Assembly (NCBI GenBank): GCA_964019415.1
Contig: OZ025878.1
Location: 1,471,001-1,535,000 of the forward strand
Source of the DNA: Ianthella basta
Taxonomy: Eukaryota > Porifera > Demospongiae > Verongiida > Ianthellidae
Direction of reading: 5' to 3'
DNA: 64,000 nt
Every line of letters starts with the position of its first letter. Position 1 is the stretch's first letter. This document shows, piece by piece, positions 1 to 64,000 of the stretch. Below the pieces are notes generated by a model. The model had not been told where the DNA came from and made no database searches. It was given only the letters and a program-made list of their open reading frames with translations. The position numbers were made by a program, and so were the translations under genes.

Positions 1-647
1 ATACCTGTGGGCCAGTTGTAACTGACCTTTATAACCCATGGAGGACACTTCTGGAGCTCCACTTTATAATCCCTGAGAGTTTGGTGGCGCCCTGAGCAGT
101 AGTGTTTGCCTGAATTGCGAACGAACAAACAAACAAACGAAATGAATTATACAAATTGAATACTGAATCTTACCTGAGTCAACAGGACTGGAAATGCTTT
201 ATTCACTTTCACTGACTATAGCCTCCATTTTCTCGATTGCACAATCAGTGATGTAGACAGTGGTTATTGGAATCGTGTACAACAGCCAAAGTTTGTGGAT
301 TGCCCATCCACATGCAGCTAGCAAATGAAAAGGACAGCATTGAGTTGCAATGGCCACCTCCTCTTCAAGTTCAAAAGCTCAAAGCCGTGGCACTTGAGCC
401 GCTGCACTTCAAAAGTGCTTCTGACACCTCTGTTTACATGCACGATATGAATGTGATAGGTGTGCACGAATTAGACTTGATCATGATAGTGGTGAAAGCA
501 GTGGTGTCAGCAATTCTCACACTCTCGTTTTTGGTGACTATAGAAGAAGTGTTATAATACGTAGGGATTGGTGGAAATGTTGAACCATGTAGTGTTGAAT
601 GGCATATGCATGTGTAATGTATTTAAATGAAGTCCATTAACTTGCAG

Positions 648-924
648 GCAAGCAACATGGAGTTAACCAAGAAGGTGAAAGAATTACAACAGACATCTCA
701 ATCTCTAGAGGTGAGCCTGTCCAAAAGGACTACTTGCTCTGTATATCTGTATATATCTGTCTCTGTATATATCTGTATATCTGTAGCAATGGATTATGTT
801 TGCTGTAGCAATGGATTATGTTTGCTGCTTGTTCTTGCAGAGGGAACTATCTGAGAAACAGCAGAGCCTTGAATCAAAACAGAGAGAAGTAGAAGCCTTA
901 AGTGCTAAGCTCTCGTCATGCCAG
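648..924 (+). CDS. two coiled-coil exons of an unidentified gene
   Basis: Exon 648-710 (21 codons) follows TTGCAG and ends at GAG|GTGAGC. Exon 841-924 (28 codons) follows TTCTTGCAG and ends at CAG|GTATGG. Both are phase 0 at each end, so they splice in frame. The joined peptide is rich in Lys, Glu, Gln and Ser with leucines at heptad-like spacing (for example KKVKELQQ, then KQREVEALSAKL), typical of a coiled coil. The start and end of the gene were not found; the rest may lie left of the window. It could be the tail of another kinase-type gene like those in the array, but nothing here proves that. The 130-nt intron contains a short tandem copy of AGCAATGGATTATGTTTGCT. Confidence 0.5.
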
Positions 925-959
925 GTATGGGAGCAAATTCATTACCCAGGACCATACCA

Positions 960-1486
960 TATGCGCTCAAACTATTCGTGGACTAAACTTTCCCGTTTTT
1001 TGCGGGTAGCCATCGGTGAATAATTTAATCTGCGAATATTTGGGCAAAAGTGTTGCATAACTGTTAAAACATGGACATCACATGGCACAATGTGACGTCC
1101 CTTGTTCTTTTGTTGCCTTTGTGACGTCTCTGGGTACAAATATGATTGTCGCTTTGTTTCGCACCAGTTTAGCATTCAGTTACCCTTGTGTGAAGTCTTC
1201 AAGAATGTCGATTCATTCCTACTTTACAGTGAAGCACTGTGATGAGCCCGAGTTGGAAAGGTTGTTTCTCCTGGCGTGGCAGAGGGTATGGGAGGCAGAG
1301 AGCACTACGGGTATGTAGTATGCATAACTGAAATGAAGCGGTCGGCAGGCGTTCTCTCCAACTTGAGAATAATATAATATAACATTTATAATGTTGGTGA
1401 CCCAAGCATCAGCGAAAATAAAAACCACAAAAATTTACCAATCTTCTAACCGCAAATGTTTAGTCTGCGAATAGTTTGAGCGCATA
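960..1486. mobile_element. MITE with terminal inverted repeats and TA flanks
   Basis: The left end TGCGCTCAAACTATTCG is matched in inverted orientation by CGAATAGTTTGAGCGCA at the right end, and both arms continue into GACTAAAC/GTTTAGTC. TA dinucleotides flank the element at 960-961 and 1485-1486, as expected for Tc1/mariner-type target duplication. There is no transposase; the ORFs inside (for example 1082-1318) have no recognisable domain. It is a non-autonomous element. Confidence 0.7.
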
Positions 1487-2280
1487 CTGTAGAATGTATA
1501 TCTATGGTATGTTGCAGAAAGAGTTAACGTAGTATGGGCGTACATTGTGATACGGACGGGTACGGGTACGCTATGTGGTATGCACTACACACCTTGTTTA
1601 AGTTGCTTGTTGTTAAGTTAACATTTAGCTGCTGTGGAATCTAGTGCAGATAACAACAAACATGCAGGCAATATTTGCATGTGTTTAACAACCAATCAGT
1701 ACAGTATGTGTTGCACTATAGCATACGTATCTGGGACCGTAGTCCGGGAGTGTCAGGTATTTCGATGGCCAACTTACGGATGGGAGGATGTCTTGCAGGG
1801 TAGTGGGCTTTGCCTTTGTCCTTAGCATATACAGTGCACCAGTGCGGCAGTGAGAGGTCAAATAACTTGCAATCAGCACTTGCTATGTGAACCTGTCTCC
1901 AGACAGCTCGCAGTCTCTCCAGGGCTTATTTTGGCCTCGTTGTTGTGCAAGCATTGCACAAGCATGACGGATATACATACATGAGCATAGAATTTCATTG
2001 CGCAAACTGCAGATATACATACATACATACTTACATATGGGGGACGACAATGCATCACGATTACTTGCCTCGCCTTTCGGCTCGGCAACCATTATTAGTA
2101 CCATTTCACAAGGTGTATCATGCAGCACCCCAGAAACTGTTGCCAAAATGTAGAGGTCTACAGAAATTTTAGAGTCATCCAGGATTTGAAATTTTAGAAC
2201 ATTTCAAGGCAAGACTGTGGAAAGTTTGCGATAGTTAAATTTTCGAAATTTTTAGAAGATTTACAGTATGTGTGTTTCAG

Positions 2281-2374
2281 TGTGGGAACAGCGCTGAGAG
2301 GCTGCCATGGGTGTAAGGATGTGTACAGTAAGAATGCACTATTGGTGAAGAGCTCCTGTGTCAAACTGAGCAAG
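2281..2374 (+). CDS. possible upstream exon of the CARD gene, unit A
   Basis: It follows GTGTTTCAG and ends at CAAG|GTAACA. After one leading base it encodes 31 open codons, Cys- and Lys-rich (including LRGCHGCKDVYSK), and ends in phase 0, which fits the next exon at 3024. The B counterpart (from 23010) has lost one base in GGTGAGAG. The C counterpart (from 41879) has a TAA in place of CAA. The exon is therefore either real and lost in B and C, or not coding. No domain recognised. Confidence 0.3.
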
Positions 2375-3023
2375 GTAACACTCAAGATGTGTTCCTGGTG
2401 GCAATGCTGAATGATGGGAACATCATATGCCTCGTCTCGCAGAAGATTTCTGCTGTCTGTGTAAGACTATTGCTTCAAATCGCTATTTGGCCAATCCAAC
2501 ACAAAGTAGTATGGAGTCTTGACCAGCTATTACTTGCCCGGAATTTTGACCTGGCAGTTTGCCTTAATTCCAAGCCTGAATGCTGTACTCCTTAATTGAT
2601 GGCGAAGCTTACTTCATACATAAACCGATGGATAGCTGCTGTGTTGAGAATTGGACAATTTTAGTTGCTCACTTGCAACCTTAATGTGCATTCCTATAGC
2701 AGGCATTGAGGAAGTGCCAACCTTGCGCACCTTGGTGTTCACATCCCAGATGGTAGCAGGGCTGATGGTGGTGGACAACGAACCCTTTGGCAGTGGAGTG
2801 CATCCACCAGCTTGAATCAGCAAAATTTCCCACTGTCCGGTACTATGTACATAAGAATATAAATGTGGTTACCGTGCCCATGTGTGATTCATTACTGTAT
2901 CATTGTGAAAAAATGCTGTTCCATGGGTGTAATGTGTACATGGTTACACACTCTTATCTCTTATTTTACTATTATTGTCATTTTGCATTCACTCATTGCA
3001 TCCTTTTATGTTTGATGTCACAG

Positions 3024-4648
3024 GCTGTGGTTACTAACCAGCACACAAAGATGTGTATTCCTGGCAACATGGGCTCACAGCCCCATTCGCAGACAGGTGA
3101 GTGTGTGCTTATGAATAGCATATTGTATGCCACAAAATTTATAAGGAAGACACTTTTTCATGAATAAAAAGTTCTCAACTGCAAAAGTTGTGTTATGTGA
3201 AATTTAGCAGTAATGTATGTTATTCTAATACTCACTTTAACTACATAGGTATCTACATACTGTAGTGATAGTGCACTACCGAGTACTATCAAGAGTAGAT
3301 AGTGTACAACCTCGAATGCTCACCCGTAACAGCATTTTCTAAAATGATGCAGCAACACGTAACACGTGGCATGGTAATTCTGATGTAATGGATTAATACT
3401 ATTAACTTGATCCACCAGTCTGTATGTACTCAGCATCGATTGCACAGCTTTTTGGTTTGTTAATCGAGAGTTTCAACAATGTCCAGGACACCGCTGCAGC
3501 ACCCGCAAGGAAGGACCAGGACAGCAAACATGGATTTGGGTCACTCGAGAGCAGCGCTGCTAACCACAGCTCTACAGCTCTCCTGAGTGATCCAAATCCA
3601 AGCTTGCTGTCCTTGTCCTTCATCACGGGTACTGCAGGTGTGTCCCGAACATCGTTGAAACTCCTGACTAACAAACTAAAGAGCTATGCAATCGATGCCA
3701 AAATGTACAGAGCGGCAGATTGAGTTAACAGTATTCATCCATTACATCAGAATTTTAAATAGCGTTGCCATGCCCATGTGTGACGCATTGATACGTCATT
3801 TCAGAAAAATGCTGTTATACACACAGGGATACGCGGTTGCATACTCTCATCTCTTATCTACTCCTGGTAGTGTACACACAGACATTCATTGGGTTCCTTC
3901 TGTACTCTTTGCAGTTGCACCATTTTCAGTCACAGTATTTCTGGAGAAACATGAAGATGACTTTTTCAAATATGTCAACCCGAAGCAGAGCCTGCGGAGG
4001 CTCAAACGTAAAGGTGTCATCACAGAAGATGTCAAATCTAGCATAGAAAGGTCCAACACCGAAGATGCACTGGAGGATTTGTATGAGCACTTGAAGTTCC
4101 GTGGCAACCTGCACACACTGAAGGAGTTCTGTAAAATGGCCATAGATGCAGAAGGCCTTCCAAACATGCAGGTCCTTGGGAGGAAGATGATGGAGGAGTT
4201 GCCAACTGAGGTGGGTATTGTCTACCGAGAGTGTCAGGTTCATAGGCAGGCTCATTAATCTTGTAACCACATACAACCTGCCCACCAGCCATTTAATTGT
4301 GATGTCATGTGCAGACAGATCATTATACATATAAATGAAGGCGACGAAAGCTGTCTGGATACAAGACTAGGGGTTCATTGCATTTATATTAGTACAAACC
4401 CCCCTTCAGGATCTGTGGCATATAAAATTCAGTGCCTAACTGTTTTGTTGTAATCCAGGGCCAGCCTGTTTTAGTAAGGTGTCGCCACTCTGTTCCAATA
4501 TGCATGTACGCTATACATGACCATGTACACTACTTTCCCTATTGTTCTGACATCATTGGATGGATGGATGTAAATCTGACAGAATACCTTGCAACATTTC
4601 TTCAATGGTGTACCCCCATTTCAAAACCCTGCATAGGGCCTGAGTGTG

Positions 4649-4734
<86 letters not shown>

Positions 4735-4923
4735 GACGTAGTCCCCAGTGATATAACTAGCAGTTCTGATATTCTAAACTCGTAAACACCTGTTCCTTGA
4801 TGCTGTGGTCTATTTCATTGACCACTGTGTGTAGTGCAGGTGATGAGTTTGTGTTTTTAGGTTTGTGATCATGTGGGTAAGGTATGTCTTTACAGTATGT
4901 ATGCACATGTGTGTATATATCCA

Positions 4924-4990
<67 letters not shown>

Positions 4991-5593
4991 ACGCAGTTGA
5001 TACAGAATTGGGTTGCAAGGGTGTAGCCAAGGGGGGTTCGGGGGGTTCATACAAACCCCCCTCCCTCCTGACTGTGGCTATGAATTATGTGCATTTAGGT
5101 AGCTAGAAGTCTGGCACACACGCTAGCTAGCAGACAGTGTCTCGTTTAACAGTAAACGGTTACGTACCAGACCCCACTTGTCTGTTGACAGCCATTTATT
5201 CGTGACATCATACTGGTAATACGGTGTGCATTCTTGGTACTAGAACCCCCTCTCCCAGATTCCTGGCTACACAACAGAATTGGGTTGGTATATAGAATGT
5301 GCTGCCTGTCTCATCATTAGCTACAGACAGCCACCTGTGGGCTAGTTGACCTTTATAGAAAGGTGGCTATTTTACAGAGGTAGGCTGCAATGTATTGGTG
5401 CAATGTTAATACAGTTTGGGGCCAGGGAGGCTGGCTGTTTTGGAGAATTGGCTGCCTTAAACAGTGACCCTCCTAGACAGGTTCCCCTGTACTTCTTCAA
5501 TCTGTACCAATGACTGCCATTAACGTTGTTTTACAGTTATCTGCTGTGTTTTTGCTCTTGTAGGAATGTGCGGGTGCTGGTTGTGACCCGTAA
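3024..5593 (+). CDS. small CARD-domain protein gene, unit A
   Basis: Model: exon 3024-3096, CARD exon 3915-4210, terminal exon 5564-5593 with TAA. Splice phases fit: the first exon leaves one base, the CARD exon supplies two, and it ends in phase 0 at GAG|GTGGGT. The CARD exon encodes about 98 residues with the six-helix CARD pattern: FLEKHEDDFFKYVNP, then LKRKGVITEDVKSSI, a leucine-rich YEHL, and LKEFCKMAIDAEGLP. CARDs pair with other CARDs to build apoptosis or innate-immune complexes in the cytosol. If the model is complete, the product is a CARD and little else, like CARD-only adaptors or decoys. The terminal exon reads ECAGAGCDP; in B its changes are two synonymous and one missense, and the stop is kept, which supports coding. 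Other exons between 4211 and 5563 are possible. The start codon is uncertain. Confidence 0.65.
3271..3875. repeat. large imperfect palindrome in the CARD-gene intron, unit A
   Basis: Two arms of about 300 bases face each other around a centre near 3566. Matching points include ATTCTGATGTAATGG at the left and CCATTACATCAGAAT at the right, AATCGAGAGTTTCAACAATG against CATCGTTGAAACTCCTGAC, and GGACCAGGACAGCAA against TTGCTGTCCTTGTCC. Because the arms are similar and open, plus- and minus-strand ORFs encode near-mirror peptides. No transposase is present. It is a foldback element or an old inverted duplication, and it lies wholly inside an intron. Confidence 0.85.
4646..4988. repeat. two (TG)n tracts in the CARD-gene intron, unit A
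   Basis: Near-pure TG runs at about 4646-4729 and 4925-4988. They produce long false ORFs of alternating Cys-Val or His-Thr. Counterparts are at 25676-25720 and 25917-26084 (B) and 44408-44496 and 44694-44760 (C). Confidence 0.95.
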
Positions 5594-6635
5594 TCATCCC
5601 TTGATACAACAATACAACTACACCTACCTATGACTGTGCCACGTTACTGCATGGCTGTTTACAACTGAATTGTTTTATAAAGTAGAAAGACTATTGTTGC
5701 AGTAATTTAAATTGTTTTGTAACGAAAGATTACTGTTACAGTAAATCTTAGCTGAATTGTGTGTAGTTATATTTGTGTATGTTTTTCATGTGATGCCTTG
5801 CTTTAATTTTGTATACAGTGTATGTGTATCTGCATGCTGTATGGATCACGATCAGTACGTTATAAGTCATACATTATATGATATTATAGTTTCATGATAA
5901 GTAGTAGTAAATATGCAATTTAGCGCGCACTTGTATGCATGTTGTGCGTTAAATTGTGTGCATATAAATTATAGCTACTGGAGAATCCCTCTGTATAGCT
6001 ATGCTTACCATGAGAAAATGGCGGACGGTGTGGGGCCATGGCCATCTCCCTCGAACTCGAGTGTAAAGTTCCCCGGCCTTCTATCTCTAAGCTTGCATGG
6101 TGTTCAGCGACATCGATCACACTCGGCAAGGGGTCTGATGCGACGTCGAAGGTACACGCGTACAATTAATAGCGGCACCCAGGCACTGCCAAGAGACTGC
6201 ATTACAGATGACTCGCCCGGAGGAGCTAGCCGAGAAGAGGCATGATTGGCAATTTCGAGTAAGAGTAAGTGTGACATGGTTGACACCCTGGGGTTGTCCA
6301 GTTCCTTTGGGAGTGTACTTTTAGCGCCGCTTATCAGTACTCGTCACGGAGAAGATGCATGGACACCAGATTACTTAGATACTAGGAAGGTCGCAGCAAG
6401 GAATTCGAAGAGTTCTCCCTCCACCTCAAGGCGACTGTGCTACATAAGGTGTCCCATTTACAATTAAGTACGTATATTCCATGATTTGTATCTATGTCTA
6501 TGTCTAGAGTATGTTGTTACTCCCCACTACTCACTCCCCTTTCACCCCTTCGTTCTCCTTCCTTCCCTCCTGCCTCCCTCCTACCCTCCCTACCCCTATT
6601 TCTTGTCCCTCCCATCATTTTCCCTCCAAACACAG
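5594..6635. other. spacer between CARD gene and C2CD5-like fragment, unit A
   Basis: The stretch has AT-rich sequence to about 5985, then a GC-richer block. AAAATGGCGGAC (6015-6026) looks like a YY1-type start-site motif. ORFs from it are not kept in frame in B (26829) or C (45788), so I do not call a gene. A pyrimidine-rich tract of CTTCCCTCC type (about 6535-6635) runs into the 3' splice site at 6635. A promoter here is possible but unproven. Confidence 0.4.
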
Positions 6636-6952
6636 CAAATGCCCCCTCCCCCGACCACCTTATCTCAGTAGTGGGAGGTTCCCTTTCGCCATACAGCTGT
6701 CCCATTGTGGACTCTGCAGGTGGGGACAACCCTGTAATAATGACATGGGCAGGCCCAGTAACTTTGTTCAATTTGTTCATGTACGTATTGATGTGCATAT
6801 GTAGGAGCCAGCTTGTCTCCAACCTGTTGCTATTGACAACCGATCCGCCATCTGATTGGCCAGTGCGGGGACAGGGTACACTCATCCAGACCAAGGCCTG
6901 TAGAGTGAAGAGGAAATTCCAAGGAGATCAGAATGCTTACACCTGGAATAAG

Positions 6953-6971
6953 GTGTGTGTGTGTGTGTGTG

Positions 6972-7052
<81 letters not shown>
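6953..7052. repeat. (TG)n tract at a splice donor, unit A
   Basis: The intron after exon 6805-6952 begins directly with GTGTGTG, so the microsatellite includes the 5' splice site. Equivalent tracts are at 27790-27891 (B) and 46745-46864 (C, interrupted by GATG). Confidence 0.95.
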
Positions 7053-7053
<1 letters not shown>

Positions 7054-8103
7054 TACTACTGTGTAGTTATACTTAGTGGGTATATATAATGTATTGTGCA
7101 GCTGTGAAACAGAGTGTAAGTTGGTGCAAGCTTCTTTCCACATTATTCTCTCATCCACCACCACCAGCCTCTGGTCTAGTATTCACTCACTCTACATTGT
7201 CACTCCTATTCACTGGGCGACTCAGTCCCCCTGACCCTCCTCCCCTTCTGCTTTCTCTCCCCTTCTCCATCCAGCTCCTCCCCTTCCTGGAGTACCGTGT
7301 TCACTGCTGTCTTATCCACAAACTGAGGTTGCTGGGGATGAATGTTGTGGGTGGAGTTAGAGTCAAGATATCACTAGGGGAGACTGTTGTCACAGCGATA
7401 GCGGTGAGTAGGAAGGGGGAGGGAAAGGGGCAGAAAGGGAGAGCTAGGAGGATAGGTGCTAGTATGTTAGAAGAGAAGTGGGTATGGGAAGGGTTGGGGG
7501 GAGGGAATTAGAAGGGAGGGAGGGTGGAGTACTGTGGTTGTGATGAGGTAACTGTGATAATTGTTTGTTTGTTTATTTGTACTCAGGAAGGGATGGCCAT
7601 TTTCCTGGACGGACTGCCTGCACCTGGAGAGTTTATCTCCTCACAACTGGTAAGATACTGTTTGTTTGTTTGTTTGTTTGTTTGTACATTCACTGTTCTT
7701 GTTTATCTTATTTACATTAATATTTATTGTGGGAGAAAATGCCATGTGTAGTGCTTGTTGGCATGTGCTGTGTTGGTTGGTATAACTTTTTACCTGTCCA
7801 TTATTTACCACTAGCACTGTTGTACTGTTTATGTTGTTTAGACTAGATGCTATTGTTTACAATATTTGCTTGTTTTCTGACTGTTTGTTTGTTTGTATAC
7901 GTAGGATGTAGGAGATGCTGAGCAGTTTACTAAACGACTCAACATGACACAACATGAGAATAGGATGAAGTATTTGTTGGATCTCCCAGCACACTCGGTA
8001 TGTGTGAGGGTTTGTGGGGGATAGGGGAGTGGGGAGGAGTACAGTATGCATGTTTGTGAGCATGGGGTGGCATGCGTAGTCTCACATAGCCCAACCTGAG
8101 GGA

Positions 8104-8200
8104 TGAGGGTTTGTGTGTGAGTGTGTGGGTGAGTGTGTGGGTGAGTGTGCATGTATGTGTGTGTGTGTATGTGTGTGTGTGTGTGTGTGTATGTTTATGT
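8104..8200. repeat. TG-rich intron repeat, unit A
   Basis: Degenerate GTGTGTGGGTGA repeats followed by a (TG)n run in the intron after exon 7905-7997. The B counterpart is at about 28850-28945. Confidence 0.85.
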
Positions 8201-8668
8201 ACGTATACTAGTGTGTATGTGGGTGCAACGAGAGAGTCACATGTAAGTCTTCATAGTTGAACCTGGTCCGTACACTTACACATTTGTAGAGTTTCAGAGA
8301 GATACATTTAGAAGCTGGTTCCCCTGAGACTGAGGAGGCCCCTGAGGTAACGAGCTATCCCCAAAGTGGGCTGGGTCCAGGAGGTGCCACTCTATTAAAA
8401 ACGGAAGATGAGAAGTTGAAAGATGATGATTCGTATGAGTTGTTACATGAGACATTTATACCTCAAGGTTAGCCATGGGAATTACATAATTGACTGCCAT
8501 TATGTATAGTGTTATCTAATATGTACTGTATGTGTTTAGGCTTCCAATTTAGTAATTTGGCATGGGTCCCAGGATTGGTCACTCATCCAATCAGTTCAAA
8601 GGTGGGTACTTGTTCAAAGAATCTTGTCTGCACATGTAGACCATGTTCTTCTACATCTTGTAGCTAGT

Positions 8669-9055
8669 GGGTTTGATACTATCCGTCTAGGGTACACTCC
8701 TCCCCTTCCCTCTCCTCTCCTCCCCTCCCCTCCCCTTGTCCCCCTCCCCTCCCTTACACTCCTCCCCTTCCCTCTCCTCTCCTCCCCTCCCCTCCCCTTG
8801 TCCCCCTCCCCTCCCTTTCCCTCCCTTCCCCTTCCCTAATGTAGTACATTTCAGTTATTATATGGGTTTGATACTATCCGTCTAGGGTACACTCCTCCCC
8901 TTCCCTCTCCTCTCCTCCCCTCCCCTCCCCTTGTCCCCCTCCCCTCCCGTACACTCCTCCCCTTCCCTCTCCTCTCCTCCCCTCCCCTCCCCTTGTCCCC
9001 CTCCCCTCCCTTTCCCTCCCTTCCCCTTCCCTAATGTAGTACATTTCAGTTATTA
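8669..9055 (+). repeat. tandem duplication carrying a 3' splice site, unit A only
   Basis: A block of about 195 bases occurs twice (8669-8863 and 8864-9055). Each copy starts GGGTTTGATACTATCCG, continues with CTCCCC-type pyrimidine repeats and ends TAGTACATTTCAG|TTATTA. The 3' splice site of the next C2CD5-like exon is thus present twice (AG at 8853-8854 and 9048-9049). B and C have one shorter copy. Confidence 0.9.
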
Positions 9056-9639
9056 GAAGGGACTCTAATCAGATCAACAAACTAATGCCAGAGAAGGAGG
9101 CTCTGCGCTACATCAATGTTGAGTGCAATAAGGCATTGGAGAGGTCATGTGACCAGTGTTGCCATGGATATTTCCTTCCCAAATGACGATGAGGTGCAAT
9201 TGCTAGTCAGTGCCATGGCAACCAAAATGGCTCCCTCCAATGAAAGCCCCTTAGAACAGTCACAAATGGAATCACCCTTTGAGAGTCAACAGGTGTGAAT
9301 GCTGGAGACTGTAAGCTGTAGGGTTACAGAACAGTTGTATTTTAACCTGTTTTGTCTGTCTCATTCTCAATTTGCTGTGTAGGATCATGTGATGCTGACA
9401 TCATTTGAGGTCATCCCAGATCACACCATTGCCAAGCACTTGGGACTGATCAACTTGTTCATTATTCGAGAGACGACAGCTCTTTATGAGGTCAGCCTTC
9501 TCCTTGGACGTTCATCCATTGCTCATTCTAATATTATGTAATCTGTCTGTCAACTTCCAACTACTGACCCAGTGTCACTGCACTCACCAATATCTCTGTT
9601 TTTGCCTTCAGCTCAGTCTCTTCTGTCTCCTAGTAGCTG

Positions 9640-9825
9640 TTTTGACTTCTGTCACTATTATCACTGCTGTTCACCATACCCTTGTCACTGACAGCACCCG
9701 TGTCTGTACCAATATCAACCCCCATGTCGCCAATGTCACCATGACCTATATGTCACTTATGTCACTAGTGTCATCATGATGACCACAATGTCACTGTTGT
9801 CACTGATGTCGCTAACGTCATCCTT
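9640..9825. repeat. TGTCACTR minisatellite in a C2CD5-like intron, unit A
   Basis: Short degenerate units such as TGTCACTGATGTCACTAATG repeat in the intron before exon 9835. Counterparts lie at about 30120-30335 (B) and 49010-49225 (C), with different unit numbers. Confidence 0.8.
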
Positions 9826-10417
9826 CCCCTTCAGCAAGGAGGCACTGCCGGCTTCCTCCAGATGTTTCTCCTTGAGGCAACCAGTATGGCCACACAGACA
9901 GTGAGGGTGTTGGGAGGGAACACTGTCATCAACTACAAAGTCAATGACTGCATGCTTCAGGACAGCCCACACAAGAATCAGGTGATGATGTAGTTTAGTT
10001 GTCATGGTCACGGTCCCTTGCTATGGTGATGCTATTGATCATGAACTGAAACAGGTCTTAATAGTGACTACTTTGAAGAGGTTCCACTGTACTGTGTGTA
10101 TAGTGAATCAAATGATAGGTCGATGTACAGTACATGTATTGTATCAAGTCTTTGCAGCTGTGGCACACAAGTGGCGCACATTTTAGCTCTTTGTACGTGT
10201 GTTGTGTGTCATGTAGAGTCAGTGTCTGTTGAGCCTGAGTGGGGATGAGGTCTTGGTTGAGAGGCTGTCAAGAGAGGGAGCTGCATCTGGTAGCCATCTT
10301 GATGCTGTAGCTGACGAGGACCCTTTAGTGTCACACCAGACAGCAGCTGTGTCTCCACTTACCCAACAAGAACAACAACAACCAAAACAGTATACTCACA
10401 GAGAAACACCATGCTGA

Positions 10418-11131
10418 CATGGTAACTAATAGCGAACTGAGTGCATGCATGAAGCACATGCGTATGCTCTATGTCTGCTATATACATTTGTTGAGAGGTG
10501 AAGGATAGCTGCAATCCAGTGTTGCTAGTCTAGTTTTTAATATCACAAAGTTAGTGCACTCAGGACCACTTTACGCATGACACCGCTGGCTTGCCTCCGA
10601 TGATGTCTGTAAAATTTAATTTTAACTGTGACATAGAGGCAATGAAGACGGACTGCAGTTATGTATGCTATAGATCTTCATCAGAGTCAAGTTCTTGGTT
10701 GTGTGGCTTTTTGATCGCAAACCTCAGGTTTATTGACTAGGGTCCTGCACTACTACATGTGAGCAATGTTTAAATTACTGTAATATTCTCTTTCATATAA
10801 AAATCAAATTCATTTCCACACAGTCACCGTTGATGTGGTAGCTATATAGCTAGCTAACAGCAGTGGGTAGCTAAATAGGGGCAGCTATTGTTGCATTGAT
10901 CATAATAATTGGCCGATCATGGGTCACAACCAGCACCTTAACTCGAATTCACATTCAAATTCCTATACCATACCACAGATACTCCGTGGAGTATCTATGA
11001 CGATACAGGCATACACCCAGGGGTCAGCTGAACCCCCCCCCCCTCCCCCCCCATGCAGTGTTTTGTTCACGTGGTGTCGATCGACACGTGGCCATGAGGG
11101 AGGAGTTTAATATTATGGAAGTGTTTCAAAG
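10418..11131. other. spacer and probable kinase promoter region, unit A
   Basis: No gene seen. The stretch is well conserved in B (30906-31615). A poly-C tract (11031-11052) and TCGATCGACACGTGGCC (contains the E-box CACGTG) lie just upstream of the kinase ATG. Promoter function is inference. Confidence 0.3.
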
Positions 11132-12004
11132 ATGGCTTCTCGTCTCTTCGGCGCCGCCAGATATTTCCGTCCCAAACCTCCTTCCCTGGAGATTGGCAAG
11201 GAGCTTAATCGCGGTGCCTACGGCGCAGTGCATTCTGGGCGACTGGACGGAAAAGACGTGGCTGTGAAAAGAATCCATGGACTTCCTTTGGTGGCGGCGA
11301 GAGGACTTAGCGACTTAGACATGGTGCTCAATGACTTCCGTCACGAGTGCGATCTTCTCGAGCGACTGGACCACCCTCACGTGGTGGGGTTCAAGGGAGC
11401 CTTCTATGACGAGACGGCCGACGAGCCTATACTTGTAATGGAGCTGATGACGGAGAACCTGCGGCAATATCTGGAGCGGAACAGAGGTCAACTGAGCCGA
11501 CAGAGGCAGCTGGCGATTTGTATAGAGATCGTGCGCGGTCTCCGCTTCCTCCACACGCGTACTCCTCCTATTGTACACAGAGACCTCACGGACAAGAACA
11601 TTCTCTTAGCTGTCGATGGTGTGGTGAAGATCGGTGACCTCGGCCAGTCCAAGTTGAAGGTTAACGAGTACTTCAGCACTGCTATGCCGGGGGCTATCCC
11701 TTTCATGTCCCCTGAAGCCATGCAAGAACAGTCCCACTACAATGAGAAACTGGACATATTCTCCCTTGGTGTGCTCATGCTGGAAATAGCTACCCAGCAG
11801 CCTCCTCGTGTGGGTCTGGCTGGCATTGGTGTCACTTCAGAGTTGCAACGTCATGGAAAGGACCTTTCTGAACTGGATGAGGACCACCCTCTGCGGCTCC
11901 TGATCTTGTCCTGTTTGAGAGATGACCCAAATGAGAGACCAGATGTTGTGTCAGTTCACAGACAACTGTTGGCCATGGTGGAAGGAGTTGAGGTCAGTGC
12001 TTAG
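11132..12004 (+). CDS. TKL/RIP-like protein kinase exon, unit A
   Basis: It encodes a whole protein kinase domain in one exon, from ATG (AAAGATGGCT). Seen: glycine loop RGAYGAVHSG (27-36), VAVK with K46, helix-C E72, HRDLTDKN with catalytic D151 and N156, DLG (169-171) in place of DFG, and MSPEA (192-196) in place of APE. The catalytic Lys, Asp and Asn are present, so activity on Ser/Thr/Tyr substrates is likely. The style (HRDLTDKN, NILL) is that of metazoan TKL/RIP-like kinases expanded in sponges. The open frame ends at TAG 12002-12004, but GAG|GTCAGT at 11992/11993 is a good donor in phase 0, right after the domain. I think it splices on to 15055 and then the GTPase exon at 17770. As a stand-alone protein it would be 290 residues. 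Confidence 0.85.
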   Translation: MASRLFGAARYFRPKPPSLEIGKELNRGAYGAVHSGRLDGKDVAVKRIHGLPLVAARGLSDLDMVLNDFRHECDLLERLDHPHVVGFKGAFYDETADEPILVMELMTENLRQYLERNRGQLSRQRQLAICIEIVRGLRFLHTRTPPIVHRDLTDKNILLAVDGVVKIGDLGQSKLKVNEYFSTAMPGAIPFMSPEAMQEQSHYNEKLDIFSLGVLMLEIATQQPPRVGLAGIGVTSELQRHGKDLSELDEDHPLRLLILSCLRDDPNERPDVVSVHRQLLAMVEGVEVSA

Positions 12005-12916
12005 GCCATGTAAAATTGATTCACAGTTTATTGTCCAGTACATTTGTAAAGTGGATGAGGGTCATCTATAGCGCAGGGAGGTCATTTTTCATTATTCATC
12101 GTAAACATCTATAGCTATTGAAACACACCAAAACATACCAATACCTGGCGATCTAGATATATGCTCCAATTAGGAGCAGTCTGCGTGGTGTGGGTATGAT
12201 GAGTGTGCATGGCAGATGAGGATAGCATGCTTGCTAAATGGTGTTATTTTTGGCTCTGCATGGATAGGTAGAGTTTACCTGTAGCTGGTGATCTTAATAA
12301 TGAATAATGAAAGTTGGAAAGGCTGGGTAAAGAAGCATGTGGGCGGGGACGAAAATCTGCGAATCAAATTTGCCTGGCTTTATATGTATTAGTTATAATG
12401 CCCCCCAGGAGGGATGTGGCTGAGTGCTTACCATGCTATTAGCCACATCCCAAGTGGGGATGTTACTTGAGAGTGTGGTAGTACTCTCTACGTAGGGATG
12501 GCCTGAAAATTGCCACCATGCACCCCAATAGAATTGTACATGGGAACCAAATTCACCGAATCACCATCAAGCATCACCAAATTGTATTAAGATTGTATGG
12601 AGCCAGTAAGCAAGCACGTCCGGGCCGAGATTGATGATGGCCTGAACTTGCGCACAGTGTGCATGACAATTGAAGAAGTCAGGTTTTGTCTTCTTTCTTG
12701 TGCACGCATAACAGTACTGCGCATTGTTCAAATGCCAAACTAGAATGCTTCTCTGGGGCTATGTGCTATTGTAGGCACTGGAGTGCCATGAGTAACTTGC
12801 CTATAGATCCCGTTGCCATGGTAACGTGTGTCTGAACGATGTTTCTAAACGTCGTAGACACCCCGGATGCTGTTTCGCGCCGTGGTCTATTTCGTCTAGC
12901 CGTGTTCTAATTGGAA

Positions 12917-13080
12917 GCGCGGCGTTCGTGCCTATGTTCTAAATCGCGATTTAGAGCATGGGCATGGCACGCGCGGCGTTCGCGCCTATGCTCTAAATAG
13001 CGATTTAGAGCATGGGCGTGGCAGGCGCGGCGCGCGCGCCTATGGTCTAAATAGCGATTTAGAGCATAGGCGTGGCTTGG
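12917..13080. repeat. three-copy GC-rich minisatellite with inner palindromes
   Basis: Three copies of about 54 bases, each with GCGCGGCGTTCG..CCTATG followed by the palindrome CTCTAAATAGCGATTTAGAG and GGCGTGGCA. The copies differ by a few bases. Confidence 0.85.
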
Positions 13081-13519
13081 GCCCGTAGTCTATGGCAGAG
13101 AAACTGCAGCTGCAATAACAATAGTAGCTAACCCCACAACATACGATGCAAAGGTTGCCCGGCTTACTTGTTTCGTCGACAAACAGGGTAAAGCAACAAT
13201 CTGGCATGCAGCGGCCTACAAACCAGAGCCGAGAAAGAAACTGGTTACGAGCTGGGAACAGGCTTAGGACACCGCTCTGGGAAACGCTGTGGCTGACGGG
13301 GCCGACAGTGAGTAAGCTTACGTTTAGCTTATGCGCCGCATCCACTGCCGACCTTTAGGAACGTCTGATGCGAGATGACAAGCCCAATAACCAAACGACG
13401 TTTTCTTGGCCCTTGTCAGAAATTGCTAACTACTTCCGGAAGACGCGTGATGACGCAAGTACAAGTAGTTAAACTGATTCGCTGCCGCTCCTTGACCAAT
13501 CGTTGGGATCTATAACACT

Positions 13520-13631
13520 TAAATGCTGACCAATCGGTGTCTCTGAAGATTTAGACCACTCGGCACTCGGGTGCTTCGCGCCCTCGCACCTCGTGCTCTA
13601 AATCTCAGAGACACCTCTTGGTCAGCATTTA
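13520..13631. repeat. 112-bp hairpin
   Basis: The arms TAAATGCTGACCAA and TTGGTCAGCATTTA pair and continue through GTGTCTCTGA and GATTTAGA. The loop region is GC-rich (GGGTGCTTCGCGCCC). It is foldback DNA similar in design to the hairpin at 20418-20533. Confidence 0.85.
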
Positions 13632-14234
13632 ACTATTACTTAGACAATTTTTCTGCGCAACCCATTGGAGCCTCTAACGAATCTGCCATTTTGGTGATGT
13701 TAGTATAGTCATCTGTGTTTGTCATCGAGTCTGTCTTGTTGCCCCTCACATCTGGACAGATGTGAGGGGCGCTCAGATGTGACGGTATGCTGGCAAATTG
13801 TAATGTTCACCAAAATGCACTTTCACCTGCTCAAGTTTAGTGTTTCAACAAGGCATCATAGCATTCTTCCTATGTACTCCCAACAGACTAGTGTAGCAAC
13901 TTATTTCACATTGAAAAGTTACTAGATACATAATTCCCGCTAATGCATATGTGTATATACCCATACCATATGTAGTGAATTCCAATGGCATGCAACAATT
14001 GCTGAATATGCATGGTGTTTGAATGACTAGGTATGATACTGTGTTTTGTTGTTGTACGTATATGGTTACTTTAAGTTTCCTGTATCATTCCTTCTGGCTC
14101 ATTCATGTAGGAGTCCAAGGGAGGAGCCGTCTTGGGATTCCAGTCTGATACCCGTATGTTTGATTCCATTTGTTTATATACTGAGTATCATGGGTGTCAA
14201 AAGGGTGTTCTGTCAACTGACATGTGCCACATAC

Positions 14235-14882
14235 GTAGTTGAGACCCATAGGTAATAGGACTTCAGGCAAGGTTCCTTTCTCCCTGTTCAAGGTATTTTG
14301 GTTACGTTGTACCGTATACGCTTTAACTTTCGCAGAGTCAAACTTTTGTGGTTTTCGCGGATCAGCAACCATCCATGAAAGTTTTACCCCGCGAAAACTT
14401 ACACAAGGCTTTATTTCCTATTTCCCCTGCTTGAGATTCTGCAACCGCAAAAGTAAAAATGTGAGAACCGCCAAAACCTCGAACCATGAAAGTTTTACCC
14501 CGCGAAAGTTAAAGCGTATACATACAGTATATATGTACCAACTGTCTAATAGACAGTGTGTGGTGGTGTAAGGTTGGCAGTCAAAAACCTCTGACTTGGT
14601 GAGGTCCGCAGGATGACCTGTCGCAAGGGTGAGCTCAGCAAGGGCTTATGCGACCACATCTCCTTGCTTCAGTGCATGTCTGTGTTCCACCAGCCGATGA
14701 TCGAGGCTGTGGCCGGTTTGTCCGATGTACACTTTGGGGCATCCATATCTTTGAATGGCAAAGGACTTGAAAGAAAGGTGGTGCCATCTCATGAACACAA
14801 TCACTCTAAGCAAGTCTTGATTAAGGGCAAGGAAAGATAGTTGCAAGTGGATGTCATAGCTCAGTCTATAGAGTGTTGGCAT
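14235..14882 (-). pseudogene. Penelope-like element GIY-YIG endonuclease remnant, unit A
   Basis: The minus-strand reading contains CPKVYIGQTGHSLDHRLVEH (the GIY-YIG core with VYIG), then an in-frame TAA, then ALAELTLATGHPADLTKSEV and, past an inserted MITE, LNREKGTLPEV. This order matches the C-terminal endonuclease of Penelope-like retroelements, where the GIY-YIG motif is followed by an AEH..TGH motif and a LNRE-type ending. The reverse transcriptase part is absent. The plus-strand ORF at 14613-14840 is its shadow. It is a dead fragment. Confidence 0.7.
14315..14520. mobile_element. MITE inserted in the Penelope remnant, unit A
   Basis: The terminal inverted repeats TACGCTTTAACTTTCGC and GCGAAAGTTAAAGCGTA are flanked by TA. 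Subterminal GAAAGTTTTACCCCGCG repeats occur. It splits the Penelope-like reading frame between KSEVFDCQP and LNREKG. Confidence 0.8.
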
Positions 14883-15054
14883 CTTAAGCCAGATTGGGAT
14901 GGCTTCATTTACCTTGCCAAGTCAGTTACATGCAGCAGGCAATTGAGGAGGAGTACTATCAGTACAAATTAAACTATCTGACTAATGTACTATCAGTACA
15001 TTAATTATAAAATAAAAAAGTTTCTACAGTCAGCCAGACCCAACTGTATAACAG

Positions 15055-15112
15055 AAAGTGAAGATCAACTTAAAAGACACCAATCTCACCTTCTCCTTTG
15101 ATGTTAAGGAAG
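15055..15112 (+). CDS. 58-nt linker exon between kinase and GTPase, unit A
   Basis: It follows ATAACAG and ends at GGAAG|GTAGGT. It encodes KVKINLKDTNLTFSFDVKE plus one base. The entry phase (0) fits the kinase donor at 11992, and the single leftover base fits the two-base start of the GTPase exon at 17770, giving VKE-V-FTEWD. The B copy (34682-34739) has the same length, a synonymous GTG/GTT change and one Thr-to-Ala change, and stays open. Both facts support a real exon, though it is short. Confidence 0.55.
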
Positions 15113-15563
15113 GTAGGTATCTAGCAACTGTGGGCAGTGCATTATGTGCACTTTGCATCAAGATTTCCTAAAGTAAGATGTCTTCCTCTCTTCTTTGCAA
15201 GTTAATTGTGTGATCTGTTCTTCAGGTCCAACTTTCTTCAGATCAACTTGATACTGTTTCTTAAAACTAGCACACTGTGCTCTCTCCTAGAGTTGGAAAC
15301 TTGTTGGCAAAGTGCTTCACTACTGCTGCATTTCCACACTGGGCAACGTACTTGGTGATTATTTGCTCTAGCTTCTTCTGTAGAATGAGTATACTTTCGC
15401 TTTCTCTCACTAGCTCTGTTTCTCTCCTCCTCTATGATATTCATCACAGTGGCACTGTTAACTCCCTCGTGACAGCATCCAGTAGGTCAGCTTTGTTGCT
15501 TGTAGGTGAAGACGACTTCTTGAAAAACTTGAAGCAGAAGCACGTTCACTCACATTTATAGTA
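15113..15563. other. interval after the linker exon, unit A
   Basis: Nothing recognised. Small ORFs on both strands (15238-15561) are not preserved cleanly in B (34865-35218) and have no known domain. Confidence 0.3.
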
Positions 15564-15625
15564 CTAGCGGACATACCCACCCAAAGGACGGGTATGTCTG
15601 CGTGCTCAGCACGCGTCAGCTGGAT
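15564..15625 (-). mobile_element. Helitron 3' terminus, unit A
   Basis: Read on the minus strand, a GC-rich hairpin (GACATACCCGTCC, TTTG, GGTGGGTATGTC) is followed by CGCTAG and a host T. This is the Helitron 3' pattern: a hairpin just before CTRR, next to T. The 5' end (TC on the minus strand) to the right was not located. The sequence just right of the end resembles the element at 58306. Confidence 0.65.
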
Positions 15626-15829
15626 GTGACATAACATTTTTGTGGTGGAATGAAATGCTGTACTTTGTCAAGGCTTCAAGAGTAGTTAAGGATGGCAGGC
15701 TCCCAGCCTATCGCAAGCCAGCGAGTCGGTCCCTTGCAAGTTTTTAACTACCTGCACAGGTAGCAACGGAAGCTGGCTGCTATAACAACGATAGAGTTTA
15801 ATTCGAAAGTTTGCCGACAACGAATACCG

Positions 15830-16143
15830 TATAGCGGGAAACTTTTGCGAGATTTGATGTTTGATGATTCAACCAAATTCTCGAAATTTTCTTTTGCAAA
15901 TGTTCTCCACCCATCATTATAATTATATGCAAACGTCATAATAAGATGGCCACCACATAGTGCAGAAGTGGATTTTGCAATTTAAGTGCTATCTTACTGT
16001 TTCGTGCTTGAAAATTCCCTTCAACTAAGTAGTTTGCCTGCCAAGGAGTTGTTTTTAGGTTAGAAATTGCGAAATTAAAACCGCAAAATGTTTAGTTTGG
16101 AACAAAATCACAAAATTTTCTTCCGCAAAATTTTTTCACTATA
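15830..16143. mobile_element. MITE with TA flanks, unit A
   Basis: The ends TAGCGGGAAACTTTTGCG and GCAAAATTTTTTCACTA form imperfect terminal inverted repeats flanked by TA. The interior is rich in GCAAAA/TTTTGC motifs. The B copy is at 35855-36177. Confidence 0.65.
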
Positions 16144-16149
16144 CAGTAG

Positions 16150-17130
16150 GATCTCCCATAACCTGAAGTCCCTAATTAAAAATGGCATCTCGGCCCGCGG
16201 AAAACATGGAAATGCTTCCTTTGGCTGTAGAGCAGGTAGGTGACCGGCACCCCTCTAAGCTCATGTCCCCCCTAAACTGGCATGGCTTGTATCAAGTAGG
16301 CTAATGACCAGGTATGGAAGGGCCGGTCGATAATGTTAAAAATGGCGTGTTGGCCTGCAGAGAATTGACAAAGTTATCTTGCTCTTCGGCCGCAAGAAGC
16401 AGTGTGAACGGCACTCCTCTAAGAACAAGCCCCCCCCCCCCAGTCCCTCAACTGGCATGGGGCGTCTCGAGCTGATTCCTGGCAAGGCGCTGATTTAATG
16501 GCTGAACAAACATACATAAAAATCCGAGATCCAATGAATTATAGTAAGATTAATAAGACAGTCCTATTAATTCCCCCATTTACAGTATCCAGTAATTTAC
16601 CCAATTGCAACATGTATGTACATAGCCTACATCCACTTAATTGCTACCCCAAATCATGAGTAAAGCTTTGAAATTTATTTCTGCCTCCGTGTACAAGTTG
16701 CCACCATCTTCGCACTAATTAAGTGAAACTGTTCTTTAACTCATGAGGTGAGTTGATTATGTTGATTTGGTCTAGCTTGGTTTTGCAGTTTTGGTGTGAA
16801 CTTCCCAAAACAGTTTCTGACCACTTTGAAATCAGTTTGGAATGCCCATGTGAACACACCATAAGACAGTTACAAGTTTCATATGTTCCTCTTTACTTGC
16901 TATGCAGACAGCTATGAATAAAGTAACCATGTTACATGCTACCTTTGTAATATATAACGTATGGTCTTTCTGAAGCTCAGCCAGCGCGAAGGCTCAATTC
17001 GACTGCCAGGCAAGTAGCAGCTGACGCCATTTGCATTCCTTATTAAATGCCTAGGTAGATGTCACCCTAGCAGCCTAATCTGCGCATGCGCAGTAGATTC
17101 TGGCGCCAATTTTATGTCGCATTTGTGGTC
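16150..17130. repeat. degenerate tandem pair and unassigned DNA, unit A
   Basis: Two related blocks (about 16175-16305 and 16335-16480) share TTAAAAATGGC, a GGCACTCCTCTAAG-type motif, CCCCC runs and CAACTGGCATGG. The rest to 17130 has no gene that I can support. The B counterpart is 36180-37171. Confidence 0.55.
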
Positions 17131-17563
17131 TGTGATTGAACTGAACGAGCAGAAAACTCGGAGGCTCTCTCTCTCTCTCTTTCCTCAAGCGCTCGTCATC
17201 AGGGCGATTTCGGCTGTTCCATCAAAAGAAATAAGTCAATCGAAGGAACCCTACATTCCTGATAACACGCAGCGCTGAACTGATTGGGCAGTTAGCCTGA
17301 GGAATGGAAGGATTTCTACAATTCCAGACATAGTGAATCCGAGTTCCCACGTGATATTTTGCTGACAGAGGACAAGGAAGCGCTGTCACCGGCTTTGCAT
17401 TTTCGTAATGGAAGCAAGAAAGGCGAGTGGAGAGCCATACATGCCATGAAGGTTTGATCGATTTATCTCTACTGATGGAACAGCTTGAAATCACTCTGAT
17501 GACAAGCGCTTGAGAGAGAGAAAGAGCCTCCGAGTTTCTGCTCTTTCTGTTCCATCAATCACT
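17131..17563. mobile_element. foldback element near the GTPase exon, unit A
   Basis: The arms GCAGAAAACTCGGAGGCTCT and AGAGCCTCCGAGTTTCTGC, with CTCAAGCGCTCGTCATCA against TGATGACAAGCGCTTGAG, form long imperfect inverted repeats around a centre near 17345. B has a shorter version at 37172-37488 that lost about 60 bases of the middle. Confidence 0.8.
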
Positions 17564-17769
17564 GTATGTTGCATAGTGACATACCAGGTATGATATGATA
17601 ATGAACCTCATTTTGGAGTTATCATGGCATATAACATACTTTTTAGCCCTATCCTTTACTACGTGATTGCACAATCACCATACGATATGTACAAATAATT
17701 ATTACTTTATGACATTCTCCCAACTCTTTAGATGTCAATGATGTAGTGCTGTTTCTCATCTATTTGCAG

Positions 17770-20093
17770 TATTCACTGAATGGGATTGCACTCAGCTGTA
17801 CTACAAAGCAGTCACTGAAAGCCCCACAATCAATCTCCATGTTGCCAAGGCAATGACCATTGGCCCTCCTCGAGTAGGGAAGACCACCCTTCGCCACCTC
17901 CTACTGGATCTGCAACCACCAGAGGTTATTGCCAGTACACCTCTGATGAAGACAGCAGAAACTGTTAGTATTGTCTCATCAGAATATCTGAAGGAGGTGG
18001 AAGATACTGCAACGTGCAGTAGACTAAGTGGGGAAATGGCGCAGACAGTTCATCTGGGGAAGCATTCTGTCGAGTCAGATATGGTCCACGTAGGCTCAGT
18101 TAAGAGTGAAAAGATCCCATGGTTGATTGTGAGTGAAGCCAGTGGAATACAGAGTTTGCTTAGGTTCCTGCAGCAGCATGCTGAAAGAGCAGCTACACAG
18201 GTGAAGCCCACCAAGGAAGTGCGAGAGACAGCAACTACAGATGCTGTGCCTTCACCCTCACATGAATCAAAAAAAAGTGATAAAGTGACGGTAGCCTTTG
18301 TTGAAGACACTGACGGTACACCTGCTCACCAAGAGCAGCAAGGCAGCAAGCCACGAGATCTCCCAGATGTAGCTGCTACCATTAGCAAAATTTATCGGTT
18401 ACTCCAAAGAGCTCATATCACTGACGTTAAACTCCCCGATTGCAGTCTCCTGCAATTTTTGGACTGCGGGGGACAGCTGGCTTACCACGATATCCTCCCA
18501 CTCTTTACCACTATTCCAGCAGTGTACTTGCATGTGTTCAACCTGAACGAAGACTTGCAGAATCGCCCATTTGACCAAATTCGTTTTACTGAAGTTGGTG
18601 GTGAGGTGTGTACAACTGCAAGGTCTCCTCTTACAGTTGCTGAAATGATGTCCCGTTCAGTAATGACAGTCAATTCTCTGATTGATAAGAACATGCAACT
18701 GCCTAAGAGTGTCCTGCAGAGCGAGCCGCCGGAGCCTCGTGTTGTGCTGGTGGGCACTCACCTTGACAGGCTGGCTACAAGGTGCAAAGGAGCCATTGAA
18801 CCAGAGTTGGACTCTGTAAACATGGCACTGAATAAAGCTTTAGATTCACCATCACTACGTCTGAAGCAAATGCTTTTGAGGAATCAGGAGCCAGTTCTTC
18901 CTGCAATGTTTTTCCCCATTGGTCTCCTTGACCCCACACAAGGCAAGGAGAGTAAGAGTTCAGAGATCACTAGACGCTCAATCAGTAAGCTCAAGCAGAA
19001 GATTGAGAAGCTAGTGAGTGCTGTCAAAGTGAAGGTTCCCGTTAAATGGTACCTCCATCAGATGCTGGAAGTCAGCCGCAGCAAGGAGGAGCGCAAGCCA
19101 GTGCACATGTACAGCGATCTGTTTCAGTCTTGCCTCCGTGAGCAGGCTGTGGGTGACTTGGGAGAGTTTCATGTCATGGTCACCTACTTCCATGCCCTGG
19201 GTCTCCTCATTCACCTATGTGGGGAGGATGTGCCGCACAGTGAGAGGAGTACCTGCTTGGTTTTCACTGACCCATCCTACCTGTTTGAAAATATTACCAA
19301 GCTGTACCAGGCCCAATTTTTGGAAGAGGATCGCTGTGAGGGCTGCTTACAGCCCCTCAGGTGTCAAGGCAAGCTCACAAAGAAAGCTCTTCGAGCTCTC
19401 AATGTTGACAATACTTTCATTTCTGATGATGACTTCATGAACCTTCTGGTTCAGCTCTACATTGGAGCAGATATCACAGAGAAGGAACATGATGGTGAGA
19501 AACAAGGCAGGGTACTTTTTATACCATCCGTGATCCCAATCAGTGATGCGGCAAGTGAGCGCACTGTTTTATCCAGGCCTTCCTGCCAATACTTCATCAT
19601 CACCTTTGAGGGCAAATTCTTCATTCCTTGCGGTGTGTTCACAGGGACAATTGCACGCCTGCAATCTGAGCCATGTTGGAATTTGCTCTACAAATCTGTA
19701 AGTCGTCTTCATGCCAAGTTTACAATTGGAGCCCGTGATACCGTTTACGTGATCGATAACAGCACGCACATCAAGGTTGTAGCAGATGTCCATAGCCAGT
19801 GCAATGCAGAAGAATACCGTGACTTTGTCATAGACTCTGTAGCCCAATCATACTGCTTCTTGTTCCATGGCACGCATACAAAGAGTTCACACTGTGGAGT
19901 CTGCCAGAAGAAGCCATTCCTGGTTCTTGGGCTGCTGTGCCACTGTACTGCCTGTGAAGACAAAGGTGCCACAAGTATTGCAAGACTCCATACTGATGAC
20001 GGCATTCCTCAGACTGTACGTTGCCAACTGTCAGGTGAAGTAGAAGAACTAGATGGCAGTCGGTCATCACTGTTTTGGAATAATACGTACCAT
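17770..20093 (+). CDS. Roc-COR (Roco)-like GTPase exon, unit A
   Basis: A single exon of about 2.3 kb after TATTTGCAG, read from two leading bases as FTEWDCTQLYY; the first ATG is 17853. Numbering from that Met: P-loop GPPRVGKT (4-11), LDCGGQ (203-208) as the switch II/Walker B element with Gln, and VGTHLD (about 300-305) in place of NKxD. Then a COR-like region with VKWYLHQML, FHVMVTYFHALGLLIHLCG and VFTDPSYLFENI, and a C-terminal domain with FIPCGVFTGTIARL and a Cys-rich HCGVCQKKP...CHCTAC segment. Roco proteins are cytosolic GTPases that dimerise through COR. The exon ends in phase 0 at CAT|GTAAGT (20093). The kinase and linker exons upstream have fitting phases, so this may be the second half of a kinase-GTPase fusion. 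The 751-residue ORF to the intronic TAA is the minimum product. Confidence 0.8.
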
Positions 20094-20417
20094 GTAAGTA
20101 CTCACTAATGCAAAATGTAATCATATTTTATGTGCAGAAAACTCTGTACTGCAAACATTCCTCCTTATACTTGAGGGATATTTGCAAATACATAATGTGG
20201 TATAGTTAACCACAGAGATGCATTCATCAAAATAGCTGTCGTAGGAAAACTAATTCAAATGCCAAGTTGCTAGTCACTGTAATCAGTGCAAAGTCAAGGT
20301 CCCTAAGAGCTGCACAACACATTCATTTCCTTTGTGGTGAGTAAGAAGAACGTATGGGGTGCCGTTTGGGTAAAACCTCCATATGAAAATGGGATGTATA
20401 CATTATATATGTATTAG

Positions 20418-20533
20418 TTATAACACCTCCTTGAGGGATGTCGCTGATTTATAAGCACGAGGCCCGAGGGCACGAAGCGCCCGAGGGGGGGGTGCTTATA
20501 AATCAGCGACATCCCGAAAAGGAGGTGTTATAA
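20418..20533. repeat. 116-bp hairpin inside the nested insert, unit A
   Basis: The left arm TTATAACACCTCC...GGGATGTCGCTGATTTATAA pairs with TTATAAATCAGCGACATCCC...GGAGGTGTTATAA. The loop carries GAGGCCCGAGGGCACGAAGC. The insert seems to begin at or near this hairpin. Confidence 0.9.
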
Positions 20534-21279
20534 GTGATTTATTTGCCGAACAAAGGAAAGCGTGGGCGAATGTTAATTGGTTTCTTGCCAAATAAGGAAA
20601 GCATTAGGGGAGCGCAGGCGAATCCAAAGCGTTTTTATTCATTACTACAGCTAGCTAGCGAACAGCCAAGCGAGTCAGGCAGAAACGTCAGTACGCTACA
20701 CCTCCGGAAACCTCTTGCCCCGCTCCTGCAACGTGATCGAAGGCACCAACAAGACTTGGCTGGTGAATTGTGGTCGGCGGAATGTGCGCCCGACGGAATT
20801 GGAGGCGGAGGGAGCCAAGCTGGCTCAGAGAAATCTGATGGTGGGACAGCACGATGGATCGGTGATCAGCTGCGTCGAAACTCACCGTGATCTGAGACTC
20901 TATGTTCGTTCGGTAGCTAGCTAGCTACGTAGCTACGTACTTGAGATGTCTTTCCGACCGGGTCCTCTCGTGCGGAAGAATCGGCCACGCATCGACGCAC
21001 AAATTTCGTCGAATCGACAGCTGTAGTACGGTAGAACGGCAGTAACCAGCTTGCTCAGTGCTTCCAATAGGATGAAGCTTAAGATTTTTGTGCCCTTTTC
21101 CATGACTGAAACTACAGTGGCACCATAGATTTTCAAAACCCAACCATATTAATGGTTGGGTATAGTGTAGAGTTACTGTATGCTTCATTGAACTGTTCTT
21201 GTGTTTTGATCTGAATGCATGCACTTGCATGTGAAGTGTTGTTGCTATTGATTGAATCACAGTGAACCCGATTAGATAT

Positions 21280-21370
21280 TTTCGTGAACCCAATTAGATA
21301 TTCTTGCTCTCCAATAAGATATAATCGCTCTCCTATAAGATATAATCGCTCTCCAATATGATATAATCGC
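21280..21370. repeat. short AGATATAATCGCTCTCC tandem repeat
   Basis: Four to five degenerate copies of a unit of about 24 bases (AGATATAATCGCTCTCCAAT), near the right end of the nested insert. Confidence 0.75.
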
Positions 21371-21591
21371 TGTCTGATGACAAATTGTCACCTCTCACTG
21401 CAAGTAGCACTTTTATAGTCACTCAATAAACATAGCAACCACCTAGCAACGGCAAATAACTGGATATAATATCCGGATATTTGATATACGTACATCCACA
21501 AATTTATACATCCCATTTTCATGCAGAGTTTTTGCCCAAACAGCACCCCATAAGTATGGAAGAAACCACAGCAGAGCCAACAGCAGCACAG

Positions 21592-21944
21592 GCTAGCTCA
21601 ACAAGTGTATTGCATCATGTTTGGATTGAGGATGTTGAAGTAATGTCCCTCAAAATTTAAATGCATAATTATATATCTGTATATGTGTGTGTTAAAATTT
21701 GGGACATTCTTATGTGAATTTCATAAGTACGTAGCTGATGTTTGCTAAATTATCAATGTAATAATGTCCAGCATCTAATTGCATATAAAAACATTTCCTG
21801 GTACAGCAGATTATCAAGGGTTTCTTTGACACTGTGGACTCTTTATCTTGGAATTCTCGCCATCTATCCAGTGTTCAAGTACACAAGAAGTCAGATAAGG
21901 CTTTGGATATTGTTAAAATTATAACGACAGAAAGAGGGAGATAA
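21592..21944 (+). CDS. probable C-terminal exons of the GTPase gene, unit A
   Basis: Exon 21592-21639 (after CAGCACAG, ending GAA|GTAATG) reads ASSTSVLHHVWIEDVE. Exon 21807-21944 (after GGTACAG) reads QIIKGFFDTVDSLSW and on to TAA, 45 residues. Both are phase 0, matching the GTPase donor at 20093. In B the first exon has one extra base (GTTTGGGATCG) and the second has ATTTGTTAA in place of ATTGTTAA, so both are broken there, along with the GTPase. No domain recognised. The exons are short, so this is tentative. Confidence 0.4.
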
Positions 21945-22412
21945 GCACTAGAAACTTTTGTACTGTATGTGCTAGGGACGATGCTAGTGCTGTTCTGAAT
22001 AATGGTGCTTACCCTTGAGATAGGCTGATCAGGAAATCACTGTATTTGAGTGTAGAAGACAGGGATTCATTGGCAATTACGATACATTTGAATCTTTGAA
22101 TCTGTGGTTGATGATTTTTTGAATGACGCATTTTTGATGAGTATGATATACTTCTGTTCAATCTGTTATACATCTTGCCACTGAAGATTGCCACCTCTAT
22201 AGCTTGTGGCCCAATTATGTGCATTCATGCCTTTTAAGGTATGAATTTGGACAATGCCGTATGCTATGAAGAGATGGGCTATGTGCTCAACCAAGAGTAT
22301 GTAAAAGATCAAATGTGCAATCATATATCCTAACCATGGAAAGTATTGTTCAAAAATGACTTTGTAACACATCACATGTACGTGAGCACGGTAACACTAT
22401 TAAGATCATACT

Positions 22413-22748
22413 ATGCAATCTTCACGTGTTTTGCCCTGGCGACTTACCCCGTGGAAGTTGCAGCTGATGCAGAGTACCATAAATCTGCTAAAAACTCATG
22501 AACTTTTTAGATTTTCAATTAGAGATCTTTCAAAATTGGAGATGCTCTTGGTGCCATTTCTGGAAGGTTCCATGAGTAAAATGGCCACCACTGGCACTTC
22601 CCTCATCGCCGTGTGGTGCAATATTCCCAGGAATCATGTCTACAATGAGGTTTGGAGCCCTCAGTATTACAGAGGATTTTGTATGGGTCACCAAGGAAAT
22701 GAACTTCCAGGACAGGAAAGCTGTAGCTGTCACCTGCACTACTTGTAG
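22413..22748 (+). other. conserved ORF at the end of unit A
   Basis: An open frame of 111 codons just upstream of the A/B junction; its 3' two-thirds are also open in B (41212-41613, LEMLLVPFLEGSMSKMATTG onward). No domain recognised, no clear splice sites. The minus strand is also open over the same stretch. It may be a fossil exon or chance. Confidence 0.25.
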
Positions 22749-23333
22749 CGACTAGCCAGTAGGCTAATCTCAACGCATTGGACATCTCCGAAGGCTACAC
22801 TGCTTTGTTAGGTGTGCATACCATTGTTAGGTACCATTTCACAAGGTGTATCATGCAGCACCCCAGAAAATGTTGCCAAAAAATAGAGGTCTACAGAAAT
22901 TTTAGAGTCACCCAAGGATTTGAAATTTTAGAACGTTTCAAGGCAAGACTGGAAAGTTTGCGAAAGTTAAAATTTTGATTTTGGAAGATTCACAGCATGT
23001 GTGCTTCAGTGTGGAAACAGTGCTGAGAGGCTGCCTTATGTGTAAGGATGTGTACAATAAGAAAGCACTATTGGTGAGAGCTCCTGTGTCAAACTGAGCA
23101 AGGTAACAATCAAAATGTGTTTGTGGTGGCAGTGCTGAATAATGGGAACATCGTATGCCATGTCTCGCTGAAGATTTCTGCTGCCTGTGTAAGACTATTG
23201 CTTCAAATCACTATTTGGCGAAACAAACACGAAGTAGTGTGGAGTCTTGACCAGCTACTTGCTTGCCCTGAATTTTGGTCTGAGAGTTTGCCTTAATTCC
23301 AAGCCTGAATGCTGTACTCCTTGATGGCGAAGC

Positions 23334-23546
23334 TTACTTCATACATGAACCGATGGATAGCTGCTGTGTTGTCATGCAGTGGTGCAATCTGGACAATTTT
23401 AGCTGCTCGCTTGCAACCTTAATGTGCATTCCTATAGCAGGCATTGAGGAAGTGTCAACTTTGCGCACCTTGGTGTTCACATCCCAAATGGTAGCAGTCC
23501 TGATGGTGGTGGACAACGGGCCCTTCGGTAGTGGGAGTGCATCCAC
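23334..23546 (-). other. conserved minus-strand ORF near unit starts
   Basis: The reading LPKGPLSTTIRTATIWDVNT is open on the minus strand here, at 2614-2823 (A) and at 42204-42416 (C). The plus strand is also open. It may be a fragment of an old transposon protein. I cannot name it. Confidence 0.25.
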
Positions 23547-23865
23547 CGGCTTGAATCAGCAATGCACTGAGTCCTACATATACATAGCTAAAACATTGAA
23601 TATAAAAATTGGCGAATTTTCTTGAGTTGAGGCTGGCTCGCGAAAGTGCTCACGAAAATTTCCCACTGTGCAGTATTATGTTCATAAGCATATTACTGCG
23701 CCTAAGTGTGATTCATTACTGTATCATTGTGAAAAAATGCTGTTCCATGGGTGTAATGCGTACATGGTCACACACTCTTATCTCATATTTTACTCTTGTT
23801 GTAAAGCAATGCTTGCATATCATTTTGCATTCACTCATTGCATCCTTTTATGTTTGATGTCACAG

Positions 23866-26413
<2,548 letters not shown>

Positions 26414-27474
26414 TCAGCCCTTGATACAACAATACAGCTACACCTACCCACGGCTGTGTCATGTCACTGCATGACTGTGTACAACTGAATTGCTTATGAA
26501 GTAGAAAGACTATTGTTGCAGTAATTTAAATTGTTTTGTAACAAAAGATTACTGTTACAGTAAATCTTAGCTGAATTGTGTGTGGTTTTATTTGTGTATG
26601 TTTTTCATGTGATGCCTTGCTTTAATTTTGTATACAGTGTATCTGCATGCTGTATGGATCACGATCAGTACTTTATAAGTCATACATTATATGATATTAT
26701 AGTTTCATGATAAGTAGTAGTATATATGCAATTAAGCGCGCACTTGTATGCATGTTGTGCGTTAAATTGTGTGCATATAAATTATAGCTACTGGGGAATC
26801 CCTCTATAGCTATGCTTAACATGGGAAAATGGCGGACGTGCGGGGCCATGGCCATCTCCCTCGAACTCGAGTGTAAAGTTCCCCGGCCTTCTATCTCTAA
26901 GCTGCATGGTGTTCAGCGACATTGATCACACTCGGCAAGGGGTCTGATGCGACGTCGAAGGTACACGCGTACAATTAATAATGGAATCAACAGCACCCAT
27001 GCAGGCACTGCCAAGAGACTGCAGCATTACAGATGACTCACTCGCCCGGAGGAGCCGAGAAGAGGCATGATTGGCAATTTCGAGTAAGAGTAAGTGTGAC
27101 ATGGTTGACACCCTGGGGTTGTCCAGTTCCTTTGGGAGTGTACTTTCAGCGCCGCTTATCAGTACTCGTCACGGAGAAGATGCATGGACACCAGACTACT
27201 TAGATACTAGGAAGGTCGCGGCAAGGAATTCGAAGAGTTCTCCCTCCACCTCAAGGCGACTGTGCTACATCAGGTGTCCCATTTACAATTAAGTACGTAT
27301 ATTCCATGATTTGTATCTATGTCTATGTCTAGAGTATGTTGTTACTCCTCACTACTCACTCGATCCCCTTTCACCCCTCCGTTCTCCTTCCTTCCCTCCT
27401 GCTTCCTTCCTTCTCCCCCCCCGCCCTCTCTACCCCTTTTCTTGTCCCTCCCTTCGTTTTCCCTCCAAACACAG
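26414..27474. other. spacer between CARD gene and C2CD5-like fragment, unit B
   Basis: Counterpart of 5594-6635. Frames starting at the ATGGCGGAC motif (26829) close early. No gene supported. Confidence 0.35.
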
Positions 27475-30905
<3,431 letters not shown>

Positions 30906-31615
30906 CATGCTAACTAATAGCGAACTGAGTGCATGCATGAAGCACATGCGTATGTCTGCTATGTACATTTGTTGAGAGATGAAGGACAGCTGCAATCCAG
31001 TGTTGCTAGTCTAGTTTTTAATATCACAAAGTTAGTGCACTCAGGACCACTTTACGCATGACACTGCCGGCTTGCCTCCGATGATGTCTGTAAAATTTAC
31101 TTTTAACTGTGACATGGAGGCAATGAAGACGGACTGCAGTTATGTATGCTATAGATCTTCATCGGAGTCAAGTTCTTGGTTGTGTGGCTTTTTGATCGCG
31201 AACCTCAGGTTTATTGACTAGGGTCCTGCACTACTACATGTGAGCAATGTTTAAATTACTGTAATATTCTCTTTCATATAAAAATCAAATTCATTTCCAC
31301 ACAGTCACCATTGATGTGTTAGCTATATAGCTAGCTAATAGCAGTGGGTAGCTAAATAGGTGCAGCTATTGTTGCGTTGATCATAATAATTGGCCGATCA
31401 TGGGTCACAACCAGCACCTTAACTCAAATTCACATTCAAATTCCTATACCATACCACAGATACTCCGTGGAGTATCTATGACAATACAGGCATACACCCA
31501 GGGGTCAGCTGAACCCCCCCCCCCCTCCCCCCCCCCATGCAGTGTTTTGTTGACGTGGTGTCGATCGACACGTGGCCATGAGGGAGGAGTTTAATATTAT
31601 GGAAGTGTTTCAAAG

Positions 31616-32491
31616 ATGGCTTCTCGTCTCTTCGGCGCCGCCAGATATTTCCGTCCCAAACCTCCTTCCCTGGAGATTGGCAAGGAGCTTAATCGCGGTG
31701 CCTACGGCGCAGTGCATTCTGGGCGACTGGACGGAAAAGACGTGGCTGTGAAAAGAATCCATGGACTTCTTTTGGAGGCGGCGAGAGGACAGGGCAACTT
31801 TGACATGATGCTCAATAACTTCCGTCGCGAGTGCGATCTTCTCGAGCGACTGGACCACCCTCACGTGGTGGGGTTCAAGGGAGCCTTCTATGACGAGACG
31901 GCCGACGAGCCTATACTTGTAATGGAGCTGATGACGGAGAACCTGCGGCAATATCTGCAGCGGAACAGAGGTCAACTGAGCCGACAGAGGCAGCTGGCGA
32001 TTTGTATTGAGATCGTGCGCGGTCTCCGCTTCCTCCACACGCGCACTCCTCCTATTGTGCACAGAGACCTCACGGACAAGAACATTCTCTTAGCTGTCGA
32101 TGGTGTGGTGAAGATCGGTGACCTCGGCCAGTCCAGGTTAAAAGGTCCTGAAGAGTACTTCAGCTCTGCTCAGCCAGGGCTGATCCCTTTCATGCCCCCT
32201 GAAGCCATGCGAGAACAGTCCCGCTACAATGAGAAACTGGACATATTCTCCCTTGGTGTACTCATGCTGGAGGTAGCCACCCAGCAGCCCCCTCGTGTAA
32301 GTCTGGTTGGTATTGGCACAGTTACACAGTCGCAGCGTCGTAGAGAGGACCTCTCCAAGCTGGATGAGGACCACCCTCTGCTGCTCCTGATCTTGTCCTG
32401 TTTGAGAGATAACCCAAAGGAGAGACCAGATGTTGTGTCAGTTCACAGACAACTGTTGGCCATGGTGGAAGGAGTTGAGGTCAGTGCTTAG
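31616..32491 (+). CDS. TKL/RIP-like protein kinase exon, unit B
   Basis: Ortholog-by-duplication of the unit A kinase; 291 residues to the TAG, or 288 codons to the donor GAG|GTCAGT at 32479/32480. The glycine loop, VAVK, HRDLTDKN and DLG are kept. The activation-segment end reads MPPEA where A has MSPEA. Changes against A cluster in the loop after VAVK (LLLEAARGQGNF), the activation segment (LKGPEEYFSSAQPG) and residues around 240-260; the rest is nearly the same. The frame is open. Unlike A, its probable downstream GTPase exon is frameshifted. Confidence 0.85.
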   Translation: MASRLFGAARYFRPKPPSLEIGKELNRGAYGAVHSGRLDGKDVAVKRIHGLLLEAARGQGNFDMMLNNFRRECDLLERLDHPHVVGFKGAFYDETADEPILVMELMTENLRQYLQRNRGQLSRQRQLAICIEIVRGLRFLHTRTPPIVHRDLTDKNILLAVDGVVKIGDLGQSRLKGPEEYFSSAQPGLIPFMPPEAMREQSRYNEKLDIFSLGVLMLEVATQQPPRVSLVGIGTVTQSQRRREDLSKLDEDHPLLLLILSCLRDNPKERPDVVSVHRQLLAMVEGVEVSA

Positions 32492-34681
32492 GCCATGTAA
32501 AATTGATTCACAGTTTATCGTCCAGTACATTTGTAAAGTGGATGAGGGCTATCTATAGCGCAGGGAGGTCATTTTTCATTATTCATCGTAAACATCTATA
32601 GCTATTGAAACACACCAAAACACATCAATACCTGGCGATCTAGATATATGCTCCAATTAGGAGCAGTCTGCGTGGTGTGGGTATGATGAGTGTGCATGGC
32701 AGGTGAGGATAGCATGCTTGCTAAATGGTGTTATTTTTGGCTCTGCATGGATAGGTAGAGTTTACCTGTAGCTGGTGATCTTAATAATGAATAATGAAAG
32801 TTGGAAAGGCTGGGTAAAGAAGCATGTGGGCGGGGACGAAAAACTGCGACTCAAATTTGCCTGGCTTTATATGTATTAGTTATAATGCCCCCAGGAGGGA
32901 TGTGGCTGAGTGCTTACCAATCGGTCACATCCCAAGTGGGGATGTTACTTGAGAGTGTGGTAGTACACTCTATGTAGGGATGGCCTGAAAATTGCCACCA
33001 TGCATCCCAATAGAATTGTACATGTGAACCAAATTCACCGAATCACCATCAAGCATCACCGAATTGTATTAAGATTGTATGGGGCCATTAAGCAAGCACG
33101 TCCGGGCCGAGATTGATGATGGCCTGAACTTGCGCACGGTGTGCATGACAATTGAAGAAGTCAGGTTTTGTCTTCTTTCTTGTGCACGCATAACTAGTGA
33201 ATGAAAACAGTACTGCGCATTGTTCAAATGCCAAACTAGAATGCTTCTCTGGGGCTATGTGCTATTGTAGGCACTGGAGTGCCATGAGTAACTTGCCTTT
33301 AGACAATTTTTCTGCGCAACCCATTGGAGCCTCTAACGAATCTGCCATTTTGGTGATGTTAGTATAGTCATCTGTGTTTGTCATCAAGTCTGTCTTGTTG
33401 TCCCTCACATCTGGACAGATGTGAGGGGCGCTCAGATGTGACGGTATGCTGGCAAATTGTAAGGTTCACCAAAATGCACCTTCACCTGCTCAAGTTTAGT
33501 GTTTCAACAAGGTATCATAGCATTCTTCCTATGTATTCCCAACAGACTAGTGTAGCAACTTATTTCACATCGAAAAGTTACTAGATACATAATTCCCGCT
33601 AATGCATATTTGTATATACCCATACCATTCCAATTCCAATGGCATGCAACAATTGCTGAATATGCATGGTGTTTGAATGACTAGGTATGATACTGTGTTT
33701 TGTTGTTGTACGTATATGGTTACTTTCAGTTTCCTGTATCATGGCCTTTCATATTGTATTTCTTCTGGCTCATTCATGTAGGAGTCCAAGGGAGGAGCCA
33801 TATTGGGATTCCAGTCTGATGCCCGTATGTTTGATTCCAGTTGTTTATATACTGAGTATCATGGGTGTCAAAAGGGTGTTCTGTCAACTGACATGTGCCA
33901 CATACGTAGTTGAGACCCATAAGTAATAGGACTTCAGGCAAGGTTCCTTTCTCCCTGTTCAAGGTGTTTTGGTTACGTTGTACCGTATACGCTTTAACTT
34001 TCGCAGAGTCAAACTTTCGTGGTTTTCGCGGATCAGCAACCATCCACGAAAGTTTTAACCCCGTGAAAACTTACACAAGGCTTTATTTCCTATTTCCCCT
34101 GCTTGAGATTCTGCAACCGCAAAAGTAAAAATGTGAGAACCGCCAAAACCTCGAACCACGAAAGTTTTACTCCGCGAACGTTAAAGCGTATACATACAGT
34201 ATATATGTACCAACTGTCTAATAGACAGCGTGTGGTGGTGTAAAGTTGGCAGTCAAAAACCTCGGACTTGGTGAGGTCCGCAGGATGACCTGTCGCAAGG
34301 GTGAGCTCAGCAAGGGCTTATGCAACCACATCTCCTTGCTTCAGTGCATGTCTGTGTTCCACCAGCCGATGATCGAGGCTGTGGCCGGTTTGTCCGATGT
34401 ACACTTTGGGGCATCCATATCTTTGAATGGCAAAGGACTTGAAAGAAAGGTGGTGCCATCTCATGAACACAATCACTCTAAGCAAGTCTTGATTAAGGGC
34501 AAGGAAAGATAGTTGCAAGTGGATGTCATAGCTCAGTCTATAGAGTGTTGGCATCTTAAGCCAGATTGGGATGGCTTCATTTACCTTGCCAAGTCAGTTA
34601 CATGCAGCAGGCAATTGAGGAGGAGTACTATCAGTACAAATCAAACTATCAGACGGTCAGCCAGACCCAACTGTACAACAG
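32492..34681. other. interval between kinase and linker exon, unit B
   Basis: Counterpart of 12005-15054 without the 840-bp insert. It contains the Penelope remnant with its MITE. No other gene seen. Confidence 0.4.
33905..34554 (-). pseudogene. Penelope-like GIY-YIG remnant with MITE, unit B
   Basis: Counterpart of 14235-14882. The GIY-YIG core is at 34318-34554 on the minus strand, and the MITE at about 33986-34192 sits in the same place. Both insertions therefore predate the A/B duplication. Confidence 0.7.
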
Positions 34682-34739
34682 AAAGTTAAGATCAACTTAA
34701 AAGACGCCAATCTCACCTTCTCCTTTGATGTTAAGGAAG
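34682..34739 (+). CDS. 58-nt linker exon, unit B
   Basis: Same splice borders and length as the unit A exon, encoding KVKINLKDANLTFSFDVKE. It sits between the B kinase and the B GTPase pseudogene. The sequence just upstream (about 34650) is shorter than in A by about 50 bases. Confidence 0.5.
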
Positions 34740-35304
34740 GTAGGTATCTAGCAACTGTGGGCAGTGCATTATGTGCACTTTGCATCAAGATTTCCTAAAG
34801 TAAGATGTCTTCCTCTCTTCTTTGCAAGTTAATTGTGTGATCTGTTCTTCAGGTCCAACTTTCTTCAGATCAACTTGATACTGTTTCTTAAAACTAGCGC
34901 ACTGTACTCTCTCCTAGAGTTGGAAACTTGTTGGCAAAGTGCTTCACTACTGCTGCATTTCCACACTGGGCAACGTACTTGGTGATTATTTGCTCTAGCT
35001 TCTGGTGTAGAATGAGTATACTTTTGCTTTCTCCCACTAGCTCTGTTTCTCTCCTCCTCTATGATATTCATCACAGTGGCACTGTTAACTCCCTCGTGAC
35101 AGCATCCAGTAGGTCAGCTTTGTTGCTTGTAGGTGAAGATGACTTCTTGAAAAACTTGAATAATGTAGCCATCTTGATGTTACGTAGAACTACAGTTCAC
35201 GCGCGTGTGGTCGATTGAGATGTATATTACGTATATCCATGTGTTTCTCTGTGAGTCATGTGCAGTCTTATATAACATGCGAAAAATTAACATTTTTTTA
35301 ATAA

Positions 35305-35511
35305 AAGACAACGTTCGGAACTACACATGGTAAGGAAAGAAGGGGGGAAGGGAAAAATGGCAGTGAACTGGACCAGCACCGGCAACCTCCAGATCTTTCA
35401 CCGACCCTTTAGCAGCCGGGTCACTGGTCACCGCCAACAGCCACTGATCCACTGCCATTTTTCCCTTCCCCCCTTCTTTCCTTACCATGTGTAGTTTCGA
35501 ACGTTGTCTTT
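35305..35511. repeat. B-only foldback element with 62-bp near-perfect arms
   Basis: The left arm starts AAAGACAACGTTCGGAACTA and the right arm is its reverse complement with about one mismatch. The arms include GGTAAGGAAAGAAGGGGGGA. A spacer of about 80 bases separates them. It lies in a stretch of about 400 bases (35159-35560) present only in unit B. Confidence 0.85.
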
Positions 35512-35588
35512 CATTCGTGTCACCATAGTACATAGGCCATTATAATTTTCTTAATAGTGCAGAAGCACGTTCACTCACATTTATAGTA

Positions 35589-35650
35589 CTAGCGGACTTA
35601 CCCGCCCAAAGGGCGGGTAAGTCTGCGTGCTCAGCACGCGTCGGCTGGAT
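35589..35650 (-). mobile_element. Helitron 3' terminus, unit B
   Basis: Same element as at 15564, with GACTTACCCGCCC/GGGCGGGTAAGTC as hairpin arms. Arm changes are compensated between A and B (CATACCC..GGGTATG versus CTTACCC..GGGTAAG), so the stem stays paired. Confidence 0.65.
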
Positions 35651-37695
35651 GTGACATAACATTTTTGTGGTGGAATGAAATGCTGTACTTTGTCAAGGCT
35701 GCAAGAGTAGTTAAGGATGGCAGGCTCCCAGCCTATCGCAAGCCAGCGAGTCGGTCCCTTGCAAGTTTTTAACTACCTGCACAGGTAGCAACGGAAGCTG
35801 GCTGCTATAACGACGATAGAGTTTAATTCAAACGTTTGCTGACAACGAATACCGTATAGCGGGAAACTTTTGCAAGATTTAATGTTCACGATTTTTGCGA
35901 TTCAACCAAATTCTCGAAATTTTCTTTTGCAAATGTTCTCCACCCATCATTATAATTATATGCAAACGTCATAATAAGATGGCCACCACATAGTGCAGAA
36001 GTGGATTTTGCAATTTAAGTGCTATCTTACTGTTTCGTGCTTGAAAATTCCCTTCAACTAAGTAGTTAGCCTGCCAAGGAGTTGTTTTGGAGGTTGGAAA
36101 TCGCGAAATTAAAACCGCAAAATGTTTAGTTTGGAACAAAATCACAGAATGTTCTTCTGCAAAATTTTTCCACTATACAGTAGGATCTCCCATAACCAGA
36201 AGTCCCTAATTAAAAATGGCATCTCAGCCTGCGGAATACATGGAAGTGCTTCCTTTGGCTGTAGAGCAGGTAGGTGACCGGCACCCCTCTAAGCTCATGT
36301 CCCCCCACTCCCTAAACTGGCATGGTTCGTATCAAGTAGGCCAATGACCAGGTATGGAAGGGCCGGTCGATAATGTTAAAAATGGCGTGTTGGCCCACAG
36401 AGAATTGACAAAGTTATCTTGCTCTTCGGCCGCAAGAAGCAGGGTGAACGGCACTCCTCTAAGAACAAGCCCCCCCCCCCCCAGTCCCTCAACTGGCATG
36501 GAGCGTCTCGAGCTGATTCCTGGCAAGGCGCTGATTTAATGGCTGAACAAACATACATAAAAATCCGAGATCCAATGAATTATAGTAAGATTAATAAGAC
36601 AGTCCTATTAATTCCCCCATTTACAGTATCCAGTAATTTACCCAATTGCAACATGTATGTACATAGCCTACATCCACTTAATTGCTACCCCAAATCATGA
36701 GTAAAACTTTGAAATTTATTTCTGCCTCCGTGTACAAGTTGCCACCATCTTCGCACTAATTAAGTGAAACTGTTCTGTAACTCATGAGGTGAGTTGATTA
36801 TGTTGATTTGGTCTAGCTCGGTTTTGCAGTTTTGGTGTGAACTTCCCAAAACAGTTTCTGACCACTTTGAAATCAGTTTGGAATGCCCATGTGAACACAC
36901 CATAAGACGGTTACAAGTTTCATATGTTCCTCTTTACTTGCTATGCAGACAGCTATGAATAAAGTAACCATGTTACATGCTACCTTTGTAATATATAACG
37001 TATGGTCTTTCTGGAGCTCAGCCAGCGCGAACGCTCAATTCGACTGCCAGGCAAGTAGCAGCTGATGCCATTTGCATTCCTTATTAAACGCCTAGATAGA
37101 TGTCACCCTAGCAGCCTAATCTGCGCATGCGCAGTAGATTCTGGCGCCAATTTTATGTCGCAATTGTGGTCTGTGATGGAACTGAACGAGCAGAAAACTC
37201 GGAGGCTCTCTCTCTCTTCCTCAAGTGCTCGTCATCAGGGCGATTTCGGCTGTTCCATCAAAAGAGATAAGTCAATCGAAGGAACCCTACATTCCTGATA
37301 ACACGCAGCGCTGAACTGATTGGGCAGTTAGCCTGAGAAGCAAGAAGGGCGAGTGGAGAGCCATACACGCCACGAAGATTTGATCGACTTATCTCTACTG
37401 ATGGAACAGCCTGAAATCGCTCTGATGACAAGCGCTTGAGAGAGAGAAAGAGCCTCCGAGTTTCTGCTCTTTCTGTTCCATCAATCACTGTATGTTGCAT
37501 AGTGACATACCAGGTATGATATGATAACGAACCTCATTTTGGAGTTATCATGGCATATAACATACTTTTTAGCCCTATCCTTTACTACGTGATTGCACAA
37601 TCACCATGCGATACGTACAAATAATTATTACTTTATGACATTCTTCCAACACTTTGGATGTCAATGATGTAGTGCTGTTTCTCATCTATTTGCAG

Positions 37696-40010
37696 TATTC
37701 ACTGAATGGGGTTGCTCTCAGCTGTACTACAAAGCCGTCACTGAAAGCCCCACAATCATCCTCCATGTTGCCAAGGCAATGACCATTGGCCCTCCTCGAG
37801 TAGGGAAGACCACCCTTCGCCACCTCCTACTGGATCTGCAACCACCAGAGGTTATTGCCAGTACACCTCTGATGAAGACAGCAGAAACTGTTAGTATTGT
37901 CTCATCAGAATATCTGAAGGAGGTGGAAGATACTGCAACGTGCAGTAGACTAAGTGGTGAAATGGCGCAGACAGTTCATCTGGGGAAGCATTCTGTCGAG
38001 TCAGATATGGTCCAAGTAGGCTCAGTTAACAGTGCAAAGATCCCATGGTTGATTGTGAGTGAAGCCAGTGGAATACAGAGTTTGCTTAGGTACCTGCAAC
38101 AGTGTGCTGAACAAGCAGCTACACAGGTGAAGCCCACCAAGGAAGTGCGAGAGACAGCAACCACAGATGCTGTGCCTTCACCCTCACATGAATCAAAGGA
38201 AAGTGATAAAGTGACGGTAGCCTTTGTTGAAGACACTGACGGTACACCTGCTCACCAAGAGCAGCAAGGCAGCAAGCCACAGGACCACCCAGATGTAGCT
38301 GCTATCATTAGCAGAATTTATCGGTTACTCCAAAGAGCTCATATCACTGACGTTAAACTCCCCGATTGCAGTCTCCTGCAATTTTTGGACTGCGGGGGAC
38401 AGCTGGCTTACCACGATATCCTCCCACTCTTCACCACTATTCCAGCAGTGTATTTGCATGTGTTCAACCTGAATGAAGACTTGCAGAATTGCCCATATGA
38501 CCAAATTCGTTTTAATGATATTAGTGGTGAAGTGTGTACAACTGCAAAGTCTCCTCTTACAGTTGCTGAAATGATGTTCCGGTCAGTAATAACAGTCAAT
38601 TCTCTGATTGATAAGAACATGCAACTGCCAAAGAGTGTCCTGCAGAGCGAGCCGCCGGAGCCTCGTGTTGTGCTGGTGGGCACTCACCTTGACAGTTTGG
38701 CTAAGATGTGTGAAGGAGCCCTTAAACCAGAGTTGGACTCTGTAAGCATGGCACTGAATAAAGCTTTAGATTCACCATCACTATGTCTGAAGCAAATGCT
38801 TTTGAGGAATCAGGAACCAGTTCTTCCTGCAATGTTTTTCCCTGTTGGTCGCCTTTCCCCCACACAAGGCAAGGAGAATATGAGTTCACAGATCACTAGA
38901 CGCTCAATCATTAAGCTGAAGCAGAAGATTGAGAAGCTAGTGAGTGCCGTCAAAGTGAAGGTTCCCGTTAAATGGTACCTCCATCAGATGCTGGAAGTCA
39001 GCCGCAGCAAGGAGGAGCGCAAGCCAGTGCACATGTACAGTGATCTGTTTCAGTCTTGCCTCCGTGAGCAGGCAGTGGGTGACTTGGGAGAGTTTCATGT
39101 CATGGTCACCTACTTTCATGCCCTGGGTCTTCTCATCCACCTATGTGGGGAGGATGTGCCTCACAGTGAGAGTAGTACCTGCTTGGTTTTCACTGACCCA
39201 TCCTACCTGTTTGAAAATATCACCAAGCTGTACCAGGCCCAGTTTTTGGAAGAAGATCGCTGTGAGGGCTGCTTACAGCCCCTCAGGTGTCAAGGCAAGC
39301 TCACAAAGAAAGCTCTTCGAGCTCTCAATGTCGACAGTACTTTTCTTTCTGATGATGACTTCATGAACCTTCTGGTTCAGCTCTACATTGGAGCAGATAT
39401 CACAGAGAAGGAACATGATGGTGAGAAACAAGGCAGGGTACTTTTTATACCATCCGTGATCCCAATCAGTGATGTGGCAAGTCAGTGCAATGATTTATCC
39501 AGGTCTTCCTCATCATCACCTTTGAGGGCAAATTCTTCATTCCTTGCGGAGTGTTCACAGGGACAATCGCACGCCTGCAATCTGAGCCACATTGGAATTT
39601 GCTCTACAAATCTGTAAGTCGTCTTCATGCCAAGTTTACAATTGGAGCCCGTGATACTGTTTATGTCATCGATAACAGCACGCACATCAAAGTTGTAGCA
39701 GATATCCACAACCAGTGCAACGCAGAAGAATACCGTGACTTTGTCATAGATTCTGTAGCCCAATCATACTGCTTCTTGTTCCATGGCACACGTACAAAGA
39801 GCCCTCACTGTGGAGTCTGCCGGAAGAAGCCCTTCCTGGTTCTTGGGCTGCTTTGCCGCTGTGCTGCCTGTAAAGACAAAGGAGCCACAAGTATTGCAAG
39901 TCTCCATACTGATGACGGCATTCCCCAGACTGTACGTTGCCAACTGTCAGGTAAAGCAGAAGAACTGGATGGCAGTCGGTCATCACTGTTTTGGAATATT
40001 AAGCACCCTG
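37696..40010 (+). pseudogene. Roc-COR-like GTPase exon, unit B, frameshifted
   Basis: It aligns with unit A from the 3' splice site (AG at 37694-37695) to CCT|GTGAGT at 40010. At 39510/39511 ten bases found in A (GCCAATACTT) are missing, so the frame breaks about 577 codons after the ATG at 37779. The original frame resumes in another register and stays open from 39551 to 40024. P-loop GPPRVGKT, LDCGGQ and VGTHLD are all intact. The truncated product (612 residues with a foreign tail) would keep the GTPase and COR-like parts and lose the Cys-rich C terminus. The downstream sequence is still well conserved, so the break looks recent. Confidence 0.8.
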
Positions 40011-40258
40011 TGAGTACTCATTAATGCAAAATGTAGTCGTATTTTATGTGCAGAAAACTCTGTACTGCAAACACTCCTCATTACTTGAGGGATATATGCA
40101 AGTACATAATGTAGTATAGTTAACCACGGAGATTCATTTATCGAAATGGCTGTTGTAATAAAAACTAATTCAAATGCCTAGTTGCTAATCAGCGCAAAGT
40201 CAAGGTCCCTAAGAGCTGCACAACACATTCATTTCCTTTGTGGTGAGTAAGAGGAAGG

Positions 40259-40433
40259 TATGGGGTGCCGTTTGGGTAAAAACTCCACATGAAAACGGGA
40301 TGTATATAAATTATGTATCTGGATGTATGCACTATATATCCGGATATTTAATATGTGTACATCCACACTTGAATTTATACATCCCATTTTCATGCAGAGT
40401 TTATACCCAAACGACACGCCATAAGAACGGAAG
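40259..40433. mobile_element. intact MITE, unit B
   Basis: About 170 bases with long inverted repeats (GGGGTGCCGTTTGGGTAAAA against TTATACCCAAACGACACGCC; GGGATGTATAAA against TTTATACATCCC), flanked by TA. It marks the state before the nested insertion in A. Confidence 0.8.
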
Positions 40434-42759
40434 AAACCGCAGCAAAGCCAACAGCAGCGACGAGCCCAACAAGTTTATTACATTATGTTTGGGATCGAGG
40501 ATGTTGAAGTAACACCCCTCAAAATTTAAGTGCATAATTATATATCTGTATATGTGTGTGTTACAATTTGGGACATTCTATTGTGAATTTCATAAGTAGC
40601 TGATGTTTGCTAAATTATCAATGTAATAATGTCCAGCATCTACCTGCATATAGAAGCATTTCCTGGTACAGCAGATTATCAAGGGTTTCTTTGACACTGT
40701 GGACATTTTATCTTGGAATTCTTGCCATCTATCCAGTGTTCAAGTACACAAGAAGTCAGATAAGGCTTTGGATATTTGTTAAAATTATACCGTCAGAAAG
40801 AGGGAGATAAGCACTAGAAACGTTTGTACTGTATGTGCTAAGGACAATGCTAGTGCTGTTCTGAATAATGGTGCTTACCCTTGGAATAGGCTGATCAGAA
40901 AATCACTGTATTTGAGTGTAGAAGACAGGGATTCATTGGCAATTACGATACATTTGAATCTTTCTGTGGTTGATGATTTTTTGAATGACGCATTTTTTAA
41001 AGTGAGTATGATATACTTCTGTTCAATCTGTTATACATCTTGCCACTGAAGATTGCCACCTCTATAGCTTGTGGCCCAATTATGTGCATTCATGCCTTTT
41101 AAGGTATGAATGTGGACAATGCCATATGCTATGAAGAGATGAGCTCTGTGCTTGATCAAGAGTATGTAAAAGATAAAAATGTGCAATCATATATCCTAAC
41201 CATGGAAAGTATTGTTCAAAAATGACTCTGTAACACATCACATGTACGTGAGCACGGTAACACTATTAAGATCATACTATGCAAGCTTCACGTGTTTTCC
41301 CTGGCAACTTACCCCGTGGCAGTTGCAGCTGATGCAGAATACCATAAATCTGCTAAAAACTCATGAACTTTTTAGATTTTTCATTAGAGATCTTGCAAAA
41401 TTGGAGATGCTCTTGGTGCCATTTCTGGAAGGTTCCATGAGTAAAATGGCCACCACTGGCACTTCCCTCATCGCCGTATGGTGCAATATTCCCAGGAATC
41501 ATGTCTACAAGGAGGTTTGGAGTCCTCAGTATTACAGAGGATTTTGTATGGGTCACCAGGGAAATGAACTTCCAGGACAGGAAAGCTGTAGCTGTCACCT
41601 GCACTACTTGTAGCGACTAGCAAGTAGGCTAATCTCAATGCATTGGACATCTCCAAAGGCTACACTGCTTTGTTAGGTGTGCATACCATTGTTAGGTACC
41701 ATTCCACAAGGTGTATCATGCAGCACCCCAGAAACTGTTGACAAAAAGTAGAGGTCTACAGAAATTTTAGAGTCACCCAAGGATTTGAAATTTTAGAACG
41801 TTTCAAGGCAAGACTGTGGAAAGTTTGCGAAAGTTAACGTTAGAAAGAAAGTTAAGATTCACAGTATGTGTGCTTCAGTGTGGAAACAGTGCTGAGAGGC
41901 TGCCTTGTGTGTAAGGATGTGTACAGTATGAAGGCACTATTGGTGAAGAGCTCCTGTGTCTAACTGAGCAAGGTAACACTCAAAATGTGTTTGTGGTGGC
42001 AGTGCTGAATAATGGGAACATCGTATGCCATGTCTCGCTGAAGATTTCTGCTGCCTGTGTAAGACTGTTGCTTCAAATCGCTATTTGGCGAAACAAACAC
42101 GAAGTAGTATGGAGTCTTGACCAGCTACTTGCTTGCCCTGAATTTTGGTCTGGAAGTTTGCCTTAATTCCAAGCCTGAATGCTGTACTCCTTGATAGCGA
42201 AGCTTACTTCATACATGTGTCGATGGATAGCTGCTGTGTTGTCATGCAGTGGTGCAATCTGGACAATTTTAGCTGCTCGCTTGCAACCTTAATGTGCATT
42301 CCTATAGCAGGCATTGAGAAAGTGTCAACTTTGCGCACCTTGGTGTTCACATCCCAAATGGTAGCAGTCCTGATGGTGGTGGACAACGGGCCCTTCGGTA
42401 GTGGAAGTGCATCCACCGGCTTGAATCAGCAATGCACTGAGTCCTACGTATACATAGCTAAAGCGTTGAGTATAAGAATGGAAGAATTTTCTTGAGTTGA
42501 GGCTGGCTCGCGAAAGTGCTCACGAAAATTTCCCACTGTACAGTATCTCACTGTATGGTACTATGTACGTAAGAATATAAATGTTGTTACCATGCCCATG
42601 TGTGATTCATTACTGTATCATTGTGAAAAAATGCTGTTCCATGGGTGTAATGCGTACATGGTCACACACTCTTATCTCTTATTTTTCTCTTGTTGTAAAG
42701 CAATGCTTGCATATCATTTTGCATTCACTCATTGCATCCTTTTATGTTTGATGTCACAG

Positions 42760-44412
42760 GCTGTGGTTGCTAACCAGCACACAAAGATGTGTATTCCTGC
42801 CAACATGGGCTCACAGCCCCATTCGCAGACAGGTGAGTGTGTGCTTATGAATAGCCTATGCAGTAAAATTTATGAGGTAAAATTTATAAGGAAGACACTT
42901 TTTCATAAATAAAAGTCTTCAACTGCAGAAGTTGTGCTATGTGAAATTTAGCAGTAATGTATGTTATGCTAATACACGCTTTTACTACATACGTATCTAC
43001 ATACTGTAGTGATAAGTGCACTACCAAGTACTATCAAGAGTAGATAAGAGATGAGAGTGTGCAACCTCATATGCTCACTCGTAACATTTTTTTAAATAAT
43101 GCAGCAACACATCACACGTGGCATGGTAACGCAACTTAATATTCTGATGTAATGGATTAATACTATTAACTTGATCCACCAGTGTGTACGTACTCAGCAT
43201 CGATTGCACAGCTTTTTGGTTTGTTAATCGAGAGTTTCAACAATGTCCAGGACACCGCTGCAGCACCCGCAAGGAAGGACCAGGACAGCAAACATGGATT
43301 TGGGTCACTCGAGAGCAGCGCTGCTAACCACAGCTCTACAGCTCTCCTGAGTGATCCAAATCCAAGCTTGCTGTCCTTGTCCTTCATCACGGGTACTGCA
43401 GGTGTGTCCCGAACATTGTTGAAACTCCTGACTAACAAACTAAAGAGCTATGCAATCGATGCCAAAATGTACAGAGCGGCAGATTGAGTTAACAGTATTC
43501 ATCCATTACATCAGAATTTTAAATAGCGTTGCCATGCCCATGTGTGACGCATTGATACGTCATTTCAGAAAAATGCTGTTATACACACAGGGATATGCGG
43601 TTGCATACTCTCATCTCTTATCTACTCCTGGTAGTGTACACACAGACATTCATTGGGTTCCTTCTGTACTCTTTGCAGTTGCACCATTTTCAGTCACAGT
43701 ATTTCTGGAGAAACATGAAGATGACTTTTTCAAATATGTCAACCCGAAGCAGAGCCTGCGGAGGCTCAAACGTAAAGGTGTCATCACAGAAGATGTCAAG
43801 TCTAGCATAGAAAGGTCCAACACCGAAGATGCACTGGAGGATTTGTATGAGCACTTGAAGTTCCGTGGCAACCTGCACACACTGAAGGAGTTCTGTAAAA
43901 TGGCCATAGATGCAGAAGGCCTTCCAAACATGCAGGTCCTTGGGAGGAAGATGATGGAGGAGTTGCCAACTGAGGTGGGTATTGTCTACCGAGAGTGTCA
44001 GGTTCATAGGCAGGCTCATTAATCTTGTAACCACATACAACCTGCCCACCAGCCATTTAATTGTGATGTCATGTGCAGACAGATCATTATACATATAAAT
44101 GAAGGCGACGAAAGCTGTCTGGATACAAGACTAGGGGTTCATTGCATTTATATTAGTACAAACCCCCCTTCAGGATCTGTGGCATATAAAATTCAGTGCC
44201 TAACTGTTTTGTTGTAATCCAGGGCCAGCCTGTTTTAGTAAGGTGTTGTCACTCTGTTCCAATATGCATGTACAGTATACATGACCATGTACACTACTTT
44301 CCCTATTGTTCTGACATCATTGGATGGATGGATGTAAATCTGACAGAATACCTTGCAACATTTCTTCAATGGTGTACCCCCATTTCAAAACCCTGCATAG
44401 GGCCTGAGTGTG

Positions 44413-44500
<88 letters not shown>

Positions 44501-44692
44501 GACGTAGTCCCCAGTGATATAACTAGCAGTTCTGATATTCTAAACTCGTAAACACCTGTTCCTTGATGCTGTGGTCTATTTCATTGACCACTGTGTGTAG
44601 TGCAGGTGATGAGTTTGTGTTTTTAGGTTTGTGATCATGTGGGTAAGGTATGTCTTTACAGTATGTATGCACATGTGTGTATATATCCATGC

Positions 44693-44762
<70 letters not shown>

Positions 44763-45365
44763 ACGCAGTTGATACAGAATTGGGTTGCAAGTGTGTAGCC
44801 AAGGGGGGTTCGGGGGGTTCATACAAACCCCACTCCCTCCTGACTGTGGCTATGAATTATGTGCATTTAGGTAGCTAGAAGTCTGGCACACACGCTAGCT
44901 AGCAGACAGTGTCTCGTTTAACAGTAAACGGTTACGTACCAGACCCCACTTGTCTGTTGACAGCCATTTATTCGTGACATCATACTGGTAATACGGTGTG
45001 CATTCTTGGTACTAGAACCCCCTCTCCCAGATTCCTGGCTACACAACAGAATTGGGTTGGTATATAGAATGTGCTGCCTGTCTCATCATTAGCTACAGAC
45101 AGCCACCTGTGGGCTAGTTGACCTTTATAGAAAGGTGGCTATTTTACAGAGGTAGGCTGCAATGTATTGGTGCAATGTTAATACAGTTTGGGGCCAGGGA
45201 GGCTGGCTGTTTTGGAGAATTGGCTGCCTTAAACAGTGACCCTCCTAGACAGGTTCCCCTGTACTTCTTCATTCTGTACCAATGACTGCCATTAACGCTA
45301 GTTTACAGTTATCTGCTGTGTTTTTGCTCTTGTAGGAATGTGCGGGTGCTGGTTGTGACCCGTAA
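42760..45365 (+). CDS. small CARD-domain protein gene, unit C
   Basis: Exons 42760-42832, 43679-43974 (CARD) and 45336-45365 with TAA. The CARD exon encodes the same protein as unit A, and the intron sequence around it is almost the same as A and less like B. The first exon instead matches B (CCTGCCAAC rather than A's CCTGGCAAC). The gene is therefore mosaic. The reading frame is open through all three exons. Confidence 0.62.
43017..43640. repeat. large imperfect palindrome in the CARD-gene intron, unit C
   Basis: Same element as in units A and B. The left outer arm resembles B and the inner and right arm resembles A, so the switch point of the C mosaic falls inside this palindrome (about 43160-43210). 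Confidence 0.85.
44408..44760. repeat. two (TG)n tracts in the CARD-gene intron, unit C
   Basis: TG runs at about 44408-44496 and 44694-44760. The flanks match unit A, including the GGGGGGTTCATACAAACCCC stretch absent from B. Confidence 0.95.
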
Positions 45366-46742
45366 TCATCCCTTGATACAACAATACAACTACACCTACC
45401 TATGACTGTGCCACGTTACTGCATGGCTGTTTACAACTGAATTGTTTTATAAAGTAGAAAGACTATTGTTGCAGTAATTTAAATTGTTTTGTAACGAAAG
45501 ATTACTGTTACAGTAAATCTTAGCTGAATTGTGTGTAGTTTTATTTGTGTATGTTTTTCATGTGATGCCTTGCTTTAATTTTGTATACAGTGTATGTGTA
45601 TCTGCATGCTGTATGGATCACGATCAGTACGTTATAAGTCATACATTATATGATATTATAGTTTCATGATAAGTAGTAGTATATATGCAATTAAGCGCGC
45701 ACTTGTATGCATGTTGTGCGTTAAATTGTGTGCATATAAATTATAGCTACTGGAGAATCCCTCTATAGCTATGCTTACCATGAGAAAATGGCGGACCGTG
45801 TGGGGCCATGGTCATCTCCCTCGAACTCGAGTGTAAAGTTCCCCGGCCTTCTAATCTCTAAGTTTGCATGGTGTGCAGCGACATCGATCACACCCGGCAA
45901 GGGGTCTGATGCGACGTCGAAGGTACACGCGTACAATTAATAACGGCACCCAGGCACTGCCAAGAGACTGCATTACAGATGACTCGCCCGGAGGAGCTAG
46001 CCGAGAAGAGGCATGATCGGCAATTTCGAGTATGAGTGTGTGACGTGGTTGAAGCTGCGGCACCCTGGGGTTGTTCATTTCCTTTGGGAGTGTACTTTCA
46101 GCGCCGCTTGCCAGTACTCGTCACGGAGAAGATGCATGGACACCAGACTACTTAGATACTAGGAAGGTCGCAGCAAGGAATTCGAAGAGTTCTCCCTCCA
46201 CCTCAAGGCGACCATACTACATCAGGTGTCCCATTTACAATTAAGTACGTATATTCCATGATTTGTATCTATGTCTATGTCTAGAGTATGTTGTTACTCC
46301 TCACTACTCACTCGATCCCCTTTCACCCCTCCGTTCTCCTTCCTTCCCTCCTGCCTCCTTCCTTCTCTCCCCCCGCCCTCTCTACCCCTATTTCTTGTCC
46401 CTCCCTTCGTTTTCCCTCCAAACACAGCAAGTGTCCCCTCCCCCAACCACCTTATGTCAGTAGTGGGAGGTTCCCTTTCGCCATACAGCTGTGCCATTGT
46501 GGGCTCTGCAGGTGGGGACAACCCTGTAATAATGACATGGGCAGGCCCAGTGACTTTGTTCAATTTGTTCATGTACGTATTGATGTGCATATGTAGGAGC
46601 CAGCTTGTCTCCAACCTGTTGCTATTGACAACCGATCCGCCATCTGATTGGCCAGTGCAGGGACAGGGTACGCTCATCCAGACCAAGGCCTGTAGAGTGA
46701 AGAGGAAATTCCAAAGAGATCAGAATGCTTACACCTTGAATA

Positions 46743-46866
<124 letters not shown>

Positions 46867-47684
46867 TACCTACTACTGTGTAGTTACTTAGTGGGTATAT
46901 ATAATGTATTGTGCAGAGTGTAAGTTGGTGCAAGCTTCTTTCCACATTATTCTCTCATCCACCACCACCAGGAGCCTCTGGTCTTGTATTCATTACCTCT
47001 ACATTACCCCTTCCATTCACTGGGTGACTCAGTCCCCCTGGCCCTCCTCCCCTCCTGTTTTCTCTCCCCTTGTCCCTCCAGCTCCTCCCCTTCCTGGAGT
47101 ACTGTGTTCACTGCTGTCTTATCCACAAACTGAGGTTGCTGGGGATGAATGTTGTGTGTGGACTTAGAGTCAAGATATCACTAGGGGAGACTGTTGTCAC
47201 GGTGATAGCGGTGAAAGGGACCAGAAAGGGGAAGCTAGGGGTAGGTGCTAGTATGCTAGTAGAGAAGTGAGTATAGGAAGGGTTGAGGGGAGGCAATTAG
47301 AAAGGAGGGAGGGTGGAGTAGTGATGATGTGAAGAGGTAACTGTGATGATTGTTTGTTTGTTTGTTTGTACTCAGGAAGGGACGGCCATTTTCCTGGACG
47401 GACTGCCTGCACCTGGATAATTTATCTCCTCACAACTGGTAAGATACTGCTTGTTTGTTTGTTTGTTTGTTTGTTCATTCACTGTTCTTGTTTATCTTAT
47501 TTACATTATTATTTATTACGTGAGAAAATGTGATGTGTGGTGCTTGTTGGCATGTGCTGTGTTGGTTGGTATATGTGTGTGAGGGTGTGGGGAGGTGGGA
47601 TATGTGTGTGTGTGTGTGTGAATATAATGTGTGTGTGTATGTACTGTATATGAGAGAGAGTCACATGTAAGTCTTCATAGTTGT

Positions 47685-47817
<133 letters not shown>

Positions 47818-49858
47818 ACGTATACTAGTGTATATGAGAGAGAGTCACACGTAAGTCTTCATAGTTGAACCTGGTCCGTACACTCACACTTTATAGAGTT
47901 TCAGAGAGATACATTCAGAAGCTGGTTCCCCTGAGATTGAGGAGGCCCCTGAGGTAACGAGCTATCCCCAAAGTGGGCTGGGTCCAGGAGGTGCAACTCT
48001 ATTAAAAGTGGAAGATGAGAAGTTGAAAGATGATGATTTGTATGAGTTGTTACATGAGACATTTATACCTCAAGGTTAGCCATGGGAATTGCATAATTGA
48101 CTGCCGTTATGTATAGTGTTCACTAATATGTGCTGTGTGTGTTTAGGCTTCCAATTTAATAATTTGGCATGGGTCCCGGGATTAGTCACTCGTCCCATCA
48201 GTTCAAAGGTGGGTACTTGTTTAAAGAATCTTGTCTTCACATGTAGAACATGTCCTTTTACAGCAAGTAGCTACTATCCGCTACTAGGCTACACTCCTCA
48301 CCTTCCCTCTCCTCCCCTTGTACCCTTCCCTCCCTTTCCCTCCCTTCCCCTTCCCTAATGTAGTACATTTCAGTTATTAGAAGGGACTCTAATCAGATCA
48401 ACAAACTAATGACAGAGAAGGAGGCTCTGCGCTACATCAATGTTGAGTGCAATAAGGCATTGGAGAGTTTGGCATTCAAGTGTCGCCGGGAGCAACCATG
48501 TCATGTGACCAGTGTTGCCATGGATATTTCCTTCCCAAATGACGACGAGATACAATTACTAGTCAGTGCCATGACAACCAAAATGGCTCCCTCAAATGAA
48601 AGCCCCTTAGAACAGTCACAAGTGGAATCGTCCTTTGAGAGTCAACAGGTGAGTATGCTGGAGACTGTAAGTTGTAAGCTTACAGAACAGTTGTATTTTA
48701 ACGTGTTTGTGTATCTCATTCCTGTTTGCTGTGTAGGATCATGTGATGCTGACATCATTTGAGGTCATCCCAGATCACACCATTGCCAAGCACTTAGGAC
48801 TGATCAACTTGTTCATTATTCGAGAGACAACTGCTCTTTATGAGGTCAGCCTTCTCCTTGGACGTTCATCCATTGGTCATTCTAATATTATGTAATCTGT
48901 CAGTCAACTTCCAACTACTGACCCAGTGTCACTGCACTCACCAATATCCCTGTTTGTGTCTTCAGCTCAGTCACCCCTAGTCTCTTCTGTCTCCTAGTTG
49001 CTGTTTTGACTTCTGTCACTATTGTCACTGCTGTTCACTGTACCTTTGTCACTAACAGGACCCATGTCTGTACCCATGCCCCCATGCCGTCGATGTCACC
49101 ATGACCTATATGTCACTTTTGTCACTGGTGTCATCATGATGACCTGAATGTCATTGTTGTCACTGATGTCACTGTCACTGTTGTCACTAAATTCATCACT
49201 TGTCACTGATGTCACTAATGTCATCCTTCCCCTTCAGCAAGGAGGCACTGCCGGCTTCCTCCAGATGTTTCTCCTTGAGGCGACCAGTATGGCCACACAG
49301 ACAGTGAGGGTGTTGGGAGGGAATTCTGTCGTCAATTACAAAGTCAACGACTGTATGCTGCAGGACAGCCCACACAAGAATCAGGTGATGATGTAATTTG
49401 GTTGCCATGGTGATGGTTCTTTGGTATGGTGATGCTATTGAACTAAAATGGGTCTCAACAGTGACTGTTATGGAGAGGTTCCACAGTTCTTAGCACAGTA
49501 CTGCTATTGTGTGTGTGTGTGTGTAGTGAACCAATTGATATGACGATAGCTACATTTTACATGTATTGTATCATGTCTTAGCAGTTGTGGTATGAAGTTG
49601 TGCAAATGGTGACACTCTTGTGTTGTGTCATGTAGAGTCAATGTCTGTTGAGCCTGAGTGGGGATGTGGTCTTGGTTGAGAGGCAGTCAAGAGAGGGAGC
49701 TGCATCTGGTGGCTGGCTTGATGTTGTAGCTGACGAGGACCCTCTAGTGTCACACCAGACAGCAGCAGTGTCTCCACTGACACAACAACATTCAAAACAG
49801 TATATCCACAGAGAAACACAGTGCTGACATACTTACGTACTTTAGTGAACTGTGTGTA

Positions 49859-50590
49859 ACGGTATGTCTATTGTAATCCTGAACTGATCAAGACTATTTC
49901 CAATGATTTGTGCTGACAGGGGTACGTACATATGAAATGCTTCCTTCTCATGGCCTTGACCATTAATTATTACAGCCTGGTGGAAGTTAGCTAGAGAGAC
50001 AGGAAATCCTTGATTATACAGAAACATGTACAGGTTTCTATAATATAAAGAGAATTACGTTGGGCAGAATCTTTGTTCTTGGGCGCACGACTACGGATGG
50101 CTGCCATACTTGCCCAGCACTGCGATGCCATGCTGTAGGGTGTTTGGAAGTTTTATTTCTTACCAATATAGTCTGTGCCACGTATATAGCTACAGCTAGT
50201 GTGCCCAATGACCCCAAACATTATAATTACGTTACATTGTTTATTGCATGGCTTCGCCCTTGTAAAAATATTCTGCATGCAACTTGCACTGCATGTATAA
50301 TAGCAGCCCATTTCACCCGTTGACCCCATGCACTAGGTGGGGCTTGCTCACGCTCGCCCCAATTATGCATAATTATACATGAGTGATGTTGTAGGCTATT
50401 TCATCTGCATCATAATCGCTAGCTCTGCACCCTGGTATATATGTACAACTATGTAATTGAATTCTAAGATATATAGGCTACGGTACAGCTAAAATTAAAT
50501 GCAGTAAGATACAAAATAGCTATAGCTAGCATGCAATTGCAAGAGCTGTTGGGAATGAGAGCCACGTGCAGGAAGCCAGCAATTAATCAT
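49859..50590. other. start of the right flank
   Basis: Unrelated to units A-C. ORFs are short and have no known domain. Nothing recognised. Confidence 0.4.
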
Positions 50591-50592
50591 TA

Positions 50593-50627
<35 letters not shown>
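50591..50627. repeat. (ATT)n tract, probable LINE 3' tail
   Basis: About 11 copies of TTA/ATT on the plus strand, i.e. (TAA)n at the 3' end of the minus-strand LINE that ends near here. A (TAA)n tail is known in I-clade LINEs. Confidence 0.7.
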
Positions 50628-50780
50628 GAGTGACAAACAGCATGCATGCATACAGAGGCTGCTCAGCCAACAGAAAAGGCTTACTGGTCACTGTACAAAC
50701 AAAACAAAACACAGAAGAGAGTCTGATTATATACTGTCCGTTAGATAAAGCATGGGTTGATGATCGGTCATGAATTGGTA

Positions 50781-52771
50781 TTAACTAAATAGGATGTGAT
50801 GTCTACATGAATAAAATTGAGTAAGGAGGTATACAATGTGGTTGTCATAATTACATAAGATGTACTTAATTTTGTCTTGTAAAGTCAGATGATAAAAATT
50901 GGTAGATTTGTAATGACAGTAATTAAATAATTTTAGTCTGAGGTGTCTGAAGGCTGGGCAGATGGCTAAAAAGTGACACTGGTCCTCCACCTCTCCCCGG
51001 TCGCACAGCTGGCACACCCTCTGCCGATATGGCACCCGGGTGTATCTACCAGTCTCCACTGCCAGCGGGAGACACCCCATTCGCAGGCCAGCCATCACCC
51101 TCCTCCCCCCCACAGCTGTAATGTTAGCCACATATCTCTCTGTAGATGGAGCTTTCTTGATTTCTCTATAGAGGTGTAATCTACCCCCTGACTCAGAGTC
51201 AGGCCCATATTCCTTGATCTTAACTCTCCAAGCGTTGAGAAACAGATAGCCGAAAGACTTTTTATAGTAGTCTAAACTATGCAGATTGTCCAGTGTTGGT
51301 ACACAGTTACTTTGATGCAAGCTCTGTAGCAACTCTCTTGCTGATTGGGTCCAATTTCTATATCCCTTTTCTGTTAGATTACAAGATTCTCTGAAAATAT
51401 AGTGGTTTAATCGACTTAGTGACATTATGCTTAATCGTTTATAAAATCTGACACATGAAAGTTTAGTTGTCACAGACAGTGGCTGCCAGCCCGTATCTCC
51501 TATTAACGCAGAATAAGGAGCGTTTCTGCCTAGTCCTAGAAAACTCCTCATAAGGTTATTTTGAATTTTATCAATTTGTGAAATAGGTTTGAACCCCCAT
51601 AGGAAACTGCTATATTCAATAATTGGAACTACCAGTGTATTGTATAAGTGTGTGAAAACTTCATAGGCAAATCCTCCATTAACTCTGGCCTTGGCAATTA
51701 AGTAATTTGCAGCCCTATTAGCTGAGAGAGCTGTATTTTCAATAGCTCTGCCCCAACTAAGGTGCTCTGTAAAGATAATTCCCAAGTACTTATAGCTATC
51801 TATGTAGTCGATGGTTTTACCACGACAATGGAACTTCTTATTACTGATTTCCTTTCGAGGGTGCCTAATGTGCATAATCTTTGTCTTATTAGGATTAATG
51901 GACATATAATTATCCATGCACCACTGACCTAAAACATTAAGTAAGCTCTGCAACATTTCTGGGCTTTCTGCTACTAGAACCAGATCATCAGCATATTGTA
52001 GAGCATTTAATTTACATTCCCCAAACAAGATCCCTTGATTTGCTATCTTAATTAAATCATTAATGAAAATATTAAAAAGGGCTGGGGATAGAGTGCACCC
52101 TTGTTTTAAGCCACTGTTCATAGCAAAAGGGGGTGATGATTCATTATAGATTTTTACGGAGGAAGTTACGTTAGTGTATAAGGCCTGTAAGCTCCTAAGA
52201 AATTTGCCTGAGATCCCACAGTTCGCCATAATAGCTCTCTCAAGACAGAATCAAATGCCTTTCTGAAGTCCACAAAACAGCAATAGGTATCAAGCTTGCT
52301 TAGTTTCCTATTTTCAAGTAAGAAATAGAGTGATGAGATATGGTCCTGGCAGCCACGATGTTTCCGAAAGCCATTCTGTTCATCTTTTAAGGTCTCCCTT
52401 TCTTCTAGGTATTGGCATAATCGATTATTAAGCACTTTACAGAATGTCTTGGCAATACAGGATTGGAGAGTTATTTCTCTATAGTTATCTACATTGAGTT
52501 TGTCACCAGAGCCTTTGTAGATGGGTAGAATAGTAGTCTCTGTCCATATTTTAGGCACAGAGCCACTTATGAAGCAGCACTGGAAGAGTGCCTGAATGTA
52601 TTGTAGTGTTTCAATGTGCCTGAGTGCACTTGGGTACACCCTATCCTGCCCAGGAGCTTTGTGCTCCTCCAGAGAATCTATTGCATTATATACTTCTTCG
52701 ATTGATATCAGACTATTTAAGATATCCTCCTCTATGTTGCTATTATGATCGTCGTCTGCGTAATCATGCAT
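50781..52771 (-). pseudogene. LINE 1 reverse transcriptase, frameshifted
   Basis: Two overlapping frames (52771-52166 and 52229-50781) join by a frameshift near 52229. The first has HKAPGQDRV, VDNYREITLQSC, QNGFRKHRGCQDHI and VDFRKAFDSV. The second has GLKQGCTLSPALFNIFIND and the catalytic box QYADDLVL (residues 78-85 of that frame), and near its end a zinc-knuckle-like CQLCDRGEVEDQCHFLAIC. These are the ordered motifs of non-LTR reverse transcriptases, which copy RNA at a nicked target site. The catalytic DD is intact but the frame is broken. Confidence 0.85.
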
Positions 52772-52867
52772 ATATGTGCACTGATTGATCTAGGCCTACC
52801 TGGGTAGGATTGTGTAAGGATTTAAAGTGTTCTATCCATGTCTGCATACTTTCTTCCTTGCACGAGG

Positions 52868-54290
52868 TCAGTGTGCCATTCCTTTCTTCATCCTTTCTGG
52901 TAATTTCGGCCTAGCCCTCTTATCATTACTGATTCTAATTTTATCAAATGTTTCCCAGAACTTCTTAGTGTTTGTGACTTTTGTTAGGAGCAGCCTCTCT
53001 TGTCTCTGTTCCAGAAATTTCCTCTTCTCTTTTCGTATCTTCAGATTAAAGCATCTTTGTTTTGTTTTGTAGCATTGCCATAGATTTTTCTTATCAAGCT
53101 GATCCTGACATCGAATCCAATCTTTCTGGGCATTTTTAAGTTCTTTCCTTGCTGTGCTAAGTTCGTCATTCCACCATGGTTTTCTATTTGATCTATGGTG
53201 GGATCTGTGATTACCAAACTGCTCTACCCATAAAGTATAAAATTTGCTGTAATTGTCTTCAAGTCTATCCGTGGTTAGTTGTGCAGGTGAGCAGTTCGTG
53301 AAAGAATTTAAATCTCTGGTTAAGGAGTCAAGCACTTGCCTATTAGCATCACTATTCATCTTAAAAGCTGCACTGCCTGGCTTGCATCGGAGTGGCGGTC
53401 TGTCCTGACTAGTAGGCATGGAATGTTGTGGGGGAACCTCAACAAGCTCATGTTGCTCAAGGCGGAAATCCCAACATAACAAGGAATGATCTGGCATAGA
53501 TGAGTCCGTTGGTATAGAATATTCCTCTAGGAGGTCCAGTACAGTTCTTACTTGGAAATCTGTATATTTGTCAAAACAGTCCACTTGGACAATTGCATAG
53601 TCAACTACCGACTTTCCTAATGTAGATATTACAGTATAGTTGTCCCTGTCTGTGCAGAATCTGCCATTGAGTGTGATCAAGTCACAATCTCTTAAGGAAG
53701 TCAATCAGTTGCCTGCCGTGTGAATTAGTGGTAGTGTCTAAATTTCGTCTATCTGGCAGGTGATGGTTGTCTAGGTTGTCTTGCAAACTACCTAGTCTAG
53801 CATTGAAGTCTCCACAGATAATGATTTCTCCATTATTTTGGTATTGTAGAATTTGGTATCTTAAGAGATCAAAAAACTCATGTGATTTATCTCCTTAGTT
53901 GCTGTCTGCTGGGGGGAGGTAGCATACGCAAACATAAAACAAGAGTACTAGTTCCGGGTTGCTAATATTCGTGAATGAGACCCATAGGATAACTTCGTGT
54001 TGCTTATCTACTACATTGACGCTAAAGGAATTGAAAATGTAGTCCCTAACTAAGATCCCTACTCCTCCTGATCCTCTGACTGCTCTTTTTGAAATATTTG
54101 TTCGATTGTCACCGAACCACTGGTATCCTGTAATTTCGACTTCATCATCTTTTAGCAGAAATGTTTCACATAAGCATATCTACGTTTGTCGCTAGTATTA
54201 TATTTTCTCTAAGTTTACAGTGGTCACTTCTTGTATACCCTCTAATGTTCCATGTGCCACAACTTACTTTGCTGGGGGAAGGGGGTATGA
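52868..54290 (-). pseudogene. LINE 1 endonuclease (EEP fold), broken
   Basis: The minus strand reads CGTWNIRGYT near 54260, LCETFLLKDDEVEI near 54150 in another frame, GSGGVGILVRDYI near 54060, CGDFNARLG near 53810 and MPDHSLLCWDF near 53480. These are the ordered motifs of the endonuclease/exonuclease/phosphatase domain that nicks the target. The 52868-53704 frame (278 residues) continues into a basic, Trp-containing linker (NRKPWWNDEL) before the reverse transcriptase. Stops lie at several points. Confidence 0.7.
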
Positions 54291-54500
54291 TGGCTGGCCC
54301 ACGAGAAGCATCTTCAGAAGCTCCATCTGACGCTCCTGGCCTTGAACCAGTTGCCAAAGGTGCGCCTCAGGGAGGAATGGGGGAAGGTGCACCGGCTGCC
54401 CTTGCAGGGGAGGTGGAGGACCTTGTACAGGCATTGGCATGAACTGGGTGGGTGGGTGGGTGGGCAGGTGGAGGGTGTGGGCCTAGCAGGGATGGTAACA

Positions 54501-55049
54501 TCAAGTTCGGGGGTGGGGGTAGAGCCGGTGCTCTGTCCCGTCTTCTCTGGTCGACAGTCCCATGAAAAAAGGCTGGGCACATGAAGGAGGGTTGGGGCTA
54601 ACCTTCCAGGGTAGTTTCCCTTCCTCACAGGCTTTGGTCACTCTCTCTAACGCTGAACTTGGTCCCTCACATTTCATAAACTTCCATTGTCCTCGAAAGT
54701 CAGCATTGGGGATTGTTTGCGTGATTTGCAAATCACTCTCCGGTATCCCCTGCTGTCTTTGTAGCTGCTGCAGAATGTTGACCATCTGAACCTCTGCAGG
54801 AATCTTTCTAAGGTAAACTGTCATCATTGTCCTGCCTCCCCTTGATCGAGGAGGCTCCCTAGACTGCTGCTGCCGCTGTTGTTGAGGCTGGCTGAAGAGA
54901 TGCTGTTGTAGCTGATGCTGTTCAGGAGCACTCTCTTGGACCCTCTCCACTTCAGAGGATGGCGGCTGCTCAGTTTCCTGTTCCGTTTCCGTTGGCTGGT
55001 CGTCTGGGGTAGTCCCAGGCACGGATGGCTCATGACTTTCCAGTAACAC
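54501..55049 (-). pseudogene. LINE 1 N-terminal Gln-rich region
   Basis: An open frame of 182 codons with long Gln/Pro/Ser runs (QQHLFSQPQQQRQQQ) then a more ordered part (MMTVYLRKIPAEVQMVNILQ). It lies just 5' of the endonuclease and ends in low-complexity Pro-rich sequence. It is probably an ORF1-type or N-terminal part of the element. No domain assigned. Confidence 0.45.
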
Positions 55050-55550
55050 GAGTCTGCTGTCTAGCTCTCTATTGCTTCTAAGGACTGGACTCTAGCGCTA
55101 AGGTATCTTGTCGTTTTGAGCAGCTCAGCTATGGTCGAGGATAGCACGAGACAGTTGACTTGTCGCACTTCCAGGGTCTAGGCGCGAGGTTGTTCTGTGT
55201 TGCCGGTAGTTCCTCGAGAGTGGGAAGGCAATCAAGATGAAACCACCACCTGCAGATCCCTTCGCATCGTACTCCTTGGTCGCCTACCAGGTTCCCGCAC
55301 TGACCACAGGCCCCAGCTGAGTTTCCAAGGGCAGTGATTCCTGTTGTTCACGCTGACTTGCGCGACTGGACGACTTTTGGCAGGATCCGGAAGCATTCGG
55401 TGATTCCTGTTCCTGTTCCTGTTATTCTCCATGACTGGCCTGCTTCGATCGAGATCCAGAAGCGGTCCGCTTAGCTGGCATTGCTGTAAGAACACTCGCT
55501 GACTCGCTTGTAAGGACACAGGGCAACAGGGCAACAGAGCCTCAGGGATT

Positions 55551-55952
55551 CTCCTCTCTCTCAGTTTGACAGTTGATGATGCATATAAAATCTGATGTAT
55601 AATTATAGCTACCTAAGTACTGCAGTTAACACAGTGAATTCGTATCTTAATTATCAGTTGCAAAGTTGTATAAGTTAAAGTTGTTGGAATTACATAGCTA
55701 TAAGATGTCAAAATTAATTAGGTGCAGTATATATACAACTGTATTGTTCAAACAACATGATCAATCACAATCATATTTGGTTGCTTTCTTATTACATGAA
55801 ATTTGAACCCAGAGCTGGTAAGCAATATCATACAGTAATCATGAATCTGTGTATGGATCCCAGGTCTGTATATAGTTTGAATGGCCTGAGTGGCTATGTA
55901 TAGGAGAAACATGCTACATATATAAAGGTTTATATAATATATACTTGGATAC
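55551..55952. other. AT-rich spacer between two LINEs
   Basis: No gene or clear repeat seen. The minus-strand ORFs crossing into the next element are shadows of LINE 2. Confidence 0.4.
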
Positions 55953-58304
55953 TTGGAAGGTGAGGTGGAGAGGGTGTGGTTGTTGACGGATAAAGTGGAA
56001 ACAGCAGGGAATGACCAGGAAGTGATTGATGAAATATACGAAGAATTGACAGAGATGATGAGACAGGAATTGGTAGAGATGAAGGTGAAGAGAGGTAAAG
56101 GTGGGCAACCATGGTTCACCAAAGAGATTGCCAAACTGAGGAAGGCTTTCCACAGGGCAGAGAGAGAGTGGTTGGAGTGTAATGGTAGTGACGCAAAGAG
56201 GGGGAAGAAGAGGGACTATGTTGAGAATTAAGAGAAGGGAATTTAAGAAAGCAGTGAGTAGAGCGAAGAGAAGTTTTGATGAGAGCAGACAAAATGATCT
56301 TGATAGAGTGATAAGAAATCCTAAGAAGTGGTGGAGAATGGCAAGAAAGCTGGGCTTGACAAATGGTAAAAAAGAGGAGTGACATTGGTAAGGTATATGA
56401 TGAGCTGGGTGTGGTGAGACAGGGTAAGGAAGCCGTATGGGTGTGGAAGAGATGCTTTCAAAATGTGTTGAATGAGGGGGGAAGATCAGAGGTTCAGGGA
56501 GATGAAGGGGGAGAAGAGGTAAATGGGGGGAATGAATTGTTAAATGAAGATGTGACAAGAGAAGAAGGAAGCTGGTGGCAGAGGAGCAGGGAGGGTTTAG
56601 AAAAGGGAGAGGGTGCAGAGATCAGTTAATGACTTTGGTATTACTGGGGCAGGTGAAAGCAGTGACAAAGACAGGGATGTTTGCCAGTTTTATTGACTTT
56701 AAGAAGGCATATGACAGGGTGGACAAAGGGAAGTTGTGGAGGTGTTTAGAGGAAATTGGGTTAGGAGGTCGCCTCTCAGCTTTCTTAAAGGCAGTTTATG
56801 AGGATGTGAGTTGTGAAGTGAAGGTGGGAGAGGGACGAAGTGAACCTTTCAAAGTAACATGCGGGTTGAGACAGGGATGAATCCTTTTGCCACTGTTGTT
56901 CTCCTTGTATATCAATTCACTGATAACTAAGCTGAAAGAGGTAGTAGTGGGGGTGAAGTACAGGGGCCAGCTAATCTCAGTGTTGTTGTATGCAGATGAT
57001 GCAGTGATTCTTGCAGAGGAAAAATCTATGAAGCATGGGTTGAACACATTAGTAGAATGGTGTAATGAATGGTCAGTTGAAGTGAATGTGGAAAAATGCG
57101 GGGTAATGCATGTGAGAAGGACAGGTGTGAAAAGGACGGAGGAGTTCGAAGTTTGATGTGAAGAGATTGCGGTGGTGCAGGAATACAAGTATCTTGGGTG
57201 TGTGATTGATGAGCACCTGCAAGGTACGAGAATGGTGGAGGAGAGAGGAAAGGTGGGAGCAAGAGCACTAAGTGACTGGCTCAGAAGGTGCAGGGCCACC
57301 GTGGGGGAAGTGAGAGGAGCTACCTTTGTGAGGCTGATGGAATCTCTTGTTGAATCTGTGCTATTGTATGGGGCAGAGGTATGGGGTGGTGGAGCGCAAC
57401 TCGGGCCAGTTGAAAATGTGCAGATGCGGGTGGCAAGAATCTTTTTAGGGGTGGGGAGACTACACCCTTTGGTCTCCCTGCAATTTGAGATGAACATGCT
57501 ACCAATGAAATGGGTGGCAATGAAGAGAAGTATTGAGTTCTGGGTGCAGGTAATGAGGATGACTGATGGCAGGTTATTGAAAGTTGTGATGCTTGAAGCC
57601 TTGGAAGTAGGGTGTAAAGTGCGGTGGGGGATAGAGCTGCAACAAAGTTTGGTGAGGTTCAAATGGAAGGGGTTAGATGCCGAGGCCGTGAGTGGGTTGA
57701 CAAGGAAAGAAGTAAAGCAGGTGTTGAAGGACATATAGAGCATGGAGGGAAGTGAGAGAAGTATGGAGGGAAGCAGCTAGGGAACGGCCAAAGCTGGAAG
57801 TGATTGGGAGTTTAATGGATACTGAATGCAATGCACGGTGTGTGGAGATAGAGTGTAAGATGCAGAGGATGATGGTGAAATTACAAGGGAAAACAGCAGA
57901 ATTAAGGGTAGAAACTGGCAGATGGCGTGGGTTAAGTAGGGGCGAACGACTTTGTAAGAACTGTGACAATGGTGAAGTGGAAGATGTCAAGCACTTTGTG
58001 TGCTGATGTGTATTTGTGACAGAAGAGAGGAGAGAAATGGCAAGGCTGATGAATGAGATAGTGGTGGGATGGGAGAGCATGGAGGATGACGAGAGGGTGA
58101 TATGGGTACTGGACGAGGCATGCAGAGATGGAAGAGTGCAGAAGGCGCTGCAGAGGATGTGGCGGAAAAGGACAAGCTGCCCATTGTGATTTATTTGGCA
58201 CTGTTACATCCAATTATATTATAGTGCTGCATGGGGCTGACACCCTTAGCTAGTGTTTGTATTATACAACACGGTGCACTTAAAGAATAATATAATATAA
58301 TAAT
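55953..58304 (+). pseudogene. decayed non-LTR retrotransposon (LINE 2), plus strand
   Basis: Broken frames read in order: RGKGGQPWFTKEIAKLRKAF (linker after the endonuclease, at 56090), GGFRKGRGCRDQLMTL (56590), FIDFKKAYDRVDKGKLW (56690), a stop at 56878-56880 where the family has Cys (RQG-stop-ILLPLLF), LLYADDAVILAEE (56985), a second stop at 57154-57156, then YKYLGCVIDEHL, LLYGAEVWGGG and a knuckle-like CKNCDNGEVEDVKHFVC. It ends with a TAA-rich tail (58285-58304). It is a separate family from LINE 1. The 5' part with the endonuclease is missing, so it is 5'-truncated. Confidence 0.85.
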
Positions 58305-58305
58305 A

Positions 58306-59186
58306 CTAGCAGACAGACCCGCCCTTCGGGCGGGTCTCTCCGCGTGCTTGGCATATGCCAGCTGGTCGGACACAGGCTGATAATGCCATTGCTACTCAGG
58401 CCCCAGCTAGTAATGCACTGGCTGGTCATGCATGCTCCAGCAAAAGATAGTCTAGGTTGGCCTGGTGATGTCAGTGTGACTGACCTACCATGTGTGCATG
58501 CAATTTACATGGAAGATCACTGTAGACAAACAACGGATAGTTGTAAGAAACTGATGTTTTCTGTGTGTATATAGGTGCATAAATATAAAGGTTGATAGGA
58601 CAGCCAACTCTTGAGCAACCCACGCAGAATTGATCATGAGCAAAGCAGGGTGGTTCAAGGTAGAGCCCTGCAACTTTCAAACTTTGCCTCGGGCTTTGTT
58701 GATCGACATGGCAAAACAGCGCGAACGCCTAGGATACAGCATATTTTCTTTCAAGATCCAAGATGGCCGACGGTTGATTCATCCTGGGGTTTCGCCGCAC
58801 GCTCCTTGGCAGCAGCTTATTTCAGCACATCTACCACCTTATGTTGAGACAGGGTGCAGAGTGCGACGGATGGGAACGTTTGGGCGCTATTCGTCAACGC
58901 TCACGAGAGGAGTTCACGGACAACGGTTGGGGCTCTTCTTTTGTATTGGCAGCGTAGGAGCGTGCCCGGCAAACCGTATATTTTCTCCGTAGATCCAAGA
59001 TGGCGGACGGTCAATTGAAGGTTTTTCGCCGCGCACTCCTCGACAGGAGCTTCTTCGCCCAAGTCGCCCCCTTAGATCGAGACCTGGTGTGGCGTCCATA
59101 ATTTGGGAAAGTTTGGTCTCAATTGGTGGCTGCTCGCGGGAGAAGTTTGCGGACAACCGTTTTGCACTTCTCTTTATATATATAGA
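58306..59186 (-). mobile_element. non-autonomous Helitron, complete ends
   Basis: On the minus strand it starts TCTATATATATAAAGAG (59186) and ends with a hairpin (GAGACCCGCCC, GAAG, GGGCGGGTCTG) then CTGCTAG at 58306, followed by host T. No transposase. The interior repeats itself: the GATCCAAGATGGC block occurs at about 58758 and 58993, and a GGACAACGGTT/GGACAACCGTT block at 58917 and 59151. It inserted in the TAA tail of LINE 2. Confidence 0.75.
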
Positions 59187-59632
59187 CTAGCAGGAAAGCC
59201 CGCCTTCGGCGGGCTTCCCTGCTCCGACACCCCGACGACGGCTGCTCCACGAAGGCTACTACACGACGGCCAGGCAACGCTAGTGTGGAATATACTGATG
59301 TGAATATACCAGTGTGTGTATGCCAGATGGTAGGGTGCAACCATCATATAGATGGAGAGATGTGGAAAGATAGCTAGCTAGAATTGGATGCAATATGTGC
59401 ACAACTTCACACATGCATATGCATTGACATGGGTAATAAGTATCTGCTGTAAATTACATGCAAACAGCTGCATACTTGCTAGAAAAGAAGCAAGGAGGAG
59501 TCTAGCTGCATAGAGGTGGAAAGAAGGTGATGCAGAAAGCAATATAGGATGAAGTAATTGTGGTACGGTACATTGGGTGCATGTGAAGTAAGTCTTCTAC
59601 AACTTAGGAAAACTGTGTAAAGGATGAAATGA

Positions 59633-61586
59633 TCAGTGCAAGGCCTCACTGTAGACAACGTTTCTGGTTGTTCTGTCCGGTGCATGCACAACAACAGACT
59701 TATGTGATCCACTCCTTGACTGCGCAACATACAGCATACCATGGCTGAAACATGGAGTACTGAGCTCTATGCCAACTTGCTGGAGTGTTTGGCCTTGTGA
59801 TTTATTAACTGTCATTGCAAAACACGGTCTGACGGGGAATTGAATTCTTTTGAATTGGAATGGGAGCTCACTGTCTGAGGGGATTAAGGGAATCCTTGGA
59901 ATAAAGATCAGTTCACCATTGAAAGGGCCCTGAGAAACTCTAGCTTCTAAGTGGTTAGGCATGCCTTTCGTCAAGATGCATCGTGTGCCATTCATCAGCT
60001 TTGGAGGATCAAGTGATCTCAGGAGAATGATTGGGCATCCCTGTTTTAAAGTGAGAATATGAGGTTGGAGCCCAGAAAGTTCAATGGAATTGAGAAATTC
60101 TGTTGGAAGGTGGACGGCCTCATCTACTGTGAGCGCTGAATCAATGGATCTGTAGGTAATTAATTCACCTGGAAATTCATGAATCAAAGTGGCATTGATC
60201 TTGTTAACAGTGTCGTTGAGTGGTGCCAGTATAGCACGCTCGGAAAGCCACTTTGCATCCTGGGCGTGTTAATGAAGGTTTGGGTAAACTGTCTCCTTCA
60301 TCTGCTCAAATGTTTGAGCACAGTTGATGAAATCTGGCAGTGTGATTGCATCTGGAGGTTCAGTGTGAGGGTATGTGCCATCTCCAATTGATAGTAAATA
60401 CTGTGCAAACATTCCTGCCTGTTCGTCGCCGCACATATGCACGCGCATATTGGTGGTCAGGTGTAAGATAGTGACAGATTGCCAAAGATAAGAACTCTTC
60501 AATGAAGCATCAACGATGTTCGCTCTGGTCCCATTCTTCACAACTGGCAGAATCTGTCTGAAATCTCCACATAGCAGGGTTGGAATCCCTCCAAATGGTG
60601 CATCAATGGATCTAATGTCCCGTAGTGTACGGTCAACTGCCTCAAAGACACAGCGATGAGTCATTGGTGCTTCATCAACAATGATTGCCTTTGCATCCAG
60701 TATTACTTTGGCAAGCACTGTTCCCTTCTTGATGTTGCACATTGGCGCTTCTTGCCTGTGAGCATCAAGTGGTACTTTGAACCTTGAATGCAGAGTTCGG
60801 CCACCAGACAGCAGTGTTGCAGCAATACCACTTGATGCAGTGGCGAGAGCAATCTGGCTCAGTGAGCGAACTGCTGCTAACACAGTGTTAATCAGGAAGG
60901 TCTTGCCAGTTCCCCCTGGTGCATCAAGGAAAAAACTCCACCTGTAAATGGAAAGAGACCTGAAAGTATAATGCTTGGAGTCTATATATACACAGGGGGA
61001 ATGCATGTGTCAACTTACTTTCACTTCAGTTCACAGCAGACATGAACTGCTGAAAGACTGCGTGTTGATCAGCTGTCATGTGCTGTTGATTGGTAGAGGA
61101 TATGGAAGCTTGTTCTTGGGCATCATAATTGGTTTCTTGATGGTACTCACGGGTAAGTCGTGCACCTGCATCTTGTGCTGGAACTGGTAGTCCATAGGTA
61201 GAAAGCTCTTGTCCACCCATGCTTAGGAGCTTGTCTTGTAAGTCTGTCAATGCCTCATCATACATGTCATCAGTAAAGGTAAGGTCATCCTGTGCCAGAC
61301 TCCTGCGATGATGATGCAGGAAATCCTCTGTCATGCTATTCCGATGGTTATCCCAGAGTGCAAGAGGATCACAGGGTTCACAGTTTGTCAGAATGATGGC
61401 GTACAGGGTCCTTATCTGTGAGGGCATTTGAGAAATTGCAGCTTCCTGAAGAGCCAGGCTGTACTGGTTATCGTCTTCAAGCAGTCCTCGTTTGCGGCAA
61501 GCATCTCGAAAGGTTGGGCATGTCTCACCATCAATTGCTTTCAAGTCATCAAAGGAGGTAGCACCACACACTTCATGCAACAGCAA
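59633..61586 (-). pseudogene. Helitron PIF1-like helicase with in-frame stops
   Basis: Minus strand, continuing the Rep frame: EVCGATSFDDLK and MTADQHAVFQQFMSAVN (61586-61026), then a break with intron-like borders (GTAAGT near 61012, CATTTACAG near 60951), then FFLDAPGGTGKTF (Walker A), IIVDEAPM (Walker B), LLCGDFRQILPV and LHLTTNMR. A TAA after YPNLH at about 60267-60269 interrupts, and the same frame goes on with WLSERAILAPLND to VNKSQGQTLQQVGIEL and LYVAQSRS. These are the ordered PIF1/Helitron SF1 helicase motifs that unwind donor DNA. The phase does not fit perfectly across the apparent intron, so a small indel or different splice site is likely. Confidence 0.8.
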
Positions 61587-61661
61587 TCTGAGATAGTAGC
61601 ATTCCCCTTGTCTGGGGCTGACTGTGTATACCCGACCAATTGCTTGGGCTTCAAAGATGCC

Positions 61662-63500
61662 CTATTCATGTGGAACTTTGTTTCCACGCTTGCGGCGGCT
61701 CCATACCTTCTGGGCCCTGTCCCATGTGTAGAAGCGAGGCAAATCAACATAAAGTAAGGAACGTGCAAACCTGTCAGTCCGGTTAAGTGCAAAATATTCT
61801 GTGACTGTAGTCCGAGGTGGCTCTGCTGCAGCTCTTTCATGGACTGTTGCTTCTGTGAAGTATACCCTTTGGCCATTTTCCAGATGGACTGCCAACTGCA
61901 CAACAGGAGGGTATCTTTCATGGAGAGGGCAATCCAAGATTCTCCAAGCAGCCTCACTGCTGCCAACATATCTGGATTGTTGAAACTGTTGCACTTCGTC
62001 CACATTTCCTGGCCCTTCAAGTGCAAAAGCAGCTTGATCACATCCTTTAGTGACATACTTGAGGACATACGTAATGCTGCGAATGCTCATGCACAGTTCA
62101 ACATTCAGGTGGCAATTCATTTGGCGTAAGAGCCAAGGATTGTAGGGAACTATCCACCTGTTATCTATCTCTTTTTCCTCTCTGCGGCCATTCATGGTCA
62201 GTGTGATCTTGGTAGTGTGGCCACCATCCTTTGGTGCCCTTCGTCAGTACTTAGGGTAGCCATCAATACCCTGCTGTGTGTGTGGAATGAGCTCTCTGGG
62301 GTACTTCTTGGAACATGCGCCATTTGTCATGCAAACACTGTTGCGATAGAAGTCCATACCACACGGTCCATGCACCATATTGGCTTTGACAATGTTATGT
62401 AGTGTTGGGTCTGCTTCATGAGAAGGTATTTCAGCCACAATGACTTCATCAATGGCATCTGGTTGAATTTTGAATGCAGGCTTCAACCAAAGAAGGATGT
62501 GGGCATGGGGAAGTCCACGTTTCTGGAATTCAATGGAGTAGAGCCAGGCCTGAGGTTCTCCAAAGGCGTCATTCTTGAGAAATTCCATCAGCTTTTTTAA
62601 TTTCAGCTGAAAAACGCGGGCAATCAAGTCTGGTCTATCATGTGATTCCTGACCTGGCAATAGATTTGTGGTGATTTCATCCCATTTTGGATTAGTAGTC
62701 ATGGTGAGGAAAAGATCAGGACGGCCAAACTTGCGTACGTATGTCATGGCGTCCATTTGCCGCGCATGCATATAGCGAGGTCCTCCGGTAAAAGTGGACG
62801 GCAAAATGACACGCTGCCCTACATTCCTTGGGTCACCATCATCTCTTAGCAGGGAATCTCTAAGGTGCTGATAGCAGTCGGCACGGAGTTGTTTTTGTTC
62901 CCTTTTGATGAAAAGTAAGCGCTCAGTTTCAATCTTGCAGTAGCTGTCTACTAAAAACTGTTGGAATAGGCGCTGTGCCTTCAGTAAATAATTATTGGGG
63001 CAAATCATTATGTGGAAAGAGTAGTAATCCATTTGTGATACTTTCTTGCCATTGCTCCGTCTCATGTATATGTGATACCCATCTGTACCATAGGGAAACA
63101 ATAATGGGTACTGTAGAGCATCATAAGCACGGTGCAATTCTGAAACTCTGTCCAATTGACCACCCCGATAGTGTAGCACTATGTCACGGTTGTTGGTTGG
63201 CTCATTTGGCATTAGGATGCCAATCTCATCACTTGTTGGTCGGTTGAAACGGCGAGCATGTTCTGTTCTTGGGCGTTTCTCTTCATAGATAACTACTTTC
63301 CAGCCTTCACTGGTGGCATTGCTGAGGAAAAGTTCTCGTGCTGTTTTGAAATGCCGAACATACTGATTCTCGTGATGGAACATGACTGAAAGTTCATGCA
63401 CAATGTTCTGCTTCAACCCACTTGTAATGTGCATTCTTGTGGATGTTTTTTTCCACTTCACTGTCGATGAAGTATACTTGGAGGAACTTGGGAGCTTCAC
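61662..63500 (-). pseudogene. Helitron Rep (HUH/Y2) domain with in-frame stop
   Basis: One frame throughout. Landmarks: QYPLLFPYGTDGYH, MTYVRKFGRPDLFLTMTTNP, and the HUH motif in RGLPHAHILLWL (His332 and His334 of the 63500 frame, about 62507). After a TGA at about 62244-62246, where the family reads Y-RRR/DGG (here Y-stop-RRAPKDGG), the frame continues to the Y2 motif SIRSITYVLKYVTKG, whose two Tyr are residues 43 and 47 of the 62195 frame. HUH coordinates the metal and the two Tyr nick and join DNA in rolling-circle transposition. All catalytic residues are present; the stop alone breaks this part. A second in-frame TAG lies near 61662-61664. Confidence 0.8.
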
Positions 63501-63943
63501 TTGGAAGTGGCATTAGACTGCCAATTAAGTGACACACCTGCCCTTGCACACGAAATGACGGGTTCCATCCTGGCACTGCTGCCTCTGTGCATCCAAAGCC
63601 TGCAGTGAGGAGCAATTAGTATAGATGAAGAATGGATGCCTGCTGAATTGTAAGTAGTTATCAGTAGATAGAAAATGCATTGCATATTTAACTCACTTGT
63701 CATCTGGAATGCACAGTTGTACTTGCGAGTATTTTCCAGAAAATGTTTGGAGTGAGGATGATATCTGTCATATAGTTGCTGGAGGTAGTCAGGAGGCTGA
63801 GGAAAGTGCTGCAGACAAACCTGTCCATTGGCACAGCACATAGATGCAGACTCTCCACGAAATCTGACTGCACCGCAAGCACAGACATGCTGCATCTCCC
63901 CTAGGCATGTTTCTGTTAAAAACGTTTCAGGATCGTACTGCAA
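63394..63943 (-). pseudogene. Helitron Rep-helicase, N-terminal exons
   Basis: The first exon (minus, to about 63695) has CACGAVRF, then CCANGQVCL, PQPPDYLQQLYD and FLENTRKYNCAFQMT: the Cys-rich, PPP..L, N.R.YN.AF pattern of Helitron N-termini. It ends ACAA|GTGAGT. The second exon begins after CTCACTGCAG with CTTTGGATGC; joined, it reads MTS-FGCTEAAVPGW and on to FRVQGQVCHLIGSLMP and FLQVYFID, again as in the family. Near 63446-63452 a run of seven T (A on the coding strand) marks a one-base frameshift; the continuing frame is 63500-62244. The gene continues past the right edge. Confidence 0.75.
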
Positions 63944-64000
63944 GGCAATCGATCTGTAATCCCCTTTCTTTCTCTGTATGATGGCAGCTCCAGGAAGGGA

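Follow-up and report, generated by a model that had tools for sequence, protein, structure and literature searches.

The forward strand of the window (the whole stretch of DNA analysed, 64 kb) probably carries, at 11132-25125, a single five-exon gene that is tandemly repeated and would encode a TKL-like kinase, a linker, a Roc-COR GTPase, a short exon and a CARD, about 1218 amino acids in all; a probability of roughly two in three is assigned to this reading. A kinase-first fusion appears to be the best reading of the locus. The domains, their order, the phases, the joined open frame and the tandem copies can be seen directly in the DNA, and the splice that would connect the kinase with the GTPase is one that we infer. 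The features of this first unit are as follows.

11132..11992, + strand: exon 1, TKL-like protein kinase domain with ATG, 287 aa (Pfam E 5.7e-41)
15055..15112, + strand: candidate exon 2, 58-nt linker KVKINLKDTNLTFSFDVKE, entered in phase 0 and left in phase 1
17701..17701, no strand: homology breakpoint of the C11 GTPase loci L039, L042 and L043
17770..20093, + strand: exon 3, Roc-COR GTPase, 774 aa, donor CAT|GTAAGT in phase 0
21807..21944, + strand: last exon of the preliminary description, possible alternative 3' end, acceptor in three copies
23866..23938, + strand: exon 4, AVVANQHTKMCIPANMGSQPHSQT, 73 nt, 24 aa, entered in phase 0 and left in phase 1
24785..25125, + strand: exon 5, CARD, acceptor in phase 1, stop codon TAA at 25123-25125

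When the five exons are concatenated, they give 3657 nt in a single frame whose sole stop lies at the end, which favours a joined gene. The product of 1218 aa would consist of the kinase, a 19-aa linker, Roc-COR and the CARD.

The exon borders proposed in the preliminary description were confirmed for the kinase, the linker and the GTPase. The kinase frame ends at 11992 with the phase-0 donor GAG|GTCAGT, and an in-frame TAG follows at 12002-12004. The linker exon (cag|AAA...GAAG|GTAGGT) is entered in phase 0 and leaves one base over, and the GTPase exon begins at cag|TATTC..., where two bases complete the codon. Exon 1 contains the kinase motifs VAVK and HRD, with DLG in the DFG position. Its best PDB relatives are CTR1, WNK and TNNI3K, and DAPK is absent among the best 60 of 95 PDB matches. 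NCBIfam returned general kinases only, all under the cut-off, and no match for the GTPase. A GT donor was seen by eye at the exon 1 end or at most three codons from it in 29 of the 30 kinase loci listed; GCGAGT takes its place at L023, also by eye. The dN/dS of the kinase is 0.64 between units 1 and 2 and 0.45 in another comparison; the value of 0.64 represents weak constraint and counts against a joined gene.

The interpretation of exon 3 as Roc-COR is correct, as judged by motifs, Pfam matches in paralogues and fold: it encodes a Roc domain with COR directly after it. The conserved G1, G3 and G4 motifs of a Ras-like Roc are present as GPPRVGKT, DCGGQLAYHD and VGTHLD. Pfam Roc matches 11 of 14 GTPase family members at E <= 0.1 (best 5.5e-4), the window GTPase itself at 0.05, below the curated cut-off. 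Pfam COR-A reaches E <= 0.1 in 5 of the 14 (best 5.1e-6), the window protein not among them, and a genome search with COR-A gave 24 matches, from which the window is absent and in which a family member on C3 is present. Comparison by hhalign with the LRRK-type Rocos of the same genome gave E 0.003 over COR-A at a probability of only 10.5%. The AlphaFold model of the GTPase is poor (pLDDT 44.5) and was used for fold matching only; all nine Foldseek matches with E <= 0.001 are Roco proteins (best 1.7e-7, from a predicted model of low confidence). A PDB search with the single GTPase sequence gave no match, and in a PDB profile search the LRRK2 Roc scored no better than E 0.03, ranking after EttA, which is unrelated, at 0.018. 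The dN/dS of the GTPase ranges from 0.31 to 0.52. The exon itself offers no credible start: its first ATG adjoins the P-loop and the residues upstream of this ATG are conserved, and this was counted in favour of a joined gene. L039, L042 and L043 match the window contiguously only from 17701 on, 69 nt 5' of the exon.

The linker requires a preceding exon that ends in phase 0, as the kinase exon does. Within the same intron, candidates with splice signals number two on the forward strand versus three on the reverse complement; splice signals alone do not set the 58-nt linker apart, and its support is its indel-free conservation in four loci. The four genomic copies are free of indels in 6/6 pairs while their flanks contain indels, which argues for a joined gene. 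In one copy, 4 nt are added at the donor, with the GT preserved. Two loci that have the linker but no detectable GTPase after it argue against a joined gene. No convincing match to the window linker was found in the unit at C11:1230 kb, the C6 locus or eight other GTPase loci.

The 3' end probably differs from that proposed earlier, which consisted of two short exons encoding a Cys-rich tail. The exon at 21592 was rejected, as its AG acceptor is missing from both copies compared (unit 2 and the C11:1230-kb paralogue). The exon at 21807 keeps its acceptor in 3/3 copies, with a frame open for at least 36 codons in each, and shows no protein constraint (dN 0.158 vs dS 0.144, unit 1 vs the C11:1230-kb paralogue); it could be an alternative 3' end. 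The tail is better explained by exon 4 and the CARD exon. Splice sites and phase of exon 4 are preserved in 3/3 copies compared, and a homologue (AVVKEQHTSY...) with identical phases occurs in a C6 paralogue. The dN of exon 4 (0.117) exceeds its dS (0.063; 1 synonymous and 6 other changes), and this lack of dN/dS constraint was counted against a joined gene. Exon 5, missed earlier, encodes a six-helix CARD fold with a kinked first helix (AlphaFold pLDDT 89); the RIP2 CARD is among its structural matches, and its dN/dS is 0.14 to 0.45. As a set, the dN/dS values of kinase, GTPase and CARD were counted in favour of a joined gene. A PDB profile search with it found no CARD and one chance row. A same-strand CARD lies within 8 kb downstream of 18 of the 58 scored GTPase matches (taken from 261 candidates) and of 0/58 in each of three other arrangements, so the GTPase-CARD pairing exceeds chance. 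In the C6 paralogue (45% identical), the phases from GTPase through exon 4 to CARD are identical and the joined frame is open, which also favours a joined gene.

The stretch 11132-21944 sits within three tandem units of about 20 kb, a layout that the preliminary description had not noticed. The following exons of the other units were located.

3915..4258, + strand: CARD exon of the unit preceding unit 1
31616..32479, + strand: kinase exon of unit 2, 88% identical to exon 1
34682..34739, + strand: linker exon of unit 2
37696..40009, + strand: Roc-COR exon of unit 2, probably broken
42760..42832, + strand: exon 4 of unit 2
43679..44022, + strand: CARD exon of unit 2

Compared with unit 1, the unit 2 Roc-COR exon carries a short deletion near 39500 that causes a frameshift. 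No GTPase match belonging to the unit before unit 1 was found within the 64-kb window. A LINE-type reverse transcriptase and a Helitron come after the left part of the third unit.

A search for further loci with a kinase followed by Roc-COR was successful, and all of those found lie in this C11 cluster. Of 136 scored kinase matches (from 907 candidates), 5 are followed on their own strand by one of the 58 scored GTPases no more than 8 kb further on, two of the five in the window. Viewed from the GTPase side, a kinase lies at most 8 kb upstream of 5 of the 9 scored C11 GTPases, which supports a joined gene, and 4 of the 9 lack a scored one, which counts against it. Shifting the kinase positions along the C11 cluster reached five in 116 of 10,000 trials, in which tandem copies are not independent. 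No upstream kinase was found at L043 (8.5 kb), L044 (7.8 kb) or L049 to L056 (eight loci, about 4 kb read).

At C11:1308 kb, sequence of the kinase and of the intron aligns with the window in the same order, in favour of a joined gene; the linker comes 13.7 kb further on, about 12 kb in between being unread, and kinase, linker and CARD form an open frame without a GTPase. The unit at C11:1230 kb contains a kinase 46-48% identical to that of the window, a 37-nt candidate linker, the GTPase, exon 4 and the CARD. It reads as one frame of 1184 aa, and its linker has the same phases as the 58-nt linker, both of which support a joined gene. Against it, the 37-nt linker is 1 of 24 loose candidates, and a stricter scan of its stretch gave no candidate; it is a plausible linker for this unit only. 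In units nearby, the kinase ahead of the same GTPase is another one (47% identical), with another candidate linker, and the frame reads through there too. GTPase paralogues elsewhere have upstream ORFs with ankyrin, death domain, SPRY and CARD. Pfam detected domains in four of seven ORFs upstream of other GTPases and none in two L053 ORFs and one L054 ORF.

These observations also bear on other explanations. Each tandem unit might, although this is unlikely, hold two adjacent genes: one for the kinase, which has its own short 3' exon or stops at the TAG at 12002, and one for Roc-COR-CARD, whose 5' exon went undetected. Kelch exons follow close kinase relatives on C8 and C18 and NHL exons follow a second kinase type at C11:228 kb, so a phase-0 kinase donor alone is no evidence for a GTPase partner; yet tblastn found neither a Kelch exon (two queries) nor an NHL exon (one query) anywhere in the window. 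The varied ORFs upstream of other GTPase paralogues and introns of 3.1 and 2.7 kb also suit two genes. They are opposed by the linker, whose required upstream phase matches the kinase end, by the missing GTPase start, and by the two different kinases, each with a phase-compatible linker, before the same GTPase.

Alternative splicing, by which one locus would yield both a RIPK2-like kinase-linker-CARD and a kinase-Roco-CARD product, is distinctly unlikely. The GTPase and exon 4 could be skipped or included because they form a phase 1-1 cassette (linker out 1, GTPase in 1, exon 4 out 1, CARD in 1), and in the two loci without a detectable GTPase the linker is still in phase with the CARD exon. 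However, the GTPase may simply be deleted in those two loci, and the kinase end at C11:1344 kb is about 9.3 kb ahead of the linker. It is very improbable that the units are decaying, with stray kinase and GTPase exons and no functional product. The frameshifted GTPase of unit 2, the mobile elements past the left part of the third unit and the kinase dN/dS of 0.64 fit decay, but all five exons of unit 1 and all five at C11:1230 kb are open, and none of the pairs compared for kinase, GTPase and CARD reaches a dN/dS of 1.

The earlier statement that in known Roco kinases the kinase domain follows COR omitted DAPK1, which a review describes as the only Roco group with a kinase, of the calmodulin-dependent class, ahead of RocCOR (PMC6337361). 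The gene model would share with DAPK1 a kinase before Roc-COR and a C-terminal death-fold domain. It differs in that its kinase resembles CTR1, WNK and TNNI3K and is not of the CAMK type, and in that it ends in a CARD and not in a death domain. DAPK1 has ankyrin repeats between kinase and Roc, where the model has only the 19-residue linker. RIPK2 consists of an N-terminal kinase and a C-terminal CARD and is not known to have another folded domain or a Roc-COR. The gene model likewise begins with a kinase and ends with a CARD, but it has the 774-aa Roc-COR exon between them; the kinase-linker-CARD locus at C11:1308 kb would match RIPK2 more closely. The LRRK-type Rocos of the same genome, on C20, have a COR domain followed by a kinase-like domain (recognised by eye), whereas the window gene would be kinase-first. 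Unlike in LRRK and Dictyostelium Roco kinases, COR is followed in the model by the 24-aa exon and then the CARD.

At least 17 putative ROCO genes are described in Trichoplax, among them Roc-COR with CARD or death domains, and the accompanying domains named there include no kinase, unlike the window gene (PMC4104024). In brown algae, Roco families are described as diversified via phase-matched exons and proposed as immune receptors, with LRR exons shuffling inside LRR-Roc-COR (PMC11378527); here, in contrast, the modules upstream of the GTPase vary (kinase, ankyrin, SPRY, death fold). Expansions have been reported in Amphimedon (PMC8195603). The genome analysed here has expansions of death-fold domains and kinases and a size of 209 Mb, which together with the Amphimedon expansions point to an animal that is probably a sponge. 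A kinase before Roc-COR is already known from DAPK1, and the combination of a TKL-like kinase, Roc-COR and CARD would be new. No description of a kinase-Roc-COR-CARD protein was found in the best-ranked titles and abstract openings of open-licence papers, which is no proof of absence.

The combination was apparently built by exon shuffling. Recombination within a phase-1 intron would have united two parts: a kinase-linker front, of the type seen at a kinase-linker-CARD locus at a distance of 174 kb, and a Roc-COR-CARD back that has a different kinase in its own front. In the protein, contacts of the CARD with other CARD proteins would gather copies, the partners including Roco-CARD paralogues whose front modules are ankyrin, SPRY or death-fold domains. 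The nucleotide state of Roc-COR would govern dimerisation and access to the kinase, which would relay an immune or death signal in a RIPK2-like manner but with a built-in Roco switch. All of this biochemistry is conjectural. A broader proposal, held tentatively at somewhat short of even odds, is that of a kinase-swapping Roco-CARD cluster, in which recombination in a phase-1 intron replaced the kinase before one Roc-COR-CARD core, Roco-CARD sensors that carry ankyrin, SPRY or death-fold fronts have several kinase-Roco-CARD proteins as their built-in effectors, and the kinase-first Roco layout has a second origin, independent of DAPK1.

A genuine fusion would give a second Roco layout with the kinase first, next to that of DAPK1, and its CARD would couple the Roc-COR switch directly to CARD signalling. 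The control of a kinase by Roc-COR is usually studied in LRRK2, where the kinase is located after it. Two different kinases before one GTPase core would offer a natural comparison of how Roc-COR controls a kinase that precedes it.

On inspection of the sequence, the kinase ORF and the phase-0 donor that ends it, the 58-nt exon, and the exon for the GTPase (Roc-COR) all lie at the coordinates and in the phases assigned to them in the preliminary description. The window covers 64 kb of contig C11, part of a genome of 209 Mb in 96 contigs. The features of the window are as follows:

11132-11992, kinase exon
15055-15112, linker exon (58 nt)
17770-20093, GTPase (Roc-COR) exon
23866-23938, exon 4
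24785-25125, last exon (CARD), acceptor phase 1, stop at 25125
50781-52250, minus strand, LINE-type reverse transcriptase ORF (right part of the window)
60269-63512, minus strand, Helitron Rep-like and PIF1-like helicase ORFs (right part of the window)

When joined, the exons read through 1218 codons without interruption, the only stop being at the end. Positions 2085-49856 hold three units in tandem, each about 20 kb long and with the same genes, and the aligned blocks among them, introns included, are mostly 82 to 98% identical. Unit 2 contains the kinase, linker, GTPase (frameshifted), exon 4 and CARD again, and no kinase match was found for the third unit within the window. Palindromic repeat units of the GCTCTAAAT.GCGATTTAGAGC type occur at 12900-13090, inside the kinase-linker intron, and are perhaps a small mobile element. 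GC skew is strong (0.55, plus strand) at 56001-58000.

We infer from sequence that kinase, linker, Roc-COR and CARD probably form one spliced gene, for and against which there is evidence. The open joined frame speaks for it. The linker has four copies in the genome, all within this region of contig C11, and these differ by 2 to 8 substitutions of 58 with no indel in any of the six pairs, while their flanks are indel-rich (Fisher p about 0.01 in two pairs, a level not reached in the other four). Splice-signal scoring by itself did not single out the linker. Five of nine scored GTPases of the C11 cluster are preceded on their own strand by a kinase no more than 8 kb away; rotating kinase positions along the cluster reached this count in 116 of 10,000 trials, a figure to be read with caution because tandem copies do not count as independent. 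Against the join, another eight GTPase loci (L049 to L056) showed no kinase over roughly 4 kb of upstream sequence, and relatives of the kinase exon have other partners elsewhere. The kinase exon has 136 scored matches in the genome, of 907 candidates, and looks like a shuffled 5' module. Its relatives are followed by Kelch exons on contigs C8 (L045) and C18 (L046) and by an NHL exon at C11:228 kb (L057), with an apparent phase-0 start in each (acceptor phases read by eye). ORFs other than the kinase also stand upstream of GTPase relatives, and four of seven scanned carry domains, tied to the GTPases by position only:

L049 (C7), ankyrin repeats
L041 (C6), death domain
L052 (C12), SPRY
L050 (C3), three CARDs

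The 3' exons were compared among unit 1, unit 2 and a paralogous unit at C11:1230 kb, whose GTPase is 89% identical to that of the window. Of the two exons previously proposed to end the gene, the one at 21592 is abandoned, its acceptor being gone in both other copies. For the one at 21807, the acceptor is present in every one of the three copies and no stop interrupts the first 36 codons at least. Its dN (0.158) is close to its dS (0.144), however, and it may therefore be due to chance or be an alternative end. A scan for phase-0-in/phase-1-out exons kept in all three copies gave four candidates, two of which are 23866-23938 and its shorter form. This exon 4 shows no dN/dS constraint (dN 0.117, dS 0.063, seven changes). 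It was retained mainly because a C6 GTPase paralogue (45% identical, alignment A1) has a corresponding exon, starting AVV..QHT, at the equivalent position and with identical phases, and its GTPase-exon-CARD frame is open. For 18 of 58 scored GTPase matches, a scored CARD-type match follows on the same strand at no more than 8 kb; none of the 58 has one upstream or on the opposite strand within that distance. This is a lower bound, since both lists are scored subsets (150 of 592 CARD and 58 of 261 GTPase candidates).

Relatives on C11 have other arrangements. At C11:1308 kb, a kinase 78% identical to that of the window is accompanied by two intron blocks in window order, with the linker 13.7 kb past it. 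After the linker, a CARD-like exon (33% identical) follows in compatible phase, and no GTPase was detected there (C11:1308204-1328900; L018, L048, L070). This kinase-linker-CARD frame, open over the stretch taken, resembles RIPK2 in layout. In the three other C11 GTPase loci read (L039, L042, L043), contiguous similarity to the window begins only at base 17701, 69 nt 5' of the GTPase exon. Two have a different kinase in front (47% identical), and the third (L043) has intron blocks common to these two, with no kinase found in 8.5 kb. This pattern suggests that the gene in the window is a chimera formed inside a phase-1 intron, one kinase front being swapped for another. The kinase of the C11:1230-kb unit is followed by a candidate exon of 37 nt with the required phases, which gives an open kinase-Roco-CARD frame of 1184 aa. 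This exon recurs in L042 and L043 without indels; it is one of 24 loose candidates, and a stricter scan did not find it.

The earlier statement that known Roco kinases carry the kinase after COR overlooks DAPK1, a known Roco with a kinase-first layout. The genome also has LRRK-type Roco genes (L001-L006, contig C20), in which COR precedes a kinase-like domain. CARD-bearing Rocos are described in Trichoplax (PMC4104024) and exon-shuffled ones in brown algae (PMC11378527), and a myotubularin survey treats LRR/ROCO/kinase proteins (PMC2927912). Among the entries listed by literature searching, none combined kinase, Roc-COR and CARD. Kinase-first, CARD-bearing and exon-shuffled Rocos are known already, and the three domains together would apparently be new. 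GTP bound to the Roc of DAPK1 is reported to inhibit its kinase (PMC6337361). By analogy, we infer that pairing and access to the kinase would depend on the state of Roc-COR, while recruitment to other CARD proteins would fall to the CARD. The window model has no LRR, ankyrin or SPRY sensor, and sensor-type ORFs lie ahead of sister GTPases, which suggests a division of labour in which this Roco family would be split into sensors and kinase effectors.
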